Positions 1-64,000 of a stretch of DNA of 64,000 bases are shown here, one piece after another (the first letter of the stretch is position 1; each line of letters opens with the position of its first letter). The position numbers and the translations under genes were made by a program. Source of the stretch: Acidimicrobiaceae bacterium. GTDB taxonomy: Bacteria > Actinomycetota > Acidimicrobiia > Acidimicrobiales > Aldehydirespiratoraceae. The notes under the pieces were generated by a model. It made no database searches and was not told the DNA's origin. It saw only the letters and a program-made list of their open reading frames with translations. The stretch spans positions 1 to 64,000 of the forward strand of contig VXWX01000098.1 of assembly GCA_009835735.1 (NCBI GenBank). Reading direction: 5' to 3'.

Positions 1-2
1 AG

Positions 3-521
3 GCGTTCCGGGTCCAGTCGATCCCGGCCGTCTACGCCATGGTGGACGGCCAGGTCGCCGACGGCTTCCTCGGAGCCCAGGGCGAGGCCGCGGTGCGCGA
101 GTTCGTGCAACGACTGCTGCCCACACCGGAGATGACCGAGATCGAGAGGCTGATAGCGGCGGGCGATGAGGCCTCACTGAGAGCCGCCCTCGAGATCGAG
201 TCTGACAACGCGGCCGCGGTGACTGCTCTGGCCGCGCTCCTCATCGACGACGGCCGCGCCGCCGAGGCGGTCGGGCTGCTGGAACGGGTCCCAGAGTCGC
301 CGGAGACTCGGCGCTTGATCGCCCTAGCCCGGGTACAGGAGTCGGGCGACGCTCCCGCCGACGGGGCATCCGGCATCGAGGCCGAGTTGGCCGAGCTGCT
401 GTCTGCCGTCAAGAGCGATGAGGACGCCCGCCAGCGTTTCGTCGACTTGCTGGAGGTGCTCGGGCCCGACGACCCCCGCACCTCAGCCTGGCGCAAAAGG
501 CTCTCGACCGCCCTGTTCTAG
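3..521 (+). CDS. Thioredoxin/tetratricopeptide co-chaperone (YbbN/CnoX-like), 5' truncated by window edge
   Basis: Open frame runs from base 3 (AFRVQSIPAVYAMVDGQVADGFLGAQ...), with the thioredoxin cis-Pro segment followed by TPR-like helices. Confidence 0.75.
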   Translation, partial: AFRVQSIPAVYAMVDGQVADGFLGAQGEAAVREFVQRLLPTPEMTEIERLIAAGDEASLRAALEIESDNAAAVTALAALLIDDGRAAEAVGLLERVPESPETRRLIALARVQESGDAPADGASGIEAELAELLSAVKSDEDARQRFVDLLEVLGPDDPRTSAWRKRLSTALF

Positions 522-598
522 CCAGCGCTAGTCTCACGGGCGGCTAGCCGGCTGCCTTCTCGTGTCGGCCTGATTGCAGGCGACACGGGAGATGTTCA

Positions 599-1294
599 GT
601 GGACACGCCACCCGGTGGCGGCCGTAGGTTCGCGGTTCCGTCCCCCGGAGTGCTGGCCGACCGTCTGGGAATCTCTGCGACGGCTGTCGTTCTCGGTCTG
701 CTGGGAGTGGTCGGGGCCGCGGCAGGGGGCTGGTGGGCGTTGCGTTCTCCGCCCGGCCCGGACCCCGCCGAGATTCTTCCTATGGCCGGCTCTGTGGAGA
801 TCCCCGTGCCGGGTCCGTCGCCAATGCCGGACCCGGGCCGGATAGTGGTGGACGTCGTCGGGGCGGTGGTCCGGCCCGGCCTGCACGAGCTGCCCGCCAC
901 CAGCCGCGTCGCCGACGCGGTCGAAGCCGCCGGCGGGCTGACGGCCGAGGCCGACCGGATGCGGCTCAACCTGGCCGAGCCGCTGATCGACGGAGCGCGC
1001 CTATGGGTGCCGGAAGTCGGGGAGTCGGCGGGACCCGAGGTCGTGCCAGTCACCGCCGGCACGGGCGACGGCAGCCGGGCCGGAGCGGCGGGCGCACGGC
1101 TGAACGTCAACACCGCGGACGCGGCCGCGCTGGAGGAGTTGCCGGGCATCGGCCCTGCGCTGGCGGTCGCCATAGTCGAGCACCGACGCCGGTCGGGTCC
1201 CTTCGCAACGGTCGACGAGCTAGTCGAGGTCTCCGGCATCGGCCCGGTCAAGCTCGAACAGATCCGCCCCCTGGCAACGGTGGATGGCCCGTGA
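599..1294 (+). CDS. comEA: ComEA-family helix-hairpin-helix DNA-binding protein
   Basis: N-terminal TM, SLBB-like segment, C-terminal LNVNTADAAALEELPGIGPALAVAIVEHRRRSGPFATVDELVEVSGIGPVKLEQIRP. Confidence 0.9.
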   Translation: MDTPPGGGRRFAVPSPGVLADRLGISATAVVLGLLGVVGAAAGGWWALRSPPGPDPAEILPMAGSVEIPVPGPSPMPDPGRIVVDVVGAVVRPGLHELPATSRVADAVEAAGGLTAEADRMRLNLAEPLIDGARLWVPEVGESAGPEVVPVTAGTGDGSRAGAAGARLNVNTADAAALEELPGIGPALAVAIVEHRRRSGPFATVDELVEVSGIGPVKLEQIRPLATVDGP

Positions 1295-3141
1295 GTGAAC
1301 GGCCTGCTGGGGTGGGGCAATCTCGCTGGAGTTGGGGCGGGGCGGTGATGCCCTACGCGGCTGCGGCGGGCGCCGCGCTGGGGTCGTGGCTGCTGGTCGG
1401 AGTCCCGCTGGCCGCAGCGATTGCGTTGGTCGCGGCTTGCCTCTGGCGGCCGAGCCCGCTTCTCGTGCTGGTCGTCTTCGCGGCCTTCGCCGGCTTCTTC
1501 GGTTCCAAGGCGCTGGAAGGGCTCGCCAATCCGCCCGACGGGCCGGTGGAGGGTTGGGTCACCCTGCTCGACGATCCCAGACCGCTGGGCACCCATGGGA
1601 TCCGCGTCACGGTCCGCTATGGCGACGCCCGGGTCGAGGCCAGGGCGTACGGAGCGGTAGCCGCCCGGCTGGACGACGCCCTGGCCGGTGAGCGTGTGCA
1701 CATCTCGGGCACCGCCCGGCCCGCCACCAGCGACTGGCACCGCTGGCGGCACGTGGCCTCCACCCTCAACGTCGACACCGTCGGCGACCGGGCCGACGCC
1801 GCGCCCCTGGGAGCGTTCACCAACCGGATCAGGCGGTTGCTGGAGTCGGGAGCGGGCAGCCTGCCCGACGACAGCCGGGCCATGTTCGCGGGGATGGTCT
1901 ACGGCGACGACCGCAGCCAGTCGCCCCGCCTCTACGACGACTTCCGGGCCGCGGGCCTAGGGCACCTGCTGGTGGTGTCGGGCCAGAACGTGGCCTTCGT
2001 GCTGGCGCTGGCGTCGCCGCTGGCGGTGCGGGCCCGCCCTGGTGTCCGCCTGATCGTGCTGCTGGCGCTGCTGGCGGTATTCGCAGTGTTGACACGCTTC
2101 GAGCCGTCGGTCCTGCGAGCGGTGACCATGGCGGGAGTGGCCGTCACCAGCGCGGCGCTCGGACAGCCCGAGACCGGCCGGCGGACCCTGGCCTGGGCGG
2201 TGGCCGCAGTGCTGGTGGCCGATCCCTTCCTGATACGCGTCCTGGCCTTCCAGCTCTCGGTCTGCGCCACCTGCGGGCTGCTCTGGATCACGCCCGCGCT
2301 GACCGAGATGCTGCCCGGCCCCCGCCCGCTGCGACTGGCCGCGGCCACTACCGCCGGGGCCCAGCTGGCGGTGATGCCTCTGCTGGTGGCCGTGTTCGGT
2401 GCCGTTCCCGTGGCTTCGCTGCCTGCCAACGTGATCGCGGGACCCGCGACCGCGCCGGTGATGATGTGGGGCCTCACCGGCGGGCTAGGTGCCGGTCTGG
2501 CCGGCGAGCCGGTCGCGTGGCTGATTCACCGGCCCACCGCCGCGCTGCTGTGGTGGGTGCGAAGCGTCGCTGCGGCCTCCGCGGCCGCGCCTCCCGCGAT
2601 GCTCGGTGCCGGTGGCGCGGCTGTTGTGGGAGCCGGGGTAGCTCTAGTGCTGGTGTCCCGCAGGCTGGAGCGAGCCCGGCCGCTGGGTGTGCTGGGCGCC
2701 GCGGTGGTAACGGTCGCCATGGCGGTCAGCGTGCTGGCGGCGGCGTCGCCCCCGCCGGGCTGGTCGGAGGCTGGCGGTGCTCGGCTGTTCCGGCACGAGT
2801 CCGCAGTGGTGGTCGTCCTCGACGGGCAGGCCCGGCCCCGGGATCTGTTGCAGTCGCTTCGGCTCGCGGGCGTGCGGCGCGTCGACCTGGTGGTGGCCTC
2901 CCGCGGCGGCGCGTCTGACGCCCACGCGGTGCTGGCGCTCACGGACCGCTACCGGATGGCGGCTGTGGTAGCCCCGACCATGCACCGGGTGCCGGGAGCG
3001 CGCACCGTCCGATCCGGCGACATCGTGCAGGTCGGCACGGTCGATGTCGAGGTCGTGTCCGACGCCCCAGACCTCGTCGTCGCGGTCAGCCTCGCCGCCT
3101 CCTCCGAAATTCCTGTAGTTGAGGCTCCCGGAGGTCCTTAA
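1291..3141 (+). CDS. comEC: ComEC/Rec2 family competence protein with degenerate C-terminus
   Basis: GTG start overlaps the comEA stop (GTGA); multi-TM; Competence-domain motif FRAAGLGHLLVVSGQNVAFV. Confidence 0.88.
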   Translation: MSERPAGVGQSRWSWGGAVMPYAAAAGAALGSWLLVGVPLAAAIALVAACLWRPSPLLVLVVFAAFAGFFGSKALEGLANPPDGPVEGWVTLLDDPRPLGTHGIRVTVRYGDARVEARAYGAVAARLDDALAGERVHISGTARPATSDWHRWRHVASTLNVDTVGDRADAAPLGAFTNRIRRLLESGAGSLPDDSRAMFAGMVYGDDRSQSPRLYDDFRAAGLGHLLVVSGQNVAFVLALASPLAVRARPGVRLIVLLALLAVFAVLTRFEPSVLRAVTMAGVAVTSAALGQPETGRRTLAWAVAAVLVADPFLIRVLAFQLSVCATCGLLWITPALTEMLPGPRPLRLAAATTAGAQLAVMPLLVAVFGAVPVASLPANVIAGPATAPVMMWGLTGGLGAGLAGEPVAWLIHRPTAALLWWVRSVAAASAAAPPAMLGAGGAAVVGAGVALVLVSRRLERARPLGVLGAAVVTVAMAVSVLAAASPPPGWSEAGGARLFRHESAVVVVLDGQARPRDLLQSLRLAGVRRVDLVVASRGGASDAHAVLALTDRYRMAAVVAPTMHRVPGARTVRSGDIVQVGTVDVEVVSDAPDLVVAVSLAASSEIPVVEAPGGP

Positions 3142-3156
3142 CGACAGGAATTTCGG
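3104..3156. repeat. 13-bp perfect inverted repeat CCGAAATTCCTGT...ACAGGAATTTCGG spanning the comEC stop codon
   Basis: Arms 3104-3116 and 3144-3156 are exact reverse complements. Confidence 0.85.
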
Positions 3157-3212
3157 GTGGGGGAGGGAGGCCGCTGCGCTGGCCGGTCGGGTGGCCGTAT
3201 CATCCGGCCACT

Positions 3213-4229
3213 ATGAGCGTCCAACTCGTCACCGGCGACGACCCAGTGCTGGTGGCTGAGGCGGTGGCGAGGATCGTCAAGGAGACGCTGGGCGACGAGG
3301 ACCGCAACCTGGCTCTGGAACAGCTCGACGAGGCCAACCTCCGGGACCCCGACGGCGGGTGGCGCCTGGCCCCGCTAGTGGATGCGGCCCAGACGCAGCC
3401 GTTCCTGACCCCCCGCCGGGTAGTGGTGGGACGCCACTTGACCCGGTTCGCCCGCTCCGGCGACTGCGACGCGCTGGTGCGCCTGCTCGAGACGCTGCCC
3501 GCCACCACCGATCTGGTGCTGGTGTGGGAGCGGGGAGTGGATCCTGCGATGGGCGGCCGCCTGCCAGGCGTGCCCAAGGATCTCGCCGCCGCGGTGAAGG
3601 CGGCCGGCGGCAGCTCCCTCGACGTGACCCCGCCGAGGGGCCGGTCCGAGGCCAACAAATGGCTCAAGAAGCAGTTGGAGCAGTCGGGCCTGAACTTCGA
3701 GCCGGCCGCGGCGGCGGCCGTCGACGACCTGGTGGGGGCGGACCGCGGCAACATCGTCGGACTGCTGCGGACCCTGGAGGGTGCGCTGGGATCAGGAGCG
3801 ACCGTCACCGCCGACGACGTGGCCCTATACGGCGGGGATCCCGGCTCCGTGGTGCCCTGGGAGCTCGACGACGCCATCGACCGCGGCGACAAAACCGAGG
3901 CGCTGAGGGTGCTGCACCGCCTGCTGCCGTCACGCCATCCTCTCCAGCTGCTGGCCGCATTGCACGGCCGTTACCAGCGGATGCTGCGCCTCGACGGAGC
4001 GGACGCGGCCGACGAGCGCCAGGCCGCGGAGATCCTGGGAATGAAGGGCTCGACGTTCCCGGCCCGCAAGATCCTGGGCCAGACCCGCAAGCTGGGCTCC
4101 GAGAGAATCGCCCGGGCCATCCGGCTGCTGGCCGATGCCGATCTAGCCCTGAGGGGAACGGTCGACTGGCCCGACGAACTCGTGTTGGAGGTGTTGGTCG
4201 CCCGGCTGGCTGCGCTGTCGGCCCGCTGA
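3213..4229 (+). CDS. holA: DNA polymerase III delta subunit
   Basis: HolA-like sequence; position between comEC and rpsT is the classic order. Confidence 0.85.
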   Translation: MSVQLVTGDDPVLVAEAVARIVKETLGDEDRNLALEQLDEANLRDPDGGWRLAPLVDAAQTQPFLTPRRVVVGRHLTRFARSGDCDALVRLLETLPATTDLVLVWERGVDPAMGGRLPGVPKDLAAAVKAAGGSSLDVTPPRGRSEANKWLKKQLEQSGLNFEPAAAAAVDDLVGADRGNIVGLLRTLEGALGSGATVTADDVALYGGDPGSVVPWELDDAIDRGDKTEALRVLHRLLPSRHPLQLLAALHGRYQRMLRLDGADAADERQAAEILGMKGSTFPARKILGQTRKLGSERIARAIRLLADADLALRGTVDWPDELVLEVLVARLAALSAR

Positions 4230-4243
4230 CCAGCGGCCGGCGG

Positions 4244-4516
4244 TCAGTCCTCCTCGGACCGGAGGCGCTCGATCTCCCGCACCAGCCGGCTCTTGCGGCG
4301 GGCGGCGGTGTTCTTGTGGATGACGCCCTTGGTCGCGGCCTTGTCGATCCGCTTGATGGCTAGGCGCAGCGTCTCATCCGCGGTCTCGTCGTCGTGTTCG
4401 GCCGCGTCCAGCGCCGCCTTGGTCCGGGTGTTCACCTCGGAGCGGACGGTGCGGTTGCGCAGGCGGCGCTTCTCGTTCTGCCGGTTGCGCTTTATCTGGG
4501 ACTTGATGTTGGCCAC
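4244..4516 (-). CDS. rpsT: 30S ribosomal protein S20
   Basis: (M)ANIKSQIKRNRQNEKRRLRNRTVRSEVNTRTKAAL...; GTG start at 4516 (or 4522). Confidence 0.93.
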   Translation of the reverse strand: MANIKSQIKRNRQNEKRRLRNRTVRSEVNTRTKAALDAAEHDDETADETLRLAIKRIDKAATKGVIHKNTAARRKSRLVREIERLRSEED

Positions 4517-4633
4517 ACTCACCTGCCGTCGTCTTGGGGCCGTAGGGCCGACGGTCGAGGCTAGCGTTGCGGGCCCGTCGTCCCACCGTTTCCTACCGTC
4601 GCGTCCCACCCTCGGGAGCCGACCGAGAGCCCC

Positions 4634-6418
4634 ATGGACCTGCACCGCATCCGCAACACGTCGATCATCGCTCACATCGACCACGGCAAGTCCACGCTGG
4701 CCGACCGGATGCTGGAGCTGACCGGCGCGGTCGAGGCCCGCGAGATGCGCGAGCAGTACCTCGACTCGATGGACCTCGAGCGCGAGCGGGGCATCACCAT
4801 CAAGCTCCAGTCGGTCCGTCTGAACTGGCGCGACCATGTCATCAACCTGATCGACACGCCCGGCCACGTGGACTTCAGCTACGAGGTCAGCCGGTCGCTG
4901 GCGGCCTGCGAGTCGGTGATCCTGGTGGTGGACGCGGCCCAGGGGATCGAGGCCCAGACCCTGGCCAACTGCTACCAGGCCATGGAGAACGACCTCGATG
5001 TGGTGGCCGCTCTCAACAAGATCGACCTTCCCGCGGCCGACCCGGACCGCTGCGCGGAGGAGATAGAGCGGGTGCTCGGCATAGACGCCGTCGACATTCT
5101 CCAGATCTCGGCCAAGACCGGTGACGGCGTGGCCGAGCTGCTCGACGCGGTCCTGGAGCGCACCTCGCCTCCGCAGGGGTCGGCCGACGCGCCCCTCCAG
5201 GCGCTGATATTCGATTCCCACTTCGACCAGTACCGGGGGGTGGTGTCGTCGGTGCGGGTGGTCAACGGCGTGCTGGCGGCCGATTCACGGGTGCGGTTCA
5301 TGCAGGCCGGGACGGTGCACGGCGCCGACGAGGTGGGTGTTCGCACTCCGGCCAACGAGGTCGTCGGCCGTCTCGGCCCCGGCGAGACCGGATACCTGAT
5401 CGCCGGCATCAAGGATGTCGGTGAGGCCCGCTCGGGCGAGACCGTCACCGACGAGGCCCGGCCGGCGTCCGAGCCGCTGGAGGGGTACTCGGAGCCGAAG
5501 CCGATGGTGTTCTCGGGCCTCTACCCGACCGACGGCGACGACTTCACCAACCTGCGGGCCGCCCTGTCCAAGCTGCGCCTCAACGACGCCGGGTTCAACT
5601 ACGAGCCGGAGACCTCCGGCGCGCTCGGCTTCGGCTTCCGCTGCGGCTTCCTGGGCCTGCTGCACATGGAGATCGTCCGGGAGCGCCTAGAGCGGGAGTT
5701 CGACCTGTCGCTGATCTCCACCGCCCCGTCGGTGGAGTACCGGGTGACCATGGCCAACGGCGACGACGTGGCGGTGTCCAACCCGTCCGAGATGCCGGAT
5801 GCCGGCCAGATCTCGGACGTGGCCGAGCCCATGCTGGCCGCCGCTCTGATCACGCCCACCGACTACACCGGCACGCTGATGGAGCTGTGCCAGTCGCGCC
5901 GGGGCGAGCTGGTGCGCATGGAGTACCTGTCGCCGGAGCGGGTCGAGCTTCGCTACCGCCTGCCGCTGGCCGAGGTGGTGGTCGACTTCTTCGACCAGCT
6001 CAAGAGCCGCACCCAGGGCTACGCCAGCCTCGACTACGAGACCGACGGCTACGCGGTGGCCGACCTCGTGAAGGTCGACGTGCTGTTGCAGGGGATGGCG
6101 GTGGATGCCTTCTCCACCGTCGTGCACCGCGACAAGGCCTACGCCTACGGCCGGGCCATGGTCGGGCGCCTGCGGGAGCTGATACCCCGGCAGCAGTTCG
6201 AGGTGCCCATCCAGGCCGCCATCGGCGGGCGGATCATCGCCCGTGAGACGGTCAAGGCTTACCGCAAGGACGTCACCGCCAAGCTCTACGGCGGCGACGT
6301 CACCCGTAAGCGCAAGCTGCTCGAGAAGCAGAAGGCGGGCAAGAAGCGCATGAAGAGCATCGGTCGGGTCGACATTCCCCAGGAGGCCTTCATCTCGGCC
6401 CTCACGCTGGACGGGTAG
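4634..6418 (+). CDS. lepA: Elongation factor 4 (LepA)
   Basis: GTPase motifs [26 protein letters not shown]; LepA C-terminal domain [22 protein letters not shown]. Confidence 0.97.
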
Positions 6419-6428
6419 CATCTCCGGC

Positions 6429-7421
6429 ATGCTCGACGACCGCAAGGCCGCCATCCTCTACGCCGTCGTTCAGGAGTACATCAGTACCGCCCAGCCGGTC
6501 GGTTCGGGCCGCGTGGCGCGCTCGCCCGGCATCGATGCGTCGCCGGCCACGGTGCGAAGCGAGATGGCCGCACTGGCCGAGCAGCAGTACCTGGTCCAGC
6601 CCCACACCAGCGCCGGCCGGGTGCCCACTGTCAAGGGCTACCGCTTCTTCGTCGACCAGTGGCGGCGGCGCTCGCCCTCGCCCACCCTCGATCTCGCCGA
6701 CCGGCTTCAGGTCAACGACTTCTTCGCGGTCTCCCACGGCGGGTTCGAGTCGATCCTCAGCGACACCACCGGGCTGCTGTCTGACCTCACCGACTGGACG
6801 GCGGTGGTGGTCGCGCCCAGCCCGGCGGCGGCCACCGTGCGCTCGGCCCAGCTGGTGGAGCTGTCGGTAGGCACGGTCATGGTGGTGGCGGTCATGTCCA
6901 ACGGCGTGATCGAGAAGCGCACCCTCGACGTTCCTGACGACACCTCGCCCGAGGTGGTGGCAGACGCGTCGGAGCGGCTGGCCCGCCGGGTGGAGGGCCG
7001 GACCCTGGCCGACATCGACGACTGCGACCAGCCCGACGACAGGCTGCTGGCAGCGGCCATCGCTGCGCTGCGGGAGGCTCGCGCCCATCACGAGGTGTTC
7101 GTGGGCGGCACCTCCAAGCTGGCCGCCGCCTTCGACGCGGTGGAGCAGCTCAGCGAGGTGCTGGGCCTGCTGGAGCAGCAGCTGGTGGTGGTGACGCTGA
7201 TGCGCAGGGTGATCGACGGCGGCCGGAGGGTGGCCATCGGCGAGGAGACCGGCGTGCCCTCGCTGGCCGAGTGCTCGCTGGTGCTGGCCCCCTTCAGCAC
7301 CGAGGGCACCGACGGCGGGACGATCGGCGTCATCGGACCCACCCGGATGGACTATCCGCAGGCGCTGTCGGCAGTGGCGGCGGTGAGCCGCCGCCTCGGC
7401 CCGGCCCTCAACGAAGTCTGA
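6429..7421 (+). CDS. hrcA: Heat-inducible transcription repressor HrcA
   Basis: LDDRKAAILYAVVQEYISTAQPVGSGRVAR; upstream of dnaJ. Confidence 0.93.
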   Translation: MLDDRKAAILYAVVQEYISTAQPVGSGRVARSPGIDASPATVRSEMAALAEQQYLVQPHTSAGRVPTVKGYRFFVDQWRRRSPSPTLDLADRLQVNDFFAVSHGGFESILSDTTGLLSDLTDWTAVVVAPSPAAATVRSAQLVELSVGTVMVVAVMSNGVIEKRTLDVPDDTSPEVVADASERLARRVEGRTLADIDDCDQPDDRLLAAAIAALREARAHHEVFVGGTSKLAAAFDAVEQLSEVLGLLEQQLVVVTLMRRVIDGGRRVAIGEETGVPSLAECSLVLAPFSTEGTDGGTIGVIGPTRMDYPQALSAVAAVSRRLGPALNEV

Positions 7422-7467
7422 GATGGCCGATCGCTGGGAGCCTGCATCAGTTCTGAGCGAGTCGTAG

Positions 7468-8583
7468 ATGGCCGACCACTACGAGACGCTGGGGGTGGAG
7501 CGCGACGCCACCGACGAGGAGCTCAAGCGGGCCTACCGCAAGATGGCCCGCCAGTATCATCCCGACGCCAATCCCGACGATCCGACCGCCGAGGCCAGCT
7601 TCAAGGAGGTGAGGGCGGCCTACGAGGTGCTGTCGGATCCTGAGCGGCGCTCCCTGTATGACCGCTTCGGCACCGACGACGTCAGGGCGGCCCGCATGGC
7701 CGATCCGTTCAGCGGCGGTCTTGGCAGCATCTTCGACGCGTTCTTCGGCGGCGATTCGCCCTTCGGGGGTTTCGGCTCGGCGCGCCCTTACGGCCCGCCC
7801 CCCGGCGAGGATCTGGAGGCCCACGTCGACCTCGATCTTCACGATGTGGTGTTCGGGGCCGAGCGGGAGGTGACGGTGCGCACCGCGGTGCGCTGCGAGT
7901 CGTGCGACGGCAGCGGCGCCGCGGCGGGCACCTCACCGGTGCGGTGCTCCAAGTGCGGCGGCTCGGGGCAGGTCCGCCAGGTGCGCCAGTCGATGCTCGG
8001 CCAGATGGTGACCGCTTCGGCCTGCGACCTCTGCGGAGGTCTGGGTGAGATGATCGAGCAGATGTGCGGCGACTGCGAGGGGCACGGCCGCAAGCTGGAG
8101 CGGCGCACCTACAGCGTGCAGGTGCCGGTGGGGGTGGACGACGGCACGACGCTGCGGTTGAGCGGCAGGGGAGCCGCCGGTCCCCGCGGCGGTGCCCACG
8201 GCGACCTCTATGTGCACACCAGGGTCCGTCCCCATCCGCGGTTCCACCGCAACGGCAGCGACCTGGTCCACGAACTGCACGTGCCGTTCACCCAGGCCGC
8301 TCTGGGGGCCCGGCTGGAGTACGAGACACTCGACGGCACCGAGAACATCGTGATCCCCAAGGGGACCGAGACGGGTGCGGTGGTGCGGCTGCGGGGCCGT
8401 GGCGTTCCCCACGTGCGGGGCCGGGGCCGCGGAGATCTGCTCGTCCAGCTGGTGGTGGACGTTCCCGACAATCTCACCGACGAGCAGGAGGAGCTGGTGC
8501 GCCGGCTGGCCGAGTTGCGGGGCGAGGAGGTCGCCGAGCCGAGTGAGAGCCTGCTGGGTCGGATCCGCACGGCGTTTCGGTGA
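7468..8583 (+). CDS. dnaJ: Chaperone DnaJ
   Basis: J domain with HPD, four CxxCxGxG zinc motifs. Confidence 0.96.
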
Positions 8584-9299
8584 GCCGCTTGGAGTCGGCC
8601 GCGGGTGACGCCCGGTCGGGTCCGCATGTGCTTGTCGCCGATGTGGATGCGCCGGTGCTGGCCGGCGACGACCGGCACCATCTCGAGCGGGTCCTGCGCC
8701 TGCGTTCCGGTGACCCTCTGACCGTTGGTGACGGGGCTGGCCGGTGGCGACCGTGCCGGTTCTCCGACGAGATCGAGCCGATCGGTGAGGTTGTGACGGT
8801 GACTGCCCCGAGTCCCGTGCTGGCCGTGGGCTTCGCCGTCCTCAAGGGGGGACGGTCCGAGACGATCGTCCAGAAGCTCACCGAGCTGGGGGTGGACCGC
8901 ATCGTGCCGTTCGTGGCCGAGCGGTCGGTGGTGCGATGGGACGGGGCCAAGTCGGCCCGGCAGGCGCAGCGGTGGCGGCGGGTGGCTCGCGAGGCGGTGA
9001 TGCAGTGCCGCCGTCTGTGGCTGCCTGAGGTTGAGCCCGTGCAGTTGTTCGGTGAGCTCGACCTGGGCGGGGCCGCTCTGGCTGTGTCGGAGGGTCGGAC
9101 CCTGACGACCGGCGAGAACTTCCTGCTGGTGGGTCCCGAGGGCGGATGGACCGAGGCAGAACTGGCATCTGTGGATCGCCATGTCTGTCTCGGCCCACAC
9201 ATCATGAGGGCCGAGACGGCCGCCATCGCCGCGGCCGCGGTGCTGGGAGCCCGCCGCAGCGGCCACCTGCCCGGGGCGGGGACTGTCAGCGGGAGTTGA
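8580..9299 (+). CDS. rsmE: 16S rRNA (uracil1498-N3)-methyltransferase
   Basis: [44 protein letters not shown]. Confidence 0.92.
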
Positions 9300-9591
9300 T
9301 GTCGCCGGCCTCTACTGCGCTTGCCGGCGCGTCGGTTGTGTCGGGGGAGTGGTAGCCGGGTGCCGGGACGGCGCCGATGTCGCTGATCTTGAACCCGCTC
9401 GCCGGTGCGGGCCCGATGTCGGTGATCGAGTAGTGGGCGGTGCCCGGCGATGCCGAGGCTGCGACTGCGCTCGATGCCAGCGCGGCCGCCAACCAGGCGA
9501 CCGCGGCCAACCGGCGCAGGCTCGGCCGGACGATACGGCGGCTCGAGGCCGGCGGTCTCGCCGCGCTTGTATGGCCGGTGAAGGGGGTCAT
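9286..9591 (-). CDS. Small secreted/membrane hypothetical protein
   Basis: ATG at 9591 overlaps the upstream stop (ATGA); hydrophobic signal-like N-terminus; internal repeat ITDIGPAPASGF/ISDIGAVPAPGY. Confidence 0.5.
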   Translation of the reverse strand: MTPFTGHTSAARPPASSRRIVRPSLRRLAAVAWLAAALASSAVAASASPGTAHYSITDIGPAPASGFKISDIGAVPAPGYHSPDTTDAPASAVEAGDINSR

Positions 9592-10814
9592 GGGGCCTCG
9601 CCGGGGTTGAGCAGCTTCGAGCCGGCGGTGGTGTAGACCCTCAGCAGGTCGCACTGGCCATGGGCGACCGCGTCGGCGCCGGTGGGGGAGTCCACGCTCC
9701 AGCGCACCGGAAGCGAGATGGTCTCGCCCGGGCCGGGCCAGGCGTCGAACAGCACGATCCCACCGGTGCTGGGCCGCACGATCGCGGCGGTGACCTGCCC
9801 GTCGCAGTCCCAGTCGCCGGCTTCCACGAAGTCGCCGGTTGCGCCAATGGCGTAGCGGCGCCCGCCGTGCTCGATGACTGCGGCCGCCTCCTGCACCGAC
9901 ACCGCAGTCGGGACCGGCTCGGTGCTCGGGTCTGGCACGGCGACTGGGACCGGCTCGGTGATCGGGTTCTGCTCGCTGACCAGCTCGGGCTCGGCGATCG
10001 GGTCCGTGCCGGCGACCGGGTCGTACTCGTCGAGCAGGTCCTGACTCGCGCTGGCAACCACGCCGGGGGCTTCATCCTGTACTGGAGCTAGGGCTGCCGG
10101 GGGTGGGTCCGGATCTCCGCTTCGGGACCCGATCACGAAGGCTGCCAAGACTGCGCCGATCACAGCACCCGCCGTGAGTAGCGGCTTGGGCCGGCAGCGC
10201 CGCTTGAGGCCCGCGAGGACGCCGCCGCCCGCCACCCGGACCGGCATTGATCTGGTCGGCCGCCTGGTGGCGAGCAGGTCCAGCCTGCTGGCCAGTTCGC
10301 GGGCGCTGAGCGTTCCCGCCCGAGCCTCGTCGGCCAGCGAGAACAGCTTCCCGGAGAGGGCACCTCTACCCAGCGCCGGATCGTGGCAGAGATCGGCCAG
10401 CGCGGCCAGGTCGGTGTGGCGGTTCTCGGGTGTGGCCTCGGCCGCAGAGGTCAGACCGCACAGCACGGGGAGATCGTGCTCGCCGTGCAGGACGTGAGGC
10501 GGGGTGAGCTGGAGGTGGGAGACGCCCAGTTGATGGAGCTCGGCCACCACCGCGGCCAGCGCGGCCATCCCCGCGGCCCGCTCGGCCGGGTCGGTCAGCG
10601 GCCGGGAGGCCCAGGTATCGGAGTTGACGAACTCGGTGTGCAGGGCCCGGCCGCCGTCCGCGGTCTCCACGATGTCGACGAACCGCACCAGGCCCGGATG
10701 GTCGAGACGCCTCAGCAGATCCGCCTCCCGCTGGATGTCTGCGGCCCGGTCCGCCGGGACCTGCTTGATCGCGATCAGCCCGCCCTCAGACCGGCTGACC
10801 GTCACCGCGGCCAC
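9588..10814 (-). CDS. Protein-kinase-like (pseudokinase) membrane protein
   Basis: AIKQVP lysine and EADLLRRLDHPGLVRFVD present; catalytic loop degenerate (GVSHLQLTPPHVL); no DFG; one TM segment. Confidence 0.65.
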   Translation of the reverse strand: MAAVTVSRSEGGLIAIKQVPADRAADIQREADLLRRLDHPGLVRFVDIVETADGGRALHTEFVNSDTWASRPLTDPAERAAGMAALAAVVAELHQLGVSHLQLTPPHVLHGEHDLPVLCGLTSAAEATPENRHTDLAALADLCHDPALGRGALSGKLFSLADEARAGTLSARELASRLDLLATRRPTRSMPVRVAGGGVLAGLKRRCRPKPLLTAGAVIGAVLAAFVIGSRSGDPDPPPAALAPVQDEAPGVVASASQDLLDEYDPVAGTDPIAEPELVSEQNPITEPVPVAVPDPSTEPVPTAVSVQEAAAVIEHGGRRYAIGATGDFVEAGDWDCDGQVTAAIVRPSTGGIVLFDAWPGPGETISLPVRWSVDSPTGADAVAHGQCDLLRVYTTAGSKLLNPGEAP

Positions 10815-10977
10815 AGCCCGCCCCCGGCTCCTCCGCCCTCTCTGTCACAGCCCCTCAGTAAACCCTCAAACATGCACATCGCAGTAAAATACATGACATT
10901 GCTTGTGACTGCAACTGAAGTGCTGCGAAGCGTGATGACGGCACTGCTGGGTCGGGCTCGGCCGGTAGCCTTGGACG

Positions 10978-12384
10978 GTGGCCGGACCGCAGATCGTGGC
11001 TGTCGCGTCCGGATCTCCGGCCGAGCGGGCAGGGCTGAGGCCCGGAGACGAGGTCGCGGCCATCGCCGGGGAGGCGCCCCGCGACGTCATCCGCTGGCAG
11101 CTCCTGAGCGACGGGGCCGAGATCCCCCTCGAGGTGCAGCGCGACGGCGAGAGCTTCACCGTCGTGGTCGCCAAGCAGGAGGGCGAGCCTCTCGGTGCGG
11201 AAGTCGACGCGGCCGTGTTCGACGGCGTGCAGACCTGCGACAACCACTGCGAGTTCTGCTTCGTGCACCAGCTGCCGCGGGGGATGCGCCGCTCGCTGTA
11301 CCTCAAGGATGACGACTACCGGCTGTCGTTCCTCTACGGGAACTTCACCACCCTCACCCGGTTCACCGAGCTCGACTACGAGCGGGTGGTGACCGAGAGG
11401 CTGTCGCCGCTGTACGTGTCGATCCATTCCACCGACCCCGACGTGCGGGCCGCGATCCTCCAGAACCGCCGCGGAGCGGTGTCGCTGCGCTGGCTGCGGC
11501 TACTGCTCGACGCCGGCATCGAGGTTCACGGCCAGGTGGTGGTGTGCCCCGGCGTCAACGACGGCGACGTGCTGGCCGACACCCTCGCGGGCGTGCTCGA
11601 CCGCTTCCCGGAGCTGCGAACACTGTGTGTGGTGCCCCTCGGACTGTCGAGGTTCAACCGCCAGCCCAGGATGCGGCTCCACACCCAAGCCGAGGCGGCC
11701 GCGGTCGTCGACATCGTCGAGAGCTGGCAGTCGGTGTTCCTGCAGTTGCTCGGTCGCCGCCTGGCCTTCGTGGCCGACGAGTACTACCTCATGTGCGGGC
11801 GCAGCTTCCCGGCCGCGGAGCATTACGAGGGCTTCGACATGCACGAGGACGGCATCGGCATGGCCCGAGCCTTCGAGACCGAGTTCTCTGAGGAGGGCCA
11901 CGCGCCCACCCCGCCGCGCTCGGGCTTCTTCGCCTGGGTGGACGGCGCGCCGGCCGACGGCTACCGCGCTCCCCGCCAGGGCTCCGCCGCCGAGATGGTG
12001 TCCGGTCCCGACGGCTCACCCGTCTCGGTGTCGCTCGGGCCGCGCCGCGCCGGCCGAACCGCGCCCGTGGCGGTGCTCACCGGCAGCCTGGGCGCGGCGG
12101 TCGTGTCGCCGCTGGTGGAGTCGCTGGGCCGCCCCGACGCGCGCGTGGTTCCGGTCGAGAACCGCTTCTTCGGCGGAAACATCGGTGTGACCGGGCTGAT
12201 GGTGGGCGAGGACGTGGTCCGGGTCCTAGCCGGCGAGCCCGAAGGCCACCGTTATCTGTTGCCCGACGTGTGCCTCAGCCGGGGCCGCTTCCTAGACGGG
12301 ATGACTACGCAGGAGCTTCCCCGCCCGGTGGAGGTGGTCGCCACCCACGGAGGGGCCCTGCGATTGGCGCTGGAGTCATCGTGA
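10978..12384 (+). CDS. DUF512 family radical SAM protein with N-terminal PDZ-like domain
   Basis: CDNHCEFCFVHQLPRGMRRSLYLKDDDYRLSFLYGNFTTLTR. Confidence 0.88.
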   Translation: MAGPQIVAVASGSPAERAGLRPGDEVAAIAGEAPRDVIRWQLLSDGAEIPLEVQRDGESFTVVVAKQEGEPLGAEVDAAVFDGVQTCDNHCEFCFVHQLPRGMRRSLYLKDDDYRLSFLYGNFTTLTRFTELDYERVVTERLSPLYVSIHSTDPDVRAAILQNRRGAVSLRWLRLLLDAGIEVHGQVVVCPGVNDGDVLADTLAGVLDRFPELRTLCVVPLGLSRFNRQPRMRLHTQAEAAAVVDIVESWQSVFLQLLGRRLAFVADEYYLMCGRSFPAAEHYEGFDMHEDGIGMARAFETEFSEEGHAPTPPRSGFFAWVDGAPADGYRAPRQGSAAEMVSGPDGSPVSVSLGPRRAGRTAPVAVLTGSLGAAVVSPLVESLGRPDARVVPVENRFFGGNIGVTGLMVGEDVVRVLAGEPEGHRYLLPDVCLSRGRFLDGMTTQELPRPVEVVATHGGALRLALESS

Positions 12385-13724
12385 ACCCGGTGGTGGCCGT
12401 GGTCGGCCGGCCCAACGTCGGCAAGTCGACGCTGGTGAACCGCATCCTCGGTCGTCGCGAGGCGATCGTGGAGGAGCGTCCGGGCGTCACCCGCGACCGC
12501 AAGGCGGTCGACGCCGAGTGGCAGGGCCGCAACTTCACGCTGCTAGACACCGGCGGCTGGAGCGCCTCCGGCGACGAGCTCGACGCCAAGGTCAGCGCCC
12601 AGGCCGAGCGGGCCGTGCGCGAGGCCGATGCAGTGCTGTTCGTGGTCGACGCGTCGGTGGGCATGACTGCCGACGACGAGCAGGTCGCCCGGGTCCTGTA
12701 CTCCGCCGATGTGCCGGTGATGGTGGTGGCCAACAAGATCGACCACGCGGCCCAGGCGGATTCGGTGTGGGAGTTGCTGGGGCTCGGTCTGGGCACGCCC
12801 CACCAGGTCAGCGCGCTGCACGGCCGCGGCACCGGCGACCTGCTGGAGGAGCTCGTCGCCCGACTCGACGCGGCCAGCGCCTCGACCACACCGGATCCGG
12901 AGTCCGGACCGGCCTCCGATATGACCGGCGAGGGCTTGGCGGCCGCTGCGGCCGAGGCGTTCTCGGTGGTGCTGGTGGGCCGGCCCAACGCCGGGAAGTC
13001 GACGCTGTTCAACTGTCTGATAGGGGAGGACCGTGCCATCGTGCACGACCTTCCGGGCACGACGCGCGACGCCATCGACACTCTCATCGAGACCGACGAG
13101 GGACCGGTGCGGTTCATCGACACCGCCGGGATGCGCCGCCGGGCCCGCATCGACTCGGGCACCGAGTACTACTCGCTGGTGAGGGCCCTGCGGGCGGTCG
13201 ACACCGCCGACGTGGCCCTGCTGGTGATCGACTCGTCGGTAGGGGTGACCCATCAGGACCAGCGCCTGGCCGAGCGGGTCGACGCCGCCGGCTGCCCGGT
13301 GGTGGTCCTGCTCAACAAGTGGGACCTGATCGACACCGAGACCCGCCTAGATCTGGGCCGCGACGTCGACGACAGGCTCGGCTTCCTGGGCGACCCGCCG
13401 GTGCTGCGCATCAGCGCGCTCAGCGGCAAGGGCGTCACCCGGCTGTGGCCGTCGCTGAGCATGGCGGTGGCCGAGTACCGGACCCGGATCCCCACCAGGA
13501 GGGTCAACGAGGTGGTGCGGGCCGCTCAGAGCGCCCAGCCGGCGCCCGCAGGGGCCCGCATCCTGTACGCCACGCAGGTGGCCACCGACCCTCCGACGTT
13601 CACGCTGTTCGCCAACCGCACCCTGCCCCGCACGTATCTGCGCTACATCGAGCGCAAGCTGCGCGAGAGCTTCGATCTGGGCGTCACCGCCCTCAAATTC
13701 AGGGTCCGCCGCCGCGACGAGTAG
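12381..13724 (+). CDS. der: Ribosome biogenesis GTPase Der
   Basis: Two tandem G domains (GRPNVGKSTLVNR; GRPNAGKSTLFN); GTG start overlaps previous stop. Confidence 0.95.
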   Translation: MNPVVAVVGRPNVGKSTLVNRILGRREAIVEERPGVTRDRKAVDAEWQGRNFTLLDTGGWSASGDELDAKVSAQAERAVREADAVLFVVDASVGMTADDEQVARVLYSADVPVMVVANKIDHAAQADSVWELLGLGLGTPHQVSALHGRGTGDLLEELVARLDAASASTTPDPESGPASDMTGEGLAAAAAEAFSVVLVGRPNAGKSTLFNCLIGEDRAIVHDLPGTTRDAIDTLIETDEGPVRFIDTAGMRRRARIDSGTEYYSLVRALRAVDTADVALLVIDSSVGVTHQDQRLAERVDAAGCPVVVLLNKWDLIDTETRLDLGRDVDDRLGFLGDPPVLRISALSGKGVTRLWPSLSMAVAEYRTRIPTRRVNEVVRAAQSAQPAPAGARILYATQVATDPPTFTLFANRTLPRTYLRYIERKLRESFDLGVTALKFRVRRRDE

Positions 13725-13849
13725 CCCGCCGCCCGGGCCGATCCGCGGCCGGGGAGAGCCCGGCGTGGGCGCCTTCGACCCTAGATTGTCCCACCGAGGC
13801 GGTACGATGTGGGTGGCATCGGGCCGCGAATCTGAGGGGAGGGGCGCCC

Positions 13850-14929
13850 GTGGTAACGATCGTTCTCGATCTTCTGGCCCTGAGCTGCGCGCTGGCCATG
13901 GTGTTTTACATCCGCTCGGCCCGCCACCGCCAGCGGTTCGTGCGCCTGATCGAGAACGACGTCGGCACCCATCCGGAGGCGCTGGCCCTGGCCCATGCGG
14001 GGTATCGCAAGGATGTCCACGGGGCGGTCGTCTATGGCTTGCTCGTGGCGGTGGCGCTGTTGGTGGGCCGAGTCGACTGGGCCAACATCACGATCGTGCT
14101 TGCGCTGCTGGCCGTACCGGCGGCGATGTCGGTGTGGTGGGCCCGTACCGCGCTCGAAGAGGTCCGCATGGCCCGCAACCGCTACGCGCTGGAGCGCCGG
14201 GCCGAGCAGGCCCTTGAGCAGGAGCAGCTGGCGCCCAAGGCGTGGGCGGCCCGGCTGGCGCCCGAGGAGGTTCCCGACTTCAGCGGGTTTGAGATCGGCC
14301 GGGTTTACCAGGCGGGCTCGGGGCTCATGGCGGGCGACTTCTTCGACGTCCACCGGGTGGGGCGCCACCGGGTGGCTGCGGTCATCGGCGACGTGGCCGG
14401 CCACGGCATCGAGTCGTCGATCACCGCGTTCCAGGCCAAGTACCTGCTGAGGGTGTTCCTGCGCCAGTTCCGTGATCCCGCCCAGGCCTTCGAGGAGATC
14501 AACGCGCAGCTCTCGGCCGGGGACCGCAATGAGGAGTTCATCTCGGCGTGCGTGGTGGTGTTCGACACCGAGGCCGGGACGCTGCGCTACTCGTCGGCGG
14601 GGCACCCGGCCGCGTTCGTGTTCCATGAGGAGGGCACCAGGCCCCTGCGCTCCACCGGCCCGCTGCTGATGCTCGACCCCCAGGCGACGTACTTCTCGAG
14701 GGAGATCCCGATGGCGTCGGGCGATCTGGTGGTGATGTACACCGACGGCCTGGCCGAGGCCCGCGCCGGGCGGCAGCAGTTCGGCGAGGGTCGCATCATC
14801 AAGTCGGTGGAGCGCGACCTCAACGCCGCTCCCGACGTGCTGTGCAAGTCGTTGCTGGACGCGGCCAAGGACTTCGCGGGCGGCTCGATCGGCGACGACA
14901 CCGCCATCATGGCCATCCGCCGAGACTGA
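13850..14929 (+). CDS. SpoIIE-type PP2C serine phosphatase with N-terminal TM segments
   Basis: GDFFDVHRVGRHRVAAVIGDVAGHGIESS; GDLVVMYTDGLAEAR; GDDTAIMAI. Confidence 0.85.
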   Translation: MVTIVLDLLALSCALAMVFYIRSARHRQRFVRLIENDVGTHPEALALAHAGYRKDVHGAVVYGLLVAVALLVGRVDWANITIVLALLAVPAAMSVWWARTALEEVRMARNRYALERRAEQALEQEQLAPKAWAARLAPEEVPDFSGFEIGRVYQAGSGLMAGDFFDVHRVGRHRVAAVIGDVAGHGIESSITAFQAKYLLRVFLRQFRDPAQAFEEINAQLSAGDRNEEFISACVVVFDTEAGTLRYSSAGHPAAFVFHEEGTRPLRSTGPLLMLDPQATYFSREIPMASGDLVVMYTDGLAEARAGRQQFGEGRIIKSVERDLNAAPDVLCKSLLDAAKDFAGGSIGDDTAIMAIRRD

Positions 14930-14933
14930 GCCC

Positions 14934-15146
14934 ATGGCATGGTGCCGGTCCTGTGAGCGGTACCTGACACCGGCCACGCTTACATCTGAGGGCGCCTGCC
15001 CGTCCTGCGGCCGCGAGGTCCAGCATCCGGATGAGCGCCCGACGGCGGCCGCGGAGCGCATCCCGTGGCACTTCTGGCTGCTGCTGGGCGGTGCCGCCGT
15101 CTACCTCGTGTGGCGGGCCGTGCAGGGTGTGGCCCTTCTGCTGTAG
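14934..15146 (+). CDS. Small zinc-ribbon membrane protein
   Basis: CRSCERYL...CPSCGREV plus C-terminal TM. Confidence 0.6.
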   Translation: MAWCRSCERYLTPATLTSEGACPSCGREVQHPDERPTAAAERIPWHFWLLLGGAAVYLVWRAVQGVALLL

Positions 15147-15164
15147 CCGCTAGTCTCGCCGCCA

Positions 15165-15239
15165 CGGGCTGTGGCGCAGCTTGGTTAGCGCGTCGGTCTG
15201 GGGGACCGAAGGTCGGGAGTTCAAATCTCCCCAGCCCGA
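15165..15239 (+). tRNA. tRNA-Pro (anticodon GGG)
   Basis: Acceptor CGGGCTG/CAGCCCG; anticodon stem TCGGT/ACCGA around loop CTGGGGG; TTCAAAT T-loop. Confidence 0.92.
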
Positions 15240-15457
15240 CAGACAAAAGCCTCAATGGGGCACTGCTGTGGGCTGTTCCGCCGATCTGCTGAATCGCTCG
15301 AGTGCTTGGTTCGCTTGATGAAAGAGGTGGGTCGTTGTCAGCGGGCTGCCGTATTCTCTGACGCGGGAGGTAGTGCCATGCATGCAGGCACCAGCCGCGA
15401 CCATCATGGATAGCTTGGCCACGGTCCCGAGAGCATCCGGGCCTACTGGGTAGTGAC

Positions 15458-18400
15458 ATGGCTGGCGAGATCGTCGAGAGGATCGTCGAGCAGAATTTGG
15501 GCGTCTACCGAGCGTCCTCGTCGAGGCTGCAGGAGGACGTGAGCCAGGAGGCGCAAGTCGCGAGCGACTATCGCGGCCGTCTGGTCTACGAGCTTCTGCA
15601 GAACGCTGATGACGCCATGGAATCTCAGGCAACGGAGGCTGATCGCGTTGTCTTCGTAGTGACCGACGACGCCGTTTGGATGGCGAATTCCGGACGTCCG
15701 CTAACAGATGCAGACGTCCAAGGCCTCTGCGGCCTAGGTGCGAGCTCTAAGGTCGATGCAGCGGGAACCAAGCGAGCATCGATTGGTCACAAGGGCCTCG
15801 GCTTCAAGAGCGTCCTTGAGATAACCGATTCTCCGGCTGTCTATTCGCGAACACTCTCGTTCCGGCTTGGTGCGAGCGAGGCATGGCCTCATGTTAGAGC
15901 ACTCTGGGACGAACTCGACCTCCGGCGACCGTCCGAAGTGCCAGCGATGCGGTTCCCATCCTTGATTGGAGAAGCGGACGACGAGGGCAGGTGGCCGGCA
16001 CTGCGCGATCGGGGACTCAACACCGCCTTTCAGTTCCTCTTCCGGGAAGATCTCGCGTCCGACCAGCGGAAGGCCCTGACCGATCTACTGCTGGGCCTTC
16101 CACTCACGACAGTCCTGTTCCTCAAGCACCTTGAGTCGGTACAGGTTCAGGTTGAACAGACCGAACGATCAGAGCTTCGAGAGTGGACGGTGAGCCGAAC
16201 GATCCGACGAGATGGCGAGTGGGTCGCCGTAACGGGGTTGGGAGACTCAGGCCTGTACAGGGTCACCGTCTCGAGTTCGGCTGGCGAGTCGGCAACCTTC
16301 TATATCGCACATGATGCGAGGGTTCCGATTGGCTCCAACCGAGAAGGGCTGACTGGGCCTGCGTGGCAGGGTGTCGATCTCACCGAGGTGTCAATCGCAG
16401 TGCTCGCGGACGAACCTGACGACGGCATGCCAGAGGAATGGAGGCACTTCCACGTCTTCCTCCCGACGGAAGAGCGTTGTCCGTATCCGATGTTGGTGAA
16501 CGGAGCATTCGCCACAGACCTATCTCGCCAGCACATCCGGGTTCGTGCCGAGAGTGGGGACTACAACTCGCACCTCGTGAGGGAAGCAGCTCGACTGTTC
16601 GTGGAGCAGATGTTGCCGGAACTTCGGAGGGAGAGCGTCGGGCGGGTGCTGTCAGCACTGGACCGCGGGGATGACCCAGGCGGCGGAGACGCCGCAGACC
16701 TATTGCATGAGTGCCTCGTCAAGGAGCTTGCAGGCGAGCCGCTGATTTCTACGGAGTCTGGCCAGGTTCGGCCAATCGATGCGTGTGCACTTCCCTCTCC
16801 CCTGTTGGAGATGGACGGGGAGCTCTTCCGAAGCGTGCTCACAGCGGACGCCATGTGGGGCGAAGCCGAGTTCCCGGTTGCGGAGTTCTGTCGTGGCCGC
16901 TGGGCGCGAGTGGCTGCCGATCACGGTGCGCTGCAACTTACGCCTTCTGAGTGTCTGACTGCCCTGGGCAAACTTGCGGACCCGCAGCGTGCCGCGATAC
17001 GGGAGCACGAGTCGGGCGGCTACGAAGTCGATCCGGTTCTTGAGCTAAGTGCGCTGCTCTGGGAGCGCGCAGACGCGGCTGAGCGATCGGACGTGGAGGC
17101 AGCGGCACGCCTTGAGCCAATCTTTCCGGTCCATCGCGACGACGACCGAAGCGTCTCACGAGTCGCGCTCGGTGACGACACCGCCTTCTACCCGCCGCAA
17201 TCCGCCAAGCGCGACTTCCCGTTGCGAGGACTGAGGTTCATGTGTCATTCAATTTGCTGGGGTGCGCTGAACAAGAGCGAGCGCACTTCGATGTTGGGCG
17301 ACCAGATGCGGGTTTGGTCGGCCTTGTTCGACATCAAGGAGTTCCGATTCCAGGAGGTCATGCAAGCTTCGGTGTTGCCGGCCCTTGGATTGAACCCCAC
17401 AGAGGAGGAACTCGCGTGGCGAGCGGAGCTACAGACCAGGGAGTCGCTCGCGGCCATCTGTCAGTTGGCGGGCTCGTTCACGAAGCCCGACCGACCGCTT
17501 CGATACCAACGGCTGCAGAGTGACAGGGCCATTTTCAACCTCAGCCGACTGCCTGTGCCATGCATTAATGGTGAGGGTGGGGAGCACTGGGTGCCCGCGT
17601 ACCAGGCGTACTTCGGTCGGTCGTGGCTGGACGATGCCTCGTTTGAACACGTTGTCGATGTCCTGCCCGACGACGCACCCATCAATGTCCACTTTGTCGA
17701 AGGTCCCGAGAAGTTCGTGGGATTGCTTGACTCAGTTGAGGAGGCCTCCACGATCACGACCGAGAGCGATGACGACGATGAAGTAGATCTCAACGAGGAT
17801 GTCGACCGGTCCCTCGAGACAACCGAGTTCGAGCGCTGGCTCAACTTCCTGTCGTGGATCGGAGTGAACCGCTCACTGAGGTTGGTCCATTTCCACGATG
17901 TCGAGGACCGCGACTCTGGATGGCTCACGACAAAAGGCCTGCAACAACCTAAGGGATGGGCATTCCGTGACCTCGGCGAGACTTGGATCGACTACTGCGG
18001 TGAACTCGAGGCCAGACTGGCAGATCGTCCAGACCATGACGCGGTGGTGCCGTATCTGTATGAAGTACACGACCTCGATCACGCACTGCCGCTTATCGAA
18101 GCTGCGGAGCAAGATGCGTCGGCAGAGATAGCGAGTCGTTTCTTCGAGCACCTCATCTTGCACTGGGCAACATATGCGCCATTGGCAGACGCCCAAGTCG
18201 CGTTGGTGAAGGATTGGAGGTGGCCAGCCGCCCGAAGTAAGCCGCAGCGAGCGACACCTGAGGAGATCACATCGATCGGCGACAACCTGTGGTTGTTCCG
18301 GCTACGCACGAGGGGCATCTGCCCGACATCGCGAGGTCCTCGCAGCCCAAAGGTCACCTGGCGCCGCACGTCAGAACTAGAGCGACGATTCTCCTCAGCC

Positions 18401-20287
18401 AGGGGCCGTCGCGATGCGAGCGACTTAGTGCCGGTACTCAAGCAGTCGTCAGCCCGACCGGCGAACGCTCTTCGGGCATTCTGTGAACGCCTCGGGATCC
18501 GCACCGAAGTGAGCCCCTCGACCTTCGCGGTAGCAGACGCCGATCTTCTTTGTCGCCAGATCGAACGGCTGTACAGCAACGCAGCGGTGGGTTCAGCAGC
18601 TCTCCGCCACGTCATCAAGCCGGCCTACCGGTCGATGTTTGAGCTGTTGAGCGGCAAAGCGGGGACCGTGGGCGTCCCGCCCCTAGGGGATTCGCCACTA
18701 CTCGCTGAGCGTGCCGACGGTCACCAGTTCCTGCCCGCGCGAGAGGTGCTCTTCGCGTCTACGCCCGGGATAAAGGAGCGGAGCGGTCTCGCAGGACGCG
18801 TTCCCGTTTTTGTTCTCGAAGCCGAAGCGCCCACGTTGGCTCCGCTGAGATCAGTCTTCGGCTGCCGAGACCTTGAGCGAGTTCTGGAATGGGCCCCCGA
18901 CCCCGGCGAATGTCCCTTCGACAGTTCTGAGCTTGTCGAGGCAAGGGAGGGGCTCCGAGAACTAGCCGCGCCACTACTGGCGCGCATCCGGGCGGAACGG
19001 ACAAACCCCCGAGACCTGCCGAACCTCATCGACTTCGTTGAACGAATTGAGCCGGTGGACACTCTCGACGTTACGTGCACGCTCGACGAAGTGCCGCTTG
19101 AACGGCAGCCGGGCCACGGCTACTACGTTCGCCCCCGCACCGCATCGCAAGATTTCTTGGGCTTCGTGGTGTGGACCGGTCAGCCTTGGCCACCGGGCCC
19201 AGATACGGCTCAGAGCCTTGCCATGGCCCTAGCGGATGCCCTGGGGGTCAATCTGGTCGAGACCCTTCTCGCGTTCATCAACAGCGACGACCGGCAACGG
19301 CGTCAACTGCTACGGATTGCCGGAGCTTCCGGCCACTACCACGACGTGCGTGCTGAACTTGACGAAGGATCAGTTGAGCCTCCACCTGGGCGGTACGACG
19401 GTGATGGCGGCGACGCAGAGCCGACCCCGGCCCCTGAGCCGCCACGATCGCGAGAGGGGATACCGAGCGGGCCCGGTGCACCACCGCCGGCGGCACCCCC
19501 GGTGCCGCTACATGTCTTCGATGTGCTGCGTCTTGACGGCGAACCGCTCATTGTGACGGGGGAGCGGGTCGATAGTTCCCAACCGGATCAGACTCGTAGC
19601 TCCAACGGTCCTTCCGGCCCAGGCTCGCCGAAGGGTACTGCTGCAGGACCGTCAGTCAAGGCGCCGGCCGGGACTGATCTGTCGGCACTGGATGATCTCG
19701 GGATGAAGATCGCCGTCACCTACGAGGTCCGTCGATTCGAACGCGACGGGATGCCCGTGATAACCATCACCGATGGAGAGCCTGACGGAATCACCGATCC
19801 GCGGATTCACAACACACTGGTAGTGGAGGTCCACACGCCTGCGGCGATCGCGCGAGCCGAAGCGCTGAGCGAGACAGTCAGACGTGTCATGAAGGACCTG
19901 GAGGCTCACGGGATCAGCCGCGTGCACCCCGGATTTGACTTGCTGACGATCCGCGACGGTGAGATTGACCGCATGATCGAGCTCAAGTCTTCGGGTGTCG
20001 ATGCGCGGGTGCAGGCGATGTCGTGGAACGAGTGGAAGAGCGCGTCGCACAGCGACCTTCGGAAGAGGTTTTGGCTGTATCTGGTCGGCAATCTACGTGC
20101 CGACCTTGATCATGCATCTCCGTACGTCCGGGCGATCAATGATCCCTTCGGGAGCCTCGCGAGTGAGACGGTTGAGGACCAGCAGTTGAAGCGCGCTGTG
20201 CAACTCCGCGTGCGGGAGTTCGCAACGGCCGAGCATCTCGACCTCACAGTGACCCATCCCACCGAGAGCCTCCAACCATCGTCGTGA
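15458..20287 (+). CDS. Sacsin/NO VEIN-like GHKL ATPase fused to C-terminal DUF3883/PD-(D/E)XK-like domain; candidate defence protein
   Basis: N-box YELLQNADDAM, G2 box ASIGHKGLGFKSVLEIT; C-terminal GFDLLTIRDGEIDRMIELKSSG. Confidence 0.75.
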   Translation: MAGEIVERIVEQNLGVYRASSSRLQEDVSQEAQVASDYRGRLVYELLQNADDAMESQATEADRVVFVVTDDAVWMANSGRPLTDADVQGLCGLGASSKVDAAGTKRASIGHKGLGFKSVLEITDSPAVYSRTLSFRLGASEAWPHVRALWDELDLRRPSEVPAMRFPSLIGEADDEGRWPALRDRGLNTAFQFLFREDLASDQRKALTDLLLGLPLTTVLFLKHLESVQVQVEQTERSELREWTVSRTIRRDGEWVAVTGLGDSGLYRVTVSSSAGESATFYIAHDARVPIGSNREGLTGPAWQGVDLTEVSIAVLADEPDDGMPEEWRHFHVFLPTEERCPYPMLVNGAFATDLSRQHIRVRAESGDYNSHLVREAARLFVEQMLPELRRESVGRVLSALDRGDDPGGGDAADLLHECLVKELAGEPLISTESGQVRPIDACALPSPLLEMDGELFRSVLTADAMWGEAEFPVAEFCRGRWARVAADHGALQLTPSECLTALGKLADPQRAAIREHESGGYEVDPVLELSALLWERADAAERSDVEAAARLEPIFPVHRDDDRSVSRVALGDDTAFYPPQSAKRDFPLRGLRFMCHSICWGALNKSERTSMLGDQMRVWSALFDIKEFRFQEVMQASVLPALGLNPTEEELAWRAELQTRESLAAICQLAGSFTKPDRPLRYQRLQSDRAIFNLSRLPVPCINGEGGEHWVPAYQAYFGRSWLDDASFEHVVDVLPDDAPINVHFVEGPEKFVGLLDSVEEASTITTESDDDDEVDLNEDVDRSLETTEFERWLNFLSWIGVNRSLRLVHFHDVEDRDSGWLTTKGLQQPKGWAFRDLGETWIDYCGELEARLADRPDHDAVVPYLYEVHDLDHALPLIEAAEQDASAEIASRFFEHLILHWATYAPLADAQVALVKDWRWPAARSKPQRATPEEITSIGDNLWLFRLRTRGICPTSRGPRSPKVTWRRTSELERRFSSARGRRDASDLVPVLKQSSARPANALRAFCERLGIRTEVSPSTFAVADADLLCRQIERLYSNAAVGSAALRHVIKPAYRSMFELLSGKAGTVGVPPLGDSPLLAERADGHQFLPAREVLFASTPGIKERSGLAGRVPVFVLEAEAPTLAPLRSVFGCRDLERVLEWAPDPGECPFDSSELVEAREGLRELAAPLLARIRAERTNPRDLPNLIDFVERIEPVDTLDVTCTLDEVPLERQPGHGYYVRPRTASQDFLGFVVWTGQPWPPGPDTAQSLAMALADALGVNLVETLLAFINSDDRQRRQLLRIAGASGHYHDVRAELDEGSVEPPPGRYDGDGGDAEPTPAPEPPRSREGIPSGPGAPPPAAPPVPLHVFDVLRLDGEPLIVTGERVDSSQPDQTRSSNGPSGPGSPKGTAAGPSVKAPAGTDLSALDDLGMKIAVTYEVRRFERDGMPVITITDGEPDGITDPRIHNTLVVEVHTPAAIARAEALSETVRRVMKDLEAHGISRVHPGFDLLTIRDGEIDRMIELKSSGVDARVQAMSWNEWKSASHSDLRKRFWLYLVGNLRADLDHASPYVRAINDPFGSLASETVEDQQLKRAVQLRVREFATAEHLDLTVTHPTESLQPSS

Positions 20288-20377
20288 CAGCTAGAGCGGC
20301 TTTGACGGAGCCCAGAGGACTGAAGAACGGGAGCACTGCGCCAGGGCAACGAAGTAGGCGTCTTCGGCGTCAGCGTC

Positions 20378-20869
20378 CTAAGCGTCCTGCTCCTGATCCG
20401 CCTTCTTGACGATCCGCGGCAGGAACAACTCCTTGGGCACCCGAGGCACGATGAACTCCCATTTGGTGAACGGGTCAAAGCCGTCTAGCTGTTCCTCTGA
20501 CATCAACTCCTTTAGCAGGTGGCTGGCGATGAGCACCTCAAGCGTCAACGACTCGGTCTCATCGGATGAGCGGCGGTACTTGGTCTCGTCGCCGGTGACG
20601 ATGGCCGACTCGATGACGCAGCCGTCCTCTGAGGGGGCGAACGTCGCCTCGTAGATTCCGAATCCGGTCCAGCTGCGATGAGCGAACAGGCGGTTCTCCT
20701 CGATGAAGATGAACCACTTCTCGTCCTGGATCCAGGGGATGTAGCCGCGCCGGATGGCATCCATCTCGTCGTCGGTCCAGACCCGCGAAGGTGGAGGGAT
20801 CGGCTGCGGGATGGCGAGGGGCGCAATCCGCCAGTTGCTACGGCGCGCCTTCGCTCGTCGTGCTCTCAT
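20378..20869 (-). CDS. Conserved hypothetical protein (WTDDEMDAIRRGYIPWIQDEKWFIFIEENRLFAHRSWTGFGIYE)
   Basis: Plausible globular ORF, 4-nt overlap with upstream gene. Confidence 0.7.
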   Translation of the reverse strand: MRARRAKARRSNWRIAPLAIPQPIPPPSRVWTDDEMDAIRRGYIPWIQDEKWFIFIEENRLFAHRSWTGFGIYEATFAPSEDGCVIESAIVTGDETKYRRSSDETESLTLEVLIASHLLKELMSEEQLDGFDPFTKWEFIVPRVPKELFLPRIVKKADQEQDA

Positions 20870-21276
20870 GTTCTCCTGGTGCCGGTATCGCCTGGTTTGA
20901 TCACGAAGTCGCGGCGGTCCCGGTACAGCAGCGCCCGGTTGAGCACGTAGTCGTCGGTCCCCAAGTCAATGTCTGCGCAGTCCGTCATCGTCCAGTACTT
21001 GTGCTCACCCAAGAACAAGTACTCGCGCCGCTGGTTGAAGAACTGGCACTCCACCCCCTCGCCCGCCGCGATCCGAGCACAGAACGCCTCCAGCAGTTCC
21101 TCCTGCCCGTCTCTTTTTGCCACCACATACTCATGCGGCCACGAATTGCGATAGGTCACTGCCTCGCGCCAAGGGGCACCAGCGATCAACCCGATGATGT
21201 CGGCCACCATGGGCCTTGCACCAGGTTCTCGAGTCGCGGTATGCGCCGAACTCGTGGTCTCGCTAGCCATCAGCAC
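20866..21276 (-). CDS. Conserved hypothetical protein (YRNSWPHEYVVAKRDGQEELLEAFC)
   Basis: Plausible globular ORF, translationally coupled to 20378-20869. Confidence 0.7.
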   Translation of the reverse strand: MLMASETTSSAHTATREPGARPMVADIIGLIAGAPWREAVTYRNSWPHEYVVAKRDGQEELLEAFCARIAAGEGVECQFFNQRREYLFLGEHKYWTMTDCADIDLGTDDYVLNRALLYRDRRDFVIKPGDTGTRRT

Positions 21277-21392
21277 AACCCTATGGAGCTCCTATGACAT
21301 CTCTTGGCGGTGACTGGCTGTCTGGCTCGGGCGACAGAGTGCCTACGTAGGCTGCGGTTGAGCCGCCCCAGGGCGGACGACATCAACACCGA

Positions 21393-22256
21393 ATGCCCAT
21401 CGAACCGGAGTGGCTGATGCGACTTGAGGGCCCGTCTTCGGCCGGGTTCATGTACTCCGACACCGGCGGGGATGGTCCGGCGGTCGTCTTCCTGCACGGA
21501 GTGCTGACCAACGGCAGTCTGTGGGACCCTGTCGTCGACAAGCTGCGCGACCGTTACCGCTGCATCGTGCCCGAACTTCCCTTTGGTGCCCATCGCACGC
21601 CGATGCCCGACGACGCAGACCTGGACCTCGAATCGCTGGCCAAGATGATCGCCAGCTTCCTCGTCGAACTCGACCTGCGCGACATCACGCTGGTGTGCAA
21701 CGACTGGGGCGGGGCCCAGCTCGTCATCGCTCCCGGCGGATCAGATCGCGTCGGCGGTCTAGTGCTCGTGTCGTGTGAGGCCTTCGACAACTATCCGCCC
21801 GGCATTCCCGGCCGGCTTCTGTGCCTCAACGCGTCGTTGCCTGGCGGGACCTTCCTGACTGCGCAGCTCCTGCGTCCGCGTCCGATCCGGTACCTGCCGT
21901 TCACGTGCGGGGCCCTTACCAAGAAGCGCATGCCGAACGAGCAGTTCATGGCCTTAATTGAGCCGCTGCGCCACAACCCCAAGGTGCGGCGCGACCTGGA
22001 CAAGTATCTCCGCAGTGTTCCCGCCACGCAGCAATTGCTCGAATGGGCCGAACAGCAGCGGGCATTCACCGGTCCCATCCTCATCGTGTGGGCCCGCGAG
22101 GAGAAGCTGATGCCTCCCAAGCACGCGGAGCGTCTCGCTGAGCACTTCGAGAATGCCGAACTGGTATGGGTCGACGACAGCCGCACGCTGATCCCGATCG
22201 ACCAGCCCGAGGTCCTCATCAACCACCTGGAGCAGTTCCTCGCCCGCACCACCTGA
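21393..22256 (+). CDS. Alpha/beta hydrolase
   Basis: GPAVVFLHGVLTNGSLWDPVVDKLRDRYRCIVPELPFGAH; haloalkane-dehalogenase-like CNDWGGAQ. Confidence 0.85.
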   Translation: MPIEPEWLMRLEGPSSAGFMYSDTGGDGPAVVFLHGVLTNGSLWDPVVDKLRDRYRCIVPELPFGAHRTPMPDDADLDLESLAKMIASFLVELDLRDITLVCNDWGGAQLVIAPGGSDRVGGLVLVSCEAFDNYPPGIPGRLLCLNASLPGGTFLTAQLLRPRPIRYLPFTCGALTKKRMPNEQFMALIEPLRHNPKVRRDLDKYLRSVPATQQLLEWAEQQRAFTGPILIVWAREEKLMPPKHAERLAEHFENAELVWVDDSRTLIPIDQPEVLINHLEQFLARTT

Positions 22257-22280
22257 TCGGCAACACCGACGAGCATCCCT

Positions 22281-23039
22281 CTAGTCCCTGACCGCCACGA
22301 AGTACTCGTAGCAGTAGGCATCGCAGTACTGGCGGCGCATGTCGATCTCGCGCTGGGTCTCGTCGATCAGTTCGCCCGCGGCCTGGTCGTTGGCGTATCG
22401 GGCGCGCAGCGAAGGGAGCTTCTTCTCCAGGGGGGTGTAGTAGTGAGTCCACCACCCTTCGTCGGGAAGGGTCAGGTGGTCCACGACCTCGTAGCCGTGG
22501 GCGGCTATGTCGGCGAGTCTCGACTCCACGTCGGTCATGGGTGGGTAGGCCTCTGCGAAGAACTCGGCTACTGGCTGCGGCCGCGGGTGCGTGGTCCAGC
22601 AGAGTTCGCTGACCATCAGGTAGCCGCCGGGCCGGAGGAGTGGTCGCCACTGTCTCAGAGCGGCAGCGAAACCCATGATGTACGCCGCTCCCTCCGACCA
22701 GACCAAGTCGAACTCGCCGTCATTGAAGGGCAGTTCGTTCATGTCGAAGGCTCGCGTCGTTATGCGGTCGGCCAGCGCGGCCGCTTGTGCCGACTGGTTC
22801 AACTGGGCCAGGAAGGTCTCGTCGACGTCGACCGCGACCACCTGTGCGTTGCGCGAGCGTGCGATCGCAAGTGTCTGCATTCCGGGACCACAGCCGATGT
22901 CAAGCACCCGGGCCTGCTCGGGCAGGCCGGCACACAGCTCCAGGGCAGCCAAGGTCGCGGCGTCCGTGCCGGGGCCCTGCCGGGGAAGCCCCTGGTGGAT
23001 GTCGCGAAACACCGCGTCGAGGCGGGCGTCGCTGCTCAT
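22281..23039 (-). CDS. Class I SAM-dependent methyltransferase
   Basis: ARVLDIGCGPGMQTLAIAR; VDVDETFLAQ; LLRPGGYLMVSELCW. Confidence 0.88.
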   Translation of the reverse strand: MSSDARLDAVFRDIHQGLPRQGPGTDAATLAALELCAGLPEQARVLDIGCGPGMQTLAIARSRNAQVVAVDVDETFLAQLNQSAQAAALADRITTRAFDMNELPFNDGEFDLVWSEGAAYIMGFAAALRQWRPLLRPGGYLMVSELCWTTHPRPQPVAEFFAEAYPPMTDVESRLADIAAHGYEVVDHLTLPDEGWWTHYYTPLEKKLPSLRARYANDQAAGELIDETQREIDMRRQYCDAYCYEYFVAVRD

Positions 23040-23049
23040 GGCCGGGCAC

Positions 23050-23123
23050 CCCTGAATTCCGTCATCGGCCAGCTGGTGCGACATGAGGGCCCGTTTTCGG
23101 CCGGGCTGATGTACTCCGCCTGA
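23050..23123 (+). pseudogene. Remnant or duplicated fragment of the 5' end of the alpha/beta hydrolase gene at 21393
   Basis: 41-bp match, 37/41 identical, between 21419-21459 and 23078-23118; reads LVRHEGPFSAGLMYSA* versus LMRLEGPSSAGFMYSD. Confidence 0.65.
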
Positions 23124-23124
23124 G

Positions 23125-24264
23125 TCACGGCGGGCTGGTTTCGCTCATTGAGCACACGTAGCCGATGGCCGGATCGGCTCGACCTTCGAGCAGTTCCCGG
23201 TAGGTGGCCTCGACGCCGTCGGCGCCGGTCCCGTGCACCACTGTCAGCCATTGCTCGGTGTGGTCGAGAAGGTCGTGGAACGCCCGGGCGCTCCGGTTCG
23301 CGAACTCGTCGGGTCCCCAGTCCCGGACGCGCTTGGCGCTCTGCCCGGGCGCGAAGAAGAACTCGGGTCGGGGCCCGGGGAGGTCGCTGTCGCCGCCCAT
23401 CTCCTCCCAGTGGGTGGCGCCGACAGCGATGGAGAACTTCAGGTTGTCGGCGAAGTGCGTGTGGATCGCCGACCGCACCGGGCCGCTGCCGGCCATGTCG
23501 ACCAGGCCCGAGTGGACCCTGCCGTCGGTCCGGTCGATCTCGTCGTAGGTGATCACCTCGTCGTACAGGCCGAGACCATCGACGAAGGCGCGGTTGCGCG
23601 GTGAGGTCACACCGATGCTGTGATGGCCCTCGCGCCGAGCCAGGCATGCGGCCAAGCAGATCGAGGTCTTCGAGGATGCGCTGGTGACCAGGGTCTGGCC
23701 GGCACCGCGGAACACCCCACCCTCGGCGTCAGCGTCGCCGAGGTAGTCGTCGACGAGGAACGAGGTCATGAACATGCCCCACAGAAGGAGGAACTCGTCA
23801 GCCTTGTCCGGGTTGAACATCGCGTCGGTGGCGACGTCGCGGAAGTCGGTGTAGGTCGCGGCGTGCTGCGCGCGATGCGCCCCGATGTCGCGGAAGGCGA
23901 CTGCGCCCGTTGACCGGGCGACTTCAGGCCGGGCCGGGGCCGTGCTGGAGAGCGGCTCGGCGGCGATCACCACGTCCGACGACATCGGGTAGAAGCCGAA
24001 GTACCGGCCCCCGGCCGCGATGTCGGGGTGGGCCGATTCGATCACCGACCCGAGTCCCATGGCCGGGAGCCGCCCCCATGGTGCCTCTGCGGGGAAGAAG
24101 CCCCAGTAGCCGAGCATGTCGCCGACGACTGCATAGGTCACGTTGTTGGTGGTCAACGCGAACCGCTCGACGGCCAGCCGGATCTGGCCCGGGCTCAACG
24201 CAGTGTTCTCGCCCGCAACGATGCGTGTGCGGCGAAAGTCCCCACGGTCAACCTCAAAGTCCAT
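23125..24264 (-). CDS. DUF2855 family protein
   Basis: VERFALTTNNVTYAVVGDMLGYWGFFPAEAPWGRLPAMGLGSV. Confidence 0.8.
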   Translation of the reverse strand: MDFEVDRGDFRRTRIVAGENTALSPGQIRLAVERFALTTNNVTYAVVGDMLGYWGFFPAEAPWGRLPAMGLGSVIESAHPDIAAGGRYFGFYPMSSDVVIAAEPLSSTAPARPEVARSTGAVAFRDIGAHRAQHAATYTDFRDVATDAMFNPDKADEFLLLWGMFMTSFLVDDYLGDADAEGGVFRGAGQTLVTSASSKTSICLAACLARREGHHSIGVTSPRNRAFVDGLGLYDEVITYDEIDRTDGRVHSGLVDMAGSGPVRSAIHTHFADNLKFSIAVGATHWEEMGGDSDLPGPRPEFFFAPGQSAKRVRDWGPDEFANRSARAFHDLLDHTEQWLTVVHGTGADGVEATYRELLEGRADPAIGYVCSMSETSPP

Positions 24265-24325
24265 GCCCGGATCCTTCTAGCCACTCGTTCCCGTTCTGGT
24301 TCTACATGGCCCCGGGCCACGAGAC

Positions 24326-27300
24326 CTAGACCGACCGAGTGCGGCGCCGCTGCTCGTAGAGGGCTAGGGCGTGCAGCGGGAAGTACTGCCTGTACAGGAC
24401 GTAGTCGAGCAGCGCTGTGCGGAAGAACACGCCGGCCAAGTCCTGCTTGGGCCATTGCCCGTTGGCGTCCTGGGTGTCGATAAGGAACCGCGCGCCCCGT
24501 GAGATCGCGGCCCAATCCGGATCGCCGGCCTCGAGGAGAGCAATCAGCGCCCACGCGGTGTGGATGACCTGGCTCTCGTCGTGCGCGACGTAGCGCCCGG
24601 TCAGGCAACCGCGGTGGTGCTCGCCCCACCCGCCGTCGGGCTGCTGGCAGTCGAGCAGCCAGCGGCAGGCTGCACGCAGCGCCGGATCGCCGCGAACGGC
24701 CCCGGCGGCCAGTAGGCCCCTGATCCCGAAGAAGGTGCCGTAGATGTACTGGACGCCCCAAACGCCTCGCCACGACCCGGAGTGCTCCTGGGCTTGGCGC
24801 AGCCACGAGTCAGCTCGCGTGACAGCTTCGGTGACCTCCGCGTCCAGAACCTGAGGTGAGTGCTGCCGGCAGGCGGCGAACGCGGCCAGGCAGGACGCCG
24901 TGCACTCGACATGGGAATGCTCGGTCATCGACTCGCCGAACATCTCCGCAGGATTGAGCCACTCGAGGCCGACGTCTGAACGCCGCGACTCGTAGCTGCC
25001 GAAACCGCCGTCGCGGTTCTGGCCTCGCAGCATGAAGCGGACGGCGTCGCCGAGCTCCGCCGGGCTGGCGACCTCGGGGTCGGCCGCGATCATGCCCCGC
25101 ACCGCCTCTGCCGTGCAGTCCGTAACCGGCCAGCCGTGCCACGCCCCGGCGAAGCACCAGCCACCCTTGGGGTCCATCCGGAAAGCTTCGCGGAAACCCT
25201 CGAAGCTGGTGCCGATCTGTTGGCGGCGCAGGAAGTCGGCGCCGCGCCGCCGCGCGCCGTCGATCCCCTCGACCTCCGGTACGGTCGCCAGCGCCTGCAG
25301 GGCGAATCCGGTGTCCCAGGAGGCGCTTCTGGCCCCGGTGACGCGTGTTCCGGCCTCCTCGTCCTCCCAGATCCAGCCCTCGAGTTGCGCCAGAGCCTTC
25401 CGGCAGTCGGCGTCGCCGGGATCATGCAGCCACAGGCAGACAATGTTGAGAAGGCCGCTGACCGGGGAGATGCTCATGTGGTCGGTGGTCTGTAGCTCCC
25501 ATCGGATGCGATCGATGAGATCGTCGGTGCAGTGGGCCCGGAAGCGCTTGCTTCCGAACCGTTCGTACGATCGTGCGAGCCAGTATCCAGCTCGCAGGCA
25601 CACTCCGGGACGCGCGAAGAGGTCGGCGTCGCGCAGCCGGTTGCGGGACGCGGCGAAGTCGATGTCGGCGAACCCGTCACCGAACAACTCCTCCCGTAGT
25701 GATGCGATCACAGGCGTGACGGGTGCTTGGAACCGCGCCGGGTAGATGGCTGCCATCGCCATGTAGATGAGCCGCGTGTGGCAGTACCAGTTCGAAGGAT
25801 GCAGCGGCACCCGGCGCGGCAGCCGCCACAACTCCGGCAGCACAGGGTTGACGCCCTGCCAGTCGTAGAGATTGAGCAGAGCCAGCCAGAACTTTCCCCA
25901 GGTGGGGATGCTGAGCACTCCCTCTGCCCGCAGGAAACGCCGGGCTGGCGCGATCAACGGATCGTCCTGATCGACGCCGAGCAGTCTCGCCGCGACGTAG
26001 ACCAGGGTGGTGACGAACAGGTGCGGTGGCGAGTGCTCGTGCAGACCCCAGGTGCCTCCCACGAGGCGGGTATGTTCGAAGGAGCGCAGCACGAGCCGGC
26101 GCCGTTCCGGGTCGAGCGGCTGCTCCGTGATGTGGTGCAGCAGCACATACTGCGCGGTGAGCATGGGGCACCACACCATCTCACCTTCCCAGCAGCCGTC
26201 CTCTCCCTGAAGATTCAACAAGTGTGAGGTCGCGCTCCTGAGCGCCGAAGAGGCGTCGGGCGGGTCGGACTCCTCGGTGCGGCCGGGTTTGGGATCCGCG
26301 CTAAGCCGCGGCATGGAGACCGGAAACGCGTTGGACAGGGTTCCCCGAGCACGTTCCTCCTTCGCTGCGACATCGCCCGCTGTGCGAATCTGCCGCATCC
26401 CGCGACCGAGCGAGAGGAAGCGAACCCCGAGCGCGTGCACTATGTGGCGTGTCCGGCGCAAGGCGGAAGGCTTGTAGGACTGCGTGATCTCCCTAACGAC
26501 CGCCCGTACCGACGTCGCGCCAACGGCCCGACTCAGGCTCACAACCGAGGTGTCCTCACAGGCCAGCAGCCGGATGGTCAGGTCACGGATCGCCGGCTTC
26601 TCCCGCCACTGCCGGTAGATCGTGTTCCTGAGCGCGACGGTCTCCAGGCTGCGGTCGGCGAACACTTCATACAGCCCCATGGCCAGGAGCTCCGGCGCGC
26701 GGGTTTCCTGGAGCCGACCCTTGGCGAAGCCGCGGAAGTCACCGCTCTCGGCCAGCGCGAACGCATCGCCGAAGCCGAGGGTCATCCCCACCGCCGTCAG
26801 CGGGTGGTAGTGCCCGGCGGCATCCCCGATGAGGACGCGACTGGGGGTCCCGTAGGTGTGGCGCAGCCTCCACGTACTGGTCGCCGCGAGGAACCGACGG
26901 TTCCGCAGAGCTTCGAGGAACGCTGGTCCGAGGGTGCTCGGCAGGCTGCCGGCGTACGACGCCGCCAGAGCGTCGGCTATGCCCCGAGTCGAATACCCCG
27001 GCGGGATGTCCATGATCAGCCGGACGGAATGCTCCCCCACGCGATAAATCAGAATCGGACTGCGCCCGGCGCATACGACATGCCCGTATCCCTCGAACGG
27101 CAACCTCACGCCGTTCAGCATCACTCCAAGCATCCGAGAGTAGGCTTGCGGCCTCGTGGACAAGCCCAAAGACTGGCGCACCACCGAGGCTCGACCGTCC
27201 GCTCCGACAATCAGCTTGGCCGCGACCGATCCGGCTTCGCCGTCGCAGGTGAAGGAGACCCGGTCACCCTCGATCCCGCGCACACGCGCGTTCATCATGA

Positions 27301-27676
27301 GATCGACACTCGGCTCGTCCTCGACGGCTCGACGCAGTCGCGAGACCAGCCTCGCGTGTTCCCACGCCACACCGTGACGTCCGTCTGGATAGGGAAGGAG
27401 TATCGGCTCCAAGCCGTCTTCGGGGAACACGACGAATCCTTCCCCCGGAGTGCAGTCGGCCTCCTCATCAGGCTCTATTCCGAGTTCGCGGAGTATCCGC
27501 ACCGACGGTGGATGCAGCCACTCACCGGCCAGCCGCTTGGAGGTGTTCGGGTTCGCTTCCAGTAGGACGACCGAGTAACCGTTCCGGGCGTGGGCCAGCG
27601 CGCACAGGCTGCCCACCGGACCGGCGCCGACTATGGCGACGTCGTAACGGCGGGGTTCGGCGCTTGGGCTCGCCAC
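24326..27676 (-). CDS. Bifunctional squalene epoxidase-like / oxidosqualene cyclase-like fusion protein
   Basis: N-half FAD monooxygenase (IVGAGPVGS; IVGADGR; GDAAGHYHPLTAVGMT); C-half cyclase with QW-type repeats, NWYCHTR, WPVTDCTAEAV, EWLNPAEMFGE...VECTAS, NGQWPKQDLAGVFFRT. Confidence 0.85.
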   Translation of the reverse strand: MASPSAEPRRYDVAIVGAGPVGSLCALAHARNGYSVVLLEANPNTSKRLAGEWLHPPSVRILRELGIEPDEEADCTPGEGFVVFPEDGLEPILLPYPDGRHGVAWEHARLVSRLRRAVEDEPSVDLMMNARVRGIEGDRVSFTCDGEAGSVAAKLIVGADGRASVVRQSLGLSTRPQAYSRMLGVMLNGVRLPFEGYGHVVCAGRSPILIYRVGEHSVRLIMDIPPGYSTRGIADALAASYAGSLPSTLGPAFLEALRNRRFLAATSTWRLRHTYGTPSRVLIGDAAGHYHPLTAVGMTLGFGDAFALAESGDFRGFAKGRLQETRAPELLAMGLYEVFADRSLETVALRNTIYRQWREKPAIRDLTIRLLACEDTSVVSLSRAVGATSVRAVVREITQSYKPSALRRTRHIVHALGVRFLSLGRGMRQIRTAGDVAAKEERARGTLSNAFPVSMPRLSADPKPGRTEESDPPDASSALRSATSHLLNLQGEDGCWEGEMVWCPMLTAQYVLLHHITEQPLDPERRRLVLRSFEHTRLVGGTWGLHEHSPPHLFVTTLVYVAARLLGVDQDDPLIAPARRFLRAEGVLSIPTWGKFWLALLNLYDWQGVNPVLPELWRLPRRVPLHPSNWYCHTRLIYMAMAAIYPARFQAPVTPVIASLREELFGDGFADIDFAASRNRLRDADLFARPGVCLRAGYWLARSYERFGSKRFRAHCTDDLIDRIRWELQTTDHMSISPVSGLLNIVCLWLHDPGDADCRKALAQLEGWIWEDEEAGTRVTGARSASWDTGFALQALATVPEVEGIDGARRRGADFLRRQQIGTSFEGFREAFRMDPKGGWCFAGAWHGWPVTDCTAEAVRGMIAADPEVASPAELGDAVRFMLRGQNRDGGFGSYESRRSDVGLEWLNPAEMFGESMTEHSHVECTASCLAAFAACRQHSPQVLDAEVTEAVTRADSWLRQAQEHSGSWRGVWGVQYIYGTFFGIRGLLAAGAVRGDPALRAACRWLLDCQQPDGGWGEHHRGCLTGRYVAHDESQVIHTAWALIALLEAGDPDWAAISRGARFLIDTQDANGQWPKQDLAGVFFRTALLDYVLYRQYFPLHALALYEQRRRTRSV

Positions 27677-27752
27677 CGCGCCATAGTAGTAGCAACACTC
27701 TCTGGGAGAGTCGCCGCCGACGGGTCCCGCGGCTGAGCCGGACCGTTGCTGG

Positions 27753-28412
27753 TTAGTTCCCGGTAGTCAGGGTCGACAGGTAGTCGAGAACCTCCTGCTC
27801 GGAGACTACGTCGGCGTACTTGGCGTCGAGATCGAACAGGTTGGACTCGTGGATCTTCGGGTCGCGGTCCCCGCAGGCGTCGCGCACGACTATGGGAACA
27901 AAGCCGTGCTGGCAGGCGTCCAGCGCGGTGGCCCGCACGCAGCCGCTGGTGGAGACGCCGGTGTGGATCAGCGTGTCGACCCCCATCGAGGTGAGCGTCG
28001 ATGCCAGCGACGTTCCGAAGAAGCTTGAGGCGTACTGCTTGACCACCACGATCTCGCCGTCCACGGGAGCCAGCCCCTCGCCGTAGGCGCCCAGCGGGCT
28101 GCCCTGGACGAGGCACTCCAACGCGCCGACCTTGCGGAAGAAGATCCCGCCGTCGGCCCCGCCGGGCTGGAACTCGATCCTGGAGTGCACAACCGGAATC
28201 CCGGTCTCCCGGGCGGCGGTCAGCACCCGCTGGCACGACGCTCGGGCGTCCTCCACCCCGGCGTAGAGGGGGGACTCGGGATCCAGGTAGGCCAGGCAGA
28301 AGTCGATCACCACCAGGGCCGGGCGCGCCCCGAACCCCAGCCTCCGGTTGAACCCTGCCTGCCGGTAGTCCTCGGCCAGCGCCTCGCCCGTCTTGGCTTC
28401 CCGCGACGTCAT
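27753..28412 (-). CDS. Isochorismatase-family cysteine hydrolase
   Basis: PALVVIDFCLAYLD...; THTGVSTSGCVRATALDA-type active-site segment (IHTGVSTSGCVRATALDACQHGF). Confidence 0.88.
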   Translation of the reverse strand: MTSREAKTGEALAEDYRQAGFNRRLGFGARPALVVIDFCLAYLDPESPLYAGVEDARASCQRVLTAARETGIPVVHSRIEFQPGGADGGIFFRKVGALECLVQGSPLGAYGEGLAPVDGEIVVVKQYASSFFGTSLASTLTSMGVDTLIHTGVSTSGCVRATALDACQHGFVPIVVRDACGDRDPKIHESNLFDLDAKYADVVSEQEVLDYLSTLTTGN

Positions 28413-29605
28413 GCCACGATCCCGTCGGCCCGCAGCCGCTCGACGGCGTCCGCATCCAACCCGAGGATCCCGCCCAGCACCTCGTCGTTGTGCTCGCCCA
28501 GCGCCGGGCCCGACCAGTTGATCGAGCCGGGGGTCCCGGACAGCTTCGGCACGATGTTCTGCATGGGAATGGCCCCGAAGTCGGCGCTGTCGACCCAGGC
28601 TATGGCCTCACGGGCCTCGAAGTGCTCGTCGGCCAGCATCTCCGGGGCCCGGTAGATCTGGCCGTTGGGAACCGCGTACTCGTCGAGGATCCGCCGCAGC
28701 TCGTCGGCGTCGAGGGTGGCCGTCCACCCCGCGATCATCTCGTCCAACTCCTGCTGGTGGTCGCCCCGGGCGATGTGGGTCGCGAAGCGGGGATCGGTGC
28801 CCAGCTCGGGCCGGCCCATCGCCTCAGCCATGCGCCGCCACACGGTGTCCTGATTGGCCGAGATCAGATGGATCCTGCCGTCGCGGGTCGGGTAGGCGTT
28901 GGCCGGCGCGATGTTGGGGATCATCGACCCGGTGCGCTCGCGGATGAAACCGGCGACGTGGTACTCGGTCAGCAGCGACTCCATCACTGCCAGCACCGAC
29001 TCGTAGAGCGCGGCGTCGACGATCTGGCCCCGGCCGGTGCGCTCCCGCGCGTGCAGGGCGTTCAGCGTGCCGATGGTGGCGAACATGGCGGTGAGGGTGT
29101 CGCCGATGCTGATCCCGGTCCGGCTCGGCATCTTCTCCGGGTCGCCGGTGGTGTAGCGGATGCCTCCCATAGCCTCGCCGATGTTGCCGAAACCGGGCTT
29201 GGAGGAGTACGGCCCGGTCTGGCCGTAGCCCGACACCCGGGTGACGATCAGCTTCGGATTGGCGGCCTGCAGGTCCTCGGGATCGAGTCCCCAGCGCTCC
29301 AGCGTGCCTGGACGGAAGTTCTCCAGCAGCACGTCCGCGCCGGCGGCCAGCCGGCGCACCAGGTCCTGGCCGGCTTGCTCGCGCAGGTTGATGGTGACCG
29401 ACTTCTTGCCCCGGCCCACCACCGGCCACCACAGCGACTTGCCGTCGGCCTTCTCCTGGCCCCAGGCCCGCATCGGGTCGCCGCTGCCCGGCGGCTCGAC
29501 CTTGATCACCTCGGCCCCGTGGTCGGCCAGCAACTGGCCGCAGAACGGCCCGGCCAGCAGCGTGCCCACCTCGATCACCCGAATGTCAGTGAGAGCTCCG
29601 GCCAT
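28409..29605 (-). CDS. Family III CoA transferase (CaiB/BaiF)
   Basis: IRVIEVGTLLAGPFCGQLLADHGAEVIKVEPPGSGDPMR; start trimmed to ATG at 29605. Confidence 0.92.
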   Translation of the reverse strand: MAGALTDIRVIEVGTLLAGPFCGQLLADHGAEVIKVEPPGSGDPMRAWGQEKADGKSLWWPVVGRGKKSVTINLREQAGQDLVRRLAAGADVLLENFRPGTLERWGLDPEDLQAANPKLIVTRVSGYGQTGPYSSKPGFGNIGEAMGGIRYTTGDPEKMPSRTGISIGDTLTAMFATIGTLNALHARERTGRGQIVDAALYESVLAVMESLLTEYHVAGFIRERTGSMIPNIAPANAYPTRDGRIHLISANQDTVWRRMAEAMGRPELGTDPRFATHIARGDHQQELDEMIAGWTATLDADELRRILDEYAVPNGQIYRAPEMLADEHFEAREAIAWVDSADFGAIPMQNIVPKLSGTPGSINWSGPALGEHNDEVLGGILGLDADAVERLRADGIVA

Positions 29606-29636
29606 GATCCCCCTCCCCGTTATCCTCGGCTCCATC

Positions 29637-30557
29637 ATGACCGGGCCCAACCAGCAGGCCGAGCGCGTCCAGATCGTCGATGTGGCCCCCCGCGACGGCC
29701 TCCAGGCCGATCCCGCCGACCTCAGCACCGCCCAGAAGGTCGAGCTCATCCAGCGGCTGGTCGCAGCCGGCCATACCCGGGTCGAGGCGGCCAGCTTCGT
29801 CAGCCCCAAGGCGGTGCCCAAGATGGCCGACGGCGAGGCGGTCATGGCCGGCGTACCCCGCACCGCCGGCGTCAGCTACAGCGCACTCGTGCTCAACCAG
29901 CGGGGAGTGGAGCGGGCCATCGAAGCAGGCGCCGACGAGGTGTGCGGGGTGGTGGTGGCCACCGAGACCTTCTCGCAGGCCAACCAGCGGGCCTCGGTGG
30001 CCGAGTCGATCCAGCGGTGGCGGGCCATCTCCGAAACTGCCCGGGCGGCCGGGATACGCACCTCGGTGACTGTTTCGGCGGTGTGCGGCTGCCCGTACGA
30101 GGGGCGGGTGGACGCCGACCGGGTGCTGGGGATCGTGGCCGAGCTGGCCGAGACCCAGCCCGATGAGGTGGCCCTGGCCGACACCATCGGCGTCGGGGTC
30201 CCCACCCAGGTGGCCGCCCTGTTCGAGGGCGCCGCCCAGCAGGCCCCCGGCATCGTGCTGCGGGGCCACTTCCACAACACCCGCAACACCGCGTTGGCCA
30301 ACATCGCGGCGGCCATTGACACCGGCGTGCGGGTGTTCGACTCCAGCCTCGGCGGGGTGGGCGGCTGCCCGTTCGCGCCCAGGGCCACCGGCAACGTCGC
30401 CACCGAGGAGGTGGTGTACATGGTGCACGAGATGGGATTCGACACCGGGCTCGACCTCGACGCCCTGATCGAGGCCAGCGCCTGGCTGGAGGACCAGCTC
30501 GGCCACGGCGTCCCCAGCCTGGTGGCCAAAGCGGGCGGGTTCCCTCAACCTCGCTGA
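29637..30557 (+). CDS. Hydroxymethylglutaryl-CoA lyase-like
   Basis: VDVAPRDGLQADPADLSTAQKVELI; SAVCGCPYEGRV; GHFHNTRNTALANI. Confidence 0.88.
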   Translation: MTGPNQQAERVQIVDVAPRDGLQADPADLSTAQKVELIQRLVAAGHTRVEAASFVSPKAVPKMADGEAVMAGVPRTAGVSYSALVLNQRGVERAIEAGADEVCGVVVATETFSQANQRASVAESIQRWRAISETARAAGIRTSVTVSAVCGCPYEGRVDADRVLGIVAELAETQPDEVALADTIGVGVPTQVAALFEGAAQQAPGIVLRGHFHNTRNTALANIAAAIDTGVRVFDSSLGGVGGCPFAPRATGNVATEEVVYMVHEMGFDTGLDLDALIEASAWLEDQLGHGVPSLVAKAGGFPQPR

Positions 30558-30586
30558 AGCCCGGCAGCCGATCGCGCTGGCGGGGT

Positions 30587-32047
30587 TCATGTGGGCCTGC
30601 TCTGGTACTGGCCTCGGGGGAGTCCTACCACCTGCCCGCCGGACAGGATGGGCTCGCCCCGCAGCCACACATGGCGCACCTTGCCGTCGAGTTCGTGGCC
30701 CTCGAAGGGGGTGTAGCCCTGGCTCGACTCCGACTCGGCCGCCCGCACCACATGGCTGGCCGCCGGGTCGAGCAGCACGATGTCGGCGTCGTAGCCGACC
30801 CCGATGGTGCCCTTGGTGCCCAGCCCGAAGCGCCGGGCCGGGTTCCATGACAGCATCCGGGCCATCTCGACCAGGCCGAGTCCCCGCTTGGAGCCCTCGG
30901 AGTACAGGCCGTTCAGCAGGTATTCGGTGCCGCCGAAGCCGCTCTTGGCCAGCCAGATGTCGTCGGGGTTCTCGGCTGAGACCTTGGCCTCGGCCTGGCA
31001 GCAGGCATGGTCGCTGACCACCCAGTGGGCGTCGCCGGCCAGCACGTGCTCCCACAGCGCCTCCACGTCGGCGCGGGGCCGGATCGGCGGGTTGACCTTG
31101 GCCCACGGGTCGCCCGCGGTCTCGATGTCGGCCAGCAGGTGCCCCACGGTGACCTCCCGGCGGAAGTTCACGTTCTCGAAGCACCGGTCCATCCGCAGGG
31201 CAGCGTCCATGGCCTTGGCCGACGACAGGTGCAGCAGGTTGATGTTGGTGACCTCGGTTTCGTGGGCCAGGTACGCGGCGATGGTCACCGCCAGACCCTC
31301 GGAGTGCGGCGGCCGCCCGGCCGAGTAGGCGGCCAGCCCCGACAGCCGGCCCTCGGCCTGCACCATCTTGGTGTAGGCGGTCATGATTTCGGCCGTCTCG
31401 CAGTGCATCGACAGCGACAGCACGTCGGCCAGCTCGGGCCGGTCGCGGCGCACCCCGGCCAGGCCCCGCATCACGAACTCGAAGTGGGCGAAGTCGTAGC
31501 GCTCGCCCGGCGGGATCATCAGGAAGCTGGACTGGTCGTCGCTGGCGCCGTGCAGCCCGTGGCTGCCGTAGAACATGAAGATCTTGAACGAGGTCACCCC
31601 GTGCTTGTCGACCAGTGCGGGCATCTCGTCGATGTGGGAGGCCTGCATCGGGGCCAAGTGCAGGGCGTAGTCGACGTAGCTGCGGCCCTCCATCAACGCC
31701 AAGGCCTCCGGGACGAACTCGGCGTAGGGCCCGCCGCGGTTGAGGTAGTACTGGCCGGTGCGGACGTAGTTGAGCACGGTGGTGGTGCCGCCCTGGGCCG
31801 CGGCCCGGCTCTCGGTGGCCGTGTCCACGTCCAGCGGGTTGTAGATCCCCATGTGGGTGTGGGCGTCCACCGAGCCGGGGAAGGCGATCAGTCCCGATGC
31901 GTCGAACACCTCGGCCGCGTCGGCGGTGGCGGCCAGCCCCGCCTCAAGGTGGCTGACCCGGTCGCCGGTGATGCCTATGTCGACTTCGTCGACCGTGCCG
32001 TGGTCGGGGCGGACCACCGAGGCGCCGGTGATGACGGTGTCGATCAC
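30587..32047 (-). CDS. Dihydropyrimidinase/hydantoinase-type amidohydrolase
   Basis: GLIAFPGSVDAHTHMG; SFKIFMFYGSHG; VVSDHACCQAEAK; cyclic amidohydrolase layout. Confidence 0.88.
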   Translation of the reverse strand: MIDTVITGASVVRPDHGTVDEVDIGITGDRVSHLEAGLAATADAAEVFDASGLIAFPGSVDAHTHMGIYNPLDVDTATESRAAAQGGTTTVLNYVRTGQYYLNRGGPYAEFVPEALALMEGRSYVDYALHLAPMQASHIDEMPALVDKHGVTSFKIFMFYGSHGLHGASDDQSSFLMIPPGERYDFAHFEFVMRGLAGVRRDRPELADVLSLSMHCETAEIMTAYTKMVQAEGRLSGLAAYSAGRPPHSEGLAVTIAAYLAHETEVTNINLLHLSSAKAMDAALRMDRCFENVNFRREVTVGHLLADIETAGDPWAKVNPPIRPRADVEALWEHVLAGDAHWVVSDHACCQAEAKVSAENPDDIWLAKSGFGGTEYLLNGLYSEGSKRGLGLVEMARMLSWNPARRFGLGTKGTIGVGYDADIVLLDPAASHVVRAAESESSQGYTPFEGHELDGKVRHVWLRGEPILSGGQVVGLPRGQYQSRPT

Positions 32048-33495
32048 CGGTCCTCCCCGCCCGTCCCGACGACGCTCAGCGGCGCCAGCAGGGCCGCCGC
32101 CGAGGGCGCGGCGGCCACGCCAGTCAGCGCCTCATACACCGAACGGGCCGTCGCTGCGCTCACCAGGCCGTCGACGTTGTCGGTGTACTTGGTGGCCAGG
32201 TCCTCGTCCGACAGTGGGTCGTCGGGACCGCCCCGGTTGGCCAGCACCTCCTCGACCAGCGTGTCGCCGCCGGTGGTGGTGACGGTCAGCCGGGCGGGGA
32301 GCTGGCTCGGGTAGATCGACATCAGGCCGGGGTCTCCGGTCACGTCGATACGGGCCATCAGCCTGCGCCGGTCAGGGTCGCGGGCCAGGTCGTCGCTGAA
32401 GTCGGCCAGACCCACCCCCAGGCCGTTGCCGCCGAGCAGCCCGGCGGCCACCGCGTAGGGACCGCTGAACTGGGCGAGGTATCCGGTCTCCGGCCGCCGT
32501 TTGGCGTCGATGGGGTCTCCGATGGTGCGGACCGTGGGCGGGGCCACCTCCAGAGTGGCCGACGCCACGTCGTCGGGGCCGACGCCGCGGCGGCGTAGCC
32601 CCATGGCGGCGTCGATGGCGGCGTGGGTGAAGTGGTTGGCCGGGTACGGCTTGTAGAAGATGCGCTCTGCTTCCCATCGCAGCCCCAGTTCGGCGGTCAC
32701 CGCACCGGTGTCGGCCTCTGCGCCGAGGAACGCCTGGAACAGGCCGAAGCGGCCCTCGACCGCGGTGAGCGGCCCGGTGAAGCCCCGCACCGCCAGCTGG
32801 GCTGCGGTGACCCCGGCCTTGGCCGCCCAGCCGCAGTGGAGCCGCTTGACGGTGCCGCCGGCCCGGTTGGCCTCGATGATCCCGCTGGCCATGCTGCAGG
32901 CCACGCCCATGGCGTCGGCGATGCGGTCGGCGTCGGCCCCCAGCAGGCGGGCCGCGGCCGCGGCCGAGCCCACCGCCCCACAGATCGAGGTGGCGTGCTG
33001 GCCCCGCTCGAAGTACACCGACTGGCGGGCCCGATGGTCGTAGCCGCCCATGCCCAGGCGCACGGCCACTTCCAGGCCGACGGCCACCGCGTCGACGAGG
33101 TCTGCGCCGGGCGCGCCCCGCCACTCGGCCACCGCCAGCGCTGCCGGCACCACGGAGGCGCTCGGATGCAGGATGGACGGGAGGTGGGTGTCGTCGTAGT
33201 CGAGAGAGTGGGCCAGCACGCCGTTGACGAAGGCGGCCTCCGCGGCCGCCATCCTCCGGCCGGCGCCGATGGCGGTCGCCTGGGCGCCGGACTCCTGGGC
33301 CAGGGCAAACTCGGTGGCGGCCCGGGAGGTGTCCAGCGGGCAGGCCCGCACCGCGATCCCCACGATGTCGATGATGCGGGCCGGGATGCCGGCTCGGATC
33401 TCCACCGGCACCGGTCCGCCCGCCAGCCGGGCCAGCCGAACCAGGATCGGGTCCGCGCCTGCGCCGTCGCTACCCGGTGGACCGCCGGCGTTCAT
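32044..33495 (-). CDS. MmgE/PrpD family protein
   Basis: AHSLDYDDTHLPSILHPSASVVPAALA; GVACSMASGIIEANRAGGTVKRLHCGWAAKAG. Confidence 0.88.
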   Translation of the reverse strand: MNAGGPPGSDGAGADPILVRLARLAGGPVPVEIRAGIPARIIDIVGIAVRACPLDTSRAATEFALAQESGAQATAIGAGRRMAAAEAAFVNGVLAHSLDYDDTHLPSILHPSASVVPAALAVAEWRGAPGADLVDAVAVGLEVAVRLGMGGYDHRARQSVYFERGQHATSICGAVGSAAAAARLLGADADRIADAMGVACSMASGIIEANRAGGTVKRLHCGWAAKAGVTAAQLAVRGFTGPLTAVEGRFGLFQAFLGAEADTGAVTAELGLRWEAERIFYKPYPANHFTHAAIDAAMGLRRRGVGPDDVASATLEVAPPTVRTIGDPIDAKRRPETGYLAQFSGPYAVAAGLLGGNGLGVGLADFSDDLARDPDRRRLMARIDVTGDPGLMSIYPSQLPARLTVTTTGGDTLVEEVLANRGGPDDPLSDEDLATKYTDNVDGLVSAATARSVYEALTGVAAAPSAAALLAPLSVVGTGGEDR

Positions 33496-34316
33496 GCGAT
33501 GGCCAGGGGCCGGGCCGGCGCCCCGGTGGCGCCCACGATGTTGAGATGGGCCAGCACGAACACGAACTCGTGGACTCCGTCGGCGGCCAGCGCCTCGAGG
33601 TCCATCGCCTCGATGATGTTGATGCCCCGCTCCACCAATAGCACCCGGTGCGCGGGCAGCAGCGCATGGCCCGCCCCGGCAGGCAGGCACTCGAACGCCA
33701 GGGTGTCAGCACCGACCAGGGCCGCTCCCCGATCGGCCAGCCAGCTCGCACCGGTCTCGCCCACTCCGGGAACGCCAGAGCCGAGGCCCTGGTAGAGCTC
33801 GACGTCGTCGAAGTGGATTCCCCATCCGCTGCGCACCAGCACAGCGTCACCGGGCCGCACCGGGGTTCTCTGGCGCCCGGCCGCCTCCTCCAACTCGGCC
33901 ACGGTGATCTCGTGGCCGCCGTCGCAGCACTCGACGCCCAGCGCCGCGGGGATGTCCAGCAGCACGCCCCGGCCGGCGAAGGGGGGCAGATCGTCGATGC
34001 CCAGAGCCTCGAAGCGACCTCCTGCCTGGGCCTCGCCGGCGTCGACTCCGCCATACAGCCGGCCCTGGTGGCTCACATGGGCCAGTGCGTCCACATGCGT
34101 GCCGACATGGCAGCCGGTGGTGATCAGATCGGCCGCGGCCGAGCCCCCGTCGGCCCTGACCCGGTCGCCGTGGCGGCGGTCCAGGCAATGGCGAAACGGC
34201 GGATGGTTCGGGGACTGGGCCATCCCGTTGCTCATCGGGCGGCCCAGGTCGTACACGGTGGCCTGCGCCACCTGCTCGATCAGGCGAGCCGTCCGGGCTG
34301 TCGGGGAGGAACTCAA
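33492..34316 (-). CDS. Cyclase (kynurenine formamidase-like) family protein
   Basis: DLITTGCHVGTHVDALAHVSHQGRLYGG. Confidence 0.85.
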   Translation of the reverse strand: MSSSPTARTARLIEQVAQATVYDLGRPMSNGMAQSPNHPPFRHCLDRRHGDRVRADGGSAAADLITTGCHVGTHVDALAHVSHQGRLYGGVDAGEAQAGGRFEALGIDDLPPFAGRGVLLDIPAALGVECCDGGHEITVAELEEAAGRQRTPVRPGDAVLVRSGWGIHFDDVELYQGLGSGVPGVGETGASWLADRGAALVGADTLAFECLPAGAGHALLPAHRVLLVERGINIIEAMDLEALAADGVHEFVFVLAHLNIVGATGAPARPLAIA

Positions 34317-35503
34317 GCCACCACTCCAGCGGCTCGCAGGTCATCGACACGATCGGCGCTCACTCCGGCCTCGGCCAGCACCTCGTCGGTGTCGGCGCCC
34401 AGTGCCCGCCCGGTGTGACGTACCGCCCCCGGCGTGGCCGACAGGCCGAAGAGCAAGTTCTGCATCCGGATCGTCCCCAGATCGGGGTCTTCGACGGCGG
34501 CGACCGCACCGCGAGCCTCCACCTGGGGATCGTTCACGTACTGGGCGGCGTCGTACACCGGGGCCAGCGCCACCTCGGCCTCGGCGAACCCCTCGACCAC
34601 CTCGGTCAACGGGCGGGCGCCGATCCACGAAGCCACCGCCTCGTCGATCTCGTCGGCGTGGGCGGCCCGGCCCGCACCCGACGAGAACCACGGCTCGCAG
34701 GCCAGATCGCCCCGGCCGACCAACTCCATCGTGCGGACGGCCACCGAGTCGGCACTGCTCGACACGGCCACCCACCGGCCGTCGGCGGTGCGGTAGGTGT
34801 TGCGGGGGGCGTTGTTGGCTGAGCGGTTCCCGGCGCGGGCCGCGATGCGGCCGGTCTGGTCCCACTCCACGATGTGGGGTCCGAGGGCCATGGCCAGCGG
34901 CTCCAGGATGGCCAGGTCGATCACCTGGCCCTCGCCGGTGGCGCGGCGGTGGTGCAGGGCCATCATCACCGCGGCCACCCCGCTGATGCCCGCGACGCTG
35001 TCGGCCAGGCCGAACGGCGGCAGGGTGGGGGGCCCGTCGGCTGGGCCCGTCATGTGGGCGAAGCCGCTCATCGCCTCGATCAGCGTCCCGAACGCCGGTC
35101 GCCGGGCGTAGGGGCCGGCCTGACCGAAGCCGGTGACCCGGCACAGCACCAGGCCCGGGCGCCGCACGGAGAGGACCTCCCAGCCCAGCCCCCAGCGCTC
35201 GAGCGTGCCCGGCCGGAAGTTCTCGATCACCACGTCGGCGCCGCCCACCAGATCAAGAAACACCTCGGCGCCGTCGGGGTGGCTCAGGTCCAGGCCCACA
35301 CAGCGCTTGTTGCGGCCCACCATCTTGAACCACAGGCCGTGGCCGTCCCGGTGGGGGCCGTGGTTCCGCAGGCTGTCGCCCTTCTTGGGGTGCTCGATCT
35401 TGATCACATCGGCGCCGAAGTCGGCCATGATCTGGCCGATCAGCGGCCCGGCCAGCACGGTGGACGCATCGATCACCCGCAGATCCGACAGGGGGCCGCT
35501 CAT
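34313..35503 (-). CDS. Family III CoA transferase (CaiB/BaiF)
   Basis: LRVIDASTVLAGPLIGQIMADFGADVIKIEHPKKGD; start trimmed to ATG at 35503. Confidence 0.92.
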   Translation of the reverse strand: MSGPLSDLRVIDASTVLAGPLIGQIMADFGADVIKIEHPKKGDSLRNHGPHRDGHGLWFKMVGRNKRCVGLDLSHPDGAEVFLDLVGGADVVIENFRPGTLERWGLGWEVLSVRRPGLVLCRVTGFGQAGPYARRPAFGTLIEAMSGFAHMTGPADGPPTLPPFGLADSVAGISGVAAVMMALHHRRATGEGQVIDLAILEPLAMALGPHIVEWDQTGRIAARAGNRSANNAPRNTYRTADGRWVAVSSSADSVAVRTMELVGRGDLACEPWFSSGAGRAAHADEIDEAVASWIGARPLTEVVEGFAEAEVALAPVYDAAQYVNDPQVEARGAVAAVEDPDLGTIRMQNLLFGLSATPGAVRHTGRALGADTDEVLAEAGVSADRVDDLRAAGVVA

Positions 35504-35505
35504 GC

Positions 35506-35546
35506 GGAACGCTGTTTCTCCCAAAGGAACACGGGGCTAGTGTTCC
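35506..35546. promoter_or_regulatory. Operator-like site A: GGAACGCTGTTTCTCCCAAAGGAACAC (35506-35532), plus extra dyad GGAACAC-N7-GTGTTCC to 35546
   Basis: 27-bp tripartite motif shared with four other sites; between divergent CoA-transferase and IclR genes. Confidence 0.75.
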
Positions 35547-35581
35547 TCATCGAAACCCTTGATGGCAACCAGTCGAGCGAT

Positions 35582-36397
35582 ATGGACACTCCCGTGAGCG
35601 AACCGTCGTCAGAGCCGGGCCAGGCCTCCGGCTCGGGCCGCAGCGTGGCCGCCATCGACAGGGCGGTGGAGGTGCTGTTCCTGTTCTCGCGGTCGTCGGG
35701 CACGCTGGGCGTGACCGAGATCTCGCGGGAGCTGGGCGTGTCCAAGGCGGTGGTGCACCGGATCCTGGCCTCGCTGTGCGAGCGCAGCCTGCTGATCGCT
35801 GATCCGCGCAGCCGCCGGTACGGGCTCGGGCCCGCGGTGATGGAGCTGGCCGCCGCCTTCCGCGACCAGCTCGATGTGCGGACCCTGGCCATCGACGAGA
35901 TGCGACGGCTCAGCGCGGAGACTGACGAGACCGCCACCCTGTCGGTCCGCTACGGCGACCGCCGGGTGTACGTCGACCAGATCACCCCGCCGCGTGAGGT
36001 GAAGATGACCGTGCCCATCGGGGGGTCGTTCCCGCTGCACGCCGGCGCGTCGTCCAAGGCGTTTCTGGCCTGGCTCACCGACGCGGCCGTCGACCGCTAC
36101 CTGGCCGACAACCCGCTGGACGCCCTCACCGACGCCACCGTCGTCTCGGTCGACGAGTTGCGAGCCGAACTGGAGGGCATCCGCGCCCAGGGCTTCGCCC
36201 TGTCCTTCGGTGAGCGTCAGCACGACGCCGGCTCGGTGGCCGCCCCGATCCTCGACCACAACGGTGAGCCGGTGGCCGTCATCAGCGTGTGCGGGCCGAT
36301 CTACCGGTTCCGCAGCAAGATCGGCCCCGCCTCCGCCGCCGTGGTGGAGGCCACCCGGGCGCTCTCGGCCAAGCTCGGCGCCCAGCCCCTTGCCTGA
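35582..36397 (+). CDS. IclR family transcriptional regulator
   Basis: SVAAIDRAVEVLFLFSRSSGTLGVTEISRELGVSKAVVHRILASLCERSLL; C-terminal effector domain LSFGERQHDAGSVAAPI. Confidence 0.93.
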   Translation: MDTPVSEPSSEPGQASGSGRSVAAIDRAVEVLFLFSRSSGTLGVTEISRELGVSKAVVHRILASLCERSLLIADPRSRRYGLGPAVMELAAAFRDQLDVRTLAIDEMRRLSAETDETATLSVRYGDRRVYVDQITPPREVKMTVPIGGSFPLHAGASSKAFLAWLTDAAVDRYLADNPLDALTDATVVSVDELRAELEGIRAQGFALSFGERQHDAGSVAAPILDHNGEPVAVISVCGPIYRFRSKIGPASAAVVEATRALSAKLGAQPLA

Positions 36398-38042
36398 CAC
36401 TCACGGGGCGCGGGACCACTTACGGGTGGCCGCAACGCAGTTCGCAGTCGGTACCGACGTCGACGCCAACCTGGGCACGTGCGTGCGGATGCTTGATGAG
36501 GCCGCGTCCGCCGGCGCCGAGTTGGTTGTGCTGCCCGAGTTCTGCAACCACCTGTCGGTGTACGACAGCGCCGAGCACTGCCGGGCGATGGCTGTGCCGC
36601 TGGACGGCGACTGGCTGGGAACGCTGGCCCGGCGGGCGGCCCACCATCGCATGTATGCGGCCCTGGCGGTGACCGTGCCCCGAGCCGGCGGCCGGGTGAC
36701 GGTCACCAGCGTGCTGATCGACCCCGACGGCCGGATCACCGCAACCGCCGACAAGCAGATGCTCATGGGCAACGAGCGGGCCTTTCTGAGCGCGGGGGAG
36801 CGGCCTGCCGCGGTGGCCGGCACCGTGTTCGGGCCGGTCGGGCTGTACGCGTGCATGGACGGCGTGACCTTCGAGACACCCCGGGCCCTGGCGGTGAGCG
36901 GCGCCCGGCTGCTGTGCAACAGCCTCAACTCCTTCGCCCGAGACGAGGCCAGCTTGCATGTTCCGGTGCGGGCCGCCGAGAACGGGGTATGGGTGGCGGC
37001 CGCCAACAAGGTCGGCTCGCTGCTGCCGGACGGGCGGGCCGCGGAGTTCGCCGAGGCGCTCGGAGTTCCCGCCGAAGCCCTCGAGGGCGCGGGCGAGAGC
37101 CAGATCGTCGACCCCGACGGCACGGTGGTGGCCAAGGCCCCGCCGACGGGCGAGGCCGTGGTGGTCGCCGACATCGACCTGTCGCACTGCCGCCCGCAGC
37201 GCCTGGCCGGCCGACGTCCCCTGATCTACGGCCCACTGGCCGGGCCGGACACGGCCATTCCGGCGACGGCGGATATCGCCAGCGTGACAGTTGCATGCGT
37301 GCCCGGAGCGCAACGGGACCCGGAGCTGATCTCAGACGCTTTGCAGCCCCCGGAGTTGATCGGCGAGGCCTTCAGCGCGGGCGCCCGGCTGGTAGTGCTG
37401 CCCGAGTTGACGCCTGTGCCCGACGGCATCCCCGCCGGGGTGCTGGTGGTCACCACCGCTGAGCGTGACGGGCAGCACGTGGGCCAGGTGTGGACGGCCG
37501 GAGGGCTGGTCCACGAGCAGCCCCAGATCCACCACTCCGACCGTTATCCCGACGTCACCCGGCTGGGGGAGGGGATCAGCCTCTACCCGACATCGTTCGG
37601 CGACATGGCCGTGATCGTGGGCGACGACCACCGCCACCCCGAGACCATCCGGCTGGCCGCCGTGGCCGGCGCCCATCTGGTGGCGGTGTGCTGGCAGCCA
37701 GAGCACCGCTGGGAGTGCGATCTGGGGTTGGTCGAGCGGGCCGCCGAGAACCGGGTCAGCCTGGCCGCCTGCGCGCCGCCGGGGCCGCTGGCGTCCACCA
37801 TGCTGCTCGACCCCCCGGCCGACTCGCTGTGGAACCCCCACCGCTCGAGCCCCTTCGACGGCACCATCAACAACCCGGTGTGCACGGTCGCCGGACCCGA
37901 TGACGGGCTGCTGGTCGGGACCTTGCATCCCGCCCGGGCCGCCAACCGCGAAGTGTCCAAGGACACCGACCTAGTCGGCGGCCGTTCCTTAGCCGCAGCC
38001 TCCGTGCTAGCCCAGCGGGACCCCGCGAATTGGCAGCAATAG
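36390..38042 (+). CDS. Carbon-nitrogen hydrolase (nitrilase superfamily), tandem domains
   Basis: First domain Glu (VVLPEFC), Lys (ADKQML), Cys (YACMDGVTFE); second nitrilase-like half lacks an obvious Cys. Start TTG 36390 or GTG 36426. Confidence 0.82.
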   Translation: MPDTHGARDHLRVAATQFAVGTDVDANLGTCVRMLDEAASAGAELVVLPEFCNHLSVYDSAEHCRAMAVPLDGDWLGTLARRAAHHRMYAALAVTVPRAGGRVTVTSVLIDPDGRITATADKQMLMGNERAFLSAGERPAAVAGTVFGPVGLYACMDGVTFETPRALAVSGARLLCNSLNSFARDEASLHVPVRAAENGVWVAAANKVGSLLPDGRAAEFAEALGVPAEALEGAGESQIVDPDGTVVAKAPPTGEAVVVADIDLSHCRPQRLAGRRPLIYGPLAGPDTAIPATADIASVTVACVPGAQRDPELISDALQPPELIGEAFSAGARLVVLPELTPVPDGIPAGVLVVTTAERDGQHVGQVWTAGGLVHEQPQIHHSDRYPDVTRLGEGISLYPTSFGDMAVIVGDDHRHPETIRLAAVAGAHLVAVCWQPEHRWECDLGLVERAAENRVSLAACAPPGPLASTMLLDPPADSLWNPHRSSPFDGTINNPVCTVAGPDDGLLVGTLHPARAANREVSKDTDLVGGRSLAAASVLAQRDPANWQQ

Positions 38043-38148
38043 GCCCCCAAACGGGGCCAATCTGCTGCCAATTCGCCCCGGAGGGCCGGTGTGTCGACCG
38101 AACTGGCAGCAGAACGCACGCATAGCGTGCAAAACGCTGCCAATTCGC
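38025..38148. repeat. Two tandem hairpin elements sharing the GAAYTGGCAGC/GCTGCCAATTC arm
   Basis: Perfect 14-bp IR 38025-38038/38063-38076 with nested GGCCCC/GGGGCC; second IR 38100-38110/38136-38146 (one mismatch) with nested GCACGC-ATA-GCGTGC. Confidence 0.85.
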
Positions 38149-38157
38149 TCCACGCCG

Positions 38158-38982
38158 CTACGGGGAGCGGTTGGGGACGCGGGCGAGTACCGAGCGGGCT
38201 TGGCGTATTACTGCGGCGTCGATGAACTTGCCGTCCAGCACGGCCACTCCCCGTCCCTCGGCGGTGGCCGCCTCCAGCGCGGCCATCACCGCCTCGGCAT
38301 GGGCGACCTCCTCCGCAGTCGGGGTGAAAGCCGCGTTCACCGCGGCCACCTGCTTGGGGTGGATCACCGACCGCCCGCCGAAGCCGAGGCGGCGCAGCGA
38401 CTCGCTGGTGGCCGCCAGGCCCTCGGCGTCGTCGAGGTCGGTGAACACCGGTCCGCACGGCGCGATCAGCCCGACGCCCACCGACGCCACCACCACGCGG
38501 GTGCGGATCGGCCACATCTCCAACCCGTCGGGCGACGGCATCATGCCCATGTCGGCGGCCAGGTCGGCCTCCCCCAGGGCCAGGCGCACCACCCCGGGGA
38601 CCGAGGCGACCTCGTACACCTTGAACACACCCTCGGCCGACTCGATGAGCGCCATGACCGGGCACCCGCCGAAGTCGGTCGCGCAAGCGTCGGGGTCGGC
38701 CTTGGGCACGACCACCCCGGCCAGGCCGATGCCGTCGGCCACCAGCGACCGGATCATGGCGGCGTCGGCGTCGAGGAGGTCGGGACGGTTGTTGACCCGC
38801 ACCCACACCGGCGCGCCGGGGTTGGCTCGCAGCCAGCTCGCCACCGCCTCCCGGGCGGCCGGCTTGGCCGCCTCGGCCACCGCGTCCTCCAGGTCGCAGA
38901 TGACTGCGTCGGCCCCCGAGGCCAGGGCCTTGTCGAAGCGCTCCGGGGTGTCGCCGGGAACGTACAGGGAGGTGCGGGTCAT
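38158..38982 (-). CDS. HpcH/CitE-type CoA-ester lyase
   Basis: RTSLYVPGDTPERFDKALASGADAVICDLEDAV; ALIESAEGV. Confidence 0.92.
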   Translation of the reverse strand: MTRTSLYVPGDTPERFDKALASGADAVICDLEDAVAEAAKPAAREAVASWLRANPGAPVWVRVNNRPDLLDADAAMIRSLVADGIGLAGVVVPKADPDACATDFGGCPVMALIESAEGVFKVYEVASVPGVVRLALGEADLAADMGMMPSPDGLEMWPIRTRVVVASVGVGLIAPCGPVFTDLDDAEGLAATSESLRRLGFGGRSVIHPKQVAAVNAAFTPTAEEVAHAEAVMAALEAATAEGRGVAVLDGKFIDAAVIRQARSVLARVPNRSP

Positions 38983-39056
38983 GGCGGTATCGACTCCTAG
39001 CGGCCTGCTTCAGGAGGTTGACGCTGGTGGGGGCTCGCCCATACTGTCAGTAGAAC

Positions 39057-39083
39057 GAAACGCTGTTCCTGTCGACGGAACAC
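39057..39083. promoter_or_regulatory. Operator-like site B: GAAACGCTGTTCCTGTCGACGGAACAC
   Basis: Matches site A; between divergent CitE-like and RCCR-like genes. Confidence 0.75.
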
Positions 39084-39109
39084 TAGCTGCCTAGATCGCC
39101 GGAGAATCC

Positions 39110-39922
39110 ATGCGCGAGACGTTGAAGGGCGTCCAGGACATTTTCGATGATGCCGGTCCGACCGACGCCACCGCGACGTTCGACCGGCTGTGGTCGATCA
39201 CCGGCGAGATCATGGCCAAGCTCGAGGCCCGCTTCGAGCTGTCCCGCGATCCCAGCACCGACGACCTGGAGTCGTACCGGGGTGAGGCCGAGTACCCGGC
39301 GGGGCGGCTGGCGGCCTACGCCGGCCCGGAGATCGACTGGCTGATCCACTCGTGGATCGGCAACCCGCCGCTGGGGTTCACCAACATGCACGTCACCGCC
39401 TGGCTCGGTCCCCACATCGACGTGCCCCACCTCGGGATCGCCTGGGGCACGCTGCCCGACCTGTGGTTCTACATCGACTACAACCCCCGCTCGGACCTCA
39501 TGCTCGACACCGCCGCTCTCGACAAATACTGGGAGCCGCTCAACGAGGAGTTCCTTGAACTGCGAGCCGACCCGGGGCTGTCGACCTTCACCTCCCGGGA
39601 GCTCTACATCCGCCAGGCCCTCAGCCACACCGCGGTGTGCTTCACCACCCCCGGGATCACCCACGACGAGTCCCGTCTCGATCAGGTGCAACGTCTGGCC
39701 CACCGCCGGGTGGACCAGTGGCTGCGGTGGGTGGACGAGGCCGAGCCCGTGCCCCATGAGCGCCGCGAGCGCCTGGCGGCCGACGACCTGGCCCGGCGGC
39801 GCACCATCGCCGAGCGCGACCCCGCCAACGTCATGGGGGTGCGGTTCTTCGGGCCCGAGATGACCGACCGCCTGGTGCGGGCCCTGTGGGGCGGCGACCG
39901 GGTGCTGCCCCGACCGAGCTGA
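39110..39922 (+). CDS. Red chlorophyll catabolite reductase (RCCR)-like protein
   Basis: PEIDWLIHSWIGNPPLG; LWFYIDYNPRSDLMLDTAALDKYW; SRELYIRQALSHTAV; FFGPEMTDRLVRALWG resemble recalled RCCR/ACD2 segments (IDFVIGSWI; LVLILDLPHRKDLVLNPDYLKEYY; SPSLFVRSAFSPTAS; MFGEEVSSRVVHAI). Confidence 0.65.
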   Translation: MRETLKGVQDIFDDAGPTDATATFDRLWSITGEIMAKLEARFELSRDPSTDDLESYRGEAEYPAGRLAAYAGPEIDWLIHSWIGNPPLGFTNMHVTAWLGPHIDVPHLGIAWGTLPDLWFYIDYNPRSDLMLDTAALDKYWEPLNEEFLELRADPGLSTFTSRELYIRQALSHTAVCFTTPGITHDESRLDQVQRLAHRRVDQWLRWVDEAEPVPHERRERLAADDLARRRTIAERDPANVMGVRFFGPEMTDRLVRALWGGDRVLPRPS

Positions 39923-39943
39923 GAGCACACAGGGAGGCTTCCC

Positions 39944-41095
39944 ATGCTCATCAAGAACCACTGGTACGCCGTCGAGTTCGGCCAGCAGGTCGGCGACCGG
40001 CCCCTGCAGGTGAAGGTCCATGGCCACGACCTGGTGCTGTGGCGCAGCCCCAACGGCACGATCAACGCCCAGTCCGACCTGTGCGTGCACCGGGGCGGGT
40101 CGCTGGCGGGCGGTGAGGTGGTCGGCGACTGCGTGCGGTGCCCGTACCACGGCTGGCGCTACGACACCGAGGGGGCGTGCGTGGAGATCCCGGCCAACCG
40201 CCCCGACCTTCCCATCCCGCGCAAGGCCCGCATCGACACCTATCCCTGTGTCGAGCGCTACGGCTTCGTGTGGGTGTTCCTGGGCGACCTGCCCACCGAG
40301 CAGCGGCCGCCGCTGCCCGAGCTGTACGGCATGGAGCTGCACACTGAGGCCCGGGCCGAGGGGTTTCGGGCCGTGCAGGGCGAGTTCACCTGGAACGCCA
40401 ACTACGACCGGGTGCTGGAGAACGCCATCGACATCGCCCACACTCCGTTCGTGCACGCCGGGTCGTTCGGCAACCGTGACGAGCCGGAGATCCAGGACTT
40501 CGACCTTGAGGAGAGCCACGACAACGGCCACTTGACGTCGGTGAGCGCCACCGTCGACCTCAAGCCGCCCTTGCCGTCGGGGATCTGGCGGCTCATCGCC
40601 AAGAAGGAGCGCCCGCCGGTGCGCACCTCGACCGGCTTCTATCCGCCCAACATGTCCCTGCTGATCGTGCGCCTGCCGATGGGGGACATGCGCCTGTTCA
40701 CCGCGGCGGTGCCCCTCGACGAGCACACCACCGTGTCGAAGTTCTGCATGATGCGCTCGTTCTTCACCGGGGGCTGGGCCGACAAGGACTCCCACCGGCG
40801 CACCCTCAAGATCTTCCTGGAGGACCAGCCGACCGTGGAGGGTCAGCGGCCCGAGCTGCTGCCCTTCGACCTGTCGGCCGAGCTGCACGTCAAGTCCGAC
40901 TCCATCCAGCTGGCGTACCGGCGCTGGCGCCAGGAGCAGCTGGACAACGGCTTGGGATTAGCCGCCCCGACTGACGAGGAGTCCAGGCGGGCCGCGGCGG
41001 TGATCCCGTCGCCGGCCCGGGCCGCCGAGCCCGAGATGGCCAGCGCCTGGGTGTTCCCCACGGTCGGATCGACCGCCGGCGGAGCGGACGCATGA
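39944..41095 (+). CDS. Rieske non-haem iron oxygenase, pheophorbide a oxygenase/vanillate demethylase type
   Basis: Rieske motif CVHRGGSLAGGEVVGDCVRCPYHGW; iron-site segment NYDRVLENAIDIAHTPFVH. Confidence 0.9.
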   Translation: MLIKNHWYAVEFGQQVGDRPLQVKVHGHDLVLWRSPNGTINAQSDLCVHRGGSLAGGEVVGDCVRCPYHGWRYDTEGACVEIPANRPDLPIPRKARIDTYPCVERYGFVWVFLGDLPTEQRPPLPELYGMELHTEARAEGFRAVQGEFTWNANYDRVLENAIDIAHTPFVHAGSFGNRDEPEIQDFDLEESHDNGHLTSVSATVDLKPPLPSGIWRLIAKKERPPVRTSTGFYPPNMSLLIVRLPMGDMRLFTAAVPLDEHTTVSKFCMMRSFFTGGWADKDSHRRTLKIFLEDQPTVEGQRPELLPFDLSAELHVKSDSIQLAYRRWRQEQLDNGLGLAAPTDEESRRAAAVIPSPARAAEPEMASAWVFPTVGSTAGGADA

Positions 41096-41811
41096 GCCTG
41101 TCGGCTGAGTTGTGCCTGGGCACGGTGGAGGCCATCGCGGCCCGGCTGGAGCTCGAGGAGATCGAGTCCGTGCCGCTGACCTCGGCCATGGACGGATCGC
41201 CGGTGGGCGTGCACCGGGTGCTGGCCCGTGACGGGGTGGCCGCCCTGGTGTACGTGTCCATGACCGTCGAGGCCTTCGGGCTCGACAGCCACATGTGCTT
41301 CGCGTTCACCCCGCCGGACAGCGCAGTGCCCCACTTCACGGTGGACTCGGTGCTGGCCGGGCCCCACTACGCCTTCCACCTAGACCTCATGCCCCGGGTC
41401 GACCCGGGAGCCAACCTGGCCTACGTCGACCACTGCTTCACACCCCTCAGCGACGCCCACAGCCAGGCCGGCGAGATAGACGGGCTGACCCCCGCCCACC
41501 TGTCGCGGCGTCAATGGCAGCTCATGTCGGCGTGGATGCTGGCCCATCGGGCCGACGAGGACGGCTTCCGGGCGGTGTTCGGCACGGTGGCCGCCTACCG
41601 CGACCACTGGCTCAGCCTGGCGGTCGACGGCGTGCCCGACGTTGTGCTGGACGGCGCCGCCGGCGAGCAGCTTGCCGAGCGTGACGCCCGCCACCGGGCC
41701 GCCCTGTTCAACCCCGACGTAGACCCGGTGTGGGCCCAGGTGGACCGCCTGCTCGGCCCGGACGTGAGTGCCCGCGTCCGCGACAGCCTCACGACCGCGG
41801 GCCGCACCTAG
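41092..41811 (+). CDS. Second RCCR/bilin-reductase-like protein
   Basis: HFTVDSVLAGPHYAFHLDLMPRVDPGANLAYVDHCFTPLSDA; C-terminal RHRAALFNPDVDPVWAQVDRLLGPDVSARVRDSL parallels the 39110 protein; 4-nt overlap with Rieske gene. Confidence 0.5.
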   Translation: MSLSAELCLGTVEAIAARLELEEIESVPLTSAMDGSPVGVHRVLARDGVAALVYVSMTVEAFGLDSHMCFAFTPPDSAVPHFTVDSVLAGPHYAFHLDLMPRVDPGANLAYVDHCFTPLSDAHSQAGEIDGLTPAHLSRRQWQLMSAWMLAHRADEDGFRAVFGTVAAYRDHWLSLAVDGVPDVVLDGAAGEQLAERDARHRAALFNPDVDPVWAQVDRLLGPDVSARVRDSLTTAGRT

Positions 41812-41823
41812 AACGGAGACACC

Positions 41824-42765
41824 ATGAGCGAGACCGAAGCCTCCGAGTGGCAGCAGCGCATCACCGGTGAGTGGTACGGCCTGCCGTCGGTGTTCGACGC
41901 CGACGGGAGCCACACCGGGTTCAACAAGGTCAGCCGGGCCAGCGTCTTCGCCGACGGCAAGGTCACCTACTGGATGCAGTGCAACTTCATGAACACCGGT
42001 CCGCTGCGCAACCGTTTCGAGATCAAGGACTTCGAGTTCGGGGTGGACGACCAGGGCGACAACCGGATCTATCAGGGCCCCGACTTCTACGGCGCCGGCC
42101 ACCCCTACGGCTCGCTGGTGGACTCGCACTACTACGCGCCGGGCTGGCGGGCCGACCTCAACACCATGAACCAGATCCTGGCCGACGGGGTGACGCAGGT
42201 GTACTCGTCGCTGCTGTACGAGGGTCCCACCATCTTCTCGGTGTTCAACGGGGTGTACCTCAACGCCCACGACTACGACACCAACCCCGAGACCAAGTCT
42301 CGCATCGACGCCCACCTCGAGAACGAGCGGGAGATGGCCGCCTGGCCCCACACCCTGCCCGATCGCAAGGGCGGCCAGTGGGCCGGCTCCTGCGAGGTGT
42401 TCGGGGCCGACCAGCAGCACCGGGGCAGCGTCGATGTCCGCATCCGCCACGACCCGATCGACCTGGTGCGGGCCACCCAGCAGTGGGAGATGTCCGGGGA
42501 GGTCGACCGGTCGTTCACCTATGTGCGCACCCGGTCCAACGGCAACCGCCACACCTACGACGGCCCCGACCTGTGGGGCAACGCCCTGGCTTACGGCCGG
42601 GCCCTGTACACCACCCAGCACCACGCCCGCGAGGCTTTCAAGGTCAAGGGCCGCGAGTTCATCATCGACCGCGACTACACCCTGGCCGCGGTCTGGAAGC
42701 TCTATGACGGCGACCGCATGACCGACGTCGTCTTCGGTGCGCTCACCTGGTCGCCGGACGGCTAG
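41824..42765 (+). CDS. Calycin-like protein, two repeated domains (RIYQGPDFYG / HTYDGPDLWG)
   Basis: GEWYGLPSVFDADGSHTGF and GGQWAGSCEVFGADQQHRGS repeats with beta-rich pattern. Confidence 0.5.
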   Translation: MSETEASEWQQRITGEWYGLPSVFDADGSHTGFNKVSRASVFADGKVTYWMQCNFMNTGPLRNRFEIKDFEFGVDDQGDNRIYQGPDFYGAGHPYGSLVDSHYYAPGWRADLNTMNQILADGVTQVYSSLLYEGPTIFSVFNGVYLNAHDYDTNPETKSRIDAHLENEREMAAWPHTLPDRKGGQWAGSCEVFGADQQHRGSVDVRIRHDPIDLVRATQQWEMSGEVDRSFTYVRTRSNGNRHTYDGPDLWGNALAYGRALYTTQHHAREAFKVKGREFIIDRDYTLAAVWKLYDGDRMTDVVFGALTWSPDG

Positions 42766-42769
42766 AGCG

Positions 42770-43444
42770 TCAGCCCACGGCCACCGACACGACGCGGCCG
42801 TGCTCGCTGGCGTCCTCGACCAGTTCGAAGCCGGAGGCGCCGATCGGATCGCGCATGGCCCACAGCCGGCGGCGGCGCAGCGGCGACGGCTGACCGAGCG
42901 CCGCCAGCAGGGGTCCGACCGTCCGGTGCAGCGGCCAGCGGTCGTCCACCTCGGGGACCGGCGCCGACAGGTCGAGGCGAGGCTCGACCCCGGACGACTC
43001 GGGAACGGCCACCCCGACGATGTCGGCCACCGACCGGCCGGCCAGCGAGAAGAACCCGCCGGTTAGCTGGCGGTCGGGGGCGACCAGGACGCTGTAGGAC
43101 TCGAACTCGTATCCGAACCGGGGCCAGATGCCCCGCCCGGTCATGGTCCCGGGCTGCCACTCGGTCGCGGCGCCCATCACGTCGGGGCCCAGGTACCGGC
43201 GCCGGGGTCCGTCCACTTGCAGCTCGAAGATCCAGTCGCCGGCGAAGGCCGCCATGGGGTGGCCGTCCAGGTCCGGCGACGGCTCGCAGTGCTGGACCAC
43301 CCGGACCCTGCCCCTGTCGGCCGGTTCGACGCGGCGGCGCTGGGCGACCGAGCCCCGGTACGCGCCGTCGGGGTCGTAGACGTGCTCGGTGACCAGCCAG
43401 GCGCCGGAGAACGGATCGCGGCCCGTGCCGCTGCTCTCACTCAT
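42770..43444 (-). CDS. Calycin-like protein (RRYLGPDVMG)
   Basis: FSGAWLVTEHVYDPDGAYRGSVAQRRRVE; shares the RxYxGPxxxG motif with its neighbours. Confidence 0.5.
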   Translation of the reverse strand: MSESSGTGRDPFSGAWLVTEHVYDPDGAYRGSVAQRRRVEPADRGRVRVVQHCEPSPDLDGHPMAAFAGDWIFELQVDGPRRRYLGPDVMGAATEWQPGTMTGRGIWPRFGYEFESYSVLVAPDRQLTGGFFSLAGRSVADIVGVAVPESSGVEPRLDLSAPVPEVDDRWPLHRTVGPLLAALGQPSPLRRRRLWAMRDPIGASGFELVEDASEHGRVVSVAVG

Positions 43445-44367
43445 GACGGGTCGAAGGATAGGGTGCCGTACACCGCTCCCAGCCGCTCCTCACCCCGGTA
43501 CCAGATGTGCAGGACGGCTTTGGTCGAACCGTCCAGCGAAGCGACCTCCCGGCGCCACACCCGGCATCCGGCCGTGTCGTTGTGGAAGTGCCCGCTCAGG
43601 CCCCGGCCGCCGCTGAGGGATGCGCTGCCGGCGAAATCGCCGGTCGGGGTCCATGCCGTCCATCCGTCGGACTCCAGCGTGAACGAGGCATCGGGGGCGA
43701 AGTCGAGCCCCGACAACTCCACCGTCAGCGCCTCGCTCGCCTGCCCGGCGGGGCCATCGCCGGTGGCGGCGATTGTCTCAACGAAGTCGACGGTCCCGGA
43801 GGGTTCAAGGTCGCGGTCGAGGCGTTGCAGCCGGCCGGACCATCGGCCCGGTCGCAGCAGCAACAGTCGACCCCGTCCCGCCGACGGGTCGTCGCTCACC
43901 TCCGCGGGGTCTATGGGCTCCACCGCGGGTGGCGGCTCCTGCGAGGCCCCGAGTTGGCGCCGATACTCGCCCACCACCGTCCAGCGGAGCTGGTCGCCCC
44001 GGCTCAGCAGCGCCAGCGACAGTTGGTGGTCGCCGTCGGGCAGCACCATCAGGAAGAACCGCTGGGAGAGGCCCAGGCTGGGCCAGTAGTTGCGGGCCGC
44101 AATCAGACCGTCCCCCAGCACTTCGGCGAAGCCGAGGTTCAGAGGGCCCTCGTAGGTCCGGTGCGAGCCGTGGTCGGCGATGGTGTACATCCCCGACAGC
44201 TGGAACGGCCCCTCGAACGTCACCTCCACCGTGATCAGGCCAGCAGGGTCTTCGGCCTGCACCGTGCGGGTGTCGCGGCCCATCCCGGCGAAGCGGCCGC
44301 TGCCGTCGTAAACCTCGGCCGATCCGACCCACTCGCCGAGCCCCTGCGAGAAGGAGCCTCCGCTCAC
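43441..44367 (-). CDS. Calycin-like protein, two domains (RTYEGPLNLG)
   Basis: GEWVGSAEVYDGSGRFAGM and GRWSGRLQRLDRDLEPSG repeats. Confidence 0.5.
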   Translation of the reverse strand: MSGGSFSQGLGEWVGSAEVYDGSGRFAGMGRDTRTVQAEDPAGLITVEVTFEGPFQLSGMYTIADHGSHRTYEGPLNLGFAEVLGDGLIAARNYWPSLGLSQRFFLMVLPDGDHQLSLALLSRGDQLRWTVVGEYRRQLGASQEPPPAVEPIDPAEVSDDPSAGRGRLLLLRPGRWSGRLQRLDRDLEPSGTVDFVETIAATGDGPAGQASEALTVELSGLDFAPDASFTLESDGWTAWTPTGDFAGSASLSGGRGLSGHFHNDTAGCRVWRREVASLDGSTKAVLHIWYRGEERLGAVYGTLSFDPS

Positions 44368-45182
44368 GCCCGTATCAGCCGCACGGTCTGGGTGTCCACG
44401 GGGGTGGCCGCCAGCACCGGGCCGAGGTCGGTGCCTGGCGGGTGGGGGGCCAGGTACCGGCCCTCGGTGGCCACTTCCAGCCCGTCGGTGGCGAACGGGT
44501 AGGGATCGACCTCGTACACCGCGCCGGGACGCTCGGTCACCGAGATGGTCACGTCTTCGCCCACCGCCCGGGGCACGTTGTGGAACTCGGCGGTGCCCCG
44601 CTCGCCCTCGGGCACCAAGTGGAAGTACAGCGACAGCGTGTCGAAGAACTGGAGCTGCTTGTAGGCGTTGAAGATGAAGTCCTCGTCGGCGAGGTCGGCG
44701 TCGTCGCCGGCCAGGTCCTGCTTGAGCCGGCGCTGGCGGCTCTCCTCGGCCTCCAGCATGGCGTCCACATCGGGGCGCATGTCGTCGGGGATCAGATCGA
44801 GGAAGATCTTGTCGCTGAGCCCGTAGCGGCCGCAGTACAGCCCGTAGGTGTGCATCGACGAGATGACGCCACTGAAGGGATGGTGCGCCTCGTTGAACTG
44901 CGGAGAGGAGGCCGAGGTGGCCACGATCTGGGCCAGCGGGGTGGCCGTCAGGTTGTAGGGGAGCCCGGTGTCGGGGTTCTGGGGGGCGCGGGCGTCGAGG
45001 TCGGCCCAGCCCGCGTCGTGGTTGTCGACGATGTACTGCATGGGCTCGGCCGGTTCCAGGCCGGCGAAGGTGTCGTTGCCGAAGTCGGCGGCCAGCGAGC
45101 CCGCGAAGGCGGTGTGCTGGTGCATGGCGATCACGAAATGGGGGCCGTCGGCGGCCCCGCCGGCGGGCGGTTGCACGATCAT
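44364..45182 (-). CDS. DUF3891-like family protein
   Basis: AMHQHTAFAGSLAADFGN; YIVDNHDAGWADLDARAP; MHTYGLYCGRYGLSD; start trimmed to ATG at 45182. Confidence 0.65.
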   Translation of the reverse strand: MIVQPPAGGAADGPHFVIAMHQHTAFAGSLAADFGNDTFAGLEPAEPMQYIVDNHDAGWADLDARAPQNPDTGLPYNLTATPLAQIVATSASSPQFNEAHHPFSGVISSMHTYGLYCGRYGLSDKIFLDLIPDDMRPDVDAMLEAEESRQRRLKQDLAGDDADLADEDFIFNAYKQLQFFDTLSLYFHLVPEGERGTAEFHNVPRAVGEDVTISVTERPGAVYEVDPYPFATDGLEVATEGRYLAPHPPGTDLGPVLAATPVDTQTVRLIRA

Positions 45183-45634
45183 GGCCGCTGCACCCGGGCG
45201 AAGTCCTGGATCTGGAACAGATTGGTCTTTCCGTCGCGCACCTTGTGGGTGATGATCCGGCGGGTGTCGGGATCCAGGAAGTAGTGGTTGTTGTAGACGA
45301 TGTTGGCGCTGACCCGGCTGTCGATCGTGAACACGTAGTTGTAGGGGGTCAGCTCGGTGCCTTCGAGGCTGAGCTGGTCGCTCTCGGCGAAGCAGCGCCT
45401 GCCGTCCACGCCGATCGGCGTGTCGAACACCGTCTCGCCGACGCCGTAGAGGTTCTCGAAGTGCTCGTGGAGGTGCCAGGTCTGGTCGTCGAGCCAGTAC
45501 ACGTCCATGTGCACTGCGCTGGACTCCAGGAAGTCGCCGCCGGGGGTGAAGCTCTTGCACAGCCCCTCCCAGCGGCCCATGAAGCACTGGTATGGCCGGG
45601 GCGAGGGCTCGCCGTAGTTCTTCGGGTGGCTCAT
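45179..45634 (-). CDS. Lipocalin/DUF3598-like small protein
   Basis: FMGRWEGLCKSFTPGGDFLESSAVHMDVYWLDDQTWHLHEHFENL. Confidence 0.5.
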   Translation of the reverse strand: MSHPKNYGEPSPRPYQCFMGRWEGLCKSFTPGGDFLESSAVHMDVYWLDDQTWHLHEHFENLYGVGETVFDTPIGVDGRRCFAESDQLSLEGTELTPYNYVFTIDSRVSANIVYNNHYFLDPDTRRIITHKVRDGKTNLFQIQDFARVQRP

Positions 45635-45666
45635 GACCCGAATGGTAGAACGTAGGATCCAGTTGT

Positions 45667-45693
45667 GAAACTGCGTTCCTCTCAGCGGAACCA
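45667..45693. promoter_or_regulatory. Operator-like site C: GAAACTGCGTTCCTCTCAGCGGAACCA
   Basis: Tripartite motif in a divergent intergenic region. Confidence 0.72.
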
Positions 45694-45723
45694 TCATGGC
45701 CCAGAGGCCGAGCGGAACGGCCG

Positions 45724-46722
45724 ATGATTGTTCGAGGCTGGCACTTCTCGTTTGATGCCGGCGGCGATGCCGCGCTGGCCACGCTCTACTACCCGGCCGA
45801 CGGCGGCCGGCTGGAGGAGGCCCGCCTGACCGGGCAGGTTCCCGCCGCGGCGGGGGAGCCGTGGCCGCTGGTGATCATGATGCCCGGCATCAACGTGGCC
45901 CCCGACAGCTACCGCTGGCTTGCCCACCGGCTCGTGCCGACCGGGGTGTGCGTCGTGACCTACGCCGCCATCGGGTCGCTGGGGCCCGCCGGCCAAGGCA
46001 TCACCCCCGGCCTCGACCTCGACGCGCTCAGCCCCGCCAACCTCGGCTCACGTCCGGTGGCTACCGCGCTCGGGCCGCTTCTCGACCGCCTGGCCGGCCT
46101 CTCCGAGGCCGACGGCGCGCCCGCGGCCGGGATGCTCGACCTCAGCCGGGTTGTGGTCGGCGGGCATTCGGCCGGGGGAACCGTCGCGCTGCACAGCAGC
46201 GACCCCGGCTGGGTGCCGGGCGTGCGGGCCGTGTTCGCCTACGGCGCCCACACAATGACGGCCACCGCTCTGGGACGCGGCGAGGCCGCGGTGATGGCCA
46301 TCCCGGCCAAGGTGCCGGTGATGCTGCTAGCGGGCACCGACGACGGCGTCATCGCAGCCAGCCGCGACCGGTACCACCGCGATGACGCGACGGACGACGG
46401 CGATGGGGACGACGGCGGTGATGGGGACGATGTCCATGACCCGGTCCGGCGCACGTTCGAGGAGGCCATTGGGCACAGGCGGGGGGACTCGTGGCTGGTC
46501 GAGTTGGCCGGCGCCGGACACTTCGCTGCCTGCCATCCGGTGGACACCACCAGCGGACGCGCGTTTCTGGAGCCCGACCCGGTTGGCGCCGACCCGGCTG
46601 TGCGCGCCCTGCTGGGAGACTTGGTCGCCGTATTCATAGCTGCCAGCCTCGGGGAACCGGCCGGCATCAGCCTGGAACAACTGGTTGAGCACGATCTGGT
46701 CGCGCACTGGTACCGGCGGTAG
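45724..46722 (+). CDS. Alpha/beta hydrolase, chlorophyllase/dienelactone hydrolase-like
   Basis: PLVIMMPGINVAPDSYRWLAHRLVPTGVCVVTY; nucleophile elbow VVVGGHSAGGTVAL; Asp-rich insert DDATDDGDGDDGGDGDD. Confidence 0.65.
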   Translation: MIVRGWHFSFDAGGDAALATLYYPADGGRLEEARLTGQVPAAAGEPWPLVIMMPGINVAPDSYRWLAHRLVPTGVCVVTYAAIGSLGPAGQGITPGLDLDALSPANLGSRPVATALGPLLDRLAGLSEADGAPAAGMLDLSRVVVGGHSAGGTVALHSSDPGWVPGVRAVFAYGAHTMTATALGRGEAAVMAIPAKVPVMLLAGTDDGVIAASRDRYHRDDATDDGDGDDGGDGDDVHDPVRRTFEEAIGHRRGDSWLVELAGAGHFAACHPVDTTSGRAFLEPDPVGADPAVRALLGDLVAVFIAASLGEPAGISLEQLVEHDLVAHWYRR

Positions 46723-46732
46723 GGAGATCGAC

Positions 46733-47539
46733 ATGGGAAGGCGCATCGTCATCACGGGCAGCACCCGGGGGATCGGCAACGGCTTGGCCCGGGAGTTCCT
46801 GAAGCGGCGGTGCCGGGTGGCCATCAGCGGTCGGTCTGCCGATCAGGTCGAGGCGGTGGTGGCCGAGCTGGGCCAGTACTACGGAGAGTCGAGGGTGTGC
46901 GGCGCGGCCTGCGACATCACCGATCCCGGCCAGCTCCAGGCGCTGTGGGACGCTACGGCCGAAGCCTTCGGCGGGGTCGACGTGTGGGTCAACAACGCGG
47001 GCGTCAGCATCGAGCGCCTACCGCTGTGGGAGCAGCGCGACCGCGACCTGGCCACCCTGGTCGACACCAACCTGACCGGGGCGCTGCTGGCCAGCAAGAC
47101 CGCCATCGCCAACATGCTTCAGCAGGGCCACGGGCAGATCTGGAACACCGAGGGCTTCGGGTCCGACGGGGCCACCCAGCCCGGGATGGCCGCCTACGGC
47201 TCCACCAAGCGGGCCGTGCGCTACCTCCAGCGGGCCCTGCGCAAGGACACCGCCGGCACGCGGGTGCAGGTGTGCACCGTGTCGCCCGGCATCGTGGTGA
47301 CCGAGCTGCTCACCGGCGACTACGACATCACGTCGGAACAGTTCGAGAAGGCCAAGCGGATCTTCAACATCCTGGCCGACGAGGTCCACACCGTCACCCC
47401 GTGGCTGGCCGACCACATGCTGGCCGCCGACAAGTCGGGGGCGAGGGTGGTTTGGCTGACCCGCCGCAAGGCGTTCGCCCGGTTCATGTCCGCCCCGTTC
47501 CGCACCCGCGACCTGTTCGCCCACCTCGACACGGAGTGA
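46733..47539 (+). CDS. SDR family oxidoreductase, chlorophyll(ide) b reductase (NYC1/NOL)-like
   Basis: IVITGSTRGIGNGLAREFLKRRCRVAISGRS; DVWVNNAG; IWNTEGFGSDGATQPGMAAYGSTKRAVRYLQ; VCTVSPGIVVTELL. Confidence 0.7.
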   Translation: MGRRIVITGSTRGIGNGLAREFLKRRCRVAISGRSADQVEAVVAELGQYYGESRVCGAACDITDPGQLQALWDATAEAFGGVDVWVNNAGVSIERLPLWEQRDRDLATLVDTNLTGALLASKTAIANMLQQGHGQIWNTEGFGSDGATQPGMAAYGSTKRAVRYLQRALRKDTAGTRVQVCTVSPGIVVTELLTGDYDITSEQFEKAKRIFNILADEVHTVTPWLADHMLAADKSGARVVWLTRRKAFARFMSAPFRTRDLFAHLDTE

Positions 47540-47546
47540 CTGCGCT

Positions 47547-50264
47547 CTAGCCGCCGAGATAGCTCCGCACTACTGCAGGGTCCGTCTGGACGGCGGCGGG
47601 GGAGCCTTCGGCGATGACCCGGCCCACCTCCAGGGCGATCATGCGGTCGCAGACGGAGGCCAGCAGCGGCATGTCGTGCTCGATAACCACCAGGGTGATT
47701 CCGTAGGCCTCGCGGATCCGCACGATCACCTCGCCCAGGGCCTCGGTCTCGGCTTGGGCGATACCGGCCGACGGCTCGTCCATCAGCAGCAGCCGGGGCC
47801 GCAGCGCCACGTTGGCGGCCAGCTCGACGAGGCGCCGGGTTCCGGTGGACAGCAGGCCGACCGGCTGGTCGCCCACCGCGGCCAGACCGAAGGCGGTCAG
47901 GGTGTCGCCGGCTTGGTCCTCGATGGTCCGCTCGGCCCGCGACCCGCCTAGCACGAAGCGACCGCCCGCGGCCGACCGGCACGCCAGGAACACGATCTCG
48001 CGCGGGGTCATGGTGGGGAACAGCGATGCGTTCTGGAACGAGCGCACCAGCCCGCGGCGGCTGCGGGCCTCGGGCGACAGGCGGGTGATGTCGGTGCCGT
48101 CGAAGACGACCGACCCTGCGTGCGGGCGCAGATAGCCGCTCACCACCTCGAACACGGTGGTCTTGCCGGCGCCGTTGGGTCCGATCAGCCCCAGCGTCTC
48201 GCCCGCCTCCACGCTGAATGACACGTCGTCGACCGCCTTCAGGTCGCCGAAGCGCCGTGACAGTCCCCGCACTTCGAGCACCGTGCCGCCCGCACCGGCA
48301 GCGTTGCCGGGCACGGCTGCTGGCGCTGCAGCGGGAGAGGCCGCAGTATCGGGCCGGGGGGCCTCGGCGGTGTCCGGGTCGATGCCGTGTAACCGGGCTA
48401 TCTGATCGATCAGGTTGCGCCGGGTGCTGTCCAGCAGGCCGTGGAAGCCCCGGGGCTGCTCCAGGATCAGGATCAGCCACGCCGCGTTGAGCCCGGCCAG
48501 CGCCGACAGCTCCAGATCGAAGAACTCGCGGATGCCGATCAGGTAGGCGGCGCCCAGCAGCGGGCCGGTCAGCTCCGACAGACCGCCGATGACCGCGATG
48601 GCGACCACGTTGATGCTGTCGCTGGGGGTGAAGATGCTGCGGGTGACGAAGGTGTTGTTCATGGCCAGCACCACACCGCCGGCACCCGCCACGAACCCGG
48701 CGAAGGCGTAGGCGGTCACCAGCAGGCGCCACGGGGCCACCTGGAGCACCCGGGACGCGGCCTCGTTGTCGCGCACCGCTACCAGCGTGCGCCCGAACGA
48801 CGACCGCCGGAGCGTGGCCGCCACCGCCAGCACCACCACGAACACGGCCAAAGCCACGTAGTAGAAGCCCCGCGAGTTGGTCACCTCGATGCCGAGCACG
48901 CTCACGGGGCGCGACGAGAGACCGGAGCCGAAGGCCCAGTCCTGGCGCAGCAGCCAGCTGAAGGTGGCCAGCGCGAAGGCCAGGGTGGCCACGGCCAGCA
49001 GCAGGCCCTGCATCCGCAGTGCCGGCAGCCCCACCGCGGCCGACGCGGCCGCGCCGGTGACGCCGCCGCACAGCAGGCCCAGCGCCAGGCTGCCGGTGTC
49101 GACGGCCACCCTCACGCCCACCACCGCGCCGATGGCCGCGAAGGCCACCTGCCCCAGCGACAGTTGCCCGGCGAGGCCGGTAAGGAAGCTGACCGAGATA
49201 CCGATGGTGGCGAAGGCGATCACGGTGGACAGCAGGAAGGCGGACCGGTTGGTGATCCACACCGAGGCCAGCGCGGCCGCCACCGCGCCTGCGCCGCCCA
49301 GCACCCAGCCCAGGTGCTGGATGAGCCACACGCCCCGGTAGGCGTCGGGCAGGCGCCGGCTGGGCGTCAGGCTGGCCCAGCGCTCGGCCTGGTCCCGGCT
49401 CGCGCCCACCCGAAGGGCCACGCCTGCCAGGATGATCAGGAACAGGGCCACCTCGAACCAGCCGGTGGAGTCGGGGTTGGAGGCCAACACCTGCTCGACG
49501 ATGCCGATGCCCAGTCCGGCGGCGAAGGCCACCGGGAAGTTGGCGAAACGGGCCAGGGCGGCCACCGCCAGGCCGCGCACGATGAAGTCGGGGCCGAGGG
49601 CGTCGGGCGTAACCGTCGACTGGTTGGGGAGTATGAGCATGGCCGCGAAGGCCGACAGGGCGCCGGCCAGAGCCCACGACAGCGCGGCCATATGCCGGGG
49701 ATCGACCCCGGCCAGGGTGGCCGCGTCGGCGTTGGCGGCCGCGCCCCGCACCGCCAGCCCGTACTTGCTGCGCTGGAGGAACAGGTACAGCCCGCCGACC
49801 ACCACCGGCGACAGCCACAGCAGGGCGGTCGCCGACTGCGACACGAACACGGTCAGCTCGAACTGGGGGAACCCCGGCGGCTGGGGGAAGCTCCCGCCGC
49901 CGAGCCCGCCCTTGGCGAAAGACAGCGCCAGCAGCAGCAGCGCCTGGCCGGCGCCGAGCGTGGCCACCATCGACAGCACCTTGGGGGCGCCGGCCAGCTT
50001 GCTGGCCAGCATGGCCTCGATGCCGGCCGCCAGCAGGGCGGCCGCGGCCAGGGCGCCGGCGAAGCCCAGCCAGTAGGGCACGCCGTAGTCGTTGACCACC
50101 ACCGACATCGCCGACGCGGCCAGCAGGCCGGTGGCGCCGTGGGCGAAGTTGATGAAGCCGCTGGACCGGTAGGCCAGCACCAGGCCGATGCCCAGAAGCG
50201 CGTAGCCGATCCCGAAGATCGAGCCCAGCAGCAGCAGGGGGCCGGATACGTCGAAGCCGCCCAT
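47547..50264 (-). CDS. Branched-chain amino acid-type ABC transporter, LivH-LivM-LivG fusion
   Basis: LivH-like permease, LivM-like permease (LSLGQVAFAAIGAVVGV) and ATPase GPNGAGKTTVFEVVSGYLRP in one 905-aa ORF. Confidence 0.88.
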   Translation of the reverse strand: MGGFDVSGPLLLLGSIFGIGYALLGIGLVLAYRSSGFINFAHGATGLLAASAMSVVVNDYGVPYWLGFAGALAAAALLAAGIEAMLASKLAGAPKVLSMVATLGAGQALLLLALSFAKGGLGGGSFPQPPGFPQFELTVFVSQSATALLWLSPVVVGGLYLFLQRSKYGLAVRGAAANADAATLAGVDPRHMAALSWALAGALSAFAAMLILPNQSTVTPDALGPDFIVRGLAVAALARFANFPVAFAAGLGIGIVEQVLASNPDSTGWFEVALFLIILAGVALRVGASRDQAERWASLTPSRRLPDAYRGVWLIQHLGWVLGGAGAVAAALASVWITNRSAFLLSTVIAFATIGISVSFLTGLAGQLSLGQVAFAAIGAVVGVRVAVDTGSLALGLLCGGVTGAAASAAVGLPALRMQGLLLAVATLAFALATFSWLLRQDWAFGSGLSSRPVSVLGIEVTNSRGFYYVALAVFVVVLAVAATLRRSSFGRTLVAVRDNEAASRVLQVAPWRLLVTAYAFAGFVAGAGGVVLAMNNTFVTRSIFTPSDSINVVAIAVIGGLSELTGPLLGAAYLIGIREFFDLELSALAGLNAAWLILILEQPRGFHGLLDSTRRNLIDQIARLHGIDPDTAEAPRPDTAASPAAAPAAVPGNAAGAGGTVLEVRGLSRRFGDLKAVDDVSFSVEAGETLGLIGPNGAGKTTVFEVVSGYLRPHAGSVVFDGTDITRLSPEARSRRGLVRSFQNASLFPTMTPREIVFLACRSAAGGRFVLGGSRAERTIEDQAGDTLTAFGLAAVGDQPVGLLSTGTRRLVELAANVALRPRLLLMDEPSAGIAQAETEALGEVIVRIREAYGITLVVIEHDMPLLASVCDRMIALEVGRVIAEGSPAAVQTDPAVVRSYLGG

Positions 50265-50275
50265 CCGCGCCCGTC

Positions 50276-52273
50276 CTATGCCTCTCGCCGGTCGATGTGG
50301 AGGGCGTGGGCCAGGCCCTCGAGGTAGGCGGCCCGCAGCAGGTCGGGACGGGCCCGCAACTCCTCAGCCGGGCCGGAGTAGCCGATCTCGCCCTTCTCCA
50401 TGACGTAGGCGTGGTCGGCCACCGACAGGGACACGTTCACCGACTGCTCCACCAGCAGTACGGCCGCGCCCTGATCGGCGATGCGGCGGATCACCGGCAA
50501 CAGGTCGGCGATGACGGTCGGTGCCAGGCCCAGCGAGAACTCGTCGATCAGCAGCAGGCGGGGAGGAGTCACGACGGCCTTGGCCAGCCCCAGCATCTGC
50601 TTCTCGCCGCCCGACAGGGTGGCGGCCCGCTGGCGCGAGCGGTCGGCCAGGCGGGGGAACAGCTCGTAGGCCTCGGCGATGCTCCGGGCCCGCTGGGCGC
50701 GGTCAAGGCCGTGGCCGAACAGGGTCAGGTTCTCGGCAACGGTGAGGGGTCCGACCACCGCGTCGGTCTCGACGACCTGGTGCAGCCCCATGCCCACTCT
50801 CCAGGTGGGCCGGGTCTTGGTGATGTCGAGACCCGCGTAGACGATGCGTCCCCCGATGGTCGGCTCCAGCCCCGAGATGGCCCGCAGCAGGGTGGTCTTG
50901 CCGGCTCCGTTGGTGCCCATCAGCGCCACGACCGCGCCCTCGTGCACGGTCAGGTCCACGCCGAACAGCACCTGCACCGATCCGTAGGACACCGACAGCT
51001 GCTCCACCGACAGCAGCGGCGGCCCCGACGCGACCGGGTACACCCGGCGGGGAACGGTGGTGGCCTTGGACACGGCCACCACCGTCTCGGCGTCAGGGGC
51101 CGGGGCCGCGAACCGGCGAACCGCCCATCCGACCACCACCAGGGGCAGGGCCAGCACGGCGAGCTTCAACTGGTCCGGCCAGCTCCCGGCAATCCAGGCG
51201 TTGATCGAGGCGGCCGCCAAGGCGCCGGCACCGGCCCACCGCACCTGGCGGGCGGCCACCGCCCGCCGCAGCTCGGGAGCGATACCCGGGAACACGGCCG
51301 CGTCCAGCCCGGCCAGGGCCAGGGCGATGGCGCCGCCGGCCACGAACCAGCAGGCCACCAGCCCGATGTAGGTGAAAGACACCGACCCCAGCAGCATCAG
51401 CACGCCCGCCACCAGCAGTTGGGTTCCGACCGCGTCGGCCCGGCGGCCGCCGGTGAGCCGGTGGAGCCGGTGGTACCAGGGACCGAAGGCGCTGATCAGG
51501 GCGGCCGCGGCGGCTCCGGCGGCCAGCACCGCTGCGTTCTGGACCGGGCTGCGCTGCCATTCGCCCAGCAGCAGCGACTGGGCCGGGTCGGCGCCGCCGA
51601 TGGCGGCCGCGCCCACCGCCAGAGCGGCGCCGTAGGACCGGCGGGCCCACGGCAAATCGGTCCGGGCGACGGTGGGCTGCACCTCGAGGTCGTTGTCGTG
51701 GGCCAGAGCGTGGCGAGCGATAAGGACCGCGCTCACCAGCGCCAGCGCGGCAGCGGCCCACAGCACGGTGCTGTAGGACAGGGGGGTCAGCACGCGGGCC
51801 GCCAGCGGCCAGCACGCCCCGGCGGCCACCGCGGCCCAGTACCACGACGCCGTACGGAACCGGTCGGCCTGGCGGGCGTCGGTGGCCAGCAGGATGCGGT
51901 GGAGCACCAGCCCGGGCGCCGCCCCCGCGGCCAGCATGATCCCGCCGGCAGTGAACATGGCGATGCCGGTCGTGCGAGCCATCACGGCGAGCCCGGCCGC
52001 GGCCAGCAGCCCGGCCAGGGCCAGCATGATCCCGGCCGGCAGCACGCTGCGCAGCCGGGGCACCATCAGTGCGGCCACTATCGCGGCCGCGCCGATCAGG
52101 GCGGCCTCGCCCATCACCGCGCCGACCACGCCGAGGCGCTCGGCGATCTCCTCCCGGCGGAACAGCAGCACCGGCAGCGCCGAGGCCAGCGCGGCCGCCT
52201 GGCCGGCGACGGCGATCAGCAGCCGGGGATTGCCCGGCCGGCCCCGCTGCTCGCCGTCCTCCGCCTCGCTCAT
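50276..52273 (-). CDS. MFS-like membrane domain fused to LivF-type ABC ATPase
   Basis: About 380 aa multi-TM N-half; ATPase GTNGAGKTTLLRAISGLEP, LSGGEKQML, LLLIDEFSLGLAP. Confidence 0.82.
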   Translation of the reverse strand: MSEAEDGEQRGRPGNPRLLIAVAGQAAALASALPVLLFRREEIAERLGVVGAVMGEAALIGAAAIVAALMVPRLRSVLPAGIMLALAGLLAAAGLAVMARTTGIAMFTAGGIMLAAGAAPGLVLHRILLATDARQADRFRTASWYWAAVAAGACWPLAARVLTPLSYSTVLWAAAALALVSAVLIARHALAHDNDLEVQPTVARTDLPWARRSYGAALAVGAAAIGGADPAQSLLLGEWQRSPVQNAAVLAAGAAAAALISAFGPWYHRLHRLTGGRRADAVGTQLLVAGVLMLLGSVSFTYIGLVACWFVAGGAIALALAGLDAAVFPGIAPELRRAVAARQVRWAGAGALAAASINAWIAGSWPDQLKLAVLALPLVVVGWAVRRFAAPAPDAETVVAVSKATTVPRRVYPVASGPPLLSVEQLSVSYGSVQVLFGVDLTVHEGAVVALMGTNGAGKTTLLRAISGLEPTIGGRIVYAGLDITKTRPTWRVGMGLHQVVETDAVVGPLTVAENLTLFGHGLDRAQRARSIAEAYELFPRLADRSRQRAATLSGGEKQMLGLAKAVVTPPRLLLIDEFSLGLAPTVIADLLPVIRRIADQGAAVLLVEQSVNVSLSVADHAYVMEKGEIGYSGPAEELRARPDLLRAAYLEGLAHALHIDRREA

Positions 52274-52298
52274 CGTGGTGTGGATCGGCCTCTGGCGT

Positions 52299-53792
52299 TC
52301 ACTCGTCGAAGTCTGCGGGGTCGCCGGTCAGCACCATGCACTCGCAGCCGGGGTCGAACCTGAACCGCCGGTACAGGTCGCCGCCGGCGTAGCTGCCCTC
52401 GGTGAACTCCACCCCGTAGACCGAAGCCGCCTCGAAGCTGTCGCCCAGCTGCCAGACCGCCTCGGTGACTCCCTGTGCGCTCACCTCGGTGAGGTGGGGT
52501 GAGGCGTCCCGCAGAAGGCGGAACACGTCGCAGAACAGCAGCCCGGTGCGGATGTTGGTCCGCACGCTGAACTCCAGCCCGGCGGCGGTGAAGATGTCGG
52601 CGCACTCCTGCTCGGCCGCCGACGCCGGGAAGGCGAGCTGGTCGTCCTCGATGTCGTAGCCTGGCAGCACGCTGATGCCGCTGGATCCAGGCATCATCTC
52701 GGGGTAGTTGAACGCGTTGAAGTCGGGGGCGTCGTAGCTGGTCAGCGCGTACGCCGGAGCGAAGTTCTGGGTGATGCTGGTGTCGATGAACCACGACACC
52801 AGCCGTGACCCGCCGATGGCCACCACCTTGTCCACCCCGGCCTCACGGAAGTTGATGATGGCCTGGAGCTGGTCGTTGTTGAACGAGGTGCTGTCGGTGG
52901 GGTCGATGGTGTTGTAGGAGACCACCTCCACGCCGGCCGCCTCCAGCCGGGGGGCGAACTGCTGGTCGTAGACCCGCTCGCTCAGCTCGGAGTCGATGGC
53001 GATCACGCCCAGCGTGGCGCCCTCGAACCAGCCCTCCTCGATGAGCGCGGTGGCCATCCCGCCCACCAGGTCGTCATAGGTGGGCAGCAGCGGCGACCAG
53101 TAGTAGGGGGCCAGCTCCTCGAAGCCGGCGACATCGACCGGGTACAGGGTGGCATCGAACATCAGCGTGTTGGCGTTGCGGTAACAGGGTCGGGCGTTCT
53201 CCTGGAACTGCCCGGTCAGCACTGCGGCGAAGGCCTGGTCGTCCTGGGTGATCTTGTTGCAGAGGGCCTCCTCGGCCACGGGGCCGTCGGTGATGGCGTT
53301 GAACACGGTGACCTTGGCCTCGATCTGGCGCCCGGCGAAGCCGCCCGCCGCGTTGAAGTGGTCGACCAGCGCCTCGACCTGGGCCTCGCGGTCGCCCTCG
53401 TCGGGCACCTCCCACCCGAAGGCCTGGGCCACCATCGACGTGTCGGTGATGATGATCGAGATCGTCACCGTGTCGTCGGTCACGCCCGGGGTGTCGGGCC
53501 CGGCCGGGACCGGACCGGCCGGAACCTCCGCGGGCTCGGCCTCCTCGGTGTCGGTGGCTTCGTCCGCGGGCTCAGTCTCGTCGGAGGGTTCGGCGGTGGT
53601 CTGGTCGGCTGTCTCGGTCTCACCGGTGCTTTCGGCGGTGGGTTGGGTCTCAGTGGTCGGCTGGTCGACCGCCTGTGTCTCGTCGATGTCGGGGTTGATT
53701 TCGTGAACGGGTTCGGAGCAGGCCGCGACCAGGGTGGCTGCTGCCAGCACCAGCCCGAGGGCTCGCGAACGGAGGCTGGTTAAAACGATCAT
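52299..53792 (-). CDS. ABC transporter substrate-binding lipoprotein
   Basis: Lipobox LAAATLVAAC; Thr/Glu-rich linker; periplasmic-binding fold VTISIIITDTSMVAQAFGW...; start trimmed to ATG at 53792. Confidence 0.82.
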   Translation of the reverse strand: MIVLTSLRSRALGLVLAAATLVAACSEPVHEINPDIDETQAVDQPTTETQPTAESTGETETADQTTAEPSDETEPADEATDTEEAEPAEVPAGPVPAGPDTPGVTDDTVTISIIITDTSMVAQAFGWEVPDEGDREAQVEALVDHFNAAGGFAGRQIEAKVTVFNAITDGPVAEEALCNKITQDDQAFAAVLTGQFQENARPCYRNANTLMFDATLYPVDVAGFEELAPYYWSPLLPTYDDLVGGMATALIEEGWFEGATLGVIAIDSELSERVYDQQFAPRLEAAGVEVVSYNTIDPTDSTSFNNDQLQAIINFREAGVDKVVAIGGSRLVSWFIDTSITQNFAPAYALTSYDAPDFNAFNYPEMMPGSSGISVLPGYDIEDDQLAFPASAAEQECADIFTAAGLEFSVRTNIRTGLLFCDVFRLLRDASPHLTEVSAQGVTEAVWQLGDSFEAASVYGVEFTEGSYAGGDLYRRFRFDPGCECMVLTGDPADFDE

Positions 53793-54088
53793 GGGGCACC
53801 TCGCGGGTCGGGGCCGTCGGCGGGGTCGGATCCGGCTGCGGTCGGGAAACGGGTGGCGTCGGCGGCAACGACAGCCGAGCGGAAGGCCGCTCGGCGGCGG
53901 TTGAGCGCGCCCTGGGTGAAGTAGGACGCCAGCGCGAGAACGGCCAGCACCGCCGCGGTCTGGCCCCACCGGCCCAGCTCGAGCCACCAGGTGCCCAACC
54001 AGTGGAGCATCTCGTCGTTCATGCCGGTCAGGTAGCCGAACGCGCCAACGCCGGCGAAGAACCACGGCCGCGACGCGAGCCGGTTCAC
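53789..54088 (-). CDS. Small membrane protein
   Basis: 4-nt overlaps on both sides; hydrophobic segment TAAVLAVLALASYF. Confidence 0.55.
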   Translation of the reverse strand: MNRLASRPWFFAGVGAFGYLTGMNDEMLHWLGTWWLELGRWGQTAAVLAVLALASYFTQGALNRRRAAFRSAVVAADATRFPTAAGSDPADGPDPRGAP

Positions 54089-55389
54089 TGCTTGCCCCCT
54101 GCCGTGCCGAACTGGTCTCCCTCGGCGCCGAACACCAGATAGGAGGCGGCCTCCAGCCGGCCCCGCTCGGGCGGGAAGCCCTGCACCAGTGCCATCGACA
54201 GGTCGCGCAGGCCCCGGGAGACGGCCCCGGACATTCCGGTGTTGCCCGTGCCGCAGGCCTTGAGCGCGTGCACGGCGACCTGGAAGCAGTTCTCGGCGAT
54301 CTCGCCCTTGGCGATCCGCCAGTTGGCCACAACGTCGTCCTTGGGGATCAGCTCGGGATCGGCGGTCTCGAGCAGGATCTGGCGGCGCGTCCAGATGTAG
54401 GCGGCGTCCAGATGGGCCCGCATCTTCCCGATGAGCTGCTGGTGCAGGTCGCCGCCGCCGATGGGCTCGGCGGTGCCGTGGTAGGTGGTGGAGGTCAGAT
54501 AGTCGAGGGCGAAGTCGTACACCGCCTGAGCGGCCCCCACGTACACAGACGACAGCGCCACCTGGTTGCCGACGAAGCTGCCCCGGCTCACCTGCGTCAT
54601 CTTCACGAACGTTCCCGGCACGGTGAGCGCATTCTCATCGGGAACGAAGGCGTTCTCAAGCACGATGCCGTGGGTGGCGGTGGCCCTCATCCCGATGGCG
54701 TCCCACTTGGCTCGCTCGCTCACGCCGGGCGTGTCGCGAGGGATCAGGAACATCGCCAGCGACTCGGCCGTCTCGCCGCCCGCCAGCTTGGCCGTGACCA
54801 GGTAGTCGTCGGCCACGCCGGTGGAGCAGCCGAACGACTTGACGCCGTTGATCAGCCATCCGCCGTCGGTGGGGGATGCCTCGGTGGTGATGGTTATGGC
54901 GGCGTGCTTGGACCGCACCGATTCGCTGGCGAAGTTGGCCACCCAGCGGCCGTGCTCGCCCATCCGCCGCAGCACCCGCTCGCCGAAGGCTCGGGCCAGC
55001 GGCACCTCGTCGGGGGCGAACAGCCCGGCTTCGATGGCGGCCAGCGGCAGCAGGCCCCGGGACGATCCGCTGCACTGGAAGTAGTAGGCCAGTGCGGTGG
55101 ACGGGCAGGCGGTGGCCAGGGCGAAGGTGGCCGCCGACAGGTCTCGCAGCCCGCCGCCCAAGCCCCCGTAGTCGACCGGCACGGTCACGCCCAGCAGCCC
55201 GGCCTCGGAGATGGTGCGGACATGCTCGAGGGGGAACTCGCCGGCGCGGTCGGCCTCCTCGGCCCGGGCGAACAGCGCGGGCAGCACCCGGTCGACCCGC
55301 AGGGCTATGTCGCGCTCGGCCTCGGTCATGTCCTCCACCAGGAGTTCCCCGGTCGCCCGTCCGGCAGGCTCAGGCCCTGGTGACCGCAT
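54085..55389 (-). CDS. Acyl-CoA dehydrogenase family protein
   Basis: LLGVTVPVDYGGLGGGLRDL; GMRATATHGIVLENAFVP. Confidence 0.88.
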   Translation of the reverse strand: MRSPGPEPAGRATGELLVEDMTEAERDIALRVDRVLPALFARAEEADRAGEFPLEHVRTISEAGLLGVTVPVDYGGLGGGLRDLSAATFALATACPSTALAYYFQCSGSSRGLLPLAAIEAGLFAPDEVPLARAFGERVLRRMGEHGRWVANFASESVRSKHAAITITTEASPTDGGWLINGVKSFGCSTGVADDYLVTAKLAGGETAESLAMFLIPRDTPGVSERAKWDAIGMRATATHGIVLENAFVPDENALTVPGTFVKMTQVSRGSFVGNQVALSSVYVGAAQAVYDFALDYLTSTTYHGTAEPIGGGDLHQQLIGKMRAHLDAAYIWTRRQILLETADPELIPKDDVVANWRIAKGEIAENCFQVAVHALKACGTGNTGMSGAVSRGLRDLSMALVQGFPPERGRLEAASYLVFGAEGDQFGTAGGKQ

Positions 55390-55400
55390 CGGTGTTCCCG

Positions 55401-56849
55401 TCAGCTCCCGAGGGTGAGCCGACCGAACAGCAGGTCGGCTCCTCCCACACCGTCACCCTCGAACGAGCCGAAGGTGTAGCCGCTCCACACCACCGCGCCG
55501 TCGGCGGACACGTCCAAGCCGGTGGCGTCGTCGACGGCGCCGGTGCCGAACTGCTCCACCTCGACCAGGTTGCCGCCGAGATCGAGCCACACCAGCACAG
55601 CGTCGCGCTCGCCGAGCGTCGTGCCTGCTCCGGCCAGGCTCCCGGCGGTCGTGCCGGTGACCACGATGAACTCTCCGCTCTGGCGCACCTCGAACGCAGT
55701 GTCCATCCCCTCGGTGCCTCCCTGCCAACGCCAGAGCTCGTTGCCGCCGGCGTCGAGCGACACCACGAGCATGTCCCGCTCACCTGACTGGTCCGCCGCG
55801 AAGGCTCCCTCGGTCGATCCTGCGATCAGCATCCCGCCCTCGGGGCCGACGCCCACTCCCTGGGTCCAGTCCAGGGCCGCGGTCCCGAGCTGGGTGGTCC
55901 AGGCCAGGCTGCCGTCGGCATGGATTCGCGCCGCGAAGAGGTCCTTGTCGCCTGCATGGGAGCCGCTGAGAGCGCCCTCTGTGTATCCGGTCATGTACAG
56001 GCCGCCGTCGGGGGCCAGTGCCGAGCCCTGACCCCAGTCGGTGGCGTCGGTGCCGATGTGGCGGATCCACTGCTGGTTGCCGTCGGCGTCGTAGCGGGCG
56101 GCGAAGCCGTCGAACCCGCCAAGGTCGGTGTCGGGGTCGAGCGTGCTGGCGGTGTAGCCGGTGATGTAGGCGCCGCCGTCGAAGGCGGTCACGTCGAAGC
56201 CGCGATCCCAGGCGGGGCCGCCGAACTGCCGGCGCCACAGCTCGTTGCCGTCGGTGTCGAACCGCGCCAGCCACACGTCGGCCGATCCCTGGTTGGCCGC
56301 GGCGAAGTCGCCCTCGGTGAAGCCGCCTACGTAGATCGAACCGTCGGGGGCCACCGACACGCCCAGCGGCGAGTCGTTCTTCGGCCCTCCGACCTGCAGC
56401 GACCACACAGGATCTCCGCCGGCCGAGTAGCGGGCCAGGTACACGTCGCGCTGGCCCTGGTGGTCGCCGGCCAGGCTGCCCTCGGTGGCCGCGGCCACCA
56501 CGACCTCGCCGTCCGGGCCGGCCGCCACGCCGTACGTGGTGTCGGCCTGGTCCGAGCCGAGCTGGATGCTCCAACCGGATCGCTCGGGCAGCTCCGCAAT
56601 GGCGGGCTCCGGGGCCGGTTCGGGTTCGGCCCGCTCGGTAGTTGAAGTGGTTGTGTCCGGGGCGGCAGTCGTTTCCGGCACGGGCTCGGGCTCGGCCGGC
56701 TCGGTGGTTGAAGTCGTGGTGGTGTCGGGGGTGGAGGTCGCCTCCGGGGCTGATTGGGGAGCGGCTGGTTCGGTCGGGGTCGACGACGCGCAGGCGTTGG
56801 CCAGCACGACCGCCCCGGCGATGGCCGCGGCCACCCTGAGTCCGATCAC
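55401..56849 (-). CDS. SBBP-repeat beta-propeller lipoprotein
   Basis: Lipobox VVLANACAS; repeated W..Q.G....D....V....G..Y..G.T blades. Confidence 0.75.
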   Translation of the reverse strand: MIGLRVAAAIAGAVVLANACASSTPTEPAAPQSAPEATSTPDTTTTSTTEPAEPEPVPETTAAPDTTTSTTERAEPEPAPEPAIAELPERSGWSIQLGSDQADTTYGVAAGPDGEVVVAAATEGSLAGDHQGQRDVYLARYSAGGDPVWSLQVGGPKNDSPLGVSVAPDGSIYVGGFTEGDFAAANQGSADVWLARFDTDGNELWRRQFGGPAWDRGFDVTAFDGGAYITGYTASTLDPDTDLGGFDGFAARYDADGNQQWIRHIGTDATDWGQGSALAPDGGLYMTGYTEGALSGSHAGDKDLFAARIHADGSLAWTTQLGTAALDWTQGVGVGPEGGMLIAGSTEGAFAADQSGERDMLVVSLDAGGNELWRWQGGTEGMDTAFEVRQSGEFIVVTGTTAGSLAGAGTTLGERDAVLVWLDLGGNLVEVEQFGTGAVDDATGLDVSADGAVVWSGYTFGSFEGDGVGGADLLFGRLTLGS

Positions 56850-56850
56850 A

Positions 56851-57678
56851 TCATGAAGCTGATCTGCGGCGCGCGAGCACCACCGCCACCACTGCCAGTA
56901 CCACCACCACGATGATCACCGGCACCAGCCAGGTCGCCGCCGAGCCGCCGCTGTCGTCGTCGGCCGGTGCGGCTGCCGCGGGCTCCGGCTCAGGCTCGGG
57001 AGCGGGCTCTGGTTCCGGTTCGGGGGCCGGCTCAGGCTCCGGCTCAGGCTCGGGTTCAGGCTCCGGGGCGGGCTCCGGCTCCGGTTCTGGCTCAGGCGCT
57101 GCCTCGGGCTCGGGCTCAGGGGCCGGCTCCGGTTCGGGCTCGGGCTCTTCGACCGGCTCCTCGCTGGCTTCCTCGGCGGGTTCCTCGGCTGGCTCTTCGA
57201 CTGGTTCGGGTTCTTCGACTGGCTCCGGTTCGGGCTCCGGCTCCGCCGCGCCCGCGAAGGTGACCTCCTGGCCGGCGTAGTTGGCGTTGCCGCCGATCCC
57301 GTCGCCGGCCACGATGAAGCAGGAGTTGGCCTCGTCGCACCGTCCCGGAACGACGGCCACCGGGTAGTCGATTGTCGCCGTCCCGTCGTCGCCGATGGCC
57401 ACGGTGTGCTGGCCGTAGTTGCTCAGCTCGCAGTCGGTCGGCCCGACCACCGGGAAGATGAAGCACGTCACGACAGTGGCGGTGTTGCCCGGGAGCCAGC
57501 TGGTCAGGGTGACGGTGACGACCTCGCCGTCGACCAGTCCCTCGCTGTTGGACAGCTCCAGGGTCTCGCCGTTGTGACCCTCGCCGTGGTCGGCGACCGC
57601 GGCCGGGGCCAGGGCGGCTGCGGCCAACATGACCGCGGCGCTGGCCACCAGCAACCGGCAGATGGTGCGATATGACAT
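56851..57678 (-). CDS. Secreted surface protein with Glu-Pro repeat stalk and C-terminal TM anchor
   Basis: Signal peptide, Cys-containing beta domain, (EP)n region, [26 protein letters not shown]. Confidence 0.72.
56983..57245. repeat. Degenerate GGCTCx hexamer tandem repeat encoding (Glu-Pro)n
   Basis: Visible ggctccggctcaggctcggg... array in the + strand. Confidence 0.8.
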
Positions 57679-57790
57679 CGATCCTCCCCCCGTGCTTGCA
57701 GGCTCTCAGCCCGCAGGGAACTCTTCGACTCCTGGGCGTCCGAAGCCGTCGGCCCGCAGGCCGGCGCTCGTCCGCGTATGTCCCGACAGA

Positions 57791-59032
57791 CTAGAGGGAA
57801 ACAGTGTTCCGGTCAACGGAACGCACGGGGCGCGCGCCGACTTCGTCGAGTTCATCCCGCATGGCGGCCACAGCATTGATCATCGAGGCTTGGAGCATGT
57901 AGGCGCGGGCCTCGGCCGGATCGGCGGCCCGGGCGGCCATCCGGTCCAGCGCCCGTTGCCGGGCCTCGCCGTCCGGCGCGGCCAGGCTCTCGGCGTTCTC
58001 GTGGGTGTGCCGCCGGACGTAGTCGATCGCCAACTTCCGGCGGACCTCGGCGTGGTGTGCGAGGCGCTCGGCGCCGATGTCGCCCCGCAGGACGGCGGCC
58101 AGGGACGCTCCGAGCAGCACCGCGTCATGGATGCCCCCGTTCATGCCCATGCCGCCCAGCGGGTTGTTGATGTGGGCGGCGTCGCCCATCAACACCACCC
58201 GGCCGACGAGGAACGTCTCGGCCACCCGCTGATGGACCCGGTAGATGGTGCGGTGGGCGACCTCGAAGGGCTCGTCGATGGTCACGATCCCACCTAGCCG
58301 CCGCTGGGCGCTCCGATCGCTGAGCGCCTGCTCGTCGCTCTCGCCCTCGCCCACCGGGAACAGAGCCCGCCAGAAGCCCGCGGTCCGCAGCAGGACCAGC
58401 CACTCGTCGGGGTCGGAGATGTAGTTGACGGCGGCCAGGCGGTCGAGGTGGGCAGCCATGTCGAACGGGGTGGACAGCACGAGATAGCGGTCTTCGTAGG
58501 TCATCCCGTCGAAGGCCAGGTCGAGCGACTTGCGGACCGCGCTGGCTGCGCCGTCGGCGGCGACTACCGCGTCGGCCTCGAGTGTCTCCCCGGAGGCGAG
58601 CACGACTGAGGCGCCGTCGCCGTGGTCGACCGCGCCGACGACCTCAGCGTCGAACCGGACTGTCACCCTCGGCTGGCGCTCGAAGGCGTCGAGCAGGATC
58701 TCGCACAGCCTGAACTGCTCGCATTGGAGCCGGTACGGGTGGTCGGTCACGTCGGCCAGCGCACCGAGATCGAACTCGGCCACCACGCCCTTGCGGCGGT
58801 CCCGGTAGGCGAACACGGGGGCCACCAGCCCCAGGCGGAGCATCGGTTCGACCACCCCGAAGCGGTCGATCAGGTCGAGCGTGGCCGGATGGAAGGTGGA
58901 CGCCCGCAGCTCCAGCGGCAGCTCGGGAGCCGCCTCCAGCAGGGTCACGTCGACGCCGCCCTCGGCCAGCACGGCGCTGGCCACGCAGCCCACCGGTCCG
59001 GCGCCCGCCACTATCACCCGGGGGCTGGTCAC
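57791..59032 (-). CDS. FAD-dependent monooxygenase
   Basis: VIVAGAGPVGCVASAVLAEGGVDVTLLEAAPEL; VLMGDAAHINNPLGGMGMNGGIHDA. Confidence 0.9.
   Translation of the reverse strand: MTSPRVIVAGAGPVGCVASAVLAEGGVDVTLLEAAPELPLELRASTFHPATLDLIDRFGVVEPMLRLGLVAPVFAYRDRRKGVVAEFDLGALADVTDHPYRLQCEQFRLCEILLDAFERQPRVTVRFDAEVVGAVDHGDGASVVLASGETLEADAVVAADGAASAVRKSLDLAFDGMTYEDRYLVLSTPFDMAAHLDRLAAVNYISDPDEWLVLLRTAGFWRALFPVGEGESDEQALSDRSAQRRLGGIVTIDEPFEVAHRTIYRVHQRVAETFLVGRVVLMGDAAHINNPLGGMGMNGGIHDAVLLGASLAAVLRGDIGAERLAHHAEVRRKLAIDYVRRHTHENAESLAAPDGEARQRALDRMAARAADPAEARAYMLQASMINAVAAMRDELDEVGARPVRSVDRNTVSL
57798..57824. promoter_or_regulatory. Operator-like site D: GAAACAGTGTTCCGGTCAACGGAACGC
   Basis: Tripartite motif overlapping the 3' end of the FAD monooxygenase gene, about 120 bp upstream of the 57678 start. 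Confidence 0.65.
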
Positions 59033-59035
59033 GGA

Positions 59036-59782
59036 TCAGTGCTCGCGCAGCATCATCCCGTGGCCCACGAACTGGTCGGAGATCCCCAGGGTGCGCAGCG
59101 CGTGCCACAGGCAGATGGCGTTGATGGCCAGGACCGGCTTGCCCAGCCAGCGCTCGGCCTGGTCGGCCACCTCGACCATCGACAGGTTGGTGCCGCACTG
59201 CACTATGGCGTCGATGTCGTCGCCGTCGATCTCCTTGAGCACCTCCACCAGCGTCTCGGGAGTCACGTCGGCGATGGAGGTGGCGGAGGCGCAGCGCAAG
59301 CCCCGCACCCGCTTCACCTCGTAGCCGCATTCGGTGAAGTACCCGTAGACCTGCTCGTCGGCGGCCGGCTGGTAGGGCGTGAGGCAGGCGATCTTCGACA
59401 CTCCGAGCAGCTCGAGGGCGGCGTTGCAGGCGGACGCCCCCGAGGTGATGCCGATGTCGCCGGCGATGTCCCGCACTCGAGTCAGGAAGGCGGCGTTGCC
59501 CTCCTTGCCTCCCCAGAACGTCTCGGCCGACATCCCCATGAGGATGTGGTCGGGCTCGCAGGTCATGATGTCGCGCACCGCGTAGGGGATGGTCTGGCGG
59601 ATCAGGTCCAGGAAGTACAGGAACGCCTCGTCACTGCTCAGATCGGGTGCCTCGACCAGGAAGCGCCCGCTGTGGAACGTCACTCCGGGGGGACGCACCC
59701 GGGCGAAGTCGTGCTCGACGACGGTGTTGGTCGACGGCACGATCACCCCGATCTTGGCCCGGTAGCCGACGACGTCAGGCAT
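59036..59782 (-). CDS. Maleate isomerase / Asp-Glu racemase-like protein
   Basis: KIGVIVPSTNTVVEHDFARVRPPGVTFHSGRF; ITSGASACNAALELLGVSKIACLTPYQP; start trimmed to 59782. Confidence 0.85.
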   Translation of the reverse strand: MPDVVGYRAKIGVIVPSTNTVVEHDFARVRPPGVTFHSGRFLVEAPDLSSDEAFLYFLDLIRQTIPYAVRDIMTCEPDHILMGMSAETFWGGKEGNAAFLTRVRDIAGDIGITSGASACNAALELLGVSKIACLTPYQPAADEQVYGYFTECGYEVKRVRGLRCASATSIADVTPETLVEVLKEIDGDDIDAIVQCGTNLSMVEVADQAERWLGKPVLAINAICLWHALRTLGISDQFVGHGMMLREH

Positions 59783-59809
59783 GAACGACCCTCCCGCTCC
59801 CATTCCAAC

Positions 59810-59836
59810 GGAACTGCGTTCCGCTGGTGGGAACAC
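59810..59836. promoter_or_regulatory. Operator-like site E: GGAACTGCGTTCCGCTGGTGGGAACAC
   Basis: Tripartite motif between divergent genes, 14 bp upstream of the 59851 start. Confidence 0.75.
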
Positions 59837-59850
59837 TAGCCTCGACGCCG

Positions 59851-62151
59851 ATGATGGGAAACGCTGTGCTGCGGCGCGAGGACCCCGACCTGCTGACCGG
59901 GGCGGCCCGGTTCGTGGCCGACATAGCTCCCGCCGGAACGCTGCACGTGGCCTTCGTGCGGTCGACCATGGCCCACGCCCGCATCGGCTCGGTCGACTCC
60001 GCCGAAGCGCTGGACGTGGCAGGAGTGGTGGGCGTCTTCACCGCCGACGACCTGGACATCGCGCCCCAGCCGCTGTTCATCATGCTGCCGCCGGAGCTCA
60101 GCCGGCTGCCGCTGACCGACAAGGCCCGCTATGTGGGCGATCCGATCGCGGCGGTGGTGGCCGAATCCCCGGCCGCGGCCGCCGACGGGGCCGAGCTGGT
60201 GGTGGTGGACTACGAGCCGCTGCCGGCGGTGACCGACCCCTTCGACGCGCTGGCGCCCGGTGCGCCGGTCGTGTTCGAGTCGCACGGGTCGAACCAGGCC
60301 TCGGAGCTCAAGGTGGGTGGCGAGGCCGAGTCGCTGTCCGGACACGATCTGGTGGTCTCGGGCCGCGTCGTCAACCAGCGTGTGTCCGCTGCGCCGATCG
60401 AGCCGTCCGGGGCGCTGGCCGTTCCCGGAACCGGCGACGGGGACGGCGGCGACGGGGTGACGCTGTGGTGCACGACCCAGCGGCCCCACGACGCCCGCGA
60501 CGTGGTGGCCGCCGCGCTGGAGGAGCCTCCGGACCGGGTGCGGGTGATCGCGCCGGCCATCGGCGGGGGGTTCGGCGCCAAGGGGTCGCCGTACCCGGAG
60601 TTCGCGGTGGTCGCCTGGCTGGCCCGCCGTCTCGGCCGTCCGGTGCGATGGGTCGAGACCCGCGCCGAGAACCTCACCAACATGAGCCAGGGCCGGGACC
60701 ACGTCCACGACGTCGAGCTGGGATTGACGAGGGACGGCCGCTTCTGCTGGCTCCGCATGCGGGTCACGGCCGACGTGGGCGCCTACCCGGGCATCGGTGC
60801 GCTGCTGCCGTTCTTCACGATGACGATGGCGTCGGGCCCCTACCGGATCCCGGCGGTCGACTTCGAGTCGGTCTCGGTGATCACCAACAAGACGTCCATC
60901 TTCCCGTTCCGCGGGGCGGGCCGGCCCGAGGCCACGGTCACGCTCGAACGCATCGTCGACCTGGCCGCGGCCGAGCTCGGCATGGACCCCGCCGAGCTGC
61001 GGCACCGGAACCTGCTCGCACCCGACGAGTTCCCCCTGACCACGCCCACTGGCGCCAACATGGACTGCGGCGAGTACGCCCGCTGCCTCGACCTGGCGCT
61101 GGAGGCCGCCGGCTATGAGGATCTGCGGGCCGAGCAGGCCCTTCGCCGCGCCCGTGGCGACCGCAGGCTGCTGGGCGTCGGCGTGTCGGTGTATGTGGAG
61201 GTGACCGCGGGCGGCCTGTTCCAGGAGTTCGGCTCGGTCACCGTCGAGCGGGACGGCGCGATCACGGCCCGGGTGGGTACGGCTCCGCAGGGCCAGGGTC
61301 ACGTCACCGCCTTCAGCCAGATCCTCGGCGAGGTCCTCGGGGTCGCTCCCGACCGGGTGCGGATCATCTGCGGCGACACCGCCGAGGTGCCCACCGGCCA
61401 GGGAACGGTGGCGTCGCGGTCCCTCCAGATAGGTGGCAGCGCGGTGTGGACCGCGGCCAACGAGGTGCTCGACCAGTCGCGGCGCCTGGCGGCGAGCCTG
61501 CTGGAGGCCGACGCGGCCGACATCGTGGTCGCCCCCGGCGGCCTGGCCGTGGCCGGCGTTCCGGCCCGGGCCTTGTCCTGGGCCGAGCTCGCTGCGGCCG
61601 CCGAGACCCAAGACGCGGAAACCGGCGGTTCAGGATTCGGCGGCCTGGCGGCCGAGGTCGACTTCGACCAGGGGGAGGCCACCTACCCCTTCGGCGCGCA
61701 CGTGTCGGTGGTGGAGATCGACGCCGACACCGGCGACACCCGGCTGTTGCGCCACATCGCGGTGGACGACTGCGGGCGGATACTCAACCCGATGCTGGTG
61801 CAGGGCCAGGTGCACGGAGGGGTGGCCACCGGCGTGTCGCAGGCTCTCTACGAGCAGGCGCTCTACGACGGGGACGGCAATCCCCGCAACACCAACTTCG
61901 CCGACTACGCCATACCGGCCGCCTCGGAGCTGCCCCGCTTCGAGACGCACCACACCGAGACGCCCTCCCCGCTCAATCCCCTAGGAGCGAAGGGGATCGG
62001 CGAGTCGGGCACGATCGGGTCCACGCCCGCGGTGCAGTCGGCGGTGATCGACGCGCTGGCGCCGCTGGGGGTCACGCACCTCGACATGCCCTACACGCCC
62101 CAGCGGGTGTGGCGCGCCATCGCAGCCGCCGAGTCGGCGGCCCGAAGCTGA
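59851..62151 (+). CDS. Xanthine dehydrogenase-family molybdopterin-binding subunit (CoxL/XdhA-like)
   Basis: REDPDLLTGAARFVADI; GGGFGAKG; FRGAGRPEA; GTAPQGQGHVT; LGAKGIGESGTIG. Confidence 0.92.
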   Translation: MMGNAVLRREDPDLLTGAARFVADIAPAGTLHVAFVRSTMAHARIGSVDSAEALDVAGVVGVFTADDLDIAPQPLFIMLPPELSRLPLTDKARYVGDPIAAVVAESPAAAADGAELVVVDYEPLPAVTDPFDALAPGAPVVFESHGSNQASELKVGGEAESLSGHDLVVSGRVVNQRVSAAPIEPSGALAVPGTGDGDGGDGVTLWCTTQRPHDARDVVAAALEEPPDRVRVIAPAIGGGFGAKGSPYPEFAVVAWLARRLGRPVRWVETRAENLTNMSQGRDHVHDVELGLTRDGRFCWLRMRVTADVGAYPGIGALLPFFTMTMASGPYRIPAVDFESVSVITNKTSIFPFRGAGRPEATVTLERIVDLAAAELGMDPAELRHRNLLAPDEFPLTTPTGANMDCGEYARCLDLALEAAGYEDLRAEQALRRARGDRRLLGVGVSVYVEVTAGGLFQEFGSVTVERDGAITARVGTAPQGQGHVTAFSQILGEVLGVAPDRVRIICGDTAEVPTGQGTVASRSLQIGGSAVWTAANEVLDQSRRLAASLLEADAADIVVAPGGLAVAGVPARALSWAELAAAAETQDAETGGSGFGGLAAEVDFDQGEATYPFGAHVSVVEIDADTGDTRLLRHIAVDDCGRILNPMLVQGQVHGGVATGVSQALYEQALYDGDGNPRNTNFADYAIPAASELPRFETHHTETPSPLNPLGAKGIGESGTIGSTPAVQSAVIDALAPLGVTHLDMPYTPQRVWRAIAAAESAARS

Positions 62152-62153
62152 CC

Positions 62154-63509
62154 ATGACTGACTGGAGCGTCGGTTCCGTGCTCCGGTCGGCGAGGTGGCT
62201 TCTCGTGTGCGGGCTGCTGGTGGTGGCCGCTTGCTCGTCCACGCCCGAAGTGGAGCTTCCCGAGCCGGCGTGGCGGGCCGACGATGCACGCTTCGCGGTC
62301 CATGTGGTCGACACGGTCGCCGACGGCCCTGCCGGGGTCGAGGCCGCCGACATGGACGGTGACGGCGACCTGGACCTGGTGGTGAACTTCTTCGGTGATC
62401 GGCCCGACGACGCCGGGCCGATCGAGTTCCCGCCCGGCGGCATCACCGTGTACCGCAACGACGGCGACCTGGCGTCCTGGACCAAGATGCCGGTGCTCAC
62501 CCGGGCCGACGGCAACTACTTCCTGAACGAGGCCGTGCCCGAGGACCTCGACGGGGACGGCGATTTCGACCTGCTGGTCTCCGCGGGGTTCTTCGTGTGC
62601 GAGTTCAACCCCGAGATCGGCCCGTGCGGCGCCCTGTTCTGGCTGGAGCAGACCGGCGAAGGGTGGGTGCGCCACGACATTGTGGAGCCGGGCACCGTCG
62701 AGTTCTTCCACCGGGTCCTGCTCGCCGACATTGATGGCGACGGCCTCCACGACCTGGTCACGGTGGGGGAGACTGTCGACGACGCCTACGCGCAGTGGTA
62801 TCCGGGGAGCGCCGGCGGCACCGGGTTCGAGCCGACGCCCCATCTGATCGGCCAGGGCGGCGGCAGCCTGCCCGTCATCCACGACATCGACGGCGACGGC
62901 GACCTCGATCTGGCCAGCGGCGAGTTCTTCCTGGCGGGGAACTCCTTCGTGTGGTTCGAGCAGGTCGAAGCGCCCAGCGCGGCCCGGCCGGCGGGGGAGT
63001 GGCAGCGCCACGTGATCGACGCCACTCTCGGCCGCACGATCCAGCTGGCCGCCATCCCGGACCTGCTGGGTGAGGGCACGGTCGGCTGGATCGGCTCGAA
63101 CCATGTCAACAACGTCAGCCGCGACCCCGAGCCGCTGTCGGGTATCTACCTGCTGACCCCGCCCGGCGACCCGCGCCAGCGCTGGGAGTCGAAGCTGATC
63201 AGCGACGGCATCGTCTCGCGGCCGATAGAGGGCATCAACTTCCAGGCCGCGCCCGGTGTCTTCTGGTGGGGCGACGTGGACGACGACGGCGACATCGACC
63301 TCACCGTGTCGGGCGACGGCGACCCGCGGGTGTTCTGGTTCGAGCAGACCGAGGTCGGCGAGTTCAGCCAGCACGCCCTGCGGACCGAGTTCGGCCAGGC
63401 GGCCGGTGGCCTGGTGGTCGACCTCGACGGCAACGGCGACTCCGAGGTGGTCTTCACCAGCTACGACACCGGCGAGGTCCTGATCTTCGACTACCGCCCA
63501 GAGGGGTAG
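62154..63509 (+). CDS. FG-GAP/VCBS-repeat lipoprotein
   Basis: Lipobox LLVVAACSS; repeated DMDGDGDLDLVV / DLDGDGDFDLLV / DIDGDGLHDLVT / DIDGDGDLDLAS. Confidence 0.85.
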   Translation: MTDWSVGSVLRSARWLLVCGLLVVAACSSTPEVELPEPAWRADDARFAVHVVDTVADGPAGVEAADMDGDGDLDLVVNFFGDRPDDAGPIEFPPGGITVYRNDGDLASWTKMPVLTRADGNYFLNEAVPEDLDGDGDFDLLVSAGFFVCEFNPEIGPCGALFWLEQTGEGWVRHDIVEPGTVEFFHRVLLADIDGDGLHDLVTVGETVDDAYAQWYPGSAGGTGFEPTPHLIGQGGGSLPVIHDIDGDGDLDLASGEFFLAGNSFVWFEQVEAPSAARPAGEWQRHVIDATLGRTIQLAAIPDLLGEGTVGWIGSNHVNNVSRDPEPLSGIYLLTPPGDPRQRWESKLISDGIVSRPIEGINFQAAPGVFWWGDVDDDGDIDLTVSGDGDPRVFWFEQTEVGEFSQHALRTEFGQAAGGLVVDLDGNGDSEVVFTSYDTGEVLIFDYRPEG

Positions 63510-63536
63510 GTCAGCCCCTCAGCCCGGCCGGGTTGC

Positions 63537-64000
63537 CTACTCGACGGTCCAGCCGTCGGGGACGCTGAAGTCGCCGACGACCTGATGGGTGTCGTCGTCG
63601 GTCTCGGCGTCGGGGAGGTGCTGCCAGAGCATGAACTGGTTGCCCCATGGATCGATGAACGAGGCGTTGGCGCCGCCGAACTCGGTCCAGAAGTGGTTCC
63701 GCCACAATTCGGTGCCGCCGAGCCGAACGGCAGTGTCGAGGATCCGCTCGAACGAGTCGTCCTCGCTCACCATGATCCACGCCCGGGTGGCGCGCCCGCC
63801 CGGGTTCATGTGGGTGGGCTCCGTCGGGTTGGGATCGGGGTGGGGGCGAGCGTTCGCCGCGTGCGAGACACCCATGTGCAGGTTGCCTATCTCGCTCTGC
63901 GTGCCGTCGTCTCTCAGGAAGTTCTGACCGGGGACGATCCGGGCGAACGTGTCCTTGATGCGGTCCTCGACTTCCCAGTTGAAGACCTCTGCGTAGTACG
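63537..64000 (-). CDS. VOC/glyoxalase-family protein, 5' truncated by window edge
   Basis: Frame stays open to 64000 (YYAEVFNWEVEDRIKDTFARIVPGQNFLR...); SFIDPWGNQFMLWQ. Confidence 0.75.
   Translation of the reverse strand, partial: YYAEVFNWEVEDRIKDTFARIVPGQNFLRDDGTQSEIGNLHMGVSHAANARPHPDPNPTEPTHMNPGGRATRAWIMVSEDDSFERILDTAVRLGGTELWRNHFWTEFGGANASFIDPWGNQFMLWQHLPDAETDDDTHQVVGDFSVPDGWTVE

Follow-up and report, generated by a model that had tools for sequence, protein, structure and literature searches.

Can a bacterium that does not photosynthesise carry genes for the breakdown of chlorophyll or a related tetrapyrrole, as plants do with the PAO/phyllobilin pathway? The question is raised by a stretch of 64,000 nucleotides of Acidimicrobiaceae DNA (the window), in which the first-pass annotation had proposed such a cluster at 39,110-47,539. 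Chlorophyll is formed and broken down in enormous amounts, about a billion tons a year according to PMC12930011. A literature search for a bacterial gene set breaking down chlorophyll found none, and searches on a bacterial RCCR operon, on RCCR together with Acidimicrobiia, and on maleimide plus tetrapyrrole degradation genes found nothing describing such a set. The hosts of the gene set are non-photosynthetic, largely marine bacteria.

The core block

The genes of the block are as follows.

39,110-39,922, + strand: RCC-reductase (RCCR) family protein (PF06405)
39,944-41,095, + strand: Rieske non-heme iron oxygenase of VanA_C type, candidate macrocycle opener (PF00355, PF19112)
41,092-41,811, + strand: second RCCR/FDBR-fold reductase, recognised by fold and two invariant acidic residues
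41,824-42,765, + strand: double lipocalin, DUF3598-like, candidate pigment-binding carrier
42,770-43,444, - strand: conserved protein, no Pfam match, calycin-like according to the first pass
43,441-44,367, - strand: conserved protein, probably related to that at 41,824 (profile match in other genomes)
44,364-45,182, - strand: DUF3891 protein (PF13030, 111 bits)
45,179-45,634 (end approximate), - strand: small protein, recognised by conservation
45,724-46,722, + strand: alpha/beta hydrolase, candidate side-chain esterase
46,733-47,539, + strand: classical SDR, candidate side-chain carbonyl reductase (61% identity to the SDR of the gammaproteobacterial block)

The first protein, initially described as RCCR-like, matched the Pfam profile PF06405 with 54.6 bits (E=1.2e-14; gathering score 24.9) and Fe_bilin_red with 16.2 bits only. 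This genome has no other PF06405 match, and across 397 genomes of the phylum there are 3 in all. Against solved structures, its profile found plant RCCR first (E=3.5e-19) and FDBR next (1.6e-6), and is thus nearer RCCR than FDBR among solved structures; the original description stands. The residue comparison covered Asp291 and Glu154 of RCCR; D237, aligned to Asp291, is invariant, and A111 is aligned to Glu154. Like Arabidopsis RCCR (PDB 2zxk, 3aga), the bacterial protein scores above the PF06405 cut-off and keeps Asp291, but it has Ala for Glu154 and Leu at the Phe218 position, and the overall identity is low.

The second reductase was assigned to no Pfam family, neither Fe_bilin_red nor RCC_reductase, the best member of its set reaching E=0.03. 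Its profile detected HY2 (E=4e-4) and plant RCCR (E=1.6e-3), and its AlphaFold model (pLDDT 92) gave RCCR as the top Foldseek match (E=7e-11), followed by PcyA, PebA, PebS, PebB and HY2; almost all of the 45 matches at E<=0.001 were RCCR or FDBR. The model thus predicts an RCCR/bilin-reductase fold, in agreement with the earlier suggestion for this ORF. In all 15 sequences D85 and D211 are unchanged, and they align to the two catalytic acidic columns of FDBRs, which we take to be those of PebS Asp105 and Asp206. The central claim of an RCCR-centred tetrapyrrole breakdown locus had been tied beforehand to the family and fold of these two proteins, and with these results it was retained.

In the Rieske protein the Cys/His residues of the cluster, D163/H166/H171 and D294 are invariant among 14 members; the Rieske cluster and the non-heme iron ligands are thereby kept, confirming a Rieske oxygenase. 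Membership of the plant PaO family, also envisaged at first, is ruled out: PF08417 was sought in the same 14 members and matched none (0/14), VanA_C being found instead.

The protein at 41,824, one of several called calycin-like, is indeed a double lipocalin, resembling DUF3598/BFA1 and also the CpeS-like lipocalin. Its profile (A2) gave a weak match at the place equivalent to 43,441 in two other genomes, G579 and G618 (1e-10 to 1e-9). The block previously drawn at 44,364-45,782 proved to be two genes, encoding the DUF3891 protein and the small protein.

The supposed chlorophyllase-like enzyme is an alpha/beta hydrolase, with an invariant GHSAGG motif and an equally invariant Ser-His-Asp site (S149, D207, H266), but its assignment to chlorophyllase was rejected, since it falls below every Pfam cut-off (PF12740, 16 bits versus 28). 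For the SDR, searches of solved structures and NCBIfam returned generic classical SDRs only, and a kinship with NYC1/NOL is putative.

Conservation of the unit and its flanking genes

The ORFs of the block are real genes: about 20 other genomes keep their reading frames, with identities of 50-99%. Acidimicrobiia carry the genes for RCCR, the Rieske oxygenase, the second reductase and the double lipocalin as one unit, which stays together even in the divergent order members L024 and L025 (about 50-58% identity). In Gammaproteobacteria this core is rearranged, with the SDR and hydrolase genes alongside. Of 248 genomes in the order, one and the same set of 10-11 has three of the core genes together; Nonomuraea L021 carries RCCR with neither the Rieske oxygenase nor the second reductase within 10 kb.

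Heme oxygenase (PF01126) was found in 0/12 block genomes by a search whose controls worked, and a heme-oxygenase route is ruled out for this family only. The SGR Mg-dechelatase family (PF12638) had no match in 8 genomes, in a search that lacked a positive control. No ferredoxin gene was identified within the block.

The earlier reading overlooked the larger part of the locus: maleate-type genes lie on both sides of the block, have an operator in common with it and co-occur with it. The genes flanking the block are these.

27,753-28,412, - strand: isochorismatase-family amidohydrolase, maleamate-amidase type fold (PF00857, 119 bits)
28,409-29,845, - strand: class III CoA-transferase (PF02515, 421 bits)
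30,587-32,047, - strand: cyclic amidohydrolase of the hydantoinase/dihydropyrimidinase type, which may open an imide ring (PF01979)
32,044-33,495, - strand: MmgE/PrpD-type hydratase (PF03972/PF19305)
33,492-34,316, - strand: PF04199 "cyclase" metal hydrolase (family match and co-occurrence)
34,313-35,524, - strand: class III CoA-transferase, CaiB type (PF02515, 399 bits)
36,426-38,042, + strand: carbon-nitrogen hydrolase, an amidase (PF00795, 154 bits)
38,158-38,982, - strand: HpcH/HpaI protein, citramalyl/malyl-CoA lyase type (PF03328)
47,547-53,750, - strand: branched-chain-amino-acid-type ABC importer (ORFs; binding protein PF13458)
54,085-55,338, - strand: flavin enzyme with the acyl-CoA-dehydrogenase fold, nearest to class D monooxygenases
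57,791-59,032, - strand: FAD monooxygenase (PF01494, 178 bits)
59,036-59,803, - strand: maleate isomerase/arylmalonate decarboxylase superfamily protein (PF17645)

Among solved structures, the cyclic amidohydrolase is closest to D-hydantoinase 1nfg (E=6e-40), the HpcH-type protein to acyl-CoA lyase beta chains and then malyl-CoA lyase, and the maleate isomerase candidate (59 bits, cut-off 25.9) to 2xed, a putative maleate isomerase. The importer comprises fused permeases plus ATPase and a second ATPase fused to a membrane domain, both read from sequence alone, and the binding protein.

Several of these genes accompany the block elsewhere. The L024 operon holds a 56% homologue of the PrpD-type protein and, within its RCCR operon, a weaker homologue of the 27,753 amidohydrolase; a 64% homologue of the 28,409 CoA-transferase lies near the RCCR block of L025, and amidase homologues lie near the block in L022, L024, L025 and L072. 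The 34,313 CoA-transferase adjoins the cyclase and PrpD genes throughout the loci compared, in L023 and L025 the FAD monooxygenase and maleate isomerase again form a pair, and the flavin enzyme has 57% and 49% homologues in gammaproteobacterial blocks.

Maleate isomerase was present in 11/11 unit-bearing genomes and in 0/237 others (E<1e-70). The PF04199 cyclase was present in 11/11 versus 6/237, including genomes where it is unlinked (p=3e-15 by genome, 5e-9 by genus, values that overstate independence because the genomes are related). The CoA-transferase-cyclase-PrpD module was also found in places without RCCR and so must serve wider substrates. Taken as families, the flanking enzymes resemble those of a route from imide through amide and maleate to CoA ester, for which pyrrole rings would yield suitable substrates.

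A common palindrome and a candidate regulator

The window holds four copies of the palindrome GTTCC-N7-GGAAC, the expected number being 0.06, bearing out the shared operator-like sites noted in the first-pass annotation.

39,065-39,081, unstranded: GTTCCTGTCGACGGAAC, upstream of the RCCR operon
45,675-45,691, unstranded: GTTCCTCTCAGCGGAAC, in the divergent promoter region
57,806-57,822, unstranded: GTTCCGGTCAACGGAAC, included in the palindrome count
59,818-59,834, unstranded: GTTCCGCTGGTGGGAAC, with maleate isomerase on one side and a molybdenum hydroxylase (59,851-62,151) on the other
35,540-36,397, + strand: IclR-family regulator, candidate operator reader (PF01614/PF09339)

The operons of RCCR, the hydrolase and maleate isomerase each have the palindrome. 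The site upstream of RCCR is kept in nearly all acidimicrobial loci, the palindrome also occurs at unlinked IclR/CoA-transferase modules (G295, G605), and an IclR gene adjoins the sites in L024, L073 and L076. The palindrome is not exclusive to the locus, two more sites being located on contig C58 before one-carbon (folate) genes. Exact copies of the extended version TGCGTTCC-N7-GGAAC occur in this window only, and a fixed-spacing GAAAC-N4 extension did not improve the model for the window sites.

Proposed route and its alternatives

We favor the interpretation, as a probable one, that the locus is a catabolic regulon which degrades a tetrapyrrole pigment and is induced by its substrate, controlled by an IclR-type regulator at GTTCC-N7-GGAAC. 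The gene families, folds, conserved unit, common operator and co-occurrence are observed, and from them we infer every reaction, the order of the reactions, the substrate and the operator-reading protein. A chlorophyll- or pheophorbide-like pigment, imported or scavenged, would have its side chains trimmed by the SDR and alpha/beta hydrolase, and the Rieske oxygenase, standing in for heme oxygenase or PAO, would open the ring. With electrons from ferredoxin, the RCCR family protein and its second RCCR-fold companion would reduce the linear product, the lipocalin-like proteins holding hydrophobic intermediates. Flavin monooxygenases would then sever the methine bridges, releasing alkyl-maleimides, which the hydantoinase-type hydrolase and amidases would open and de-amidate; maleate isomerase, CoA transferases, PrpD and the HpcH lyase would convert the alkyl-maleates to central metabolites. 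Both chlorophyll and phycobilins are possible substrates. Counting against such a regulon are the Rieske protein outside the PAO family, the Ala at RCCR Glu154, the Mg-dechelatase not found in 8 genomes searched without positive control, the block in which no ferredoxin gene was identified, the CoA-transferase-cyclase-PrpD module without RCCR, and RCCR without partners in L021.

The plant pathway (NYC1/NOL, SGR, PPH or chlorophyllase, PAO, RCCR) shares with the locus the RCCR-family reductase next to a Rieske oxygenase, together with the SDR and the alpha/beta hydrolase, and the earlier reading holds for both reductases. The one-to-one mapping holds in part only, the Rieske protein not being PaO and the hydrolase not being assignable to chlorophyllase. 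In contrast to the plant set, the bacterial one has a VanA_C rather than a PaO-type oxygenase, two RCCR-fold reductases in one operon with lipocalin-like proteins, a link to maleate-type catabolism, and no SGR match in the search run without positive control. Nicotinate-type degradation of maleimide, maleamate and maleate (NicF and NicE, hydantoinases) has in common the hydantoinase-type hydrolase, isochorismatase-type amidase and maleate isomerase families, linked here to CoA transferases, PrpD, HpcH lyase and RCCR-fold reductases.

If the substrate were an already open bilin (cyanobacterial phycobilins or biliverdin), both RCCR/FDBR-fold enzymes would reduce it and the Rieske oxygenase would act on a side chain or dipyrrole rather than the macrocycle. 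Such linear-bilin catabolism would dispense with heme oxygenase and fits the placement of both reductases in the bilin-reductase superfamily, the acidic pair of true FDBRs kept by the second, and the CpeS-like similarity of the lipocalin; we consider it unlikely, since the 39,110 protein is far closer to RCCR than to FDBR and the SDR and esterase accompany the block in two phyla. Less likely again is redeployment of the RCCR fold on an N-heterocycle that is not a tetrapyrrole, or on another small molecule, in an unrelated catabolism ending in maleate or alkylmaleate. Maleate-type genes are general, most VanA_C Rieske enzymes act on small molecules, and Glu154 is lost; yet the unit combines two distinct proteins from a superfamily known solely from tetrapyrrole chemistry, one of them above the RCCR family cut-off, together with lipocalin-like proteins, and tetrapyrroles are substrates even for the distant structural relative coproporphyrinogen oxidase (PMC10151467). 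Synthesis of a tetrapyrrole-derived pigment, luciferin-like compound or signalling bilin beside a separate catabolic island is highly improbable, for although FDBRs are mostly biosynthetic and calycins could bind pigment, the operator is in common with the maleate-isomerase genes, the regulator is of IclR type, and the degradation genes co-occur even where unlinked.

Bilin-reductase-superfamily genes also occur in heterotrophic bacteria as pre-PcyA FDBR clusters, in a study where bacterial RCCR relatives figured as outgroup (Rockwell et al. 2023, PMC10151467). Genes for heme oxygenase, V4R and globin belong to those clusters, whereas the present locus has a Rieske oxygenase, a second reductase and maleate-type genes, with heme oxygenase in 0/12 genomes. 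SGR homologues are another plant chlorophyll-breakdown family in non-photosynthetic bacteria (PMC8531759); none was matched here in the 8 genomes searched without positive control. What is new is the RCCR-Rieske-second reductase-double lipocalin unit with maleimide/maleate-like flanks, a common palindrome, and heme oxygenase not found.

A conserved, co-regulated set of two RCCR relatives, an oxygenase and enzymes of the type that digest monopyrroles may therefore be a bacterial route for consuming chlorophyll-like pigments. More tentatively, non-phototrophic marine Actinobacteria and Gammaproteobacteria might possess a complete pathway that mineralises tetrapyrroles of the chlorophyll type as far as central metabolites, in which a non-PAO Rieske enzyme opens the ring, RCCR-fold enzymes carry out two reductions in succession and a lower pathway runs through alkyl-maleimide and maleate, all under one IclR-type operator, together with a hint that plant RCCR descended from such bacterial enzymes. 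If the regulon does degrade pigment, its genes would be markers for bacterial consumption of chlorophyll or bilins in the sea and in sponges, pigment would be tied to maleate-type carbon flow, and the set would bear on the origin of plant RCCR and its partner genes, as argued before for SGR.

Protein families of the block

The ORF at 39110-39922, described in the first-pass annotation as RCCR-like, scored 54.6 bits against the Pfam RCC_reductase family (cut-off, 24.9) and matched Fe_bilin_red weakly. With a profile built from 16 relatives, Arabidopsis RCCR gave E=3.5e-19 and the best bilin reductase reached 1.6e-6, which supports the assignment. RCCR residue numbers were mapped from the alignment, with the offset chosen so that the residue of the F218V mutant is correctly placed. 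RCCR Asp291 corresponds to D237, invariant in 16/16 sequences, while the positions of Glu154 and Phe218 are occupied by Ala111 and Leu171, respectively.

The ORF at 41092-41811 matched no Pfam family. Its profile, however, detected HY2 and RCCR, and a structure search with its AlphaFold model (pLDDT 92.4) gave RCCR at the top, followed by solved FDBRs, in agreement with its description as a second RCCR/bilin-reductase-like protein. D85 lies at the RCCR Glu154 column, which we take to be the Asp105 column, while D211 falls on the C-terminal Asp-Pro; both are invariant in 15 sequences. The first-pass annotation also listed several calycin-like proteins. The product of 41824-42765 is predicted to be a double lipocalin like DUF3598 protein 2o62 and BFA1, with CpeS lyase further down the match list. 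Only one of its five models was confident, so this fold is less certain than the one predicted for 41092-41811.

The Rieske oxygenase (39944-41095) retains the full set of metal ligands; its catalytic domain is VanA_C, and among solved structures SxtDIOX, SxtT and NdmA are closest. The SDR was identified by family search as a classical SDR. The proposed hydrolase (45724 gene) has an intact catalytic triad, but no Pfam family was assigned above cut-off.

Conservation of the gene set

Each block gene was compared by tblastn with 20 loci retrieved by the RCCR query. MAGs of Acidimicrobiia, closed chromosomes included, share the same gene order, with identities mostly of 65-99%. The genes for RCCR, Rieske, 41092 and 41824 are aligned head to tail in L024 and L025, two distant loci of the same order (about 50-58% identity). 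In the gammaproteobacterial loci L022 and L023 (36-61%), the genes for RCCR, hydrolase, 41824, 41092, Rieske and SDR are all present but rearranged, indicating that the set itself is conserved and not only one inherited order. L022 also carries a second RCCR-SDR pair (17426-19047), in which paralogs of both genes adjoin within the same gammaproteobacterium. Locus L018 (NZAO01000054.1), titled Rhodospirillaceae, shows the acidimicrobial gene order at 57-77% identity and is probably a mis-binned contig.

In a sample of 248 genomes of the order, 10 have RCCR and 11 have both 41824 and 41092, always the same genomes. In the eleventh, G605, an assembly of 640 contigs, 41824 and 41092 share one contig and lie near its start. 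FDBR clusters of heterotrophic bacteria carry heme oxygenase and globins, and bacterial RCCR relatives were named as outgroup only (Rockwell et al., PMC10151467). Bacterial SGR homologues have been described, their physiological role being unknown (PMC8531759). No description of an RCCR-Rieske operon was found in the open-access literature.

A shared operator and the flanking genes

The intergenic DNA upstream of RCCR is conserved around the palindrome GTTCC-N7-GGAAC, which occurs at 4 sites in the window against 0.06 expected:

39065-39081, upstream of RCCR
in the gap from which genes 45179 and 45724 diverge
at the end of the FAD monooxygenase gene
in the spacer that separates maleate isomerase from molybdenum hydroxylase

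The molybdenum hydroxylase (59851-62151, xanthine dehydrogenase type) is divergent from the maleate isomerase gene across the last site. GTTCC arms are unexpected for this GC-rich DNA; other frequent palindromes of the same size in the window have arms of GC only or nearly so. The core is found at RCCR in the distant loci L025 and L021, the latter from a cultured strain, Nonomuraea corallina, with the site 40 bp before the gene. In L024 it stands at the promoter from which the IclR and CoA-transferase genes diverge, and G295 (L073) and G605 (L076) carry it in unlinked IclR/CoA-transferase modules. Since the operator is common to both, the RCCR block and the flanking genes are tied into one regulon, and we infer that the IclR protein binds this site. 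Two further sites, at 3660 and 10746 of L079 (G000 contig C58), stand upstream of one-carbon folate genes (formate-THF ligase, FolD and an MTHFR-like gene), in intergenic regions flanked by divergent genes, and thus the core alone is not exclusive.

To the left of the block are genes for an isochorismatase-type amidase, CoA transferase, hydantoinase-type amidohydrolase, PrpD and PF04199 cyclase, as well as a second CoA transferase, the IclR regulator, a carbon-nitrogen hydrolase and HpcH lyase. To the right are an ABC importer, a class D type flavin enzyme, FAD monooxygenase and a maleate-isomerase-like protein. In L024, CoA transferase, cyclase, PrpD, hydantoinase A/B, isochorismatase, luciferase-like monooxygenase, RCCR, Rieske, 41092 and 41824 are all aligned in one direction. 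L025 and the gammaproteobacterial L023 and L072 have the FAD monooxygenase/maleate isomerase pair, or its isomerase, close to the block. At E<1e-70, each of the 11 block genomes has the maleate isomerase and none of the 237 others does. The cyclase occurs in 11/11 against 6/237, although it lies on another contig or far from the block in G295, G540 and G605.

The luciferase-like monooxygenase gene adjoins RCCR in L021 (8469-10819) and L024 (8491-10351). G295 has three maleate-isomerase-like genes (contigs C35, C23 and C17), about 50% identical to that of the window, and G414 and G546 have two each. The importer genes (47547-52273) look fused: a single 905-aa ORF combines permease domains with an ATPase, and another ATPase is joined to a multi-spanning membrane domain. 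Elsewhere in the window are a squalene-hopene cyclase (24326-27040), which adjoins DUF2855 and a methyltransferase and has an N-terminal extension that matches squalene epoxidase/FAD enzymes; beta-propeller and repeat-rich proteins (55401-57678); and an FG-GAP repeat protein (62205-63509).

Proposed tetrapyrrole catabolism

Oxidative cleavage of tetrapyrroles yields alkyl-maleimides such as hematinic acid and methyl-ethyl-maleimide. The flanking families are those one would choose for alkyl-maleimide degradation, which would link them to a tetrapyrrole. Three observations cast doubt on a role in tetrapyrrole breakdown: Glu154 of RCCR is replaced, the Rieske domain is not of PaO type, and the Nonomuraea RCCR gene has neither Rieske nor second reductase nearby. 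Of the bacterial version of plant chlorophyll breakdown proposed at first for this stretch of 8.4 kb, the RCCR family and a second reductase of RCCR/FDBR fold stand, but the PaO counterpart does not. The block and its flanking genes are still best read, with somewhat better than even confidence, as a tetrapyrrole catabolic regulon. A profile search with PF01126 detected no heme oxygenase in 12 block genomes, the controls being recovered, and therefore the Rieske protein would be needed as ring opener if the substrate is cyclic. The substrates of this regulon may be chlorophyll derivatives or phycobilins.
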